A stretch of 64,000 bases of DNA from Zarea fungicola (Eukaryota > Ascomycota > Sordariomycetes > Hypocreales > Cordycipitaceae), in assembly GCA_900169235.1 (NCBI GenBank), contig FWCC01000343.1, positions 59,873 through 123,872 on the forward strand, given 5' to 3'. The stretch's first letter is position 1; every line of letters starts with the position of its first letter. Below are positions 1 through 64,000 of this stretch, piece by piece. The translations under genes were made by a program, and so were the position numbers. The notes below the pieces were generated by a model, which ran no database searches, had not been told where the DNA came from, and saw only the letters and a program-made list of their open reading frames with translations.

Positions 1-849
1 GCCCGACTCGCCAGATATACGAAAAACGCGACATATGCCGAGCATGCAGAGGCAACATGGGACTGGCTGTGGGGAGTCAAGTACATTGACCACGAGAGTT
101 GGGTTGTCTATGATGGCGCGCGAGTTCAGCACAACTGCACCGATGTCGACCAGTTTACCTTTTCCTACAACGCAGCCATTCTAACCCAAGGAGCTGCGTT
201 TATGTACAACTACGTGAGTTTGCATTCGTGGCGTGTTAAAGACGTGCGAACTAATATATTTTAGACTGATGGAGATCCAAAATGGGGTGAGCGCGTTGAC
301 AATCTTTTGGACTCTCTGCTCAAAGTATTCTTCCCGGAGGGGGTTGCCTACGAGGTCAACTGCGAAGTGAAACAAGGTATATGTACTGCCGATATGATTA
401 CTTTCAAGGGCTATGTCCATCGCTGGCTTGCCACGGTGACACAGATTGTGCCGCACACGGCCAAGAAGATCCTTCCAGTTCTAAAAACGTCTGCCCAAGC
501 GGCTGCGAACCAGTGCACCGGCCGTGACACTGGTCGTACTTGTGGGTTTTACTGGAGTGGTGGTAAATTTGTTGATCCCAGCGTCGACAAAACCACTGGT
601 GCGGGCGAGTATATGAGTGTGCTCGCTGCGGTGTCCAGTCTCCTGATTGAGGACGCGAACCCTCCTGCAACAAACGAAACTGGTGGTACTTCGAAAGGCA
701 GCCCGAATGGTGGCTTTGCGGGCGGTGACAACGGCCAGCGCATATGGAAGACGATTACGGCGGCGGACAAGGCCGGTGCTGGTATTATAACTTTTATTCT
801 AGCCTTTGGTGCTATTGGCACTTTTTGGTGGGTGAGTTTCAAGGACTAA
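1..849 (+). CDS. GH76 alpha-1,6-mannanase (DFG5/DCW1-like), 5' part outside window
   Basis: The window opens inside a coding frame (frame 1) that encodes a GH76 segment with the typical aromatic-rich helices (WDWLWGVKYID, then QFTFSYNAAIL). An intron with a GTGAGT donor at 214-264 joins in phase 0 to a second exon starting TDGDPKWGERVD, a well conserved GH76 stretch. The C-terminus has a Gly/Ser/Asn-rich linker followed by a hydrophobic helix, as expected of a GPI- or membrane-anchored wall enzyme. Members of this family act at the cell surface and are thought to transfer GPI-mannoproteins to wall glucan. The catalytic Asp pair would lie upstream of position 1 and is not visible. A GTGAGT just before the stop (at about 832) could be a further 3' intron with an acceptor near 905; the unspliced reading gives a normal family-like end, so I end the gene at 849. 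Confidence 0.85.
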
Positions 850-2278
850 TCATGCCTTTTGTGGTTGCTGGACCTGCGTTGTCTTTTTGGGTAACAATTG
901 ATTAGCGTTGGTGCCCCTGGACAATTGTTGGAAATTACCAGGCAACTCTTGGCAGCTGTGCCTCATCTGAACTGTACACTACTTGTATTCAACATTGATC
1001 ACCATCCTTCTTGTCCCAAAGCTTCTAGTTTGTGGCGTAGAGCGCCGCCAAGATACGATGCCCCTGCGCGATTAAGTGGTCGATGCGACGGTCTCTGGAT
1101 TCATGACGTAGACTGCCCGCCCCCAAACTTGAAGCAATCATAAGTGCTGGATAGGCAGTGGGTATTGGTTGTTATGTTACTTGAGGTGACCCTGGGACGT
1201 TGAAATCAAGTCATCCGTTGCACGTTCTTCTTTCTACTGGTTTTATTACGTGCTCACCAACCGAGCTAATAACAATAATTGATCATTAATTGAGAGAACC
1301 CTGCCGTTAGCTTGCAATGCCATGTGCAGCTCCGTATACCCTGTCTGACGCCTGGGCCAAGTTAGACCAATGCCGATCTGGGGGCTAGTTACGGTAGAGG
1401 GCCAGCCACTCGGCATTTTCGGGGTGGGCACTTGTGACGATGAAGGTTGGCAAAGCTGTACCTGACTTCCAGGTTTCGACGAAAACACGCCAGACATGGA
1501 CTTGTGATTTACATGCAGGTCCTTCTTGACATATTTGACCTTTCGAAGCCCTGATGGAATGATTCTTGTACAATAGCTTTAAAAAAGAGGTGACGCACGA
1601 GGTAAGACACCATGCATGTGGCGAGGCAGCTGAAAGGGATCTGACCGGGGCTAAATCGTGCGTAGGGAACTTAGTATCGGGAATGGATCACTTAGCATCT
1701 TCTTACCTTGACGCCACAGCACTGGCGAGTGTCAGCAGCGCCCACCCTTGCGGACAAAGCAGGTTCTCGTCCTGGTATTAGCTCTGCGGTCCTTTGAAAC
1801 GGCCGCATCCGTGTCATAAAAAACAGCGCCTTGTGCAGGAAACATGCAAATGGCACCCGTGTCAGCAAATAGAGGCGGGTCGACCCACAAGGTTAGCAGT
1901 TGAGAAAGTTCCAGTTTCTATGCAACCCTGTTCTAGATACGCGGAAGTTGACGTTGAAACTGTTCCTTTTTCTAGAAAGTAGTTGCTCTTTTGGGTTTGG
2001 AACGGGTGGTGAGATTCTCGGACTCCTTGCTAGCTTTGGGGGCGGCCTGTTGGGCGGACCAGCATCATGATGCAATTGGATGGGAACCAAGTACGACCCG
2101 TCCGGTGTGGATATTACCGTCCTCCTCGATTTTCCCACGTTGTGTAATAAGCGAATCGTGTTACCGATATAAGTGAGGGCCATCCCCGGACACCTGGTGA
2201 GTTTTCAAGCAAATCTCGTTCTGTTTCCGCGCGGCTCAAAAGGACGCTGTGTGCTCCTGCACAGGCACAACATCAACA
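850..2278. other. intergenic, no gene seen
   Basis: Only short frames without family resemblance or plausible splicing are present on both strands. The right part should hold the promoter of the P450 that follows. Confidence 0.6.
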
Positions 2279-4022
2279 ATGGATCCAGACTTCACCCTCG
2301 GCCTCATTAGGGTCATCATTCTTTTGTTTGGAGCATATGCGCTCAGTGCTTCACTGTACGGGGCATTGCTAACAAAGCGACCCTCGCCAAAGGATGTAGA
2401 AAAGACGAGTGAGCCGCCGACGATACCGTCGCGGATACCATATATCGGCCATGTACTCCAAGTCATGAAAAGCGGCTTCCAGGAATATTTCGGCGAGCTA
2501 TCGTATGTTTTTGGCTCAATTTATTTCATTATATCGACATAGCTGACTGTTTTTGTGTCTGCCGTAGAATCAGCCAGGCGACGCCCGTCTCGGTGGCATC
2601 GCTGTTTACGCAGAGAATCTACGTTGTGGACGCGTCCAACACGGAAATGACCAAGCTCTTTGCCAGGACGCCCGGTCTGAGTCTCACGGCGGCCTTTTGG
2701 GTCGGTTTCGGCGGCTACTTGCGCTTCAACAAGGCGAGCGAGGAGAGCATGATGACGCCAGACAAGCACCCGTTTAAAAAGGAGCTCTCGCGGCTCATTC
2801 GCGACGAGCTCCAGACGATTAGCAAGGTCCACGAGCACGGGGCCAACATACAGAGGAAGCTCAACGAGGCGTGGGAGCGGACGGTGCCTGGCGTGTCGAA
2901 TACGGTGCAGCTCGCCGAGTGGGTGTCGGATGGCGTCGCCATGTCGGTCGGGGCTGTAATCTGGGGCGACAAGGGCCCGTATGACGATCCCGAGTTTAGA
3001 CGAAGTCTCAGGTAAGTGTAAATCTTTTAGTGGTTGTACTGTTTGTACGAATACTTATTTAATATATTCGTAGAACCATGTTGAGTGGCTTGCGCCACTT
3101 GTACCACCCGCTTACCATGTTTCTGCCAAAATACTTTCGTGATGCTCGGGATCATGTCCGCGCTGGGCTGAGCACCTTGGATGCTCCAGGGAGCGAGGAT
3201 GAAGGTGAAAAGGGAGAGGTAGACGAAGCAAAGCTGTCCTTTATCGACAAGGTGAAGCGCCTGCTGCAGAAATACAGCATACCAAGGGCCGGATGGAACG
3301 ATTTTTCCTTTTCGCTCATCATGGGCGTCTTTCCGAATCTTATTAATATCACCACCTGGGCGCTGTGGCATCTCATCGGCGACCCGGAACTCATGACTGC
3401 CATCCGCGCCGAAGTCGACGGCCTCGCTGAGGCGTCTCGGCCTTCCGCAACGGAAAGCAGAGACAAGGTTGTAGACATAAGCCTCGTGCGCGAGTCCTGT
3501 CCGCTGCTCATGTCGCTGTGGTATGAGCTGCTGCGCGTGTACGCCGCCAACTCGAACATTACGCGCCTCGTCACGCACGATTCGGTATTTTCGGGCATCT
3601 TGGCATTTCGGCGAAAGGCGCTCATTGTCGCGCCCATGCTGCCGCACCAGCACAGCTACAGCAGCTGGGGCGAGGATGCAGACACGGTGCGCGCGGACCG
3701 CTTCCTGGGCGAGGACGGGCAGGTGGACACTACGCGGGTGAAGGAGCTCATGGCGTTTGGCCTGCCGACGGTGCTCATGTGCCCGGGGCGGTATGTTGTG
3801 TTTAACGTCGTCATGCTGAATCTGATCAAGACGTTGTTGACGTTTGACATTGCGGCGGCGCCGGGCGAGACGCTGAATGGCGGGCAGGGCGCGTGTAAGC
3901 CGAAGAAGAGCATGGTGGCGGGCGTTCCGGAGCCGTCACAGGATCCAAAACTGGTCTTGACACGACGGAAAGACGTAGAGTCTGTGTTTGTTACATTTGA
4001 GAACCAAAAGCCGGGGTGGTAA
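2279..4022 (+). CDS. cytochrome P450, CYP7/CYP8-like fungal family
   Basis: Three exons (2279-2502, 2568-3011, 3074-4022) keep frame across two short GT-AG introns and give 538 residues. The ATG at 2279 sits in a good context (caacaATGg) and is followed by a hydrophobic N-terminal anchor for the ER membrane. The K-helix ExxR is present as ELLR, and the haem loop is FGLPTVLMCPGR with the axial Cys. The I-helix (GVFPNLINITTW) lacks the usual AGxDTT and resembles the CYP7/CYP8 class, in which Asn replaces the acid/alcohol pair; fungal members are often annotated as cholesterol 7-alpha-hydroxylase-like or prostacyclin-synthase-like. The substrate cannot be told from sequence. It is about 16 kb from the PKS cluster with unrelated genes between, so I do not assign it to that pathway. 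Confidence 0.88.
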
Positions 4023-4868
4023 TGTCGGATGTTGGAGTTGGACGGCGCAACTGTTTCCTAAAAGCGTGGCGTTGTATCATATTTGAAGTCTTTAATTCAA
4101 TCTTAAACCCATTATTCTTGAGCCGTTTCAATGCTTTACTTTAAGTAAGTTGATGTAATGCGACTCAAACAAATTGTGTCTTGGTTGAATTACTTGGTTA
4201 GAATGAGTACAGTGACTGCAGAAGGCAGAGATGTAACTTGCTATACTCTGCTATCTATCTCCTTTTGACTTGACCGCTATCTATTTATTCATCGAATTTA
4301 TTTTCAACATATTATCTCATGATGTATAACGAGTGTTCATCTGCATTCCTTATGTCTGATTGCTGTCCTAGTTAGGCAGTCTGTCTGTGGGCTAAGTTTG
4401 GTAGATCTAGCTAATATTATCCTTAAAAATCCTAGCGTCAGATTTATTCTTCGGCAGCTTTCATCTTTCCGATCCCTTTATTAATACCTGTCCAAGGCTG
4501 ATACTGACGTCTTGTGACGGCGTGCAGAGAGCATTCAGCGCGCTTATAGCGGGCTTCAGGTCCACTGCCCCTGTGGCTCCAGTGGACTTGGCGCACCGTC
4601 AACACCTGCAGCCGCTGTAAGTGTTTCCAAGTTAGTGGATTTGAACCCCAAAAGGCCGCTAATGCAGGAACGTGGACACGTTTGCTGGGCTGCTCCACTT
4701 TCGAGATGTTTCTGCAATTCACATCACGCCCTTGTCAAAGGATTCAAGAGATTCAACTCACCTCCTTCATCCTCGCAACTCTCGTGCCCAGCGTTTCCAT
4801 CATTTTATTGCATTGCGTGTTTCTTCTCATCAGAATCTTGCTCTTTGTCCCCATCACTATCTGGATAT
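4023..4868. other. intergenic, AT-rich left half
   Basis: No gene is visible. The frame of the next gene extends upstream to an in-frame ATG at 4662, so 4662-4868 could be coding if that start is used. Confidence 0.5.
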
Positions 4869-6701
4869 ATGAAGACGCGCAGGATGAGGGCGCGGCGGCC
4901 TACTCGTTCCACAGTCCGCGATAGTGATGATAGCCAGAGTGAATCTGATGGCTCCGGCTCCGGCTCCGAGGATCGTGAAAATGGCCTCTTTGACGATGAG
5001 GCTCTCGAATCTGGAGAGTCGACAGGGGAGGATTCTTCCGCTGACGAAGAGGATATCGACCCCTTCCCGTTCACCAATCTGCCACCAGAGCTCCGTTCAC
5101 GCATCTGGACCCTCTTCTGCCCAGATCTCATCGGCTCGCCGCGAGTCCTCGACTTCCTACTACAGGAAAGCCTTTCTCCCACGAGAAAATCACCAGCTGT
5201 GGTTGTCGGTCCTGGCATGTGTCTCGAAGACCAAACAAGGGCACTGCGCTGCGTCTTTGCTGTCAACCACGAGTCTCGCGCGTTGGCCAGCCAGAAATTC
5301 CCTGACGAGTTGCATCTAGAGTCAGAAAACGGTGAAGAAGTCACTCTCCGCGTGAATTTACAGAGTGACGTCATGATGCTGGACCAGACACCAGACATTG
5401 AGACCGTTCGAGGAATGGATACGGCCACGGAGATCAGCCTCGCAGGCTTCTCGCAGGGAATCATCAATCTAGCCTTGCCAATTAAGGACTTGCGCCTCGA
5501 CGAGGAGGGCGATGTAACTTCCTGGCTTCGCAAATTCAGATCTCTACGACGGCTATTCGTTGTGGCAGATGAAACCGGCGGAGACTTTGGCAAACGCCCA
5601 CTCAACGACAGTGCCGTGCGCTGGTGTGCCGCACCGGAGGCTTGTAAATACTACATGGAGACTTTTGAGAAGGAACCTGGCTATGGAGAGGACTACACAC
5701 AGATTCTATGCTGGCCCGACAGCACAAATCATCCAACATTTACCCGCTTGTACACGCCCAGGTGGCATAAACGGACCCTTTCTGTGACTCAAAAAGCCGC
5801 ATTCGATGACGCGAACTTGGAGGTATTGCCCATGGTTTGCTTTGCTGGCGTTGGTGGAGTCGAGCGCTTCGAAATCCTCACTGCAACAAATTCCATACCG
5901 TTGAAGGAAAACCACTCTCATGGACCTGACTCCGAAACCGATTCTGGGAGTGACCTGGACGAGGAGTATGAGACTGATGATGTACTTGCAGAAGAGAACA
6001 ATGCACTCGCAGAAGAGAACGACTATGAAAGCGACGGCATTGATGATGAGGAGCCTGAAATTTTTGACGAGCCCGGTGATGAGCACCTCGATGACGGAGA
6101 CAGCGACGACGAGGGAAGCGCAGCGCCCAACCGGTTCTCCAGTCCGGAGCTTTCTGTCGACGAGGCAGGCCCGACAGCGCGGGGCCGCAAGCGACGCGTC
6201 GTGTCCGACTCTGATGACGAAGACGAGGAGCCCAGTACTAGACCTGCGAAGCGGTCGCGTGTTCATGTCATTCAGGACTCTGATGATGAAGATGAGACTA
6301 AGGGCACCGTCTCCAATGATGAGACGCTTGCGCAGGTCATTTCATCCAGCTCGGATGAGGCAGAAGCTGCTCCACAACGGCGACGCAGAGTCGAGACAGC
6401 TGTGGGCGACGAAGAAAGCGAGGACGAGAGCGAGAGTGAGGCAGAACATCCAAGACGCATCAGCCTCGCAGAACGACTGCAACCGCGCACCATAAATGGG
6501 CAGCCTCGCGGAGTCTATGAGCATATCGCCGAAGATGACGAGGAAGAGGAAGACGAGGAAGAGGGCGACGAAGAGGAAGATGATGAAGAGGAAGAGGAAG
6601 ATGACGAAGATGACGATGAAAACGGCTTTCTCGATCGCATGGCGGCAGAGTCTGGCGAGGATGACGATGACGAGGAGGAGGAGGAAGAGGATGACGAATA
6701 G
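4869..6701 (+). CDS. 2EXR-domain-like protein with long acidic C-terminus
   Basis: A single open frame gives 610 residues from the ATG at 4869. After a basic N-terminus and a Ser/Asp/Glu stretch comes an F-box-like/2EXR segment (PFPFTNLPPELRSRIWTLF), followed by the usual 2EXR pattern of positioned hydrophobics and NHESR. This domain is common in filamentous fungi and has no established biochemical role. The C-terminal 250 residues are an almost continuous Asp/Glu/Ser tract broken by short basic patches (GRKRR, AKRSR) that could be nuclear localisation signals, suggesting a nuclear, chaperone-like or chromatin-associated protein; that is inference. I chose 4869 because the upstream extension to 4662 is Cys/Ser-rich and unlike the family, but the upstream ATG remains possible. 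Confidence 0.72.
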   Translation: MKTRRMRARRPTRSTVRDSDDSQSESDGSGSGSEDRENGLFDDEALESGESTGEDSSADEEDIDPFPFTNLPPELRSRIWTLFCPDLIGSPRVLDFLLQESLSPTRKSPAVVVGPGMCLEDQTRALRCVFAVNHESRALASQKFPDELHLESENGEEVTLRVNLQSDVMMLDQTPDIETVRGMDTATEISLAGFSQGIINLALPIKDLRLDEEGDVTSWLRKFRSLRRLFVVADETGGDFGKRPLNDSAVRWCAAPEACKYYMETFEKEPGYGEDYTQILCWPDSTNHPTFTRLYTPRWHKRTLSVTQKAAFDDANLEVLPMVCFAGVGGVERFEILTATNSIPLKENHSHGPDSETDSGSDLDEEYETDDVLAEENNALAEENDYESDGIDDEEPEIFDEPGDEHLDDGDSDDEGSAAPNRFSSPELSVDEAGPTARGRKRRVVSDSDDEDEEPSTRPAKRSRVHVIQDSDDEDETKGTVSNDETLAQVISSSSDEAEAAPQRRRRVETAVGDEESEDESESEAEHPRRISLAERLQPRTINGQPRGVYEHIAEDDEEEEDEEEGDEEEDDEEEEEDDEDDDENGFLDRMAAESGEDDDDEEEEEEDDE

Positions 6702-6951
6702 AAATCGCAGCCTTCAAAATCTTGGAATTGCATCGTATCCTAGTTTGGAACAGTCTTTTGAATGCAATCACGGCGTTTGGAAATGCTTATAGGCTTTGCT
6801 TTTCTTTTCGCTTCAGCTGTACATGGCAAGGACAAAGCTGGCAGTATTATATCAGAGTTTAGGAAAACTAGAGAGCCACATTGCTCATACGGAATTTAAT
6901 GCATTTGACATACTTCTCTTCACTTTATTTACAATGACTAAAACCTGCCTC

Positions 6952-7713
6952 TCATCGCAGCACCTCTCCCCTGGCCAACAACTCGACAAACTCGGCCATC
7001 TTGCGCGTCCTCGTCTCCTCCTTCTTGACCGTGCACAGCCGATGCAGAAACGGATACCGGGCCGCCTTGGTCAACCCATCAAAAGTCCTCGCCGCATCTG
7101 GCCGCGCATCCAGCGCCGCGCGAAAGTCATCGGGCACCTCAATCGTCGCCGCCCCCGCGTACGCCTTTTCCCAGCGCCCGTCCCCCTTGGCGGCGTCCAC
7201 CTCGGCGGTGCCCGCGGGCGTCATGCGCCCTGCGGCCGTGAGCGCGGCGATTTTCTCGACGTTGCGCCGCGACCAGAGCGACTTGCGCCGGCGCGGGGTG
7301 AAGCGCTGCAGAAAGTACCGCTCGTCGAAGCTCTTGCGCTGGCCGTCGATCCAGCCGCAGCACAGCGCCTCGTCGATGCCCTCCTGGTAGGTCACGGTGG
7401 GAATCATGGTGCTCTTCTTGGCAATCTTGACCCATACGCCTACCGCCGAGGGCCCGGATGAGAGCATGTACCGCCGAAACGCGAGGGCGTCGGGGAAGGG
7501 CAGCATGGGGATGTCTGACGACGACGACGACGATGCGGTGCCCAGCGCTGATTTGGTCGCTGGCGAGGCTTTGGGGGATGAGTCGGATGAGTCTTTGACT
7601 GTCTTTGATGTGGATTTTGCGCGACTTTTGGGTTTGGGGGCCGGTTTGGCCATCTCCGGCGCTGGAGGTTGAGGTGCGGCCGCGCTGGCGAGTCGTGAGG
7701 AACGACGGGACAT
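6952..7713 (-). CDS. YdeI/OmdA-family protein
   Basis: A single-exon frame of 253 residues from the ATG at 7713 (276 if the in-frame ATG at 7782 is used, which would add a possible mitochondrial-type leader). A basic Ser/Pro/Lys-rich N-terminal 65 residues lead into a YdeI-type domain: SSGPSAVGVWVKIAKK, then YQEGIDEALCCGWIDGQRK, then RFTPRRRKSLWSRRNV, all hallmarks of the bacterial YdeI/OmpD-associated family found scattered in fungi. The helical OmdA tail (PDDFRAALDA, then FDGLTKAARYPFLH) follows. The bacterial relatives are linked to tolerance of antimicrobial peptides; the fungal role is unknown. It is convergent with the acidic 2EXR gene, 250 bp apart. Patchy distribution suggests past bacterial transfer, but nothing here dates it. 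Confidence 0.85.
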   Translation of the reverse strand: MSRRSSRLASAAAPQPPAPEMAKPAPKPKSRAKSTSKTVKDSSDSSPKASPATKSALGTASSSSSSDIPMLPFPDALAFRRYMLSSGPSAVGVWVKIAKKSTMIPTVTYQEGIDEALCCGWIDGQRKSFDERYFLQRFTPRRRKSLWSRRNVEKIAALTAAGRMTPAGTAEVDAAKGDGRWEKAYAGAATIEVPDDFRAALDARPDAARTFDGLTKAARYPFLHRLCTVKKEETRTRKMAEFVELLARGEVLR

Positions 7714-7782
7714 GGTGGCCAGAGAAGGTGCGTGAACCCGACTGAAATGAGAGAGCGACGTGATTATTCTCGCTATTTGCAT

Positions 7783-9177
7783 TGATTCAAAGGTGAATAA
7801 TGAGAGTTTTACTTTTACTTGTGATTTTTATGAGTAGTGTCGTGTGTTGGGCTGTGGTTGTCGACGGCAAATCTCATCGATTCATGGTCCGTCATCTCGT
7901 CTCACGCATGCCTAGCGCCATACATGGCTGACCTCTGTAGCAGCTCACAGCCATACTTTCAGTAGCGAGTAACATTCTGAGCAAATCCGTTAAATTTTCA
8001 TATTAGAGTTAGAGTTGGACTTGGAATTGATTTATTCATTTCTGTCGGTGCTCCCCCTTTGAATGTTCTTGTATGGGCAAGGCGCAAGCATGTGAAGCAC
8101 AAAATTACGTCTCCAAAAGAAGTGTCGGCGCGGGATGCATCTCCTGCATCTCCGCGGATCGTCAATAGCCTACCCGTTAGGTTCCCGACAAATCAGGAAC
8201 GTAATACCAGCACCCCTGGTCGAGCCCTACTGATAGGTCACTACTAATGACAAATACCTTTAACTTTGTGGTACGATTTGTAATTGTGAATATGCCGTGG
8301 CCAGTCTTAATATGCAGCCTTCCCAGCGGCTGATGCACGCCACCAATGAGCCAAGGGCGAGCTTCGATATGACGCATGCCAACTCTTATTATATGCAATT
8401 GTGGCCTGTTTCGAGCCACAGTTTACTAATTTTAGTTGATAGCTCATCATCTGCTACGAGCACACAGCAAATCCTAATGATATTTCAGACTTTTAAGATG
8501 TTAAATCGTTTTGGTCTCTGAATCCAGGCAATCCCGCCGCGAAAATTCCCTTCAAATGAACAATAAAACGAAGCGAAGAAGCCACACAATTTATATACCT
8601 ATGCAGACATGTAGCATCTATTAAAGCTGTGATCCAACACCACGAATGCCTCAGTCTTCCAAGTTCGGAAGTATACGGGTATGATACAGCAACCACAGCC
8701 AACCCTCCACCCGCCCGGTATTCTCATGCTACCCAATACACATCGAAATTGCCCGGAATTTTGATTTCTGGCCTGGATACGCCTTATGGGTAGGATCTAA
8801 ATAGGACTAGACTCCGAACCCAATATCAAGGCTTTAGTCCGTACCCCGTACGTCTAGAACTATTTGTCAGGCTATATCTCAACTAAGGTGTGTGACTAGG
8901 TATAGTTGAACAGATGTGGCTACGTTCGTATATTTATTTAGCATGGTCTGTTTTGCCTTCAAATCTGCCAAGGCAGGAATTAGCTGGCCGATCAGACCAC
9001 CCATCTGGCTTCAGTGGAGATGTGGCTGTTGCAAGTCAAGTATAAGTTGCTGCCCTTATCCGCGTCAAAATTATCGAGGCACTCTACAGCAGAACAAAAG
9101 CCAACTATTTTGCTGCTACTCGGTCTGCTGCGCACTCACCTTACTTAATATTAGCCAAGGTCCGAATTACCGCTGTC
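7783..9177. other. intergenic, no gene seen
   Basis: About 1.4 kb with only short unconvincing frames. It separates two divergent genes and should contain both promoters. Confidence 0.55.
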
Positions 9178-10871
9178 ATGATAAGACGCACGCCAAATCT
9201 CCCTCTGCTTGCCACCCGACCTGGTCTCGCATCACGTTCTAGGTATGCGACTCAAGTGAGGAGCGCCTCGCAGATTCATGATGCCCGCGAACCACCTAAG
9301 TTTCCATTCAACCGAGCGTCTGCATTGCAACCGCCCGCAGAATATGCTTGGTTGCGAGCGAATGAGCCCGTCTCAAGAGTGAAGCTCTTCGACGGTAGCC
9401 TCGCATGGCTCGTCACAAAGTATAAAGATGTGACGGCTGTGGCGACCGATAGCCGTCTTTCCAAGGTAGATTTATTTCTAGTGGCATCAACTGGTCACGG
9501 ATCGGAGTTGACAGGAAATAGGTGCGCCTTCGACCTGGGTTCCCGGAACTGAACGCAGGTGGCAAAGAAGCTGCCAAGGCAAAGGCGACATTTGTTGATA
9601 TGGATGCCCCAGAACACATGCAAAACAGGTAAGTGCCGAATTTAATCTCCCCAAACCAAATGTTAACATCAAAATACAGGAACATGGTCGCGCCGTTCTT
9701 TAGTGAGGAGCACCTCAAGAAAATGCAGCCTTACATCCAAAAGACAACAGACGAACTCCTGAATACGCTAAAGACAAAGGGTTGCGGGAACGGCCCCGTT
9801 GACCTTGTAGAAGAGTTTGCCCTCCCTTTGCCGTCATATGCAAGTTGTATCACAATTACAGTGTGACCAGTGTATTGACAGCTGCGACAGATTATCTATA
9901 CCATGCTCGGGGTACCATTCAGCGACTTGGAGTTCCTCACGAAACAGAATGCAATTCGCACAAACGGCAGCTCGACAGCACGACAGGCATCTGAGGCTAG
10001 CAAGTATGGCAAACTTTCTTTCCCTAAATAAAATAGTAGGACTGACCATCAGGGATTTGCTCGAGTACCTCGGCCGGCTAGTCGATGAGCGAGCAGCTGA
10101 GCCTCGTGACGACATCATCAGCCATCTAGCAGTCAATTACTACAAACCAGGGGTTATAACCAAGGCGGATGTCGTTCAAAATGCATTCTTGTTGCTTGTA
10201 GCTGGCAACGCCACTATGGTGAACATGATCACTCTGGTAAGTTAAAATTCCGTTGGGGATTAACATGACTGGAAGGCTCATAACAGCAGGGCGTCGTCAC
10301 GCTATTCCAGCATCCCGATCAGCTTGCGGAATTGGTTTCAAACCCATCGCTTGCGCCAGCATTTGTTGAAGAGCTCTGCCGCTACCACACTGCTTCCGCA
10401 ATGGCAATCAAGCGTACTGCCATAACCGCTGTGGAAATTGGGGGCAAGGTAACAACATGAAACTTGCAGAACCAACGAGCCGAGCAGAATGCTAACTACA
10501 AAATGCAGCTAATCCGGGCTGGCGAGGGCATCATCGCCTCGAATCAGTCAGCAAACCGCGACGAAGAGGTGTTTGCCAACCCAGACGCATTCATGCTACA
10601 CAGGAAATGGCCGGTCCAGGACCCGCTGGGTTATGGGTTCGGTGACCACCGATGCATCGCGGAGGGCCTGGCAAAAGCTGAATTGACTACCGTTTTCTGT
10701 AAGCAATCTTCCTGAAGAATACAGTTTGTAGATCTTCCAGTTCTGACGTGTACTACAGGTACCCTCTTCCAGACGTTACCGAATCTGAAGATTGCCATCC
10801 CCTTGGAGAAGATCAATGCCAGCCCACTACATGCTGATGTTGGTATCCTTGACCTCCCTGTGACATTTTAA
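9178..10871 (+). CDS. CYP55-type P450 nitric oxide reductase (P450nor-like), mitochondrial form
   Basis: Eight exons (9178-9465, 9522-9628, 9680-9839, 9891-10003, 10053-10236, 10290-10448, 10509-10698, 10759-10871) join without frame breaks to 437 residues. The product follows Fusarium P450nor closely throughout, e.g. [42 protein letters not shown], the I-helix [29 protein letters not shown] and the haem loop FGFGDHRC. P450nor reduces two NO to N2O using NADH directly, the last step of fungal denitrification. The first 36 residues are Arg/Ser-rich with no acids near the start, as in the mitochondrial isoform. Intron 3 (9840-9890) has a GCAAGT donor, a rare but accepted GC-AG type, and is needed to keep the [13 protein letters not shown] reading. 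No denitrification partner gene is visible nearby. Confidence 0.95.
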
Positions 10872-10911
10872 AGATGTTAATTCATATCGCGAGCATTGAT
10901 TATTTTGGACT

Positions 10912-11027
10912 GGACTGCAAAATACTCTGCAATGCGCTGTTGTATTGTTCCGAGGTAAAATCTCAGCTCAACTCAAACCTACATCAAGTTTCACAATTAC
11001 ATCATGAATACGTCTAAACTGCGAGTA
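10912..11027. repeat. diverged dispersed repeat, copy A
   Basis: This segment aligns almost without gaps to 19429-19545, sharing blocks such as ggactgcaaaa, ctgcaatgc, tctcag-tcaact and ctgcgagta; I estimate about three-quarters identity by eye. It lies 40 bp after the CYP55 stop. Neither copy is coding. It could be a remnant of a small transposable element or a segmental copy. Confidence 0.6.
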
Positions 11028-11327
11028 AACTGCGGGTAGAACACTGTGCAAGAGAGGAGTAGGCCAACTTTAATAGTCTCCCAATGTGGCGGCACATTTC
11101 CTATCACTACAGGATAAACTCGGTTGAGATGTGATAGAATTCCTTCATTCGGAGACGCGAAAATCGATTGTCGAATACTGCATGTTTTGTTTGCGCGATA
11201 AGCTTCGCAGTTGGCAAACTGGCCACTAAAATAGCAGACTTCACTCAGTATACCGCAAGATGTCCGAATAGGTGGCTTGGCTACCGTATTTCATGTGCAA
11301 CATTTTACTATTGAGGCCTTATCTAAT

Positions 11328-14300
11328 TCACTGGCCAATTGGCTTGTTAATATGCTGCAGAAGCAGCGCCAATACTTTCTTGCCACGTTCCGAATTTTTC
11401 GCTGCGGCCTTTGCTACCTCATCTGTAATAGCAGTAATCTCGTATCCTCGCTGTTTAAGAAGCAGCGCTATTATTTCATCACCAATACCCCAATTTCCCG
11501 CTGCAGCCTGTACTACTGTATCTGTAATGGTAATCTCATCCCCGCGCTCTTTAAGGAGTAATGCTATTATCTCCTTGCCACTTTCCTCATTTTCCGCTGC
11601 AGCCTTCATCACTTCCTCTGTAATGGTAATCTCATCCCCGCGCTCTCTAAGGAGTAATGCTATTATTTCCTTGCCACTTTCCTCATTTCCCGCTGCAGCC
11701 TCCACCACTTCGTCTGTAATAGTTATTTCATCTCCTCGCTGCTCAAGAAGCAGCGCCAGCACTTCATTACCGGCTGTTTCATTTTTCGCTGCAGCCTGTA
11801 CTACCTTATCTGTAATAGTAGTAATTTTGCCTCTTTGCTTCTTGAGAAGTAGCGCCATTACTTCCTTACCGCTTCGCTCATTTTTCGCTGCAGCGTTTAC
11901 CACTTTATCCGTGATAATAATTTCATCTCCTCGCTTCTCAAGAAGTAGTGCCATTATTTCCTTGCCACATCGCTCATTTTTCGCTGCAGCCTTTAAAACG
12001 TTCTCCGTGATAGTGATTTTATCTCCTCGCTGCTCAAGAAGCAGCGTTATTAATTCCTTTCCACTTCGCACATTTTTCGCTGCAGCCTTTAACACTTTCT
12101 CTGTGATGGTGATTTCATCTCCTCGCTTCTCAAGAAGTAATGCCATTACTTCCTTCCCACTTACCACATTTTTTACAGCAGCCCTAACTACTTCGTCTGT
12201 GATGGTGATTTCATCTCCTCGCAGCTCAAGAAGCAAGGCTAGTACTTCCGTGCCATACCAATTTTCCGCTGCAGCCCTCACTACTTCGTCTGTGATAGTG
12301 ACTTCATATCCACGCTTCTCAAGCAGCAGCGCTATTACTTCTTTGCCACTCGCTGAATTTCTCGCCGCAGCTAGTGTCACGTCTCTGGTTACTATCGCTC
12401 CCAGATCTAGCAGGACGCGTACAACACTTGGATCCTCTGACGCAGCGTACTTCTCTGACACGGCGTACTCTAGAGGTGTTGCGCCTGAGGCATCAGCTAG
12501 TTGTATTAACCCTCCTGTCAAATTATACGAACGACAAACATGCTCCGCTAAAGCTGGAATGCGCCATCTTGCAGCTACATGAAAAACGGAGAAATTTTGT
12601 GGAGGATCGTTGGACCTATAGCTGAAACCATGGTGACGATATTCTGCTAGCCAAGACTCTCGACATGGTGAGTCAATTTTGAAGAATTCCTCTTCCGATG
12701 CTCTGACCTCGAATCTCGACTGCGCCTTGTGCGCATGATTGGGCCACTCTCGAATTGCGTAGTCCAAGAAGTGACTAGCTCTAGTTGTGTGCTTTCTGTC
12801 ACTGGACTTCTCAACAAAGTGATTGATACAGCGATAGGCGAGAAGAGCATGTGCTTCGAGCTCGCAGAAACTTGCCTTCTCACTAGCCTTCATCAAATAG
12901 TCCTTCACGGACTTGTGTAATAACAAGACTTCTTCGTCTTGAATGACAACCATTAGACGGCATGACTCAATGTGTTCACGTGTGTACTGAAGACGAGTCT
13001 CTTCATCCGATTCGTCTGTATGGAGTTGGCAAGCTTCAGAGAGCTCCAACAGGGATAAAGGGCGCAAAGACACAGCGACGAAGCGCAAGATTAGTTGAAT
13101 TTTCTTGGCATCAGCCATCTCTTGTTCAAAGGCTGTGTCGAGAAGTTTTTCATAAAGTGAATAAAGGCCTTTTGGCAACGTCATCAAGTATGAGACCGCT
13201 TTGTTTGACGGGATGCCTTCGAGCCCGTTGCAAGCTATGCCGATCCAGAGAAATGTTCCCTCAGCTCTGTCTCTGAGGGTATCACTGACTAGACTTGCAG
13301 TCGTGGCCGTGTAACCCTTCGTCTCCCTAAGCCGTTTCATTCTTTCTTCAATAAATATATCAATATCCTGCTCTGAGTTGGGAAATGTCGCTAAATCCCT
13401 ATTCGCGAATACTTTTAAACGTTCGCGAATCTCTGCATACGGTCGACTGGTGAGCAATATGCGGACATTGGGCGGAGTATCGGGGTTCTGATAAGTTATT
13501 TTGAGCTGCTGCAGCAGCATAGTTTGCGACTCCTCATCGCATTCATCGAGTGCATCAATAATACAGTATTTTGTGCCGGTTTCCTGATCCGCCGCGGCAG
13601 CCATGAATATTGACCATAGAGTATCGAATGATTCGAATAGCTTCACCTTCCGCCGGTTGTACTCTGGCAAGACGTAGCTAAGAAGCTGCTGGTGTTGCTT
13701 GATAAGTTGGTAGAGAAGACCTCTGATGACTGAGGTGGCGGTCTTTCGTGTATCGAAGGATGAGTCACAGAAGAAATACGCCAATGTGCTTCCGCCCTTA
13801 GCAGAGAAAGCCTTGGGCAACTCCTCCGTAAGAAATATTGCCATGGTGGATTTGCCCGTTCCAGGATTCCCGTGGAGCCACAGAACTTGGCTGGCCTGGG
13901 TCTCCGAGCTTCCAGTTTGAGGGGAACCAAGCCAAGTAGCGATCTCGTCTGTGCCGAGAATCCATTCACAGGTTCCTTCGGCAGGCTCACCTTTCTTGCG
14001 TTTCAACGCGTCTCTGTCGTCTTGCGGGTCTGTAACAAAGAGTTCTGAGAGACAAGAACTACCGGCCGCTTGAAAAGATGAACGAGTTAGTTGGCGCTAT
14101 ATGGCAATTGTATTGAACTTGGTGCTACTTTCCCATACCATGTTGTGTAACTGAACCATAATATACATTATTGTATGTATTTTGTGCAGATTGTGCTAGA
14201 TGCAGACATTGTTAGCTCTGTTAACGTAAAGAAATGGTGCAAGTGAAGGCTTTGCAGCGCATTTCGTAAAGATACGACGTCCAACAACCTACCAAATCGT

Positions 14301-15840
14301 GCCTCGACCACTCTTGGAGCGCTCTTCTCAAAATCTTTCAATTTGTCTCGTGCGCTCGTATATCCTTTTTCGTTTCTCGAATCAAATTTCACCATCATAG
14401 AGTGATCAGATTGAAGGGGAATCTTTTCTTCTACTGAGTCTGGGAGTTCCAGAAGGGCCGAGTCTTTGTTTACGGATGTGAGAAAGGCACCTGTCCGCTC
14501 CCATCTACCGTTTTCTTTGTCCTATTGTAAGCTGTTAGTCTCCTTCAAGTACATTATCTGAGTCAAGCTTTCATACAAACTCAAGCTGTCTGGTTTGTTG
14601 CATCTCATAGAAGCTCACTATCTTCCTGTCACGAATAAGGTTTTTGAAGTCAACCAATTGCGACGCCAGCAGGTCCGACTTGTTGCGAATCTGTTCCAGT
14701 AGTTCACCCCGCGGATGGCTGTTGTCCCCAGCCAGCATCTGCTGGATATTATCTACCACCAGCCCTTTGTGAGGAATACCAAAAAGAAGCATCCCGTACG
14801 TAGCCCTATGAAGGGTTGCTGTGGTTGGATGGTCGGCTTCATTTGTCTGCACCGCCTTGACAAGGCACTATGATCATGTTCAGCGGCTGTCAAAATTTGA
14901 AGTTGAGCGAGGCAACCTACTTGAGCAAGTACAAGACCACCGAAGCTATGTGCGATAAAAAAAAGTGGTCGCCGTCTCAGCTAAGCGTTGTAAAAATTAG
15001 TTACCAAGGCCATATACTATATCGTTTTAGCACTCACCTCGTCCGTGTTGCGAATCTTTTTGAGTTCCTCCAACATCTCACGGCCGTAATCCATGATTGT
15101 ATCAATACCATGGCTGGAAAGCTTCGAGTTGTATCCGTAGATCATGGTCCGGCAGTTTGGCAGGTCCTTTGCCAGGAAGTGGCGCAGCCACATTCGGCCA
15201 AGGTTTCCCTTACCCCTCCACGAGCCATACGCGTGTCCATCCAGGCCGGTGATCGCAATTATGCTTAGAAGTGGTAAATTAGCATGAGGCAATGAGTAGT
15301 CAGACGGGACATTCTGTGTTGAATTGTGGCTCACTCTGCTGTAATTGGGTTTTCGGGACTCGGCGTGTAAAGCTGTGTGAATCCGAAAAAGTGCCGGTCA
15401 AAGCTGTAATCCATGTCGCCAACCTGGACCTGCCAGTGCCCAAGCGGATTAGATAGGAAGTCTGGGACTTTACTGCTGAACTCCACGAGTGCAAGTCTCT
15501 CCTGCTCTTCGGAGCAAGACGGCAGGATGGTAATGGTCGGCGTTGGGTTTTGTTTTTCTTTCCTCAGAAACTCGTTGATGATCGACGTTTCTTGTTCCTT
15601 TTCTTGTCCCAGTAGCTTTTTGATGGCTTTATTGACAAGATCGTTCAAATCATCGTCGCTAGATGCTGGAAGGCCAGTTACGCGGAAAACAGGCCGATCA
15701 TGCTTGATGGTTTGATGTGGCCATTTCCACCTTGACCGTGCATATATGAGTGTGACAAGTAGCACAGAACATAAGGTGAAGATGTTCCAAAATAGTCCAA
15801 GCGACGGAATAAGTGCCCCGGAGAGGAACCGCGAAAGCAT
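11328..15840 (-). CDS. NLR-type protein: TM anchor, SesB-like hydrolase, NACHT, tandem repeats
   Basis: Six exons (15840-15335, 15263-15038, 14980-14921, 14855-14577, 14521-14293, 14068-11328) keep frame and give 1346 residues. Residues about 8-33 form a hydrophobic membrane-spanning segment. An alpha/beta-hydrolase SesB-like domain follows (AITGLDGHAYGSW; nucleophile Ser256 in AHSFGG). The NACHT NTPase has a Walker A GNPGTGKS (Lys506) and a Walker B CIIDALDE (Asp605). One ankyrin-like unit precedes eleven repeats of about 32 residues (pattern ITITDEVVxAAAKN...GKEVMALLLEKRGDE) from about residue 990 to the end. Fungal NLRs of this plan act in heterokaryon incompatibility or pathogen-type recognition, with the N-terminal domain as effector and repeats as sensor. 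Intron 5 (14069-14292) is long for this locus at 224 bp. The repeats are so alike that unequal crossing-over or conversion is likely. Confidence 0.88.
11370..12390 (-). repeat. eleven tandem ~96-bp coding repeats of the NLR
   Basis: Units of about 96 bp recur in frame. On the plus strand each shows a variant of ctcatcccc/tctcctcgc, then ctcaagaag, then gccattacttccttgcc, then ttttcgctgcagcc. Differences concentrate at a few codons, mostly residues around the AAAKN turn (KNVRSG, KNERCG, ENEESG, GNWGIG). Two units (6 and 10) carry an extra residue near the RGDE end. The periodicity also creates a long but meaningless open frame on the opposite strand. Confidence 0.85.
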
Positions 15841-17254
15841 GCTGTGCAGCCTTGGTTGATACCTCGTCGACTATGTTGAGCAACAGGGTATCTACGCTAC
15901 CTAGTGTTGTTCGGGCTAGCAACAGTCCAGATATGGTCTACTCACATATATTCCCCCTCTTGGACACGATGGGTTGAAAGCAACAAAAAAAAACGCACTA
16001 TAGAGCCAAAAGAAATCAAAAACTTCCCAAGACGTTAGGCAGGTATCCGTCGATGCGTGAGAGATCAGACCGGACGGTTTGTAGTGTGGTTCACATTGCG
16101 CTATTGGCATGTAGGTAAAAAAAGTGAAAAGATAGCAGACGGATCGGTCCTGCTTCTGCCCTTCATTTCAGCTCCTCCAGCGCAGGATCCTGCAGTAATC
16201 CCGTCACCTGGCCCATAAGTTCGACGGTATTGGGCAAAAACACACTGCAGCCACACTCGATAATGTGGTGTTAACCCGATTGTGCCCCTCACCTGACCGT
16301 ATCCATGGCCAGAAAGAACCCCTCACTTGAGGCAGCTTACAGGGGCCTGGTTATGCTATGTGAGGCAGTCAACATATCAGGCTTGGGTAGCTGTTTTGGA
16401 ACTCAAATGTCGTTCAGCTCAAGCGGGGGTTCTGCAACACACATGAGAGTTTATTACTACCCAGGCTGCATATAACTAGCGCGATGGTGGGCGAGTGATT
16501 CCCACACTGTCATCCGAATCGCTACCTCTAAAAATGCCTTAAATTTAATTTGAAAACTCCTCTCTCCTGGAGAAGAAAGTCAATGCAAATTATTTTTAGT
16601 TAAGAAGTTATAGTTAGCTATAGTAAAGTGGTTATAGCAGTGTGGGTGATCGGATGCGTGGCGTGATCTCATGGGAGTGGCCTACTTCCAGCACTACATA
16701 GATACAGAACGACAAATATTTCAAGGTGCTGCAGGCTGGCTACGATAGGTGGATAACGTGGATTTGGATGTATCAACTGAGTATTTCCTACTTTGAGTAT
16801 ATTTCTGATGAGTCTTGTGTACGGATAAACTCAATATGACCACCAATATGGTCTCAAAAAGGCAAGACACATAGAAGGTGGTGGAGTTTTACTTCTCAAT
16901 TTATGCACAACAGCAGCCTGGAGGCACCTGTGTCAAGCCACTGTGAAGGTAGTACTCGGGTACAGTTGTGTGACGCTGTCTCTTCTCTCTCCCCCCAATT
17001 CTTTTGTTTCCCACTCCAGGAAGATCTGCAACCAGAGACAGCCTCACTTGTGCAGGAGGACGCGCGACAGGGCGGGGTAAGCGTGCATCGATGAGGTGGA
17101 AAGGACTGACGTAAGGCGCAAAATTGATCCGCTATCACTGTGCCGAACATTGCTCAGTGACTCGGATGTCCCTCCTCTGATCAGCAGCGGCCCGGTCCGA
17201 ACCAGCTAACTAGGCCAAGAATCCTTGCTGCCTGTTTCAATCAGGACGTGAAGG
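15841..17254. other. intergenic, AT-rich, no gene seen
   Basis: No convincing frame. The stretch 16540-16640 is strongly AT-rich. Presumably it includes the NLR promoter (left end) and ends in the duplicated PKS 3' flank described below. Confidence 0.5.
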
Positions 17255-17690
17255 CGAGCCACCTACCGCGCTGCTGTCCACGTCCTCTCTGCATCCTCAG
17301 CTCAGTGTCTACAGATGGCCACGTGCATTTCACTGCACAAAAGTAATAACAATGTAGTATATGATGATGAAAGTATCTTATTCCAAAAAAGAATAACTGA
17401 GACGAAAATGTATGCAAAAAATGAGAAGCAGGCTGTGGTAAGGGGCCGACAGACAAAAAAAGCGAACTGAACTATGCTAAACTGAAAAAAAGGAAAAGAT
17501 CTACTAAAATGAGAAATAAATGAACGTTAGAATACTCCAACACTGACAGCGTTACTGCAATATTTGAACCCTCTCATATCTCTGGATATCTGAGATCGCG
17601 TACTACACAGTCACCTCGGCACTCGCGACCATGTAGGCGCTCTTGGCCACAGCGTCCATAACCAGAGCAGAGAGCGAGGCACTCTCTGTC
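17255..17690 (-). repeat. duplicated 3' end and flank of the HR-PKS, displaced copy
   Basis: The last 26 codons plus about 350 bp of downstream sequence of the HR-PKS (about 19625-20000) recur here in diverged form. The coding part is nearly unchanged (24 of 26 residues identical). The flank keeps blocks such as cagtgtct-cagatggccacg-gcatt, gagacgaaa, aaaaaa-cgaac-gaacta and ctgacag-gt. This copy now supplies the stop codon and 3' flank of the T5orf172 gene. Confidence 0.8.
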
Positions 17691-19219
17691 TTATCCTCCA
17701 ACGACAAACCCTGCATAGACTGGTCAATACCATCAAAATCCGCGCCGTGGCCTTCTTTCAAGCTCCAAGTCAGTACTTTCTGTGGCTGGCATGACTCTTC
17801 ACCCGCCTTCAACGGTGTAACCACATATGGTTCGGTTGCTGTCCATCTCGACCACTTTTGGATAATGGCAATGGCGTGGCTTAATTCGATCTCAAACCAC
17901 TCCTTATGCTGGACCAGACAACCGGTACAGTTTATTCTCACATTCCTAGGAGCAAGCTCGAAATGACAGAGCGCCTCGACCTGGTGGGGATGCCGGACCT
18001 TTGCCATATCTACAGGAAGGGGATAGATGGGCACAACCTCCCTGTTACAGTCAAACTGCCACTCTTCATGTCGCTTATCCGTGGTGCGCAATGTGTATCC
18101 AATCTTGACTAGCTTTTCGTTTCCTTTTACCATGTAGGCGTAGACGTAGCCCTCATGGCGGTCTATTTGCTCCTTGAAAGGAGAGGATGCTTTTTCCGTA
18201 ATTTTGGCAATTGATACAGATGGCCGATTACTTAACCTGAGACATCTATTAGGAATAGCAAAGGGGCTATCGTCGTATTTTATTGGCCAATATTTTGCTG
18301 GATCTATTGCGTCCACTGTTTGACTGCTAGACCCAGATTCCTCCTTACTAGCGCAAATGGTACGTGAGGCCGCGGGCGTTCTATTCTTGGTGGATTTCGT
18401 GGGTGTTGGAAGAGCTTCTGGAACATGGTCCCCATGATCGTCGCCATACGGAGGTGAAGGCGTTCCCCGAGACAGATGCGCTCGAAGAATCTGTGATATC
18501 CTAGAACTCCATTGCTCTATGAGGGCCTGTGCATCGCCCTGGTGGTCTTGACAAAGGGCATTGTATGCAAGAACGCGAAGCAAGTAGTGAACCTCTTCAG
18601 ACTGACTAAGCGGTTCATCTCTGTTGGAAGAGGTTGCCACCGCGGCCCCGATTCGATCCACAGTCTTTGAATAGTTTTGTACGCGTTGCCCTCCTCTATT
18701 CTCACAAGGTTTCTTGAGGTCCTTGGCCATGCATTGCCTATCATTTTGACATAGGCCGCTCCGGACGTGCTCCGACGCCTGAATTTGAGGCCGAGATGCC
18801 TGAATAATAGGCAACCATCCTTCAATAGTGGCATCGCGGAATTTATTGTGACTTCGACAATGTGAGAACTTGGCTAAAGACTCCAGTAGGGAAGCATGTT
18901 CCTCTGGAGTTGCGATCAATACGTCCCGCAGCAGTGAGCTAATCTTTGTCCGATTGGCCTTCACGACGGAATTTCTGCACAATTCATGCGTTGCCGTTGT
19001 GGCCGGACAGTTCCATCTGTAGAATCTGTAGATCCCGAGCTCAGATCTCAACTTATTGGCATCGACTTCCAGGATGGATGGATGATTATACAGGAGTATC
19101 CTGGCTTGTTTGTTCATAACACGTGTTGCGGAAGGAGGTGGCAACGTAATTTGCGTATCCTGGCTCGTCTCTTTGACCATAGATTCCAGGTCGGGAGCGT
19201 CCTGTCGCGTACCAGCCAT
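17603..19219 (-). CDS. T5orf172/MUG113 (GIY-YIG-like) protein with C-terminus captured from the HR-PKS
   Basis: One open frame of 538 residues from the ATG at 19219 (an in-frame ATG at 19321 would add 34). The N-terminal 250 residues are a Cys/His-containing helical region typical of fungal proteins with this domain. Residues about 357-460 form the T5orf172 module (GYVYAYMVKGNEKLVKIGYT, then RHPHQVEALCHFEL, then HKEWFEIEL), a GIY-YIG nuclease relative. The last 26 residues (513-538; [19 protein letters not shown]...) match the end of the HR-PKS acyl-carrier region at 24 of 26 positions, but the phosphopantetheine Ser motif is absent, so it is a tail fragment and not a carrier domain. The homology continues into the 3' flank. 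The cellular role is unknown. The frame is intact over its full length, so the chimera may be expressed. Confidence 0.72.
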   Translation of the reverse strand: MAGTRQDAPDLESMVKETSQDTQITLPPPSATRVMNKQARILLYNHPSILEVDANKLRSELGIYRFYRWNCPATTATHELCRNSVVKANRTKISSLLRDVLIATPEEHASLLESLAKFSHCRSHNKFRDATIEGWLPIIQASRPQIQASEHVRSGLCQNDRQCMAKDLKKPCENRGGQRVQNYSKTVDRIGAAVATSSNRDEPLSQSEEVHYLLRVLAYNALCQDHQGDAQALIEQWSSRISQILRAHLSRGTPSPPYGDDHGDHVPEALPTPTKSTKNRTPAASRTICASKEESGSSSQTVDAIDPAKYWPIKYDDSPFAIPNRCLRLSNRPSVSIAKITEKASSPFKEQIDRHEGYVYAYMVKGNEKLVKIGYTLRTTDKRHEEWQFDCNREVVPIYPLPVDMAKVRHPHQVEALCHFELAPRNVRINCTGCLVQHKEWFEIELSHAIAIIQKWSRWTATEPYVVTPLKAGEESCQPQKVLTWSLKEGHGADFDGIDQSMQGLSLEDKTESASLSALVMDAVAKSAYMVASAEVTV

Positions 19220-19428
19220 AGTACTTGAGATGCAGTATATTTCCTTAGGTGATTTTATCAAGATAGCGCGACGCCTAACACCTTTGTATTCTTTTGTATA
19301 TTGTTCAAGTATCGAAAACATGCCAAACAGTCGGCGAAAAGTGAGGCTGATGATGCAAGAAAGAGGGGCGTGGGATGGCGAATTAGAAGACGGATGCCGG
19401 GACAGCGACACACAAACAATGATGTACC

Positions 19429-19545
19429 GGACTGCAAAATGTTTCTGCAATGCACTGTTGTACTAATTTGAGGTAGAGTCTCAGTTCAACTAAAATCTAA
19501 TAAAGCTTCCCAAATACATCCTGAATCATGTCTAAGCTGCGAGTA
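19429..19545. repeat. diverged dispersed repeat, copy B
   Basis: Matches 10912-11027 nearly end to end. It lies in the promoter side of the T5orf172 gene and about 370 bp past the HR-PKS stop. Confidence 0.6.
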
Positions 19546-19624
19546 GCTTGTATTATAAACGTGATACGAGAGAGAGACCTGTGAGATCTTGCGTTGCCAG
19601 ACCCGGGAGAACAAGAAGTGAAGG

Positions 19625-20000
19625 GAGGCCACGACCCCGCACCGTTCTCTGTTGCTGGTGAGGCACGGCAACAAATGTATTCTTTGTATCCTCATCCAGT
19701 GTCTGCAGATGGCCACGCGCATTGCAGAGGGTAACAAGTCTTATTAACAGGAGAAGTATAAAAAGCAACTAAGACGAAAGACTTTAAAAAAAACGAACCG
19801 AACTACACTGAACCAAAGGAAATATTTGTAAATTTGGAAAGCTGCATCGATACATGTTAGAACATCAAACCCTGACAGTGTCGGTTCTGAATCTTTGGAT
19901 ATCGAAACCGCCGACTAAACAGCTACCTCCGCACTGGCTACCAGATAGGCGCTCTTCGCCACCGCGTCCATAACCAGAGCAGAGAGCGAGGCACTCTGTA
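19625..20000 (-). repeat. 3' end and flank of the HR-PKS, resident copy
   Basis: Source-like copy of the duplication shared with 17255-17690. The coding part 19915-19998 differs from 17603-17687 by only a few substitutions, while the non-coding flank is more diverged, which suggests constraint on the coding part or recent conversion. Confidence 0.75.
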
Positions 20001-23000
20001 GGATACTGAAGATGGAAACATCGGCGGCGACTTGAAGCATCAACATATTTCTCAGCTCAACGGCCACCAATGAATCGATGCCGTACCATGCAGGCGAATG
20101 GGCCAAGTCGACGTCGGTGACCGGGATCATGAAAATGTCGGCAAGTTTCGCAGCCATGGCGTCGCCAACCAATCTTCCGGCTTCGTCGTCGGAGCCTGCC
20201 TGCTTTAGTCGCGTTGAGAGCGGCTCGGCAGCGCCTTGAGAGCCTGACTCACCACCAGATGCCGCGTCCTTCTCGCCTAGAGCGCTTGTGGGTTGACGGT
20301 AGCGGAGGGGCAGGAAGCGTGCGTCGCGACCCATTACCGACTTGTTGGTAGGATCCCAGTGTGACCCAGGCCCCAAGTTGAGACCGAGGAGCATCTGGGG
20401 CTGCGCAAAGGGGTCAAGTATCGCAGTCCCAAGAGCGCGCGTGACGTCCTCATCGGACAGAGGCATTGACTGGCCGCCCTTGTTGACTCGTTCCAAGACG
20501 GAGCGCGATTCGGAAACGTAGCCGACGCCTTTGACCATGCCCAGGTCCAGCGCCACGGCTGGCAGCCCCATTGAGCATCGCCAGCGCGCAAAGGCATCTT
20601 GGTACGAGCCTCCCGCCGCGTAGTTGCCCTGACTGGCCCAGCCAAGCGTCGCGGACAGCGACGAGAGCATGACAAAGAAGTCCAGGCTGCCGGGCTGTGT
20701 AAAGTGCGAATGCACGTTCCATGTTGCCGCTACTTTGGGCCGGACGGCTGTCTGCCAGTCGTCGAGCGTCATGTTCTCCAGGATGGAGTCTTGCAGCACC
20801 ATGGCGCCCTGCACGACGCCTCGGATGGGCGGGAGCTTCTCGTCCGTCCTGCACCGTTCAAGGGTTCTGGCCAGATCATCTTTGTTGGACACGTCACAGC
20901 TGATGCCCACCGCACGGCAGCCAGCCTCGCGCAACCCATCTACAAGGGAGCCCGTCTTGTCCGCGTCACCGGCACTTCTAGAGAGCAAAATCAGATTTGT
21001 AGCCCCGTGGTCTGCGAACCAGTGCGCGATCGATCGACCCAGACCGCCGACACCGCCCACAATAAGGTATGATGCATCGGGCCGCAGCTTGGGAGTCGGC
21101 ACTCGCGGCAGCACCCTGACTTGTTCGTCGGGAGCGATCGATAGCACTACCTTGCCAACATGCTTTCCTGTTTGTAGGAGACGGAAGGCCTGCGACAGCT
21201 GTTGCATCGGGTATGCCGTGATGGGACTCACGGGTCCGAGAACGCCTTGGCCGACGAGACGAGCAATCTCGTTGAGGATGCGGTGCGCGTCGGGCCCGCG
21301 ATTTCGAAGAAAAGAGAGCATGTCTACTGATGTGAATGAGGCGACTCGAGAAAAGGCACCCATGGCCAGTAGACTGTTGTTTTCTAGATCACGCTTCCCA
21401 ATCTCGACGAAGTGACCGTACGGCGCGAGGATATCCATGCTGGCCTGCAGCATTGACCCTGCGGTTGAGTTCAGCACCACATCAACGCCTCGTCCCCCAG
21501 TCGCAGCCAGTATGGCCGGCGCAAAAGAAGTATCACGGCTGTTGAAGATTCGCTCCGCCGGGATGTTATACTCCCGCATAAGAAGCTCACGCTTTTCCTG
21601 TGAGCCAACAGTCACGTATACTTCAGCACCGAGGTAATCCTTTGCTAGCTTGATGGCAGCTTGTCCCACACCACCGGCCGCAGCGTGGATTAGAACCGAC
21701 TGGCCCTGGCGGAGGCGTGCTATCTCGATGAGGCTTACATAGGCTGTTGCAAATATGAGAGGAAGCGACGCAGCGTCGTTGAAGTCCATGCCAGGGGGGA
21801 TATGGGCAACGCCGTGCCAGCTGATGTGAGCACGACTTGAAAAGGACGGTCCAAGGAGCAAGGCCATGACCGCATCGCCCACTGCGAAACCCTGTGCTGC
21901 CGCCTCGGGACCTACGCGAGTTACGATGCCCGCACATTCGACACCCATGGTTGGCTCGCGCAGCTGGTCCATTGCCACCATGACGTCGCGGAAGTTTAGG
22001 CCGTACGTAGAGGGCTTAATCTCAACCTCATCGTCATCCAGATCTGCCTTGTAATTTTGGTCGTCGTCAAAGGCCAGCGTATCCAGCAGGCCAGGAACTC
22101 CAACCCGGAGGCTGAGAGGCCGCTGCTCCTGGAACAAGGGTGCCTCAGGGATAGACTCAGCTGCAAACCAGTCGGGCGTCTCAGGTGACAGCTGCTTGTT
22201 CCGCGTCACATCCCTGTAGATGCGCGGCACCAAGATTAGACCATCGCGAACGGCATACTCACGGTCGTCGGCCGCAGCCATGGACACGTTGTCTTGGCGG
22301 CCGCCGCCCAAACAATTCTTCATGATGTGGACGATGGCTGAGGCACTCGACTCTGACCAAGCCGGTTGTTTGGGATCCAAGTCCAAACTCAGGTACGCGC
22401 GGCCGACGTACTCGTTACGCATCACACGCAACAGTCCCTGTGCAAGAGCCATCTTTGGCTCTGCGCACTCAACAGCAGCGCCTCGTGTGACCCATAGAAG
22501 CCCTTTGGCATTACTTCCCAGGGCTTTGAATCCATCCAAGCCGATGGCATCGACGTCGTGGAGTAGAGGTTGTTCTGCCTCTGCAACGCAGACACACAAT
22601 TTACCGCCAAACAACTTGGTGGCACCTGCGTCCTCGAGTGTGTGTACAGCAGGCAGGCTCTTAACTCCAGTTAGTTCTGCAATAGAAGCACGCAGAGACT
22701 CGAGCCAGGCGGCAGGTGGCGGCGCCTTATTACTGATCACTACAACAACGCTGTTTTCTTGCCACGTTGTTGGCGGTGCAAGCGCCGTCGACACCAAGTT
22801 GCTGACTGAGTACATATCCTCATGAGACTCGTAGTCGCGGAGCTCTACGTCGATGCCGCTGAAGCCAGTGCTTGTGAGAACTCGTTGCCACATGGGAAGC
22901 GACACGGTCGGGCTGGCCACGCGCTCGGGCTCTTCGCTGAGCCACCATCCGGGGACAAGACCAAAGATAAACTGCAGGTCAAGCTGGTCCTTGGTCGTCT

Positions 23001-26000
23001 CCATGAGCAGCAGGGAGGCACCGGGTTTCATTAGCTTTCGCACGTGTGTCATTGTACGATCCATGCTCTTTGTCGCGTGCAGAACCTGGCATGCGACGAC
23101 AATGTCGTAGCTCTCGAGGTCGAAGCCCTGCGCGGCTGGATCCTGCTCGATGTCGCAGCGATCGAAACGCATATCCAAGAAGCGACTCTGGCCGGCAAAT
23201 TCGGCGTGAGCTGCCTCAAAGAAGCCGGACGAGATGTCTGTGAAGTGCCAGCTGTCAATTATCGGGCCGCTCTCGCTATCGACGCCGAGTGCCTGGAGCG
23301 CGTGCCGGGTTGCGCCGCCCGTGCCGGCACCAATCTCAAGCACGCGCGCACGGGGATTTCGGTGCGCGACGGCCTTTACCAGCGCGCGGAACTGCGCAAA
23401 CGCCGGGACGAGACGGAACGCCTGCGCGTAGTACTTGTACAGCAGACGGTCCTCTAGCATGACCTCGAGCGGCGCCTGCTCGCCGCGCAGGATGGGCATG
23501 AGGCGCGGGCCTAGCCGGCAGATTAGCTCGCCGTCAGTGCTCTCAGTGGCAGCAAGGGCAATCTCGCGCGCGCGCGTCGCCGGTGAGTCGTGCGTCCAGG
23601 AGTCGCTGGCTGGCCCGAGGCGCCGCGCCGCGGCGGCGGCTAGCACATCCTGCATCCAGCCGCGGAATTTGACATGGTGTGGCAAGAGCTTAGCTACATC
23701 TTCCTGAGTGAGGGCCGACAGGGCGTCGTGGCAAAAGTATACACACACACGACGAAGGCGCATCAGAACCACCTCGTCGTTGGGATCGACGGCGAGAGAC
23801 GGTTTCAGCTTGGCCTTGAGGGCCTCAGCTGCGCCGGGGAGGCCGGCCGAGAGCGCGAGCTCAGGCGCCCATCGCACGTCGGCGCATAATTCCTTGAGCC
23901 ATGGCTGTTGTTCTTCCCGCTGTTGTTGCTGATCGACGCTGCGGCCGAGCGACTGAAGCACGAGACCTTCAATCTCGAGCACGCTTCGTCCAGCGTCGAC
24001 AACAACAATGTCAGCCTCGCAGCGCTGCGCGTTGTCACCCACCAGATTGGTATTGCAGGCGAGGCCGTGGCCCACCGTGATGGGCATGCCAGACGACACC
24101 CATAGTGACCGGATCGAGCGCGGTACCTTGGCACTGTCCTCGCCAGCGCCTGCGCCGGGCAAGGCAGCGTATGTCGACACGATGACCGAGTCGAGGGTGG
24201 TCGGGTGCAATACATGCTCGCATTGGGCGTCGCAGTCAGCAATGCTAAACGCAGCTTCACAGCACTTGGTCTTGGACGTCTTCCCCTCCTGGACTATGCT
24301 GGTGATGTTCTGGAAATCTGGTCCGTGCCGTATGTTTAGAGCGCGAAGGCTGGACCATAGGTCCTCAGGCTCGATGCGTCGAGTGAAGCCTGATTTTTGG
24401 ACAATGCTCTCGCCGGCGGGTTTGTATTGTGCTTCGCTGAAGTCGGCCGTAATGAGCTAACAACATACATCTAGTCAGTCTTCTTTTTTCATCATTTCTT
24501 TTCGTTTTTTTTTCAACATGGAGCTTAATAAAAAAAAGTCACTTACACCCTTTGCATGCGGTGTCCAGCGGTTGTCTCCCGTCACCGACATGACCTCGAA
24601 TTCTCTCCACCCTTGGAGACCGATAGTCTTATCATTGGTAGGCCGGAGCACTGTCTGCAACTCAATACTGTTTGCATTATCAGGCAATACCAAGGCCTGG
24701 TGCATCTCCACATCCTTCAGCTTATATCCAGAAGGCGCTGCGTCGTCCTTGATGTGGTTGGCAGTGGTGCCGGTGCTGATGCCACCTTCTGTGGCCAGTT
24801 GCTTCATGGCCTCGATAGCCAAGCAGACAAAGCCGGCGCCCGGGTACAGAACATTGCCCTGCACTACGTGGTCTCGAAGCCACGGGCTCTCGGACAGGCG
24901 CACAATCTGCCTCCATGTAGCTGCCTCGGGATTCGTCCCCGGCACCGGCAGCCCGAGAAGGTGGTGAGGCGCCTTGTCTCTCTGTCGGTAGGCTTGGCTG
25001 TGGCGCGACTCATTCCAGTGGCTCACGCTGTGGTTCCATGGGTACGGTGGTAGACCCGTAAGCACGCGTGGAGGAGGCAGGTTGTTGTATTTGTCCACAG
25101 AACCGCTGAGCTGGGGAAGCGAGACTGGGTAACCTCTATGGACGAGGTCCAGTCCAGCGGCGAGCATGCAATCGCGCGCGTTCTCGTTGCGAACTAGACA
25201 GCCCATGTAGGGCAATTCGACTCCCTGGAACGCCGGTTCAGAGAGAAGCTCCTTGATCGGACCGCCGAGTGCTGTATGCGGGCCGACCTCGAGAATGAAG
25301 TCAATGTTGCTGCTGGCTCCAGACTCGGCCGCACCGCCGAGTACCATGTCAGTGAAGGCATCGACGAACTGTACGGGCTGCAGCAGGCTAGCTACCCAGT
25401 GGTCTGCGTTGGCCAGTTGTTTGGCATCTGTAATGCGGCCACCTGTGACGGGAGAGGAGAATGATGCGGAGAGGGCCTTGTCCTCGTCAGCGCTGGGCTT
25501 GACCAACGCTGCAGCAAGTGCTTTCCGGTACGGCTCTGCTATAGGTTTCATGTGATGCGAGTGGTAAGCCATCTGGACCTTGAGACGACGGGCAAAGACG
25601 CTGGCATCGTTAGCCAGTTCCAGAACGCGGTCCACGGCTGTCTCATCACCTGCGATGGTGACGCTGCTCGGGCTGTTGACGCACGCAACCACTGCCGTGC
25701 CGTCCGCATCCACCAACTTGTCCAAGAAGTCGCGTTGCGCAGCAACCTGGCCCACGCCAACTGCTGCCATGGCGCCTTTGGTGCCGCCGACTCTCTCTTG
25801 CGTCATGCGCCACGCCATGGCTGCGCGGTAATACGCCGCTGCCATGGCCTGGCGCAGGTCCAGTGCCCCGACAGCGTACGCGGCTGCGATCTCGCCCGAG
25901 GAATGGCTGGTCACGGCGGTTGCCTCGATACCCCACGACTTGAGTAGGCGCACAAGAGCGACCTGCACGGCGACGCAGATTGGGATGCTGAGCTCGGTGT

Positions 26001-28191
26001 GGTGCACACGTGAGGAGGCGGCGTCACGCTCCAGCAGTTCCTCGGTCAGGGACCAGGAGGCGCCGAATTCCTTCAGGAACCGTTCGGCTTCGTCGAGCGT
26101 TGCGCGAACGACAGGGTATGCTGCGACAAGCTCGCGTCCCATGGCATGCCACTGCGCACCTTGGCCCGTAAAGACCATGCCGATGCGGACCGGCTTAGAG
26201 GACGCGGGCAGCCGCACGGGTTTGAAGCCGGCGCCGTCCAGGCTTTCAATAGCCGACCCCAAGTCCGAATCTGAGTATTGCGCCACATGTCCTGAGACCC
26301 AGCCCGTGGGAAATCGCGTGCGGTGGTTTGCCAAGGTCCATCCAAGGTCTTGTATTAGCCTGGCCGGGCTTGCTGTGTCCCGATGGCGTTGCAGGTATTG
26401 CTTGACGCCGGCGACCATGCGCTCGCAGGCCTGCTCATCTCTCCCGTAGAAGACGAGCGGCTCACTTTTTGTAGTGCAGCTGATCTGTGCCGCACTGCCG
26501 CTAATGGATTTACTTGGCCTATCAAAGTCCAAGCTCGCTAGGGGACGGGTGAGTCCTGCGTCCTCTAGAATGATGTGGCTGTTGGTCCCGCCGTAGCCAA
26601 AGTTGTTGATGGAGGCGCGGCGCACTCCCCCGTCGATTGCGGGCCATGGCTGCAGCTCTGTAGCCACCTGGATGCCCCATTTGTCCAGCTCCAGCTTGTG
26701 GTTGGGCTTTTCGTAGTTGACACTGGGTGGGATCTGGCCTTTCTCCATGGCGAGCACCATCTTTGCCAGGCTCGCCAATCCCGATGCCGCTTCAGTGTGC
26801 CCTGCCGTAATGAATCTCATGGTTAGTGAAAGTGTTTCCCAGTTACGCTGAGTACCAATACCCGCCTCCGTGATCCCTAGTGTCCCTTACCAATATTTGT
26901 CTTGATTGACCCGATGTGCAGCGGCAGGGTACGTCGCTTATTGCTTCCAAACACGGCTGCTATAGCTCGGGCCTCAATAGGATCACCGACTGGTGTTCCG
27001 GTCCCATGCGCTTCAAAGACCTGAGTGTCGTTTGGACTGAGCCCGGCTCGACGGTAGCACTCACGCATGAGCTCCGTCTGTGCCGCCTCTGACGGTGTGG
27101 TGATGGTGTCCGTCTTGCCATCTTGATTGAGGCCTGTTTCACGGATAATGGCTCGCACCGGGTCGCCTGCTGCAAGAGCCTCTCTATCTCATTGAACGCA
27201 AATATCAGCTAGCCGCCTCCCATAAAAGTTTACAAAACACACGCGCGCATTCACTCGTACCTAAGTCGCTTGATAACGATAGTCACAACTCCCTCACCAC
27301 GGCCGTAGCCATTAGCGCGTGAATCAAACGCGTACGATTTCCCGTCGGGCGATAACATGCCCAGCGATGAGAGCATCTTGAAGCGGTCAGGCGATAGCAT
27401 CAGGTTGCAGCCGCTCACGACAGCCATGTCGGCTTCACCGGCGCGGAGACCCAGCACGGCCTGGTGCAGAGCCACGAGCCCCGACGAGCAGCCAGTGTCG
27501 AGGGTCAGACTGGTGCCGCGGAGGTCAAAAAAGTGCGAGATTCGGTTCGCGGCCAGAGCGGGCGGTGCGCCGATCATTAGGAAGCGCGGCAGCTTATCGC
27601 CGTCTTTCATGAGGCCATCGTAGTAGTCATGCGTCCAGATGCCAGAGTACACGGACGTCTTGGAGCCAGCGACACGGGAGAGCGGGAGGCCGGCGTTCTC
27701 AAACGCCTCATACACGGATTCGAGTTGCATGCGGTACTGGGGGTCAATGGCCTGCGGGCGAAGCTCGTCGTTAGCGAAATCAAGTCCAAAGATGTGTGGG
27801 AGGTCTTGTCGGATTGACTCACCGCTGCGGTTTCTCCCGACAGATTAAAAAACGCAGCGTCGAACTTTGCCACGTCCTCCTTGACGAAATACCCTCCTTT
27901 AACATGCGTCTACACCGCGGTGGCCCTTTGTTAGCAAAGTGGCCATTTTCATGACTAGAAATCATCAAAACTGCTCACCGTCCCAAGCCTGTCAGGGTCA
28001 GCATGGTAAGCCCCCTTGTTGTTGAATCGCGAAGCCGGAATCTCAGACCAGGCATCGCGCCCCTCTGCCAGCATTGTCCATAGGCTCTCGGTATCGCTCG
28101 CCTCGCCGGCAAGCTTGCAGCTCAGGCCGGTGATGGCAATGGGCTCCGTGGCCCAGTATTGGCCCTGATGGCCGTCTTCGGTGCTCCCCAT
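19915..28191 (-). CDS. highly reducing polyketide synthase (KS-AT-DH-MT-ER-KR-ACP)
   Basis: Six exons (28191-27979, 27909-27823, 27751-27261, 27183-26891, 26801-24547, 24456-19915) give 2626 residues in continuous frame. Visible sites: KS Cys188 in DTGCSS and the EAHGTGT and IKTNIGHTEA His motifs; AT Ser662 in SHSSGE (Ser for the usual first Gly); DH His1006 ([11 protein letters not shown]) and Asp1202 in [10 protein letters not shown], where the usual Gln/His four residues on is Val; C-methyltransferase motif LEIGAGTGG near 1487; ER nucleotide site HAAAGGVGQ near 2037; [11 protein letters not shown] near 2247 with downstream Ser/Tyr/Asn; ACP Ser2575 in GIDSL. No thioesterase or reductase follows, so the chain must be handed on, most simply to the SAT of the NR-PKS. 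The active-looking ER and MT predict a reduced, branched starter chain. Cytosolic. Confidence 0.96.
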
Positions 28192-29612
28192 CTTGTTAAT
28201 GTTGAATATAGTTTGTGGTCTCCCTCACGTCATGGGAGCACATCCAAGACAGACAGCTTGAAAATGTAGAAGTGCTGGCAAATTGCGGTATATCTTGAAC
28301 CAATTGCGCTCAATATGCTACTACTCGTCCAGTATAAAACCAATCCAACGGACTTCAGCTATTTCATTTAGCACCCAAGTGATCTTTGTTCTCCCGACTG
28401 GTCCGTTGCTTTGTATCTCCATGGCTTCTGTTGACTTGACGAGGGGGCATGCGGGGCACATCCGCTCTCCGCCTATCTCCCCGCATATTACTCATTGGCA
28501 TTCACTCCTCCTCCTGATTGCAATTCCTCCTTTGTCCGGCCCAGCTAGAAGATACTCCGGTCAACTGCCACGCGGCAAGGCGGAACAATGAACGCCCTGT
28601 TGGAGCGGTGCCGGACTTGACGTCCGCGACAGCCGGCGTAGGTTCAACTCGGAACTCGTGCCGTCCAATGATTGGGTTTGGAAAAGATGGCTGCAGGAGT
28701 ATTTCCAAAAAAAGCCACTTGTCTAGACTACCATTCATTACAAGGCTCCGGGCAGCTTATACTCGGGGTTTTCATGCACCCCGTGTAATCTGTACACCAG
28801 GAACATGTCCGTATGGCCAGGCTGGCATACAACCATCCCAACACTTGGACCCTGATGGTGTCATCACCGGACTCTATCCCTCCGCGCTACGGAGTAACTC
28901 ATACAGGCAGTGATTAAATAGGATCCAGGCGGCCTAGAGCAGCCAGGTTTCAAGGTCTAGGTGTTACTTTCAACTCTTTGTATATTTTATTGGCTCGCAT
29001 TAATGCCCCAATAAACGGCGGCCCACCATCTCGGGAACTTTCCTGCCGCTAACCCAAATCCCATCGAAAATCCCACGGAGATCCTTCAGCCTGGTGCGCC
29101 TGCCGTCTGACCCGAGTCTCGTCCTACTATAATAACTCGGGAACGTTACAGCCACTAAAATGGTGGCGTGGGTAAATAAAGTGAGATTCTACGATAACAT
29201 CTTTTACGTGGCGCGGGTCGAGAGTCTGACCTAGGCTAGGCTTACAAAACGACTTAAACGAAGTATTGTACGACGAAGCCGACTGGGGAGGAGGATGAAG
29301 GAAGAGCTAGTCCACCGCCACCACCAACTTTATTTTAGACAGTCATCACAACACAATTGGACGGTCGCAAGTAGGTTGCGCCGCACAATTTCAGTGTGCA
29401 GATTGGCGTTCATCGATCACACCATTTTCCATGTCTGTCAGTATTTTCGTGGATGGCCAGTACACCGTTTAGAACATTGCTGGTGTAAGTGAAAATGATG
29501 ATGAAAAAATCATTGAGTTGTTCTCTAGTTTACATATGTTAGATGAGCTGCTCAAGTAAAGCGCCTCTACTCTATTGCCAATGTATCTGCTGAAGTTCAG
29601 CCGCTAAATCAT
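28192..29612. other. HR-PKS promoter region and regulator 3' flank
   Basis: No gene is supported. The left part is upstream of the HR-PKS start (a weak TATA-like tract is not distinct); the right part is the 3' flank of the Zn2Cys6 gene. Confidence 0.5.
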
Positions 29613-31753
29613 CTAAAATACTTTACAAGATTGTTCTTGCGCAAGACTTCTCATGCCCTGCAGGTCCTTCAGCACCCGTATCAAATGCGCTACATCCTCT
29701 GCGTCAGGCAGCGAAGCGGTAGAAGTCGCTCGCTCAGCGTTGAAAAAGCCAATGGCGCACGCCAACGGGTCAGGCAGAAACGGATGGACCCTGAAACAGC
29801 TAAAGGGAGGAATCTGCCTGGTCAGCCATACAATCTCTGCCGCAGCCGCCACAGCACTGCTCTTGTGCTGTTGCTGCTGTTGCTGCTCCGCCGGGGCCCT
29901 GGCCGGTTCAGATGTGGCCGCCTGGCCGAGCTTAATGATTGCGCCTCGCGCCAGCATGTGTGCGAACAACAGCGATGGGTCGCTGTCGTTGTGGGTTGGG
30001 TTTGCCGCGAGAACCTTTATGCGCGTCTTTGTGGCAGCGGCGAGGTGCTTCAGCCGAGGCCAGAAATCACCTCTTGATGTCCCTGGCCGCTCCGTTGCCC
30101 TAGATCGGCGGTAGCTTGAGCATTGTGCGTACAAAGTTGCTAGGACGACGCATTCCGCAAAGGAAGAAAGCGGCACTGGTGTCGAATATCCGTCGCTGGC
30201 TGTGGCAGCAAGGACATCAGCCAAGAAAGGAGTGCGGATAGGTTGGTTGTTTTGGAAGTTGGCTTCGGGCGCGGGGAGTTGCGTGTAAATCTGAACTTCT
30301 CAGCGGGAGCTCATCCAAGAACAAGTACAATACCAGGGGGCGGGTAATCAGCTCGGTTGGTTCGCACACTCACCATTTCCTCTTGTATCGCGGGTGGATA
30401 GCCGTTCCGCGAATACAGGAAGCAATCTAGACAGTAAGCCAGCCAAAAAGTCCGCCGCTTTTCCTCCACGATGGAAAAGCTTTCTTTACCGTGCCGCTCC
30501 TGGTGGGAGGTGGCAGGCGACGTCTTTGGACCGCTTGCCTCATCCAACCCAGAATCGGGCGCGGCGTCGATGTCGAACAGGCGCGCCATAAGAACAAGGC
30601 GAGAACAGCGGGCTGCTGTCAGCATAGCCTGGTTCTCGCCCACACGTAGAAGCTCGTAGAAGCCGAGCAGAAGCCAGACCTGGATGTAGTCGAGCTCGAT
30701 AGATTCATTGGGCGTGGCCGTATGCTCTTCAAGGAGACGCCTAGTCTCGGCGTACAGTTGGTCGCAGTACCGGGCTGCTGGTGCCGACATGGCCGCCGCG
30801 ATGGTACGCATGGCCGAGCGGAGACAAGCCCGCGTCGTACCAGGAAACGGTTGGTCGATCCACTCGCGACAGCGTCGGCGGCAGAGAAGCGGAAGTACGG
30901 GGTGAACGCGGTCAAAGAAGATGTGGTCCAGGTCGGCGCGCTCGTATTCTGTCATGAGTGGAGGAGAGGGAATCCCAGTCTGTCCTGTCGCACACGTAGG
31001 TCTGGCTTCCTGCTGGTCGGAATCGATCGCGGCCGAACAGGTTTGGTTTGCGGGTATTTCAAAATTAAATCCCTTCAAACTAGCCGTCTCTGCTGGCGAC
31101 ATAAGCTGTGGTTGCACTTTGGTGAAGTCCATGCCTAGCAAAGGGTCCTCGAGTCGCTCAGGGTCCGCCATCCATCCTCGCCAGTCTAGGCTTGGTGTGG
31201 ACGGCGCTGCCGGCACCGGCGCAGCCGAGGTCTGATTGAGCATTGAAGTCACTGAAGGCGAGCGACATGACAGGAACGAGTCAACTGCGGCTTGGCTCAA
31301 GTCGTCAAAGTCCGCAGCTCCCTGTACAAGATCCACGTCGTGTGTATTGTCCCAGGTGCGCGTCAGCTGCCTCAGTACTGGCGATTGGTAGCCGTCGGCA
31401 TCACCGCCAAGCTGTTTGTTGAGCTGCGCCTGAAGGCTTGCTACATGTCATTGTGTCAGTAAATTTCTTTCAAACGAGACAAAGAAAACAGCCGAGCTCG
31501 CGTCGAGACCTGGCATAATGCTCCTCTGTTCCCGTCAACGCGGAAAAGGGAAAAACCAACCAATCTGAGACCGCATGGCACTCAATTGCCCTTTTCTCGG
31601 GCCCCTCTGCGCTTGCCGATCCATTGTTACGCAAAGGGTGCCCGTTTCAATACATAAACCACAACTTGGTAGTCCTCTATCGCACCGCGCCTTACGTCTG
31701 CGGCACTCCTGGCAGGCGAACCCGGTCTGCTGGCGCTGTTGTTTACTCACCAT
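29613..31753 (-). CDS. Zn2Cys6 transcription factor with fungal MHR domain (cluster regulator)
   Basis: Three exons (31753-31561, 31440-30374, 30290-29613) give 645 residues. Residues about 13-40 are a classical binuclear cluster, CX2CX6CX6CX2CX6C (CQECRRRKARCDRGLPSC...). A basic linker (QRGPRKG) and a short coiled coil (SQIASLQAQLNKQ) created by the first splice follow. The middle homology region is complete, including LPAPEANFQNN right after the second intron (GTGAGT donor at 30373). Near the C-terminus there is a short poly-Gln run. Position between the HR-PKS and the transporter and same orientation make it the likely pathway-specific activator. Related regulators sit in sorbicillinoid-type clusters, but orthology was not tested. 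Confidence 0.9.
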
Positions 31754-33051
31754 TATGTCTCAGAGGGTATGGATGGGAAAGATTTGATCGACTAAGGCAG
31801 CATCCTAAATGGAGTTTCCAAGTGGAACAAGCGGCTACATATCGAGTTATAATAGTTGACAACCGCATCCATGGCCCGAAATTCTTCGTTTTCTGGCTCC
31901 CAGGTTACCAATTCCAGCTAGTGGTGGCTGCAAGTGTAGTGGCGAGAGTTGGCCGGTTGAACATCCCGAGCAATGGGAAGCCACAGCCTCAAAGGCCAGC
32001 AATCGGAGCAACTGAAGAATCCTTGGCACGCAAGCCAGCCACAAAAAGATGTTGATAACTAGACTAGGCACCAGTTACTATCTGTACATACGGGATGTGG
32101 AATCCTAGCCTTTCGTGCCTGCACCTGCAGATAAGGCTCGCTACTATAAGCAGTGCGGCACGTCAATGGGTGGAAGATTGTTGCGCAGCATAGACGGGCG
32201 GCTTGGCTATTACGAATTTGGGCGAAGCTTACTGTTGGCTACTTCAATGTCGCCGGCATTGATCCTTCAGCTGAGGCACTAGCTGAGGCCTGTCTTCGCA
32301 TAGGTGCCTTTGATTATGAGGCTGAGCTGTCCCTGAACCGTCGTATAACTAAATGTTGGGGTCGAGCTACTGCGGGGACATTCTTGGCAACGTTAAAAAG
32401 CGACTGTGCCGTTTCGAGGACCAAAATTAACTCAGTTCTAACTATATTGAGACTTTCAGCTTTTCTCCGACTAAAATTCCGACCTTATCCTACTCTACCC
32501 GTTTTCGTTTCCCAATAAACGATTCAACACGGAAAGCCAAATTTTACAATATGGATCTTAAAAACACAGCAAACAGGTCATAGCTACCTAATTAAGCCAA
32601 ATCTTGCGATGATAACAAAGCCAAGCCACGTGTCAGCAGCCCAGTTGGCGTTGATTTGGCAGCAGATCTGACATTGTCACGAGCGACCGAGTCAGCAACA
32701 GTTAGCATCAAAGTCAACAACGGATTGCTGGCAAGCATTACAAGGAACAAAGGACTACTTTGGTTTTAGAACAAGGTGCGATTTTTGGTTATAGAGCTGT
32801 AGGGTACCGTTCCGGTTCAGGTGTTAGATTGAGCAGGTTTCTACTTCGCCAGAAAAATAGTGCCTTGGTTAATTGGGTTTTACTAGTTGCATGTTGGGTT
32901 TAAAATCCATATTTTAAAATTCATTATTATTCAATGTACTGTGTAACCTTGTCGATCAAGCGCCATACATGCAACGGCGACCACGATTCCCGTCCAGTTT
33001 GATAATTGATTGAGCCAGGTGGGTGAGAGAAAGCCTGTCAGTGCAGTCTGC
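31754..33051. other. intergenic, no gene seen
   Basis: Promoter of the Zn2Cys6 gene on the left, 3' flank of the MFS gene on the right. A frame at 32153-32518 (121 residues, plus strand) matches nothing I recognise and lacks a plausible gene structure. Confidence 0.5.
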
Positions 33052-34871
33052 TTAATTTTCAACAACGGCTTTCTCCACGTCAACCGAGCCGGTCTTCCTC
33101 TCAGCCACCAACGCCTCCTTCTTCTTAATCTCGAGAATATTATGCCACCCTAAGCCCCAGCAAAACGCAAGTGCCCCTGCCGCCAGGCCCACGCCCAAAT
33201 ACATGACGCGATCAATGCTCTTGGTATACGAGTCGAGCAGCGCCTGCAGCGCCGCCCCCGAGAGGCCGAGGCTGTGAACACTGCGGGCACCTGCGTTGAT
33301 GACAAGGTCTGGCTCTAGGCCGATCACGGATGTTTTCTTGCCCAGCAGGTCGCGGAGGCTGTTGTTGAAGATGACGTTGGCAATGATGAGCCACACAGAA
33401 CTGCCAAAAGTCTGCACGGTTAGGACGATGGCCATTGCCTGTGGCACTTGCCTCAACGGCACGAGGTTCTGCACCGCCATATATGGCTGTATTTTTTGGT
33501 TGTCTATATGTCAGCATGCACAAGCTTGATGGGTGGGGAGCAGTAATGTGGAAGCCTTACACTGCTGTTTCCAAACACGCTGCCAAAACCGTACAAAATC
33601 TGATAGCCGATCCAACGAGCCTTGGACGTCGTGGGAGAAAGTGTCGATAGGAGCCCGTATCCGACGGCGGCAATGCATGGCCCAGAGATTGCCATTGGAA
33701 GGTAGTAGCCCGTAGACTGAGTGAGACCGCCAGCCGTGACCATGGACACGAGCATGCCAAGCGTGGTCGGCAGCATGTGGACTCCGCTCTGCAGCGGGCT
33801 GTCATCGAGGACGGATTGGAAGTATATGGCGAGATAGAAATCGGCCACAAGCATGACGCCATAGTTGAAGAAGTTTGTTATCGCGGCCGAGCGGATGATG
33901 CCACTCCGCAGCATCGCCCACGGCACCATGGCGGCGTCGCCTTGGCGATACTCCCAGGCAAGGAACACTGCGAAACTGACAATCCCCCCTATTAGCAGAC
34001 CGATGACGACGGAGCTGTCCCATGCGAACTGGTTCCCGCCGTACTGGAGCCCCAACAGAAACATGAGCACCCCGCCGCTGATGAGCACGAAGCCAACAAG
34101 ATCTAGCGACTTGACGGCCGTGGCGAGAACGCTCCGCGCCGGCGGCTTCACTTCGGCCTCGGGAATCGTATTGAGGAGGAAGGCGGCGGTGATGATCGGA
34201 AACAGGCAGAGATTGAGGTAGAAGCACCACCGCCAAGTGGCGTGGCTGTTGGAGGTGAAGGCGCCGCCGATGAGAGGTCCGCCCGCGATGCCGAGCTGTC
34301 CAATACCCATGATGGCACCTAGAATGGCGGGTCGCTTGTGCAAGGGCAGCACGTTGGCAACAATGACCATCATGCCGGTGAAGAGGCCCGCAGAGCCAAT
34401 GCCGGCAACGGCGCGCCCCACGATGAACATGTCTGAGGAGCTGGCGGCGCCACTCAAAGCGGAGCCGATCTCGAAAATGAAGAAGAAGACCAGGAAAGAC
34501 CACCGGATGGGAAAAAAGCTATAGATCTTGCCGGTCATGGGCGTACAGGCGGCGCTGGTCAGCTGGTAGGCGCTGGCATACCAGCCAACGTCGGTGAGCG
34601 CGTTGAACCGGGTCGTGACGGCAGGTGTCACTGTGGACATGACAGCCATATCTAGGAAGACGAGAAAAAAAGACACGGCTATGGAAGCTAGGATGGAGAT
34701 GAGGGCGATGCCGGTTGGGTAGGCGTCATGCTCGTGGCCGGCCTTGCGCTCCGGGACAACGACGGCATCGTCCGAAGCAGCAGGTGATTGCGCCGCCGCC
34801 TTTTGAGACGGATCTGATTCGAACCCAGCCTCAACATCGTCGGGCTTGGATGGGGGCGTCGGTGGCGTCAT
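33052..34871 (-). CDS. MFS exporter, DHA2 14-TM drug:H+ antiporter family
   Basis: Two exons (34871-33561, 33486-33052) joined in phase 0 over a 74-bp intron give 581 residues. After a charged 60-residue N-terminus the protein is a series of hydrophobic helices typical of the 14-TM DHA2 group. Conserved features include the first-helix FLDMAVMSTVTPAV, the A-type loop with R in VGRAVAGIGSAGL, and the motif C-like GPLIGGAFTSN in helix 5. The C-terminal tail is cytosolic and charged. It sits between the cluster regulator and the monooxygenase with the same orientation, so it most likely exports the polyketide product or an intermediate; this is context inference. The ATG at 34871 is the first ATG of the frame. 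Confidence 0.92.
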
Positions 34872-35826
34872 GTTGGCTTCAATAGGCACTCGATTGACAA
34901 ATATCGAAAAGGAAAAGCAATTCAATCCAAATCAGATCAAGTCGAATCTGATCGCCAAGGTCGGAATCAACCACCGATCATATTTGACTACCGCCGGCAC
35001 TTTGAGTATTGAATATATATATACTATTCATTCTTGGGTGCTTTCTCCTATGCGTATCCATATTCGTCGATCCCATCTCATCAATCGGCCATCGGGCTTG
35101 GCGGAATATTAACCGGAGTTTGCGAGCGGAATATTCGGAATTTAGCCTTGGAACAGTCTCCACGGAATTTTCATCTCAACTTGGGACTAACAGGGGTACC
35201 ACGGAGAATTTCAAACCGGCACGGCCCGGCTGGAGCTCGAGCTGGAGACAAGTAACGAGGTAAGCGGAGCCACGCAGCGCCACGTAGCCACGACGCGTGT
35301 TTCATCGGGTCCTTGAGCAATTTACTAAAGTGATCGACATTTCAACATGGCAATCCCATTCCTCGGAGAACTATTGGGTGCTTGCTGTCGGAGTGCTCCT
35401 GTACGCTCCCCACTAAGTACGCCACGAAATTGTACAGTGCCAGACTCCTGATCACAGCCTCAGGGTAGCAGTGGCTGAACCGGGGAAAAGGTATGACAAG
35501 TAAAGCAAAGTATGTTTCAAACAATGTTGCAACAGCAGCTATCTATTACAGGACCAATAAAGGGTGGGGAGAAAAAAGAGTCAGATCTAGATTCCTTGTC
35601 TATTCACGTTTACAGTAACTATTTTCCTAATTCCGTCAAGGCATACCACGAACGCTACAGGCCGAGTATTTGGTGCATAATGCCCATGAAAATAGGCTGG
35701 CAAGCCTTCCTGTATATCGAAACTCACATTCTACGACTCCTAATTGCGTCTTAAGTGTTGAAAGAAATATATTTATAACCACATGCGGCTATGCCTCATA
35801 AGGAGTGGGGAGACTAATAAGAACCT
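34872..35826. other. intergenic, MFS promoter and FMO 3' flank
   Basis: No gene supported. A TATA-like run (tatatatata) occurs at 35014-35024, upstream of the MFS start on the minus strand. Confidence 0.45.
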
Positions 35827-37314
<1,488 letters not shown>

Positions 37315-38683
37315 GGGCACGGCGCAGTGAGGATGCGAACAAAAAATCTGGCAGTTGGTCACCTGGTCTCACTCCAGAATTGGAAAGTTATTGTGAATGT
37401 CAAACTGCTCAGCGTGGTAGATGAGCAATAACCTAACGAATATATGATACCCCGTTAGCCCGCTGAACGTCTTTAAGAGGGTTTTCTTTTTCAGTTAACA
37501 GTTATTATTGAAACAATATTTTTTCTGGTCCTGGCATACTTTCTAGACGTACCTGGATATCTTTTGTCGCCATCTTCATGGGTCCGATTTCACGTTGTCG
37601 ATCCGGACTTCGATGCTTCCGCCCGGAGGCTATTTCTCCGCGGGACTCCGTATCAGCCACATCCGGGTGTATGAGGGATGAAAATACACCAGATGAGGCT
37701 GAACTCTGTAGAAACCTAGCGCTTATGGCCATGCATTACCCAGAACCCATTAAGTTTCGCAGATCTGGGGTAGCCTGTAGGACAGAGAAGGAGTAAAGTG
37801 GCCACAGAGAAACTGGGTCGCTGATAATCACTTAGAACCAAGGCGGTGGGAATAAGCACTGGGAGGCTGAGCCAGCAACAAATCACTAACATGTAGGAAT
37901 AGAATACCTATCTTGCCCGGTTAGCTTTGGAGATCGTGTTCAACACTCAATCTACTCTTGGCCGCAGAGAGTAGTGATCAACACGGCCCGCCTACCTTAT
38001 CGTTGAATATCGGGCTGTGCTTCTGCTTCCACTGTCTTAAAGTAAGGAAGAATGCCGTCGAATGTTGATGTCTCGTCTATTGCAAAGGGCCAAGCTCGGT
38101 GTTTGTAAGGACGAGGGTGCTAGGTAACCACTCGGCCACAGAGACCATCAAAAGATCAAGTAATAACCAGCCGTGGCCGGATATCCCTAGCATCCAATAT
38201 ATACCTTCTAGGTCCCTAACAGTGTTCGTAGCGCCGGCCAATACGATGAATCAATTCCTGTTAAAGTCTATCGTAGATCGATAGAAATCCATGAATATTA
38301 TACTCAGCCCTGCGCTCGGAAATCTTGACTTTTTGATTTGGCCTGGAATCGTTACGGCCCGTTGGTGATTGGGTGCGTAGACTTTTATTTCCCTCCACCA
38401 AGCCGGAAACAGCTGCGACCCTGGTCGTCTGCTCAACAACAGTTCAATTAATAGACCATTATTTTAGGCTTAAGGGAACGAATTTGGATTGATTGGATTT
38501 ATTATAAAGCTAGATAATGCTATCAAAATAATTAATCTCGTCCTTTTACACGCTGGCCTGCTCTTTAGTCGCCGATTGATGGATAGTTGTTTTTGTAGAT
38601 ACAGTGGCCCAATATCGCACCTATCAACTCTGCGCGGTGCCTACAAACTATCAGCACTTGCTTCAATTCATAGTTTGTTTGCC
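37315..38683. other. intergenic, no gene seen
   Basis: Promoter of the monooxygenase and 3' flank of the DUF3237 gene. Only short frames without features. Confidence 0.5.
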
Positions 38684-39231
38684 TTAGGAACACGTACCTA
38701 CTTGCCATGCATCAATGGTGACTTCCGTCTGAGACACAGGCTTCAAGATTCCGACAGCAACGACCTTGTTGAGCCAGTAGTATTTCGGGCTCCCCGTCAC
38801 AAATGAGAGTTGAACGTGCGCAACACCTCCGGGCTGTGGCCCACTTCCAGTCTGATAGATTTGGATGTAGGCTCCGTCATCTGTCTTGAAGGTCTCACGC
38901 ACGTCTGGGTGGAAGTTGCCCTGAGAATCCAGCAAGTTCCAGTCTCCGCCGGCAGCAACGACAGACCCTAACTCAGGTTAATAAATTTTGAGCCAAAAAA
39001 AAGTCTATCGGTCAACAAACCTTTCAACTTTGGGCCTGAAAATGTACCTCCCGTTAAGGGGGTGAGACTCAGATTGCCCAAGGGGGTAGCCCCAAAATCA
39101 ATTGGTGCCGAGCCGCTGAAAGTCACAGAGTAGAGGTAAGTGAGTGTGGGCTTGACTGGCGTAGCTGCTGCACTGGTTAAACCAGCGAGTGTGCCAGCAA
39201 GCAGCACCAAGGTATTCCCAATTGAGCGCAT
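38684..39231 (-). CDS. secreted DUF3237-family protein
   Basis: Two exons (39231-39021, 38967-38684) joined over a 53-bp intron give 164 residues. A signal peptide (MRSIGNTLVLLAGTLAGLTSAAA) is clear. The rest follows the DUF3237 barrel pattern: the FSGPKLKGSVVAAGGDWNLL segment restored by splicing, then the TDDGAYIQIYQTGSG segment and the YYWLNKVVAVGIL segment. Family members have no agreed enzymatic role. It lies between the monooxygenase and the NR-PKS in the cluster core, so a late tailoring, binding or cyclisation role outside the cytosol is conceivable but unproven. A possible extra intron near the stop (a GTACGT at about 38692) would change the last few residues. Confidence 0.82.
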
Positions 39232-39970
39232 TTTGACTTTGGGTTTATAGATCGTACTTGATTAAGGAAAACTAAATGTGGATGTGGTGGGAAGAACATA
39301 GAAAGCGATCTTTCAGGATTCCAAGTTCCCTAAATAGACCTGCCCGGTTACGATCGTCATGGTGGTGAAATTCTGGAGGCATCCGGATTCCACACTTATG
39401 CGCAACAGGGACAACGAGAGCTAGCATAATGCTAATGCATAAGCGCAAGGCTTGAAGGCTCTTTCCCATTGCACGCCATGAACTCAAGTCCGCGAATGCG
39501 ATTTCTAAGAAATCTGTCGTGGCGGAGAAATTCAAGTCCGGGGCTGAGACACTACTTCTTCCGGCCAGCTAGCCTGACTTGCAACTCCGGACCGGACTTC
39601 TAATTTTAGATCCGACTCAACGACTCCGTGTCCAGACGGCTCCTTCAACAAACTCGCGCGAGGCTTAGATGAGAGGAATTATTCGGACAGCGTCTTCAAC
39701 TGCCGCGACGATGGTTTGGCGCGGAGTTGGAAAGATGTGTCAAGATAGGATACACCGTCCCGCTTCCGCGGTCCGGTCGTCAATACGCGCATGCCAGCAA
39801 TGCAAGGCAGTCTTCCGTCGAACTTAAAATGGCCAAAGCAGTTGGATACTTTCGATCGATCTAGGGGTTCATACACATAAACAGCAATTAACGCTCCTTA
39901 TCACCGCTGACTTGCCCCATACTCTTGTCACGCAGTGGACCGATGCTTGCAAGGCAAGACCAACGTCAAA
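39232..39970. other. divergent promoter region between DUF3237 gene and NR-PKS
   Basis: A 739-bp region between divergent start codons, no coding content. It probably holds shared regulatory sites, none of which I can name with confidence. Confidence 0.55.
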
Positions 39971-42900
39971 ATGATTGAATCAAACTCTGGAGCAGGGGCC
40001 GACAGTGCCCCCTTTGATACGACCGTCTTCCTCTTCGGGTCGCACACTGGTGTTTTCACCAAGGAGTCTATGGAAAAACTCGTCAGACCACTCATGAATA
40101 GTTCACACCAAAGCTGGATTCTGGATACGACAGCCGGGTTACCAAGCTACCTGGAGGCTGCGGAGAAGAGAATCCCGGCGATTGGCCAATCCACCGCTGG
40201 ACACAAGCAACTCCGTGACCTCGATGCGTGGCTTCGTTATGGCGCAGACTCATGGGAAGATGACACGCCGTTGCCCAATATGATCGCCAGTCCGCTCCTG
40301 GTACTGACGCAAGTCACGCAGTATTGGCGTTACCTCGAGTTCCAGGTTGAAGAGATCGGGGATAGAGCAGCAGCGGTGGATGTTCAGAACCACATACTCA
40401 CACAATCATCATCAGCCGCTAAAGTTGAGTCTCTCGGTTACTGTGGCGGGCTACTGGCGGCACTGGCCGTGGCCAGCGCACACGACCGCACAGAATTCGA
40501 GCGGTATTCAGCCGTCGCGGTGCGTCTGGCAATGCTCCTCGGGGCGGTAGCAGATGCACGCGAGCGCCTAGACGTATCGCGCGGCAAAGGCGGTGCCCTG
40601 TCGCTAGCAATGGCATGGAACGGCGCTAGACAGGGCAACGATGTCCGGCAAATCATTGATAGCTTCGCTGGCGATGCTTACGTGGCTGTGCGAGCCGATA
40701 TAGAGCGGGCGACGGTCACGGCGTCGGAGGCCGTGATGCCGGCGCTGGCGGAGCAGCTGCGCGGGGTGGGTGCCATTGTGGTTGAGACAGGCGTCAGAGG
40801 CCGGATCCATGCGCCGGATGCCGAGCAAAGAGCATTCGGCGAGGCGCTCATTAATCTCTGCCACGATATGGAAGGGTTGCAGTATGCTACTACAGGAAAG
40901 CTAGCCATGCCCTCGTACAGTAACTGTGAGTCTGATGCCGGCCGTCCAATTGACGCCAGCAGCAAAGGCAGCAGCAGCGGGAGAATAACCGAGACGGTGG
41001 TACGCAGCATCATGCTACAGCAGTGCGACTGGTATGGCACCTTTTCGGCAGTGGTAACAGCCAGCGGACTCAAGAAGAAGCTGGTGACATTTGGAGGCGA
41101 GCGATGCGTTCCTCCCTCCATGTTGCGGTTCCTTAGTCGACAAGTTGTGCTCGTGGACGACCTGAATCTTGGAGTGACACAGACACAGTCGCAGAAGGAC
41201 GCATCGTCATCCTTGGAAAGAAACGGCACAGCAAACGAAGTTCACCATCTACCTCAGGTTGGCCGTCAAAATGAAGACCAAAACCAAAATCAAAGTCAAA
41301 ATCAAAATCAGAACACCAGCCATCCAAGCAGCGACGGCCACGACGAGAGCATCGCCGTCGTCGGCATGGCTATCAAGGCGCCGAACGCGGATGACATAGC
41401 CGAGTTTGCTGAGATGCTCAAGACAGGCAAGTCACAGCACGAGCTTGTCACGCCTGACCGCCTCATGTTCGACATGCTGTTCCGCAAGCCACCAAACCCA
41501 GACAAGGACCAGTACTACTGCAACTTCATGCGCGATACCGACGCATTTGACCACAAGTTCTTCAAGCGCAGTCCACGCGAAGCGGTGTCCATGGATCCCC
41601 AAGCCCGCCTGAGTCTACAATGCGCATACCAAGCTGTGGAGCAGTCGGGTTACTTCTCTGAGCTACAGCCGCGCGACGAGAGCGCCCGGAACTGGAAGAA
41701 CCACATTGGAATCTATGTTGGATGCTGTGGCTCCGACTATGAGCACAATGCCGGAAACCACGAGCCCAACGCCTTCACAGGGACCGGTGGGTTCCGAAGT
41801 TTTGTGTCTGGCCGCATCTCGCACTATTTTGGATGGACTGGCCCAAATATGCTCTATGACACGGCCTGTTCCTCGGCCGCAGTGGCAATCCACGCGGCCT
41901 GCCGTAGCATCCTCACTGGTGAGTCTTCGGCTGCCTTGGCTGGCGGCGCAAATGTCATGACTGGCATGCAATGGTTCCAGGACATGGCTGCCGGGAGCTT
42001 TCTCAGCCCCACGGGCCAATGCAAGCCCTTTGACGACAAGGCGGATGGCTATTGCCGTGGCGAGGCTATTGGCTTTGTTTACCTCAAGAAGATGTCGGAT
42101 GCTCGTCGTGATGGGAACAACATCCTGGCCGAAATCAAGAGCTCTCTCGTCTACCAGAATCAGAACACCACACCTCTATTCGTGCCCAACAGCCCATCGC
42201 TGTCACAATTGTTCCGAGATCTGCTAGTCAAGGCTGGGAAAAAGCCTCACGACATCTCTCTGGTCGAGGCTCACGGAACGGGCACACCAGTCGGAGATCC
42301 CGCGGAGTATGAGAGTGTCAGAAACGTCCTTGGCGGGCCATCCTCCGGGCGTACCAAGAAGCTGCTGCTTGGCTCCGTCAAGGGACATACCGGCCACGCA
42401 GAGGGCGCGTCGGGAATCGTTGCTCTCATCAAAGTCATCATGATGATGCAGGGCAATTTTATTCCACCCCAAGCCAGCTTCACCAAAATGAACCACCTCA
42501 TCGACAAGCGGCCCGATGACATGATTGAAGTGTCCACCACGCTTCGCCCATGGGATGATGAGCATAAGACGGCCCTGATCAACAATTACGGCGCGTCGGG
42601 CTCCAACGTCAGTCTAATTGTCGCACAACCGCCGTCAACAGCCCCTCGGGCCAAGATTATCAGAGAGAAGGATGAGTTTCCTTTCTGGATATCTGGCCTC
42701 GATGCTCGCGCCATTTCTGCCTACAGCGCCAAGTTGGCGTCCTACTGCCAGTCCTTGCCCAGCCAAGAACCCGATGCGTTGGCCGATATATCGTTTGAGC
42801 TAGCTCGCCGGTCAAACCGTGCTCTGCCGCAGGGCTATGTATTCAGCTGCCGCAACTTGCCCGAGTTGCAAGCGGCACTATCCAAGGCTTCTGCCAACCC

Positions 42901-45900
42901 GGCCATGGATGCTGCGTCCGCTGCAGCGATTGGAATCAAGCCAGTCAAAGCTCAGAGGCCCGTCATTTTGTGTTTTGGCGGCCAGGTCTCGTTGTCAGTT
43001 GGCCTTGACCGCAGCCTGTACGATGGTGTAGCTGTGCTCCGCCGCCATCTTGATGAATGCGACAGTGTCATAACCTCGTCGCTGGGCCTGCCATCCATCT
43101 ATCCCGGCATCTTCTCTAGAGAACCAGAACGTGACACGGTGAAGTTACAGACAATGTTATTCGCCATGCAATACGCATGCGCAAAGGCCTGGCTAGACTG
43201 TGGCCTCGAGACTCAAGTAGCAGCTGTTGTCGGTCACAGTTTTGGCGAAATCACAGCTCTTTGCGTGGCTGGAGCTCTGGGCCTCCGCGACACCTTGACC
43301 CTCGTCGCGGCGAGGGCCAGATTGGTGCGGGATTCGTGGGGACCAGACTCGGGTGCCATGTTGGCTGTCGAGACCGACGAGACGCTGGTGCAAGAGCTCT
43401 TACTGGAGGCCAATCGCACCACGGGCTCGGATGGATCGGCAAGCATCGCATGCTACAATGGCCCGCGCAGCTTTACCCTCGCTGGATCTACAGTCGCAGT
43501 GGATTGCGTGCAGCAGGTACTTGCATTGTCGTCATCGTCGAAGTTCTCAGGTGTCAAGAGTAAGCGTCTTAGTGTGTCCAACGCTTTCCACTCTGCACTT
43601 GTCGATAAACTGGTGGATGATCTTAAGCAGGTGGGTAAATCGCTAGTCTTCCGCGAGCCTGTCATCCCAGTCGAATTCGCGAGGCAGGAAGGCAATTATC
43701 CATTGGATTGGACCTTTGTTCACTCGCATATGCGCGAGCCAGTCTTCTTTCATCACGCTCTGCAGCGCCTCACAAAGAAACACCCACAGGCCGTCTTCCT
43801 CGAGGCCGGTTCCAACTCTACCATTACTATAATGGCATCGCGAGCCTTGTCCCAAGGTAGTAGCCCCCAAGCTGGCCAAGACTACCACTTCCAGCCCGTC
43901 GCCATTACCAACACGGATACTGGCTTCAAGGGCTTGGCCAATGTTACCACCGATCTATGGCGACAAGGTTTGCGCGTCATGTTCTGGCCCTATCATCGTG
44001 AGCAGGCGCATGAGTATGCACCGCTTCTGCTACCGCCCTACCAGTTCGCCAACGGACCAACCTCCCGCCACTGGATGCCGATGGTGTCACCGCACGAGGC
44101 AGTACAGAAAGCTGCCGAGGCCCTTTTAGAGAAGAATGGCCATCAATTACAGCTAGGCCCAGCTGCCGCCGAAGTCAAGACGCAACTCAATCTGTTTGAC
44201 TTTGTTGGGTGGCTCACGGACAAGACTAAAAAACGGGCGCGTTTCCGCATCAACACAGAGTCAGACAAGTACAAGGCGCTCGTCCTGAGCCACGTCGTGG
44301 CAGAGACATCATCCGCATGCCCAGACACACTCCTGTGCGATGTAGCCATTCAGGCTCTCTTCGGCCTTCAGTCAGAATGGAAGATGGATGAGACGCAGCC
44401 GGTTGTGCGAGATATGGTCTCCGCGACGCCCATCGGCGTCGATGCGTCCCGCATTCTCTATGTCGAGTTTTCTGCGCTAAACAGCAGCCTTACGCAATGG
44501 GCTGCACACTTCTTCAGCATCGACAAAGGCGCAGCTGTAGAACAGCCACAAACACACGCCGAGGCCTGCTTCGACATGCGTACAGCCACCGACGCCGCCC
44601 ACGTTCAGGAATTTTCACGGTTCGGGCGCCTCGTCAGCAACGTTCGGTGCCGGGAGATTCTTGATCTCAGCCTCTCTGACGAGGGTGTGGAGGTGCTGCA
44701 AGGCCGCCAGCTCTACCGCGCTCTTGCCCCGGTCGTCGACTACGGAGATATATACCGCGGAGTTCGCCACGTTGTGGGACGCGGCACCGAGTGTGTCGGG
44801 CGCGTCAAGCTCGACCGCCAGTACAGGCAGAGTGAGACATGGCTCGATGTGCCGTTGACTGAGACCTTTTTCCAGGTTGGAGGAATCTGGTTGAATGAAA
44901 TGAGGGATAGGCAGGCTGAGGACATGTACTTGGCTACTGGATTCGAAGTGGCCATGCGTTCACCCAAACTCACGGCCTCCGATCGGGCTGCCGCTGACGT
45001 TTGGCATGTTTATGCCCGTTTCACGGCTCAGGACAGCGATGCTGCTACAGACTATGATTATACGGCGGATCTTTTTGTCTTCAATGCAGACTCGGGGGCG
45101 CTCTCCGAAGTCATCCTCGGTGTACAGTATAAACGCCTTGCCAAGGCAACTGTAGCCGAGATTCTCGTCGCCGGTGGGAGCAAAAACTCTTTGATGGCTA
45201 GAGTCCAGGCTCCAGCAGCGGTTGCTTCCACTTCTTTCTCAGCCGGCGTCGCGAACACTGCACATGTCCAGCCCAATGAGCGCAAGTCCACAAGGGCAGA
45301 TAAGCAGAAGCCGAAGCAGAAGTCAGACGAGGAGCAGGCAGTGGCGGCCGAGTTTGAGGCTGACATAAAGCCAGCACGGCAAGACTTGACAGAAGAAGTG
45401 CGAAATCTTGTTGTCAACATATCGGGCATCGAGGCAGACGAGCTGGGGCTCGATACTCAGATGGCTGATGTGGGCATCGACTCGCTGATGGGTATGGAAC
45501 TTACTCGCGAGGTTGAAAGGGTCTTTGGATGCACTCTTGACCACGCCAAGCAATTAGAGGCGACAAGTTTGCGTAAATTTATCACCCTTGTTGAGGATGC
45601 AATGTTTGGAGCAGGGACCGATGTTGCTCTTCCCACCTCAGCTGTCAAGGAGAAAAAGGTCGAAAAGAAGAAGGCCAAAGGGCTAGATGCAAACGAAAGC
45701 GTACCAGGCCACCGCGATATGACTGAAGATGTGCGGAACCTTATTATCAGCGTGTCCGGCGTCGAGGCTGAGGAGCTAGAGCTGGATACCCAGATGGCTG
45801 ACGTGGGTATCGACTCACTAATGGGCATGGAGCTCACTCGCGAGGTTGAAAGGGCTTTCGGGTGTACCCTTGACCATGCCAAGCAGCTAGAAGCTACGAG

Positions 45901-48613
45901 TTTGCGCAAATTTGTCGTCCTCGTTGAAGAAGCAATGTTCGGAGGGACTGTCCCTCGACCATCTGCCATTCATGACGTCGAAAGTCTCGACGGGGATACC
46001 TCACAAGACGATTCCTCCGACGATTTCCAGCTTACTCCTTCTTCTCTGGATACAAGTCCTCCATCGAGTGTAACACGCGAACCCAAAGCAATGACAGCCG
46101 CGGCACCAACCACGTCCCCAGCCACCAGCAACCTCAGTCTATCGCCCTCTATCGTGCTCGAGTCATTCGCCGAGATCAAGATGGCGGCAGATAAGCTTCT
46201 GTGCGAATACGGGATTGCGGGCACAGAAAAGACAGTCATGGCTGGCAACAACCGGCTGTGCACGGCACTCATTGTTGAGGCACTGGACGAGCTGGGCTGC
46301 AACCTCGGCACCGCCAAAGCCGGACAGCCCGTTGAGCGCATCCCATTTGTGCCCAAGCAAAGCCGTCTGATGCAGTGGATATGGGAGTTTCTGGAGCGCG
46401 ATGCCCGCCTGGTGGACATTGATGCCGCCAGCGGTAAGCTCATTCGCACACACATAACTGCGCCGTCCAAGACGAGTGACGCCATCGTCGACGAGCAAAT
46501 TAAGCAGTACCCCGAATTTGCGACACCCAGCCGCCTGGCTTACTTTGCTGGAAAGAAAGTTGCGGGTGTGCTGAGCGGCAAGACGGATGGGCTCCGTGTG
46601 CTATTCGGCAGCCCCGAGGGCAGGGAGTTGATGGAATCCCACGAATGCGACCAGCCGTGGAACCGCATGCATTATACGCAGATCCGGGACGTCATCAAGG
46701 GTATCGCAGAGCGGGCTCGTCTTGGAGCGCAGCAGGAGACGCTCAAGATACTCGAGATGGGTGCCGGCGTGGGCGCTATAACGCAGGTCCTGGCTCCCTT
46801 TCTTGCATCCCTAGGTGTTCCTGTTGAGTTCACCGTTACCGACCCTTCGTCAACTCTGGTCGCCGGTGCCCGCCGTCGCTGGGGTGAGAAGTACCCCTTT
46901 ATGCGCTTCGCCGTCCATGACCTAGAGAAAGCACCTTCCGCTAAGCTACTTGACCAGCACATCCTCGTCGGCAGCGCGGTCCACGCCACGCGCAGCCTCC
47001 TTGACACCCTGGTCCACATGCGTCAAGCCCTGCGGCCAGATGGTGTCCTTATGATGTTGGAGATGACGGAGGGCGTGCCTTTCGCCAATCTCGTATTTGG
47101 CTCGCTCGAGAGATGGTGGCTCTTTGATGACGGACGCACGGCCGCCCTCGTGCCGGCTGAACACTGGGAGCGCAAGTTACACGATGCCGGCTTCGGCCAC
47201 GTCGACTGGACCGATGGAGACTTGCCAGAGCATGCATACCACAAAGTCATTGTGGCACTGGCCAGCGGAGTCCAAGGGCCACGGCTGCCAAAGCCTGAGC
47301 CTGAGCTCGCCTTCTTCAATATCGACAAGGGCAACGACCTGGCGGCTCGCACGGCAACAGCTGAGGCACTTGTGGCCAAGTACTCTGACGCGTGGGCCAC
47401 ACCTGCTCTCCAAGTCAAGCAGGCAAAGCTCGAGAAGGGCGACAGCAGCACTGGAACCAGCAGCCCGGCACTCCGGCTCGGGGACGTCGTTGTGGTGACG
47501 GGTGGAACAGGTAGCCTTGGCTGCCACATCGTGCAGTCGCTGGCCGAGAACCCAAATGTGGCCCAAGTTGTCTGCCTGAACCGGCACAGCGCAGTCGCTG
47601 CCGATAAGCGGCAGCAAGATGCCCTGCGCATGCGCGGCATCGCCCTGACTCCCGGTGCCCGTGCCAAGGTCCGCGCCATCGCCACAGATATGGACCAGCC
47701 GGCACTGGGACTGCCACCGCACGAGCACACGTGGCTCTCGCAGCATGCCACACATGTCGTGCATAATGCCTGGCCCATGAGCGGGACGCGGCCACTCAGC
47801 GCCTTCACGCCGTCACTGCGAACGATGCGAAATCTTCTAGACCTGGCGCGCGACGTGGCCCTCCGGAGCGACGACCGTCACGGCCACCGCCGGCTCGCCT
47901 TCCTCTTCGTCTCATCCATTGGCGCTGTGGGTTGCTCGGCCGGACCGCTCGTGCTCGAGGAGCGACTGCCGCTGTCCGCCGCGCTGCCCAACGGCTACGG
48001 CGAGGCCAAGTGGGTGTGCGAGCGGTTGCTGGACGAGACGCTGCACAAGTTTCCCCTGCTCTTCCGCGCGGCCGTGGTGCGTCCCGGCCAGATTGCCGGG
48101 TCGAGCACGAGCGGCTTCTGGAACCCCGACGAGCACTTTGCCTTCATGGTCAAGTCGGCGCAGAGCCTGCGAGTGTGGCCGGAGCTCAGTGGCACGCTGC
48201 TGTGGACGCCGGCCGACCACTGCGGCGGCATCGTGGCGGACCTAGCCCTCAACCCGGCCGCCGAGGGTCCGGTATATCACATGGATAATCCCGTGGGCCA
48301 GCCGTGGCGGGACATTAACCCCGTGCTGGCCCGGCTCCTAGGTGTTCCCGCTGGCGGGATCCTGCCGTTCAGAGACTGGATTAAGAGGGTGAGGACGTCG
48401 CCGCTTGTGCCGGAGACGGAGAATCCCACTGCGAGAAATGGAATGGCAGACTTTTTAGAAAAGAATTTTGAGAGGATGAGCTGTGGAGGGCTGGTGCTTG
48501 ATACGCAGAAGGCGAAGGAGCATAGTGCTACGATGGCGGCGGAAGGCCCGGTATCTGAGGAGGTTGTAGGCAGGTATGTCGAAGCATGGAAGCGGATGGG
48601 CTACTTGGATTAA
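39971..48613 (+). CDS. non-reducing polyketide synthase (SAT-KS-AT-PT-ACP-ACP-MT-R)
   Basis: A single uninterrupted frame of 2880 residues from the ATG at 39971 (the frame opens upstream at a GTG). Sites seen: SAT Cys158 in GYCGG; a Gln/Asn-rich linker near 433-448; KS Cys633 in DTACSS, with EAHGTGT and KGHTGHAEG; malonyl-AT Ser1090 in GHSFGE; product-template His1441 (SHVVAETSSACP) with Glu1631 where an Asp is usual (ETFFQVGG); two ACPs with Ser1838 and Ser1949 (both VGIDSLMG); C-methyltransferase LEMGAGVGA near 2263; reductive release domain with TGGTGSLG near 2510 and Tyr2676/Lys2680. This plan makes C-methylated aromatic aldehydes from a loaded starter. Together with the release-less HR-PKS it fits a collaborative pair. 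The absence of introns in 8.6 kb contrasts with the HR-PKS. Confidence 0.97.
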   Translation: MIESNSGAGADSAPFDTTVFLFGSHTGVFTKESMEKLVRPLMNSSHQSWILDTTAGLPSYLEAAEKRIPAIGQSTAGHKQLRDLDAWLRYGADSWEDDTPLPNMIASPLLVLTQVTQYWRYLEFQVEEIGDRAAAVDVQNHILTQSSSAAKVESLGYCGGLLAALAVASAHDRTEFERYSAVAVRLAMLLGAVADARERLDVSRGKGGALSLAMAWNGARQGNDVRQIIDSFAGDAYVAVRADIERATVTASEAVMPALAEQLRGVGAIVVETGVRGRIHAPDAEQRAFGEALINLCHDMEGLQYATTGKLAMPSYSNCESDAGRPIDASSKGSSSGRITETVVRSIMLQQCDWYGTFSAVVTASGLKKKLVTFGGERCVPPSMLRFLSRQVVLVDDLNLGVTQTQSQKDASSSLERNGTANEVHHLPQVGRQNEDQNQNQSQNQNQNTSHPSSDGHDESIAVVGMAIKAPNADDIAEFAEMLKTGKSQHELVTPDRLMFDMLFRKPPNPDKDQYYCNFMRDTDAFDHKFFKRSPREAVSMDPQARLSLQCAYQAVEQSGYFSELQPRDESARNWKNHIGIYVGCCGSDYEHNAGNHEPNAFTGTGGFRSFVSGRISHYFGWTGPNMLYDTACSSAAVAIHAACRSILTGESSAALAGGANVMTGMQWFQDMAAGSFLSPTGQCKPFDDKADGYCRGEAIGFVYLKKMSDARRDGNNILAEIKSSLVYQNQNTTPLFVPNSPSLSQLFRDLLVKAGKKPHDISLVEAHGTGTPVGDPAEYESVRNVLGGPSSGRTKKLLLGSVKGHTGHAEGASGIVALIKVIMMMQGNFIPPQASFTKMNHLIDKRPDDMIEVSTTLRPWDDEHKTALINNYGASGSNVSLIVAQPPSTAPRAKIIREKDEFPFWISGLDARAISAYSAKLASYCQSLPSQEPDALADISFELARRSNRALPQGYVFSCRNLPELQAALSKASANPAMDAASAAAIGIKPVKAQRPVILCFGGQVSLSVGLDRSLYDGVAVLRRHLDECDSVITSSLGLPSIYPGIFSREPERDTVKLQTMLFAMQYACAKAWLDCGLETQVAAVVGHSFGEITALCVAGALGLRDTLTLVAARARLVRDSWGPDSGAMLAVETDETLVQELLLEANRTTGSDGSASIACYNGPRSFTLAGSTVAVDCVQQVLALSSSSKFSGVKSKRLSVSNAFHSALVDKLVDDLKQVGKSLVFREPVIPVEFARQEGNYPLDWTFVHSHMREPVFFHHALQRLTKKHPQAVFLEAGSNSTITIMASRALSQGSSPQAGQDYHFQPVAITNTDTGFKGLANVTTDLWRQGLRVMFWPYHREQAHEYAPLLLPPYQFANGPTSRHWMPMVSPHEAVQKAAEALLEKNGHQLQLGPAAAEVKTQLNLFDFVGWLTDKTKKRARFRINTESDKYKALVLSHVVAETSSACPDTLLCDVAIQALFGLQSEWKMDETQPVVRDMVSATPIGVDASRILYVEFSALNSSLTQWAAHFFSIDKGAAVEQPQTHAEACFDMRTATDAAHVQEFSRFGRLVSNVRCREILDLSLSDEGVEVLQGRQLYRALAPVVDYGDIYRGVRHVVGRGTECVGRVKLDRQYRQSETWLDVPLTETFFQVGGIWLNEMRDRQAEDMYLATGFEVAMRSPKLTASDRAAADVWHVYARFTAQDSDAATDYDYTADLFVFNADSGALSEVILGVQYKRLAKATVAEILVAGGSKNSLMARVQAPAAVASTSFSAGVANTAHVQPNERKSTRADKQKPKQKSDEEQAVAAEFEADIKPARQDLTEEVRNLVVNISGIEADELGLDTQMADVGIDSLMGMELTREVERVFGCTLDHAKQLEATSLRKFITLVEDAMFGAGTDVALPTSAVKEKKVEKKKAKGLDANESVPGHRDMTEDVRNLIISVSGVEAEELELDTQMADVGIDSLMGMELTREVERAFGCTLDHAKQLEATSLRKFVVLVEEAMFGGTVPRPSAIHDVESLDGDTSQDDSSDDFQLTPSSLDTSPPSSVTREPKAMTAAAPTTSPATSNLSLSPSIVLESFAEIKMAADKLLCEYGIAGTEKTVMAGNNRLCTALIVEALDELGCNLGTAKAGQPVERIPFVPKQSRLMQWIWEFLERDARLVDIDAASGKLIRTHITAPSKTSDAIVDEQIKQYPEFATPSRLAYFAGKKVAGVLSGKTDGLRVLFGSPEGRELMESHECDQPWNRMHYTQIRDVIKGIAERARLGAQQETLKILEMGAGVGAITQVLAPFLASLGVPVEFTVTDPSSTLVAGARRRWGEKYPFMRFAVHDLEKAPSAKLLDQHILVGSAVHATRSLLDTLVHMRQALRPDGVLMMLEMTEGVPFANLVFGSLERWWLFDDGRTAALVPAEHWERKLHDAGFGHVDWTDGDLPEHAYHKVIVALASGVQGPRLPKPEPELAFFNIDKGNDLAARTATAEALVAKYSDAWATPALQVKQAKLEKGDSSTGTSSPALRLGDVVVVTGGTGSLGCHIVQSLAENPNVAQVVCLNRHSAVAADKRQQDALRMRGIALTPGARAKVRAIATDMDQPALGLPPHEHTWLSQHATHVVHNAWPMSGTRPLSAFTPSLRTMRNLLDLARDVALRSDDRHGHRRLAFLFVSSIGAVGCSAGPLVLEERLPLSAALPNGYGEAKWVCERLLDETLHKFPLLFRAAVVRPGQIAGSSTSGFWNPDEHFAFMVKSAQSLRVWPELSGTLLWTPADHCGGIVADLALNPAAEGPVYHMDNPVGQPWRDINPVLARLLGVPAGGILPFRDWIKRVRTSPLVPETENPTARNGMADFLEKNFERMSCGGLVLDTQKAKEHSATMAAEGPVSEEVVGRYVEAWKRMGYLD
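45383..45941 (+). repeat. tandem duplication encoding the two ACP domains
   Basis: The units 45383-45608 and 45716-45941 are offset by exactly 333 bp (111 codons). Over 76 aligned residues there are 13 differences, nearly all conservative, and the stretch around each active Ser is identical. Lys/Glu-rich linkers separate them. Confidence 0.9.
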
Positions 48614-49240
48614 GTTCGGCCTTTTACCCTAACAATTTGTTGTCTCTCTTTATATTGTTTGTTTCTCTTCATTTTACGCTAATTTCTTTTTTATTATGTT
48701 TCTATTCATTTTGTTACGAGTTAGATAGTATCAATTACACACCTGCTTATTATCTCTTTGTCTCCTTTCACTCTTGTTTTTTTTGTTTCTTTCTCTAACA
48801 CTATTTTCATCCTCATCACACCAATTTTGTCTAGATGGCCGCTACAGAGTATGATCATAATCTAGCAGAGGTAGTGAAGATGTTGAATAATGTAGATATA
48901 GCAGAATTTATCAGATGTAACAATATATACAGTAGAAAATATAAAGACAAGAATAGAAAGTACAGAGGAAGCAGTGGATTCAGCCATCTAGGAATTTTTT
49001 TTTTTTTGAATCCACTACATTGGCAGTGAATACTGCATTCAGCCCCCCTGCTGCGTATCGTGATGTACATTCGCCAAAGTTCGACAATACCGACGCCAAT
49101 TCGTAACAGTAGTCTAATAAACTGTGCTTGTAGCCATGCTCAGGAGTGTATTGTGTTGTCACTCGAACGGTAAATTAGAAAAAATATATCACTCCTCTAG
49201 TTCAGGTTAATGTAGAGTTCCAGACGCACTTTCAATCAGC
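48614..49240. other. T-rich NR-PKS 3' flank with inverted repeat
   Basis: The first 200 bp are T-rich on the plus strand. A 10-bp perfect inverted repeat (agtggattca at 48973-48982, tgaatccact at 49007-49016) brackets a run of T and could fold as a hairpin. No gene seen. Confidence 0.5.
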
Positions 49241-50005
49241 CTACTTCTTCATCTTTAATCCCACTCTCTTCCCAACAAATTCACTCTGCAACCCCTTCTC
49301 GAAATCGGTAGCAATAAAATCTAAGGGATCCTCCAAGGTCGTAGCATAACCTCCGGCGAGACCGAAGACGTTCAAATAACCCCCGATTAGCGGTACCCAT
49401 TTGAGAGTGTCTCGCCATTCTGGAGGGGAATCGGCTCTGGCGATCACGTTGGCCGCCAGGCAGTCCGCCGGCGCGGGGATTCGAGGCTCGCTGTGCTTGG
49501 GGCTCATTTGATTGGCGCAAAACAACGACCAGGCAATGTTGTCCTCGTCTTGCTTCTGGATCAGAGCCAAGTTCTCCCTGTGCTCGGGAAACATGGGCAT
49601 GTAGTCGCCAATGAGGCGGGCCGGGACGGCGCTGTCCAGCATGGGGAAGCCCGACATGAGCCACGCGCGGATGGCAGGCCCGCGGCGCTCCTCGCGAGCT
49701 TCCACAATGGCGGCGACAATGGCGGCGAACATTGCGTTGTACTCGCCCGTCTTGGATCGGCCGAACATTTGCGCGACACCGGCGGCGTGAAAGACGGCAT
49801 CGCAGTCGTGGGTGAGGAGGGCCTCCTTTAGCGCGGCCTTGTCTGTGGCCGATCCGGCAACCACATCGGCCAGGACAGCTCGGCTCTCTGGTGAGAGTTT
49901 GCTCGGCGTGCGAACAAAAGCTACGACGGTGTGGCCGTGCTTGATCAGGGCAGGCAGGGCGCGGCTGCCGACATTGCCAGTGGCACCAAGTAAGAGCACC
50001 TTCAT
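49241..50005 (-). CDS. NmrA-like/atypical SDR NAD(P)-binding protein
   Basis: An intronless frame of 254 residues. It starts with the dinucleotide-binding motif LLLGATGNVGSRALPALIKHG, characteristic of NmrA-like and isoflavone-reductase-like atypical short-chain reductases, followed by FVRTPSKL, which contacts the NADP phosphate in this group. The classical SDR YxxxK pair is not evident; HAAGVAQMFG marks the central strand. It is convergent with the NR-PKS, separated by 627 bp, and close to the second regulator, so a tailoring reductase role is plausible. A redox-sensing role like that of NmrA is the alternative. Confidence 0.85.
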   Translation of the reverse strand: MKVLLLGATGNVGSRALPALIKHGHTVVAFVRTPSKLSPESRAVLADVVAGSATDKAALKEALLTHDCDAVFHAAGVAQMFGRSKTGEYNAMFAAIVAAIVEAREERRGPAIRAWLMSGFPMLDSAVPARLIGDYMPMFPEHRENLALIQKQDEDNIAWSLFCANQMSPKHSEPRIPAPADCLAANVIARADSPPEWRDTLKWVPLIGGYLNVFGLAGGYATTLEDPLDFIATDFEKGLQSEFVGKRVGLKMKK

Positions 50006-50489
50006 GATTATTTCATTCGGTTGTCGTTTGAAGAAATTGGTAGTACCGGATTGAAATATTGTATATAGAAGCTAGGTTACAAATAGCTGAGGGTATGGTT
50101 TTTAACTCTTTAATCAGAAATACGTAAGATGAGTATTATTACATGAGCTGTCAAATCCCCGTGGAATTTACGGAAAATAGCCCGCAGCAGGGATTCGTCC
50201 GAAAGGCTGGATGGCGTAGTACCGAATTCCTGCCTAAGCCTCATCGAGATTGAGTGAGCACCACGCACTGTAACCCAACTTGGCTGCCCCTAAAGCACCT
50301 TGGAATAGGCCGTCTGGATTAAATATAGGGGCAAATTACTGGGTTTGTCCACGTGTTTAAATGTTCAGTCGTTGTCCTCGGCAAATCTTAGGAGTCTAAA
50401 TACAGTGCCAGATCTATGGGCTGAGTGCCCCGTGCAGTTCAGACCTCAAATTCTAATCCTTAAAACTTCAATTTCGATCCGCTCACACT
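50006..50489. other. intergenic, no gene seen
   Basis: Promoter of the NmrA-like gene and 3' flank of the second Zn2Cys6 gene. Confidence 0.5.
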
Positions 50490-52939
50490 TCACAAATCAG
50501 TCAGCATGCCCGCGTTCCAGTCGACGGGCTTAAAGACAGCTCCAGTATGAATATCTCGCAAAATCTCATCAAACATGGCACTTTCCCACTGCATGCTGTC
50601 CCAGTCATAGCCTGATGTAAGCCATTCGAAATCGCCAATGCTCTGCCCTTCCAGCGTATTTATGGCCTGTCTCCTCCCTTCGTGAACGTCGTCATGAGCA
50701 TCGATCAGCGGTCCCCTCTCCTTGCCTGCCGCCATGGCGACGACGTCACGCCATTTCTCGACCCTAATCTTCTTCATCCTCAAATGCTGGGCTGCGAAAT
50801 CCCATGTATCATTCTCCCAATCCACTCCCTGCGCCGCGGTCATTTCTTTCTTTGCGGCCTCAAAGCGAGCTGCCATGGTGTCCAGGACGCCGAGGATATC
50901 AACTTGAAGATGGGGCTGCGCTGCGACTTGAGCCCTGAGCTCGTTGAGTATCTGGGCGGACACGACCTGGGTGGATCCGGAGGCTGGGGGCTTTGGCAAG
51001 CTCAGATCTGGACATGAAGGCACGCCGCTCAGAGCAGGAGGTGTTGGTTGCCAGGGCGCTGGGAATCCGTTGTGTGACACGGCTGTGCTAGGACTGGAAG
51101 TTTTGACGGCGCTGGGCCCGGCTATTCTTACCCATCGAGAGAGCATCATGGCGCCATGGACGAGCTGGACGTAGGCGGGCTGAGGTATGTAGAAGTAGGA
51201 GCAAACGGGGATGGCAAGCCAATTATCGAGCCAGGCTTTGAGTGCGGCAGTGAAATGTGAGAAAATGTCAGGTATCGACACGCCTGAGAGCGAGAGCGAA
51301 GCGAAGGATTCAGATTCGACATCTGGAAGATGTGAACCTGACAGCAGAGGCTCAAAAAGCCGGAGGTAGGCACTATTATAATAGCAAGATAGAAGGCCTG
51401 GGTTATCAGACTGCGTTAGCGAAGCACCGGGGGCAAATAGTTGAGGAATCATACAATCGGATTTAAGATGCAGGGGTATGGAGTTCCTGAGGCTGTCTAG
51501 CTCGACTCGTAATGCCTCTAGACGCGCCATTGTTGGAGTTTCAGGCGGGCCTAGCTGTTCGTTCATCATTGAATCACCATTGTGAAAGTCAAAGATTTTC
51601 TCGGTGAGTCGCTGGATGCGGACCAACTGTATGACAAGTTCGTCCGTCTTGTATTCTCTGGCATGCTCAAGGTCTTTGAGATATTGGTCTATATATTTGG
51701 TGTATTTTGTAAATGCTAGCTGTTTCACGACGAGACCAGCACTGCCATACATTTAGTTTTGTCCTTTGTGAAGCTTGTGACGAAACTTACTTTGAGCTCA
51801 TATACCAGACGCCAAGCAGCGCCCGAATCTCTTCGTTGGTTCGAGACGAGGGCGCCTCAGTGCGTACCAAAGGCAGCTGACCCTTCCTCTGTTGAGACTT
51901 GGGGTATGTTGTCCAATTCATATCTTCCACCAGGCTAATTGCCAGACGTATCAGAGTGTTGAACTGCGCGTGAGCCATGCAATGGTAGTGATATGATCCA
52001 AGAAAGACCAGAATGCCTTGGAGGAGATCCAACGAGCGCTCGGATTTCATGAGTATGGCATCAGAGATATGTTGCATGACAGCGCGGCTCTGTCCTCTCA
52101 CCAATCGCAGATGGCGGACAGAAGCCACCATTCGGATTACCTTCATGAGAAATGGACGAGTTGCTTGAAGTTGACTCGGCGATGTGCCAGGTGGGACGAT
52201 GACAAACGGCAACCGATTAGACTGCTGATTCCTATAGATGGACAGCAGATCCTCGTCAGACTCCACAGGGCTAATATCTTGCACGTCTACTGGTGCCATG
52301 CAGGTGCATGTTGGGCGCGTGGGGGCGCTAGAGGCGAAGTCATGCGATGGGGTGTTCAGAGCTGTCTCATCCTGTCTCGGAGTGACTTGAGCTTGGGATT
52401 CGGTGCTGACCGATGACGCTGAATGGCTGCTTGCGAGGTGATCGAGACTGACACTGGATGAGCTGCCATGCACAGTTTCGCTTTCCCATCTCAGCGTCTT
52501 CGATGAGTAACTCAAGTCATCCGGCCCCTCTACCGGTAGAGCCCTTGTCATCTCAAAATTGGCACTGATCGGACAGAGTCAACAGTGGGTCCAACATGCA
52601 TGAGTGTAAAGCCAGCGTAGCAGTTGAATATTGGCTGAACTTGGCCGACAATAATGAGGAGGTAATAAGGGCAGCGGCAGAGCAAGTGCCTGCCACACAG
52701 CATCGCAAGGTGGTGACGCGCAAAGAGTATGACAGGGCATCGACATGGACTTACGAGGGCTTGGTCTGTCTCTTCTTCCTCGGCGCAGGAGTTTGACTCA
52801 CGCAGTCCTTCTCTAAGCTTACACATCGATCACATTGTCGATCTGAAGACTGTGATCGAATGCAACGAGTCTTTGCTGCCGCACACGGTGCGCAGGCAGC
52901 GCCCCATCTGGAGCTGCGGCTTGCCTTTGGTCTGTCCAT
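50490..52939 (-). CDS. Zn2Cys6 transcription factor (second regulator)
   Basis: Three exons (52939-52755, 52564-51791, 51741-50490) give 736 residues. The N-terminal cluster is CX2CX6CX9CX2CX6C (CAPCAAAKTRC...CDRC...C), with a basic patch PRKKRQTKPS behind it. The rest is helical with the fungal-specific middle region, including LGVWYMSS before the second splice and QLAFTKYTKYIDQYL after it. Intron 1 is 190 bp, longer than others here; I chose the CAG acceptor at 52565 because the nearer AG gives an immediate stop. It could be a cluster co-regulator, as dual-PKS clusters often carry two such genes, or belong to the neighbouring SnoaL-like gene, with which it is divergent. Confidence 0.87.
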
Positions 52940-53289
52940 CTTGTCTCGGCTTTGCGAGCGTTCGTCTTGGCCTGTGCTGTGAATTCGAGCCGGCCGCTAG
53001 CAGCATACCGTTCCCGTAAGATGCGCGCGTTACGGAAAGTGAAGACACATCATCCAAGTTGGCGGAAAGTTTGGCGGGATTTCTAGGAATATTCCACAGC
53101 CCGATCTATGCGAGCCACGGAGCTGTAAAAGTGGACACTGATAAATTCCGAAAATCCCGCGGCATATTTCCACAGCCTTATCCTGACTTACATGATCCAC
53201 CACCTAGTAGCTATTTAAACAGATAAACTGGGTGTGAGTACAAGTAACACTGCATAATTCAATGCTTTCATCAAATATACGCTTTGAAA
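52940..53289. promoter_or_regulatory. divergent promoter between Zn2Cys6 regulator and SnoaL-like gene
   Basis: A 350-bp spacer between divergent starts. Contains two similar motifs, ggcgggatttctaggaatattccacag and aaatcccgcggcatatttccacag, each ending atttccacag or atattccacag, at about 53071-53098 and 53153-53176; their role is unknown. Confidence 0.4.
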
Positions 53290-53775
53290 ATGTCTCAATC
53301 ATTCCCGCAAATTCTCTCTTCTCTCAGTCAGCGTGAGGCCATTGCCGACGCCCTGTACAGAGCCGCCATTGGCAGTGATCATCATGATGCTGCACTATTC
53401 GACTCGGCATGGGCCGGAGAGGACGTTTCTATGGAAATTCACGATGACAACAAAAGAGTTTTCGAGGGCCTTTCTCTGATTCGCACAAGTGTTCTCGAAA
53501 AAGTTGGTCCTATGGATACCACGCATAATCTCAGCATGATCCGGGTGAACTACGAAGATGGCGCCAATACTGCATCTCTGACTGCTACTTCAATGGCTCA
53601 GCATGCGCCTTCTGGCACCGGAAGGGACCCAAACGGAACCAAGTTCACGGTGGGCGGGGAGTACTCCGTTGACTTGGTCAAGGACGAAGCGGGTGTATGG
53701 AGAATAAAGAAGTTGGTGCTAAATGTTATCTGGACGTCAGGCGACGCCTCATTGATGCGACCCCCTCAGAAATAA
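53290..53775 (+). CDS. SnoaL-like (NTF2-fold) protein
   Basis: An intronless frame of 161 residues from the ATG at 53290. The pattern of an N-terminal helix (REAIADALYRAAIG), a DSAWAGEDVSMEI strand-turn and a C-terminal GGEYSVDLVKDEAGVWRIKKL followed by WTSGD is typical of the SnoaL-like fold. Such proteins act as cyclases, dehydratases or hydroxylation helpers in aromatic polyketide pathways, although many are uncharacterised. It is divergent from the second regulator by 350 bp and about 4.7 kb from the NR-PKS end, so it is the probable right boundary of the cluster. A non-pathway role cannot be excluded. Confidence 0.85.
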   Translation: MSQSFPQILSSLSQREAIADALYRAAIGSDHHDAALFDSAWAGEDVSMEIHDDNKRVFEGLSLIRTSVLEKVGPMDTTHNLSMIRVNYEDGANTASLTATSMAQHAPSGTGRDPNGTKFTVGGEYSVDLVKDEAGVWRIKKLVLNVIWTSGDASLMRPPQK

Positions 53776-54533
53776 ACGCGTCTATACCGAGGTAGCGAGG
53801 GGTTGGGGGTTGAGTGTGTAAACTAGGTAGCTGTGCAAGAAACGTTTTATCAAACATAACTTAAATTAGTAAAACGAAAACTATTTAGAACCCCCGCGAC
53901 TAAGCCTTCTCAATAATTCTAAAATGTTTACGAAGTATACCCTGGTGTAAAACGTCGGGTTATTTCCAAGTTATTATGTTAGGCATTGTCTCACTGTCTG
54001 TAACTTACAGCAGGGTCGCTAATGAACATCTAGTTATGCCGCGCAGGATGTGATTATCGACTCATCAAGGAGCTCGGCTTAGGGAGAGCCTTCACTTTTT
54101 GGTCTCCTCGCATCCTCCCTCCATAGCGCCTTTCTGTAGCCAATCAACACCGTCATATCCATGTGTAATTCCTGCTCTGCGTGACAAGTTCCAGGTGAGC
54201 GGTGGCCACACAAGTTCAGATGTGTGGCATGGCGCCTGGACACACCCTTATTATGTACGTCGTGTCCCCAATTTCGCCGAGAATAGGCGCTAAATTAGCC
54301 CTCTTCTGGGATGTTTGACCACGCGAAGGTAGTGGCGGAAAGTGCTGCTCAATACTCTGCCAAAAGGGTGGCTGTTATTTATTAGTAGTAAATATAGGAG
54401 GCTACGGACAAATGCTCTTCCAGTGCCAGCCCCCTCATCAGTGTGTCGCAACTACCCAGCCTCATTAGTTTCTGCTTGCAGATGATTCTACTCAAACTTA
54501 CTCAAGGTCAATGGATTACCTGATGCTTGCAAA
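53776..54533. other. intergenic, no gene seen
   Basis: Only short frames. Marks the right edge of the PKS cluster. Confidence 0.5.
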
Positions 54534-55876
54534 ATGGTAGAGGAACGTACGCGTTCCCCGCTGCTCCGTCTTCCATGGGAAATTCGCCGCCCTATCATCA
54601 TCGACGTCCTGCGATACGGGCGCAGATTCAAACCGCCCTCTTTCAGCTGGGAGCTTATTGAGAGCCGGGTGCGCCTCTGCAATCGTTTCGATGACAACTA
54701 TCCTGACAGGACAAATTTTTATGTTCTTAGGCATAAAAGTCCTTTTCTGCACGGTCATGGCCTGCGAGCTACCAATCGCCAGCTATGCGATGAGACTAAG
54801 TTACTGATCAAGGAAGAACTAGAATCAGCCAATACCGAAATCCCGTTTATTTTCGATGTCATGTTTGTCAAGGACGTCGGTATATTTCCCACTTGGACGA
54901 GCTTTCCATATCAACCAAAACACCTCAAAATGCTCGCCATCAATCTACGCATTATACGTCCAGGAACGGCAATCGTGCCTGACGAGTGGATCGAAGTGGC
55001 TAGATATAGTGAGGCAGAACGTTCTCGCTGGCGTAGTTTTCCTGCTCGATGAAACCTCATGGTTATTCTGCTCTATGCCTTTGGCTGCTTCTCTGTAAAG
55101 CTAGACCCCGTCCGACCAGGAGTTCAACGCAAAAGCCAGCCAGCCATCACGAGCGAAGCAGCGCCTTCTCAGCAGCAGGCGGCTAACCGAGGAAAGAATG
55201 TTTATCCACCAACTGGGTCAAGGGCGAAAACGCCTAAATTTCGCACACGGTCCAATCTTGTGGATCATCATAGCGATGTGGCTGATGCATACCGTCTCCC
55301 GTCTGCGTCATACGTTACCGATGAGCTCTTTATTGACATCAAGGAGCTCGAGTACGACGTCAACAACAAGCCCATACCTATAGGGACTGATGACAGTCGC
55401 AAGAAAAGCCGATTCTTTAAAGAAGGTTGCGTCCAATTTGGCCGTGATATTTTTAAGGACTATAGCTATAAGTGGAAGGACATGGAACAATCGAAATGGA
55501 GGAGAGCTTCATTTCTCAGGGCAAGTATGCATGCTATCAGCTTGAAGAAATGTTATGCGAAGAGCTCTGCACCGCGTCCGTGCCGGACAGGTCTGTGTTT
55601 CCTACGTACCTTGGAATGCTTGCAAACAGCGCCGGAGAGCTTAGGTATTCTGGCTGGACAAGGCGCTCGTATCTATTGCTGAGCAGGCATCCATCCGATT
55701 GGACTGAAATGCCGTTGGACGTCCAAGGTGACTACGCCAAGTACAGTGAGGCGAACATAGAGCGGAACTTGGCTATGACGATGGCTGGCGCCACTCTTGA
55801 GGATGAGTGCACTGTTAACAGCTTACATACTATGCAAATTAGGAGAGCCCATGGCTGGGTTCGAGATGATGACTAG
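54534..55876 (+). pseudogene. F-box-like fungal protein gene, disrupted
   Basis: The start (LLRLPWEIRRPIIIDVL) resembles the F-box-like segment of many fungal orphan proteins. Two breaks are visible. First, a TGA at 55050-55052 interrupts a frame that continues directly in the same phase beyond it (NLMVILLYAFGCF...). Second, near 55494 the reading moves to another frame, in which it continues to a stop at 55874-55876; the shift corresponds to one missing or two extra bases and no intron with usable borders spans it. The parts together are about 445 codons. An unusual intron around the TGA is a less likely explanation. Function unknown. Confidence 0.6.
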
Positions 55877-56136
55877 TGTAAGTATGTATTATACAGATTT
55901 CTGGTAAAATCTATCAGTTCCATTACATATCCTTATTACCTATGCTGTTATACCTGAATACAAAGATTTCGGGAAAACATACTGCTTCAGTAAATATCCT
56001 CAGTCAATGTATTAATACAACAACCCTCGAATAATGCCTTAATTTATTTCAAGTCACTGGGTAAACCACTAGGCCACGTAAACCTGAAAGTATTTAGTAA
56101 TACCAGTTTACATCTTCCAGATGCTTCGCATTTTTA

Positions 56137-56580
56137 TTAAATTGGCTGGTTATATTTAATTACTGACACTTCGCTGCTGTTGAAGTGAATTATTGATTCA
56201 TTCAATAGCTTACATAGACAATTGATAGACAATTGTCTTTCACTTGGCGCGCACGCCTTTTCAAAGACATCTTGCAGTTTGTCGTCGAGTTGTTTGATCG
56301 TCTTGCCTGACTTTTCAATTAGGTCATCGCTTATGCCAAATCGAGCGCCAGCAGCGACTTTATAGGCCTTGCCCGCCCTGCTAAAGCAACCATCCATCAC
56401 GATGCCAAGGATGTCTATAAAAGCATTCTCAGGATGTTCTACCATGTCCTTGATGCCGAGGGCGGTGTTGCCTACGAAGGCGATGCCAGTCGCCAAGCCT
56501 TCAAAAAGTGCTATCTCAGGTGCTAGCGCGTCAAGGAAAGGCAAAAGCAAGAAGACAACGCCGAGCTGGACAATCTTGTG
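56137..56580 (-). pseudogene. fragment resembling the C-terminal tail of killer-toxin-like GH18 chitinases
   Basis: An open stretch without a suitable start codon encodes about 140 residues. Its centre (IAFVGNTALGIKDMVEHPEN followed by AFIDILGIVMDG) resembles the tail found after the catalytic domain in large fungal GH18 chitinases of the killer-toxin alpha-subunit type. No catalytic DxxDxDxE, LysM or chitin-binding motif is present, and the frame is closed by a stop just upstream near 56612. It is best read as a degraded remnant. The identification rests on pattern memory only. Confidence 0.35.
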
Positions 56581-56636
56581 CGGACTGAGTCGCCTGGCTG
56601 CCGCCAGTCATGGCTCTGACCGACGGAAGACTGCCG

Positions 56637-57373
56637 TGGCAGGAGTCAGGTCTCTCAGGAAGTGCCGCTTGACCTGAATCAGCAGTCACAACACCCATGG
56701 TCCAACAGCTACCCACGCGTAACCTTCTAAATGTAGCCCCTCTAATTAGTCACAATTATTTTCTATTTAGAAAGTCATGCGCGGATAGCCAAATGCTCAT
56801 GCGTGTGTATTAATTGCTCTTTAGAAACTCCTGACTACTGACTAGGAAAAAAATCTAGAGCAAAGCAACGACCTGTATAAAGTCTTGAGAGTTTATAATG
56901 ACTCCGTCGAGAAGCACAACTTTGATTGAGAAGTTGAGGAATTTTCTTAGGCCCTAATAACAGTTTAAAGAAAGAAACACAAATTCTTTATATGAAAACA
57001 CATAATAAATAAGTGGCGAAATAAACGAAATGATAAGTAGAAGATGAACTCTATTAACTGTTAACTAGGGGCTGTGACACTGAGTTCCTGTGCAGGACTG
57101 CTGGCATATCACAGGTAGATACGCGGCACGGTACTGAGAGGGGCGCCTCCTAGTATGTATGCTGATTGTAACGTATTGTGATTGATAAAAAATCTAGATA
57201 TAGGTAACGGAGAAATTCCTCTTCTATATAGAGGAATTTAGGAACAGGAAAAGCAAACAACAAACAACAAAGATTCCTCTCTCCTCCTCAGCTGCCGTGA
57301 TGGCCTCGTATTGACGGCAGGAGTCAGGCTTAATCAGAAGAGCTGCTTAACCTGACTTAGCAGTCACAATAGT
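56637..57373. repeat. two diverged direct repeats (56637-56693 and 57319-57373)
   Basis: Both copies share ggcaggagtcagg, then tcag-aag, then gc-gctt-acctga--t and agcagtcacaa. The 625 bp between them are AT-rich and non-coding. They could be ends of a small degraded mobile element. Confidence 0.5.
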
Positions 57374-57386
57374 GGCGCTCACAGAA

Positions 57387-57414
57387 GCTTCCGTTGTGAC
57401 GCTCTAACGGAAGC
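57387..57414. repeat. 9-bp perfect inverted repeat
   Basis: gcttccgtt (57387-57395) and aacggaagc (57406-57414) with a 10-bp spacer, just after the second direct repeat. May be a terminal inverted-repeat remnant or a hairpin. Confidence 0.45.
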
Positions 57415-57786
57415 CCAACTACGTAAAGTGGTGGCTTTTGGCCGATTACAGATTCGACTATTGTAAATTGAGAGGAGCACATTTACGCAAGCTAGCTCCA
57501 TAAAGTTGCCGTTCGTCAGCAGCTAGCTAATAAGCTTATTATGGAGTAGCTTTTTAACAATCCTCATCTAAACCAATGTATCCACTAGTTTGGGCGTGGC
57601 TCATGCTAATAGAACAATTGCCGAGGTTGCTGCGCGACTTATTCATTTCTTGCGTATAGTAATTCCTCGTCAGGGGCTTCTATATTATAAATCAACTTGA
57701 TATACATGAATTGATTTCAACCATGGCACGCCCTGTCCCTCCTCTCGCTCACTCTACCCTACTCTACACTTGCACTGTACCTCGCG

Positions 57787-58776
57787 ATGTCCTCCAGCGA
57801 AACGAAGCCCAGCTCGTCACTCTATACGCGGCTTTCGCTAGACGAAGATGCGAGTGGCTCTGGTACAAGTATTGAGATGCGTAATTCCTCCTCTGAACAC
57901 TTTGCCCCGTTGCTAGAGGCATCAGAAAACCTCACCGCCCCTACACCCCCTGTTCCCTTTCAGCTGCCGAAACTCATTCTATGCTTTTCCTTTGCCCTGG
58001 CATTGCTCTCATCTGCGAACATTGTGCTCCTTCGTACTACACTATCAAAGTACCAAGCCTACCCCCTTTCTGCCGCTGAGCTCGAGGGTCTCCCCTATGG
58101 GGACGCCAGGCTAGGATTGGATAGAGTAGCAAGCTTTATGGCTCCTCCTCTGAGCTATCATCACGCTTGGCCGGATAGAATCGTGCGAGTGAGCCGAAAG
58201 CTCAAAACGGCCGTGTGGGGTCAGGGGGTACAGGTCTACGTCACTGTGGAGGTAAGTATCGCACGCTTACAGAGTACTGATTCCTTTTCTTCACTTCCCT
58301 GAGCCGTCTACCTATCCTCGGTGTGCCCACCTCTTCGCTTGCAGCTGCTGACGCAAGTAAAGGACTCGACAATTATGCGATTCGCTGTTCCCCCCACAGG
58401 CGTCAGCACCTGTTCACTGTCCTGGCGGCCACCTGTCGCGTCATCAATCCGTTTCAAGGATCTTACAACAAAGGGTGATATAACGGAAGTTGAAGTCTGG
58501 CACCTGATTGCGCCTTCGGCCACCGAATCTACCAGTATGGACAGACTTGACTATAATACGCTTTCGTACTCCACGCTTCCCGTACGCGGAGAGCTACTCG
58601 GTGTGCTTGATCTTACAGCTAAGCCCAACAGCACGACTGTACAATTTTCTTGTCCGAGGGAGGCGGAGAGTCTAGTGGTAGAGTTGAGGTGCCAGCGGGT
58701 GGCGTGCCATGTGAGCTTTATGCAGGTTGACATAGCACCGAGATTTGGGTTTGAGTTGCTGAGAAATAGGGAGTAG
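57787..58776 (+). CDS. single-pass membrane protein of But2 C-terminal-domain type
   Basis: Two exons (57787-58251, 58345-58776) joined in phase 0 give 298 residues. An acidic/Ser-rich cytosolic head of about 65 residues is followed by one transmembrane helix (LPKLILCFSFALALLSSANIVLL), so it is a type II protein with its C-terminal part in the lumen or outside. That part forms a beta-rich domain with FAVPPTGVSTCSLSW and conserved Cys residues near the end, as in the fungal family annotated as ubiquitin-3-binding-protein But2 C-terminal domain. Function in filamentous fungi is unknown. Confidence 0.75.
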
Positions 58777-60493
58777 GCAGAGAAGAATGCCTTTATTGCC
58801 TTTTACTACCGCTGTATCATGTAGCAGATATTTTGTCTTGTATCAGGAATGCCCATCTTGACATTTGTTATGGAACTAAAAAACGTTATAGCTGGTTTTG
58901 AGATTGCTAGCTCTTGCAGACCCGGAGTATTAATACCTTTGGCGCTATTTCCTTGACCACAAGCAATCACAGCGCGTGCTCGATACGGCGTGTCTTACGA
59001 AAGTAGTAGCTACCGACCAGCCACATTGCATAATGGGAAAGCTCTTCACGGCGTAATACATCCAGCGGTGCAATATTCAAAGCCTGGGGATATGGGTATG
59101 AGAAGTTCCTATTCATGTTGTAGGGTGGTTAGGATGGCCATAACAAGGACAGGGTAACCTGCTACGGGCTTAGAAGGTATGTATCAGATGCTAGAGATAC
59201 CCAGCTAAAGCCAGAGAAGACGTGATCATTTTGAGTGACTGCACGGAGTACGGAGTAGTCGAGTCCGATTACTTAGCAAGCTGATGCCTTACAGTGGAGA
59301 AGTAAGACGTTGTATAAAACCGAGATAAACGTAATTCTCTAACAGTGAATAGCATAAAGTAGAGAGAAAAACGGAGCAGTTAGACTTTAGAATATTATAT
59401 TTTTAAATATAAATTTTAAATAAGAAGCCGCCTCAACAATTGAAGAGTTTGGGGTTTGACCAAAGCCGCACCACTGACTGGATTCCAAAGAAAAATGGGG
59501 TTTTCTCTTGATCTAGACCACCACGAATTAGTCTTTTTGGTCTCTAGCGTCGACATCAAGGTCTGCCATGATCAACCTCCCAGACAAGCTCCAAGGGTAA
59601 TATTAAGCCTATCCACATAGTCTGTCGTGACTGGTGAGCTGGTGCCGTGGATTGACCCCACAAAGAACTGCTTGCCCACTCGGTAAGGTTGGACTTAACC
59701 GTAACTCCGCAACTGAGTAAGCTGACTTTTGATTGCTTCAGATTTCCGCGTATTGATCTTCAGGTCGGCTCACCTAGGCAGGGACCACTCCCCTGTTCTA
59801 GGAATGAGCATATTAGTGAGTGTGGCGGCGGCATAAGTAGCTTAGTATGACTGTCACACAGGGCAGGAATTATATATAGATACGAGTGAGTTGATTGGTT
59901 AAAAGAAGGTGCTATGGAGGTGGTGTGAGGATACCCCTTAATGGGGTGGCCATGGACATCTTGCTCAAGTCAGGTTGACCTGCAAAGTAAAGTGCAGGTT
60001 CCGCCGAAGCCAACGCCTTTTTGAGTCGAAAATTTTACAATAACTGGTGTGGTACCCGCCTTTTGTTAACGCGACGATAATCGCACCCCGCGGAACAATG
60101 ACGCACTGCGCTGCTCTGGTTGGTTCAGGCATGATGAGACATTTTTTAAAACGGAGACTGGGGAGTCGGCACACCGGCAAGCGGTAAGGTGTGCGGGACT
60201 GATACGGATCTCACCTCCGAACTAGTTGCTGAGAGGCTAATCGGCGACCTCCGCCTTCGTCCATTACAGTACGGATAACCATCAGGGCGCAGTAGCGCGA
60301 AATGCTGCCCTGGGGTTCGGACTGGGGCTGTCTCCGTTTTCAACTTATTGCCCGAAAGCAGACTACCTCTGCTCACAAGGTGAAGCCGCCACGGCTTGCT
60401 TTGAACAAAGGAAGTTGGACCATCCACCGGTAGGCATATTTCAGAATACGTCCCTCTTTCCTTGCACCCTGCTGTACTTTAACTCTGTCAAAT
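58777..60493. other. intergenic, no gene seen
   Basis: 1.7 kb with short frames only. An AT-rich block lies at 59390-59430. Confidence 0.5.
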
Positions 60494-61155
60494 ATGCCCG
60501 CTCTCTTCGCCACGGCCTTCTTTGTGCTTGCTATCGGCTGCGGAATCAACCCTGCTTCCGCAGCGCATGCCGGTTTCCACGTGCAGTTCCCATGGATGAC
60601 CCGAGGTCCAAACCCTAGCACCCGGCTAGAGCTAAACGGGTACAACCCTTTCTGCGGTATCTTGATTATTATTTTTCCGGCATCGCAGTAGTGTATGCTA
60701 ACAACCAGAAGGGGAGATTGTGCATGACCCCCAAGAATTTACCCGTCACTCGCGTACTTTCCTGTCCTTCTCCGGCCATTCTGGAGACCTTGTGACGGTC
60801 CGTTACACCCAAAATCGAGTGCCAAGGAATACAGATGACTTTCCCTACATGATCATACAGGATGTGCCCATCCAGCCTTCGGGGCAGCTATGTGTGAACG
60901 TCACCATACCATTTGAAACAAAGCTCAACGAGATGGGAGTCATGTACTTTGAGGCGAGGGATCCGAAGACAGGTAGTGTGAAACACCACGTCAGTTCCCC
61001 CGTCTCACCTGCAAATAGAGTTGTTACTAATCAAACGACAGTGTTCCGACGTTCAAATGACTGACGAAGATGCTCTTCCAGAGGAACATCCGGCGATGTG
61101 TGCGGCCAATAACGACACGCTTATCCCAATGCCGGATGAGTACCTGTTGAAATAG
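60494..61155 (+). CDS. small secreted protein, possible X325/BIM1-like (LPMO-related) copper protein
   Basis: Three exons (60494-60656, 60709-60989, 61042-61155) joined over two 52-bp introns give 185 residues. A signal peptide (MPALFATAFFVLAIGCGINPASAA) would be cleaved to leave an N-terminal His in HAGFHVQFPWMTRGP. An exposed N-terminal His followed by a hydrophobic strand and P-x-x-RG resembles the X325/BIM1 family, which binds copper with that His. Later QLCVNVTIPF and the CSDVQM segment restored by splicing fit the family's disulphide pattern. The usual Cys-Gly-Gly and a GPI site are missing, so it is a distant member or a different secreted family. Confidence 0.55.
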
Positions 61156-61866
61156 ACCAAGTGATGGGCCATCGTGTCCTGAAATGATTTTATGCTGTTC
61201 AGTTGCTGGCGCACGACGTTGCAAACTCACCCATGTCTATAGATTGAAAGAATGCAATGGCGCTCTATTAGCCTCAGATCGAGCACCAATGCGATTTCTA
61301 ACTATATTAATTGAGTATAACCTAAAGCAGTGACAAGAGTGTGCCATTATCTGTAACGGGTACGATAAGCAATAGGTGGGCAGGGCGAGTCATAGCCTAT
61401 TTCAAGGAGCTTATCAAATTTAAAAGGCGGGAAGGTGTATTAAAAAAACACTCAACGTAGGTCAACATCAAATTTGTTAAATATGCAGCCTTGGATATCA
61501 AACGCGGGAGCGTCAGAGGCGGTAGCTAGTAAAGTGGCGAGGAAAGAAGCAGTTGACCCTATTCTACAGAATCTATACAGGGTGTGAAGGTCTCGAGAGC
61601 TTCAAGATTATAAGAACAGGTTCAGAGCAGAAAAGGGAATCAAGATACTGTGGAATAGACGATGTTCCTATATAGAGTTTGAAATGCGTATATATAAACA
61701 TAGTGAGAATGTGCCCAATGAGTGTGCAGCTTTACCGAGCGCAGCTGATATCTAGAACATAGTATAGACGCCTGAAAGATCGGTCCAGCAGAGATTTCCG
61801 TCATTTAGAGCCTAGACATGTCTAGACAGACACAATCTTATTATCCTCCACGGTGTAACTGTGGCC
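61156..61866. other. intergenic, no gene seen
   Basis: Holds the 3' flanks of the secreted copper-protein-like gene and of the RiPP precursor. No further precursor repeat was found in it. Confidence 0.5.
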
Positions 61867-62163
61867 TTACTGAGCAGCGTCAGCCTCTTTGGCAGAAACG
61901 CTGTACTTGTGGCGCTTCTCAATAGCGTCAGCCTCTTTGGCAGAAACATTGTACTTGTGGCGCTTCTCAACAGCATCGGCGTCAGCCTCTTTGGCAGAAA
62001 CGCTGTACTTGTGACGCTTCTCAACAGCGTCAAAGTGATTTGGCTCATTAATTGACGCCTCGGCACGTCCAGCCAAGTCAGCAGCGGTGATTGCTGCAGC
62101 CTGGGCCGGGAGGATGTTTAGGCCGAGACTAGCAAGGCTGAGTAGGGCAGTGGTGAAATGCAT
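61867..62163 (-). CDS. dikaritin-type RiPP precursor with Kex2-processed repeats
   Basis: An intronless frame of 98 residues. Residues 1-22 form a signal peptide (ending ILPAQA-A). A short spacer leads to three repeats, each preceded by the Kex2 dibasic site KR at 49-50, 67-68 and 83-84. The repeat is HKYSVSAKEADA, HKYNVSAKEADA and again HKYSVSAKEADA, with linkers DAVE and IE. Known dikaritin precursors (ustiloxin, phomopsin, asperipin) have the same plan: signal peptide, Kex2 sites and a short core built on Tyr, often Tyr-x-Val/Ile-x. Tyr-Ser-Val-Ser and Tyr-Asn-Val-Ser fit that core. Divergent UstYa and nearby tyrosinase support the assignment. An alternative is a mating-pheromone-like or other Kex2-processed peptide without cyclisation. 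The exact core boundary is uncertain. Confidence 0.85.
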   Translation of the reverse strand: MHFTTALLSLASLGLNILPAQAAAITAADLAGRAEASINEPNHFDAVEKRHKYSVSAKEADADAVEKRHKYNVSAKEADAIEKRHKYSVSAKEADAAQ

Positions 62164-62788
62164 TGTTGAACTTTAGACGCAGCTGTGTGGTTCGTTAGGT
62201 AGAATGGTTTGTTGTTGAGATGTTGCTTTTGCTATTGGGCCTCTCCAGAGTATATATACACCAAGGTCCAAAGGAGAATGAGCAGGGTCAGCTTCAAGAA
62301 TCGACTCAAGGTGCCGGCTCGGATTCTAGACTGGAACAGTCGGCCTGAGGTGGAGCATCTGCATTACCCTTCTCTGTGAAGATTAAGGTTAGCTTGTCAG
62401 TTTAGAATGTCAGAAGTAGGAGGGATGGTATGGCGTGATAACCCACCATACAACCAATGTACGGAGTTTTGTAAACTAGCCATCTAATATATAAGCTTAA
62501 TCCTGGATAAAGCCACAAATATGAACCCGAAGGCTCATGTCTGGATAGTATGTGGATCTATGAACTGCCGGGCATACGCGTTTTGAAGATACTCAGCTTA
62601 CCAATACTCCACATCATCCATAAAAAACTTTTAATAGAGCATCTGGTGAATATAAAGGCCATTGAAACAGTTGGGGCTCCGAAGTCCCTGCTCCAGGCAT
62701 CACTGCAATTCCACATAAGTAAGCGCGGCTATGGGCAGCGTTGGGTCAAACACTACTACTCCGTAGTCAACTCTGAAAGCTGAAGAAA
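62164..62788. promoter_or_regulatory. shared divergent promoter of precursor and UstYa-like gene
   Basis: A 625-bp spacer between two divergent start codons, suggesting co-regulation. No coding content is visible. Confidence 0.5.
62251..62260 (-). promoter_or_regulatory. TATA box of the RiPP precursor gene
   Basis: A tatatataca run about 90 bp upstream of the precursor ATG on the minus strand, the spacing expected for a fungal TATA element plus short leader. Confidence 0.45.
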
Positions 62789-63511
62789 ATGCTCTCTCCC
62801 TCCGCCCCTCCCAACAAATCAATGTACCAGCAAAGCAAGATGTTACCCAAGTCCCTGAAAGCTGGACTTCGCGGCCACTCCATTGGCCTGCTTGTAGCGC
62901 TGGGCATATGCCTCGCCCTGAATTTAGGCGCGTTCATCTTCTCTCTAAGCATCTTAACTCGTGGAACGCAGAATTACAGTGCGTTACATCCCATCTTCTC
63001 CTCGACGCCTTGCTAAATAACAGTAGCCTACCTCGAGGGGGATCGACCTCGCGAGCTCCCCCTAACGATCCGCACCATCCAGACTGCCTTCCACGACGAC
63101 CCCGATCACTACGGGATGGAAGGCATTAACGCCACGGCCGAATGGAATGCAATTCGCCCTCCAGGCAGTGGCTTCGTTTTTCTAGGAGATGAGTACTATG
63201 CATTTGGTGTATCAATGTGGCACCAAATGCACTGCCTTAACCATATACGCTCCGTCCTGGTCAACGGGGACGACGGGTCAGATCATACGGCACACTGTTT
63301 CCATTACTTGCGGCAGGGAATTCTTTGCGCTGCCGATCTAACCTTGGAGTCAGGCGGCACAAGCATGAAGCTGGCTAATGGGGATACGGTCGCTACAGGC
63401 GTAGGAACTGTGCATACCTGCCGGGACTGGAAGCAGGTCCATGATTGGATGGAGAACCAACATAAGGATTGGACACCGGATATGCACCAGAGGTTCAAAG
63501 AATCTAGTTAA
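62789..63511 (+). CDS. UstYa-like oxidase (DUF3328)
   Basis: Two exons (62789-62978, 63024-63511) over a 45-bp intron give 225 residues. A single transmembrane helix (SIGLLVALGICLALNLGAFIF) follows a basic N-terminus, typical for this membrane-bound family. Two HxxHC motifs, the family signature, are intact: WHQMHC in the FGVSMWHQMHCLNHIR segment and HTAHC in DHTAHCFHYLRQGILC. UstYa-type proteins oxidatively cyclise Kex2-released peptides by linking the Tyr ring to a neighbouring residue, in the secretory pathway. The gene is divergent from the repeat precursor and convergent with the tyrosinase, giving a typical dikaritin triad. Only one UstYa gene is seen; ustiloxin uses two, so another may lie beyond the window edge. 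Confidence 0.92.
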
Positions 63512-63624
63512 CATCAATACAATGGGCAATCGTGTATAGGGTAGAGTTAGACAGTTATCTTTTCGGTAATACTAATTGAACTACCAGATATTGATTGATT
63601 TGTACCAGTCTAGTCCAGCACCAT

Positions 63625-64000
63625 TCACTCCTCATCCGAATATCGATAACATAGAGGCCATTGCTCGGTATCAAACACCGCCCTCGGCGCTACAGGCACA
63701 CTCATAACGCCGAATGGCATTAAGCGATCCGCTTGCGCCGTAAGATCATTGTGTGGGTCACTCATGTTGGGACTGCTAGAAAAGGCGGCGAAATTGGATG
63801 GATCGCGGCGCTGCCACTTCAACTCCCCATGTTAGTGACATTGGACTCCGCCTGAATACTCCACACTGAGAGCATGTATGAATTAGGCAAGTAGGCTTAC
63901 CTTACTCCACAACTTGTCAAGTTGCGCATGATGTAGCCAAAACAGCGGGTCATTAGGCGTGAAACTAGGTGCCATGCCTTGTGTTACAAATGAAGAAACG
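63625..64000 (-). CDS. tyrosinase (UstQ-like), 3' end only
   Basis: Two exons are visible: 64000-63901 (continuing beyond the window) and 63822-63625. They join in phase 0 over a 78-bp intron (GTAAGC donor). The first contains the copper-B site of tyrosinases, PNDPLFWLHHAQLDKLW, with the adjacent His pair and the HxxxD spacing. The second encodes the C-terminal tail ending CYRYSDEE and the stop. Catalytic copper-A His residues would lie to the right. Tyrosinases of the UstQ type hydroxylate the core Tyr in dikaritin pathways, and the location beside a UstYa gene and Tyr-bearing precursor supports this. It is cut by the window edge, so length and N-terminus are unknown. Confidence 0.85.

What the first reader, a model, noticed from the sequence alone, without database searches (positions are those of the whole stretch)
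61867..64000. Probable new dikaritin-type RiPP cluster at the window edge
A Kex2-repeat precursor, an intact UstYa/DUF3328 oxidase with both HxxHC motifs and a tyrosinase end lie within 2.2 kb. This triad matches the ustiloxin/phomopsin type, but the core HKY(S/N)VS differs from the YAIG, YVIPID and FYYTGY cores I know, so a new cyclic peptide family is likely.
Basis: partly seen in the sequence, partly recalled or inferred. Interest (0 to 1): 0.93.

Follow-up and report, generated by a model that had tools for sequence, protein, structure and literature searches.

The report
Fungal cyclic-peptide gene cluster, contig-end fragment
A fungal contig end carries a gene for a repeated, cut-out peptide next to two copper oxidases of the kind that turn such peptides into rings; this is a further member of a large, already described class, with a peptide sequence not seen in the collections searched.

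Summary
At 61867-62163 (-) lies a 98-aa Kex2-repeat precursor with cores HKYSVS/HKYNVS/HKYSVS. A UstYa/DUF3328 gene with both HxxHC motifs diverges from it, and a tyrosinase 3' end with the CuB signature points towards it. The window ends where the contig ends, so the rest of the tyrosinase and the right flank are unread; the missing half was not found elsewhere in the assembly. Best reading: a dikaritin/ust-RiPS cluster, with Kex2 cutting, Tyr oxidation and a Tyr-to-Val crosslink. The chemistry is inferred.

The core looks new at sequence level: two protein searches (54-451 aa) gave no match, and a control showed that kept cores would have scored. But core diversity is the rule in this class (7878 KEPs, 838 types, 2560 singletons; Umemura 2020), so a new core does not make a new family. 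Four other repeat precursors lie beside UstYa genes in this genome.

Less ordinary: this UstYa belongs to a clade reaching Basidiomycota and a chytrid, and its genera include all six non-ascomycete genera of published KEP type G-5/P-1. Verdict: new member of a known kind.

The parts
61867..62163 (-). Kex2-repeat (KEP) precursor gene, 98 aa, intronless, hydrophobic N-terminus resembling a signal peptide, three KR-HKY(S/N)VS-AKEADA units
   Evidence: no protein relative
61996..62013 (-). core 1, HKYSVS (KR at 62014-62019)
61942..61959 (-). core 2, HKYNVS (KR at 61960-61965)
61894..61911 (-). core 3, HKYSVS (KR at 61912-61917); followed by AKEADAAQ-stop, no closing KR
62164..62839 (.). shared divergent intergenic region between precursor and UstYa, with a TATATATA run about 90 bp before the precursor start
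   Evidence: sequence read; regulatory role is inference
62840..62978 (+). UstYa exon 1 from the Met that matches the start of most close relatives (an upstream in-frame ATG is at 62789)
   Evidence: lengths
63027..63511 (+). UstYa exon 2 (intron 62979-63026, acceptor set by homology)
63221..63235 (+). first HxxHC motif (HQMHC)
   Evidence: lies in helix 66-83 of the model
63284..63298 (+). second HxxHC motif (HTAHC)
   Evidence: lies in helix 90-104 of the model
63901..64000 (-). tyrosinase penultimate exon with CuB signature DPLFWLHHAQLDKLW, cut by the contig end
63625..63822 (-). tyrosinase last exon with stop codon (intron 63823-63900)

Best explanation
A dikaritin-type (ust-RiPS) ribosomal cyclic-peptide cluster, cut by the contig end. 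Shown from sequence: a repeat precursor with Kex2 sites, an intact divergent UstYa gene and a tyrosinase 3' end. Inferred by homology: the precursor enters the ER/Golgi, Kex2 cuts after each KR to free peptides that start H-K-Y, and a carboxypeptidase removes the trailing KR. The tyrosinase acts on the core Tyr as UstQ/PhomQ do, and the binuclear-copper UstYa oxidase joins the Tyr ring to the beta-carbon of a residue two places on. In YAIG/YVIP that residue is Ile; here it would be Val (Y-S-V, Y-N-V), and the residue that varies between repeats (S/N) is the same place that varies between ustiloxins A and B (V/A). Whether HK is kept or trimmed is open. Expected product: two related small rings of unknown activity.
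For: Anatomy. Pfam UstYa 74.2 bits against cut-off 25 (scored on the first, 225-aa gene model) and Tyrosinase 35.2 bits against 22.6. The tyrosinase tail aligns to the last residues of a solved catechol oxidase (4j3p, query 13-94 to chain 301-382 of 383, E 1.7e-5) and to solved tyrosinases (the six top-scoring of 30 matched sequences are hemocyanins, which share the copper signature). Both HxxHC motifs are intact; in an AlphaFold model of the exon-2 frame (mean pLDDT 79.9, the other four models 65.5 to 47.9) each lies in one of two neighbouring helices, as described for the copper enzyme CctR (PMC12435403, passages). UstQ, UstYa and UstYb together are needed for the first cyclic ustiloxin intermediate (PMC6514808, passages). 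DUF3328 genes peak next to KEP genes, and where DUF3328 is present tyrosinase genes also accumulate two genes from the KEP (PMC7329392 section 7). Clustering by chance is about 4e-6.
Against: Only the last 98 residues of the tyrosinase are readable, so copper site A and the start are unseen, and no orphan front half was found in the assembly. Only three repeats, the last without a closing KR. The core motif is Y-x-V, not the Y-x-I of the ustiloxin/phomopsin precursors. Over all KEPs tyrosinase genes are not significantly enriched (341 counts for 7878 KEPs; about 20 counts at the two-gene position). No S41 peptidase, separate methyltransferase gene or cluster transporter was recognised to the left, but one search tested only 10 of the 94 frames of 90 codons or more listed (a few more). 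No expression or mass data. Signal peptide judged by hydropathy only.
Confidence: 0.8

Rival explanations
1. Asperipin-type variant: precursor and UstYa work together, while the tyrosinase is a bystander or broken gene; UstYa alone makes the Tyr crosslink.
For: Asperipin-2a is made with a single DUF3328 enzyme, and its four-gene cluster has no tyrosinase (PMC6514808 passages); the tyrosinase here is convergent, seen only in part, and its front half is absent from the assembly. The contigs of the four other KEP-UstYa pairs in this genome (C163, C230, C312, C360) carry no tyrosinase hit.
Against: The tail is open, spliced in frame and ends like an intact short catechol oxidase; tyrosinase genes are rare here (7 loci).
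Confidence: 0.13
2. A linear secreted peptide or pheromone-like KEP whose neighbour UstYa modifies something else.
For: Many KEPs give linear peptides (PMC7329392 sections; PMC9769878 passages); spacers are rich in EA/DA.
Against: Genes annotated as mating factors or pheromones lack DUF3328 neighbours with three exceptions (abstract); no W-x-W motif; the XA dipeptides stand before KR, not after it, so Ste13-type trimming of the N-terminus is not expected (Ste13 rule).
Confidence: 0.05
3. A decaying or chance assembly of unrelated genes.
For: Few repeats, no closing KR, contig end.
Against: All three frames intact as far as read; joint chance about 4e-6; UstYa is 74-80% identical to the ten best relatives.
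Confidence: 0.02

Closest known systems
Ustiloxin B and phomopsin clusters (dikaritins with tyrosinase)
   Same: signal-peptide-like, Kex2-repeat precursor, UstYa-type oxidase, tyrosinase; Tyr in the core with a beta-branched residue two places on
   Different: core HKY(S/N)VS instead of YAIG/YVIG/YVIP; 3 repeats instead of 16 (ustiloxin) or 8 (phomopsin); one UstYa seen instead of 2 or 5; tyrosinase 2 genes away instead of 7-8; peptidase, methyltransferase and others not seen
Asperipin-2a cluster
   Same: precursor plus a single adjacent UstYa-type oxidase
   Different: a tyrosinase end is present here; no reductase or transporter seen; different core (FYYTGY there)
KEP type G-5/P-1 (#24) of Umemura 2020 (PMC7329392 Table 2)
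   Same: the UstYa relatives' genera include all 6 non-ascomycete genera of this type, and 12 of its 19 genera if Plenodomus is counted as Leptosphaeria (synonymy recalled); that type's repeats hold Y and several D
   Different: 7 of its 19 genera are not in my list; 19 of its 35 members have no DUF3328 neighbour; its sequence logo and member list could not be read (figure and supplement); no protein matched this precursor, so identity of type is not shown
Four other KEP-UstYa pairs in the same genome (C163, C230, C312, C360)
   Same: Kex2-repeat frame about 0.9-1.3 kb from the nearest UstYa hit
   Different: unrelated repeats: NPDYIAYGAKRAENAAA, TVKQNGDILYNNGAGWGKR, KEENNRGGIPWKREDDDIYKR, SSVYKSYMADRSVPEEKR; no tyrosinase hit on their contigs

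Membership tests
Dikaritin / ust-RiPS | three or more repeats of at least 8 residues set off by Kex2 sites (Umemura criterion) | tested here: met
   three units of 14-16 residues after KR; the last ends at the stop codon, not at a Kex2 site
Dikaritin / ust-RiPS | N-terminal signal peptide | tested here: inconclusive
   hydrophobic stretch (best 10-residue mean hydropathy 2.1) and an A-Q-A-type site by eye; no trained predictor was available
Dikaritin / ust-RiPS | adjacent DUF3328/UstYa oxidase with HxxHC(x)nHxxHC | tested here: met
Dikaritin / ust-RiPS | tyrosine in the repeated core | tested here: met
   Y in 3 of 3 cores
Ustiloxin/phomopsin-type dikaritin | tyrosinase (UstQ/PhomQ role) in the cluster | tested here: inconclusive
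   3' end with CuB signature present; the rest lies beyond the contig end
Ustiloxin/phomopsin-type dikaritin | Y-x-I-x core of KEP type G-10 | tested here: not met
   cores read Y-S-V-S / Y-N-V-S; G-10 motif as described
Dikaritin (Ding set) | S41 peptidase and zinc-finger regulator (with or without methyltransferase) in the cluster | tested here: inconclusive
   none recognised among the 10 frames tested to the left apart from genes that look like a separate polyketide cluster; right flank not in the assembly
Dikaritin | crosslinked (cyclic) product | not testable with these tools
   needs mass spectrometry
KEP type G-5/P-1 (#24) | precursor belongs to the same BLAST type | tested here: inconclusive
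   genus overlap strong but indirect; no precursor homologue at E up to 1 or up to 10
alpha-type mating pheromone precursor | W-x-W-type pheromone repeat, XA/XP after KR, no DUF3328 neighbour | tested here: not met
   no W in the precursor, H-K follows KR in 3 of 3, DUF3328 adjacent; criteria

The most novel reading that the evidence does not exclude
The precursor, with a new N-terminally extended HKY-x-V-S core, belongs to an ancient or horizontally spread cyclic-peptide system whose dedicated UstYa is found in Ascomycota, Basidiomycota and a chytrid (Blyttiomyces, nested among mushroom sequences in the tree). The enzyme would be conserved (about 49-80% identity for most named members) while the peptide that it closes is swapped between lineages.
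Probability: 0.2. Interest if true: 0.6.

Novelty: new member of a known kind. Interest (0 to 1): 0.36.

Why it matters
It adds one well-formed precursor with an unreported core to a class of fungal cyclic peptides, some of which are mycotoxins and most of which have no known product or role. The sharpest use is the conserved UstYa clade: if its partners differ in core between phyla, it would test directly whether the oxidase reads the spacer or the core. Otherwise the find is ordinary: such pairs occur several times in this one genome, and 1758 KEPs with DUF3328 neighbours are in one published survey.

Tried and rejected
Extending the contig: not possible, C157 ends at the window end. Looking for the other tyrosinase half: each of the 6 other tyrosinase loci reported has its own C-terminal part, and no orphan front half was reported even at E up to 10; the last 121 bases matched no other place. 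Precursor homologues: none in 1587 candidates (54-171 aa by the tool's length rule) at E up to 1 and none in 1207 candidates (142-451 aa by the same rule) at E up to 10. To see whether that silence means anything I scored 20 copies with the cores kept and 20 to 80% of the other places replaced at random: 20 of 20 scored E below 1e-5 at the same database size, and the best of 200 shuffles scored E 9e5. So annotated precursors with these cores in the same spacing would have passed the scoring. The control had no insertions or deletions and did not test the word step; unannotated genes or other cores would be missed. Precursor paralogues in the own genome: none. Solved relatives of UstYa: none by sequence or fold (0 of 46 matches at E up to 0.001); no conclusion drawn, the model is a monomer fragment without its transmembrane helix. 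Literature: no paper in the held PMC library contains HKYSVS, HKYNVS, KRHKYS or HKYSV; other searches; supplementary tables, where such cores would be listed, and subscription papers could not be searched. BIM1-like secreted protein at 60.5-61.2 kb considered as a cluster member: match below cut-off (13 of 27 bits), not claimed. Organism: not named and not determined.

The tree used 43 of the 83 UstYa matches plus the query; the 40 left out were mostly short or without an organism name. The 17 relatives of the alignment and the 39 were picked by me.

Full report
What is there. The window lies at G000:C157:59873-123872 of an unnamed 43.1 Mb genome in 456 contigs, and the contig ends at the window's last base. 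At 61867-62163 on the minus strand an intronless frame encodes 98 residues: a hydrophobic start (MHFTTALLSLASLGLNILPAQA), a short pro-region, then three units KR-HKYSVS-AKEADADAVE, KR-HKYNVS-AKEADAIE and KR-HKYSVS-AKEADAAQ-stop. TRF recognises three units of 48-54 bp. A degenerate pattern for the core occurs three times in the whole genome, all here, and the precursor has no paralogue there.

UstYa. Divergent from it, on the plus strand, a two-exon gene encodes a UstYa/DUF3328 protein (Pfam PF11807, 74.2 bits against a cut-off of 25, scored on the first gene model). That first model gave one residue too many at the splice; 11 of 17 aligned relatives read Y-T-Y-L there, which sets the intron at 62979-63026. 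Nine of the ten best relatives are 206-208 aa, which favours the Met at 62840 and a 207-aa protein. HQMHC and HTAHC are intact. In a model of the exon-2 frame (63017-63508, whose first three residues are intron by the later gene model) built on 40 sequences (mean pLDDT 79.9; the other four models 65.5 to 47.9) each motif lies in one of two neighbouring helices. This agrees with what was reported for the copper hydroxylase CctR, where HxxHC motifs on paired helices hold two coppers and mutation of these residues abolished activity (PMC12435403, passages seen). No related solved structure was found.

Tyrosinase. On the minus strand an exon (63901-64000) with DPLFWLHHAQLDKLW and a last exon (63625-63822) join in frame to 98 residues. 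Pfam tyrosinase covers profile positions 180-209 (35.2 bits, cut-off 22.6). Of 30 matched solved sequences the six best are hemocyanins; the tail also aligns with tyrosinases 5z0m and 1wx2 and, up to the end, with residues 301-382 of 383 of the catechol oxidase 4j3p. So the 3' end is genuine and ends as an intact short enzyme does. The front half is not in the assembly: the 6 other tyrosinase loci carry their own C-terminal part, and the contig's last 121 bases match nothing else.

More than chance. The genome has 55 UstYa exon hits in 40 gene groups and 7 tyrosinase loci. Under uniform scatter a random site would have both within 2 and 3 kb with probability about 4e-6 (which used 39 and 8). 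This is rough but leaves little room for coincidence.

How ordinary it is. I scanned 43 loci plus the window (318 kb with overlaps; 26 of 40 UstYa groups represented) for frames with repeats after dibasic sites. Besides the window's precursor, four further repeat precursors stand about 0.9-1.3 kb from the nearest UstYa hit: on C163 (NPDYIAYGAKRAENAAA units) and C230 (TVKQNGDILYNNGAGWGKR; frame cut by the locus end) by the strict scan, and on C312 (KEENNRGGIPWKREDDDIYKR, with a hydrophobic start) and C360 (SSVYKSYMADRSVPEEKR) by the relaxed one (sequences). Only the C312 frame shows a hydrophobic start in the frame itself; for C163 a signal-like stretch lies upstream before a stop, as if spliced. 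The scans also rang on other things: a NACHT/ankyrin-type protein at 11331-14096, antisense frames of the repeats, low-complexity frames, and one two-repeat frame on C167 (L005 134-553) that I did not examine. Repeats after dibasic sites alone are therefore not evidence. One other UstYa has a tyrosinase near it (C43: UstYa 18097-18549, tyrosinase 24646); there the scan found no convincing precursor in the 27.4 kb read, the first 14 kb of that contig being unread.

Published background. Umemura 2020 (PMC7329392; abstract and sections 3, 6, 7, 9, 13 read) lists 7878 KEPs in 1345 of 1461 strains, 838 types and 2560 without homologues; 1758 (22%) have DUF3328 neighbours. Tyrosinase genes are not significantly enriched near KEPs overall (341 counts), but accumulate (about 20 counts) two genes away when DUF3328 is present. 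A review (PMC6514808, passages) states that ustQ, ustYa and ustYb are needed for the first cyclic ustiloxin intermediate, that asperipin-2a uses one such oxidase, and that dikaritins were named from 27 clusters. The 2022 review (PMC9233826, passages) gives the Tyr-Ile crosslink and the Kex2 route. A lichen survey (PMC12048977, section 22) recalls that DUF3328 also occurs in non-RiPP pathways, so UstYa alone does not define the class. PMC6339444, PMC6941272 and PMC9769878 were seen in passages only.

Is the core new? Two protein searches found nothing: 1587 candidates, none at E up to 1; 1207 candidates, none at E up to 10. A control showed that three kept cores with 80% of the remaining positions drawn at random would score E 5e-9 to 1.4e-6 (5 of 5), and 20 of 20 control copies passed. 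No text in the paper library holds the core. The core is therefore absent from what I could search, but unannotated small genes and the supplementary tables of KEP surveys were out of reach.

The UstYa clade. 83 proteins matched, the best at 80% in Penicillium and 79% in Cordyceps, while the nearest paralogues in the same genome are 32-41% identical over partial stretches. In a tree of 44 rows rooted on Pleurotus the 30 ascomycete rows, the query counted among them, form a starred group (99/94); the query's place inside is unresolved. Calocera and Dacryopinax are next, and both Blyttiomyces (chytrid) sequences fall among mushroom sequences (90/88 and 85/83, not starred; the program warned of long branches for Hohenbuehelia, Dendrothele, Tetrapyrgos and Pleurotus). 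The genera listed for KEP type G-5/P-1 in Table 2 of Umemura 2020 include six non-ascomycetes (Dendrothele, Bondarzewia, Pluteus, Heterobasidion, Psilocybe, Blyttiomyces); all six are in my UstYa list. Among the 61 non-ascomycete genera that I counted by hand in that table, 7 are in my list, so 6 of 6 by chance would be about 1.3e-7; this was noticed afterwards and is not a planned test. Seven ascomycete genera of that type (Botryotinia, Botrytis, Coleophoma, Rutstroemia, Sclerotinia, Phialemoniopsis, Parastagonospora) are not in my list, and 19 of its 35 members have no DUF3328 neighbour. I infer that this UstYa clade often accompanies G-5/P-1 precursors. Yet the window's precursor matched no protein at all, so either its repeats have diverged, or the type's members lie outside the length range, or the partner was exchanged.

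Mechanism. Shown: gene content, motifs, orientation. Inferred: secretion, Kex2 cutting, Tyr oxidation and a Tyr-Val ether or similar crosslink by analogy with Y-x-I cores. The variable S/N place equals the A/V place that separates ustiloxins B and A (core letters). Not known: fate of HK, whether UstYa alone suffices, product activity. Nothing here shows toxicity.

Verdict. Observation confirmed; class assignment supported; the claim of a new cyclic peptide family goes beyond the evidence. New member of a known kind, interest 0.36.

Noticed in passing
window 39911-48610 (+), with 30314-37368 (-) and 49244-50071 (-): An uninterrupted 2900-aa polyketide synthase frame (SAT, KS, AT, two phosphopantetheine sites, methyltransferase, terminal NAD-binding reductase-type domain) with an FAD oxidoreductase exon, an MFS transporter and a fungal transcription factor nearby: it looks like a separate non-reducing polyketide cluster.
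   Followed up: partly
window 11331-14096 (-): NACHT/NPHP3_N protein with ankyrin matches and 11 DUF7104 stretches (96-bp tandem units, about 10 copies, about 76% alike): a fungal NOD-like receptor with a repeat tail.
   Followed up: partly
window 60495-61155 (+): Secreted-looking protein with a weak BIM1-like copper domain match (13 bits, cut-off 27), next to the cluster; a copper link to UstYa and tyrosinase is only a thought.
   Followed up: partly
L028 6868-7377, L003 3109-3354, L030 3525-3836, L037 5023-5193: Four further Kex2-repeat precursors beside UstYa genes in the same genome, with unrelated repeats.
   Followed up: partly
L042/L043 (C43:18097-18549 and 24646-25254): UstYa and a tyrosinase about 6 kb apart, without a recognised repeat precursor in the 27.4 kb read: perhaps a second dikaritin-like or a single-core cluster.
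   Followed up: partly
L005 134-553 (-): Frame with two DEDDKWST-type repeats after dibasic sites near a UstYa on C167, hydrophobic start.
   Followed up: no
UstYa relatives P0062, P0073: Chytrid Blyttiomyces helicus UstYa sequences fall among mushroom sequences in the tree, suggesting horizontal transfer or contamination; support is moderate.
   Followed up: no
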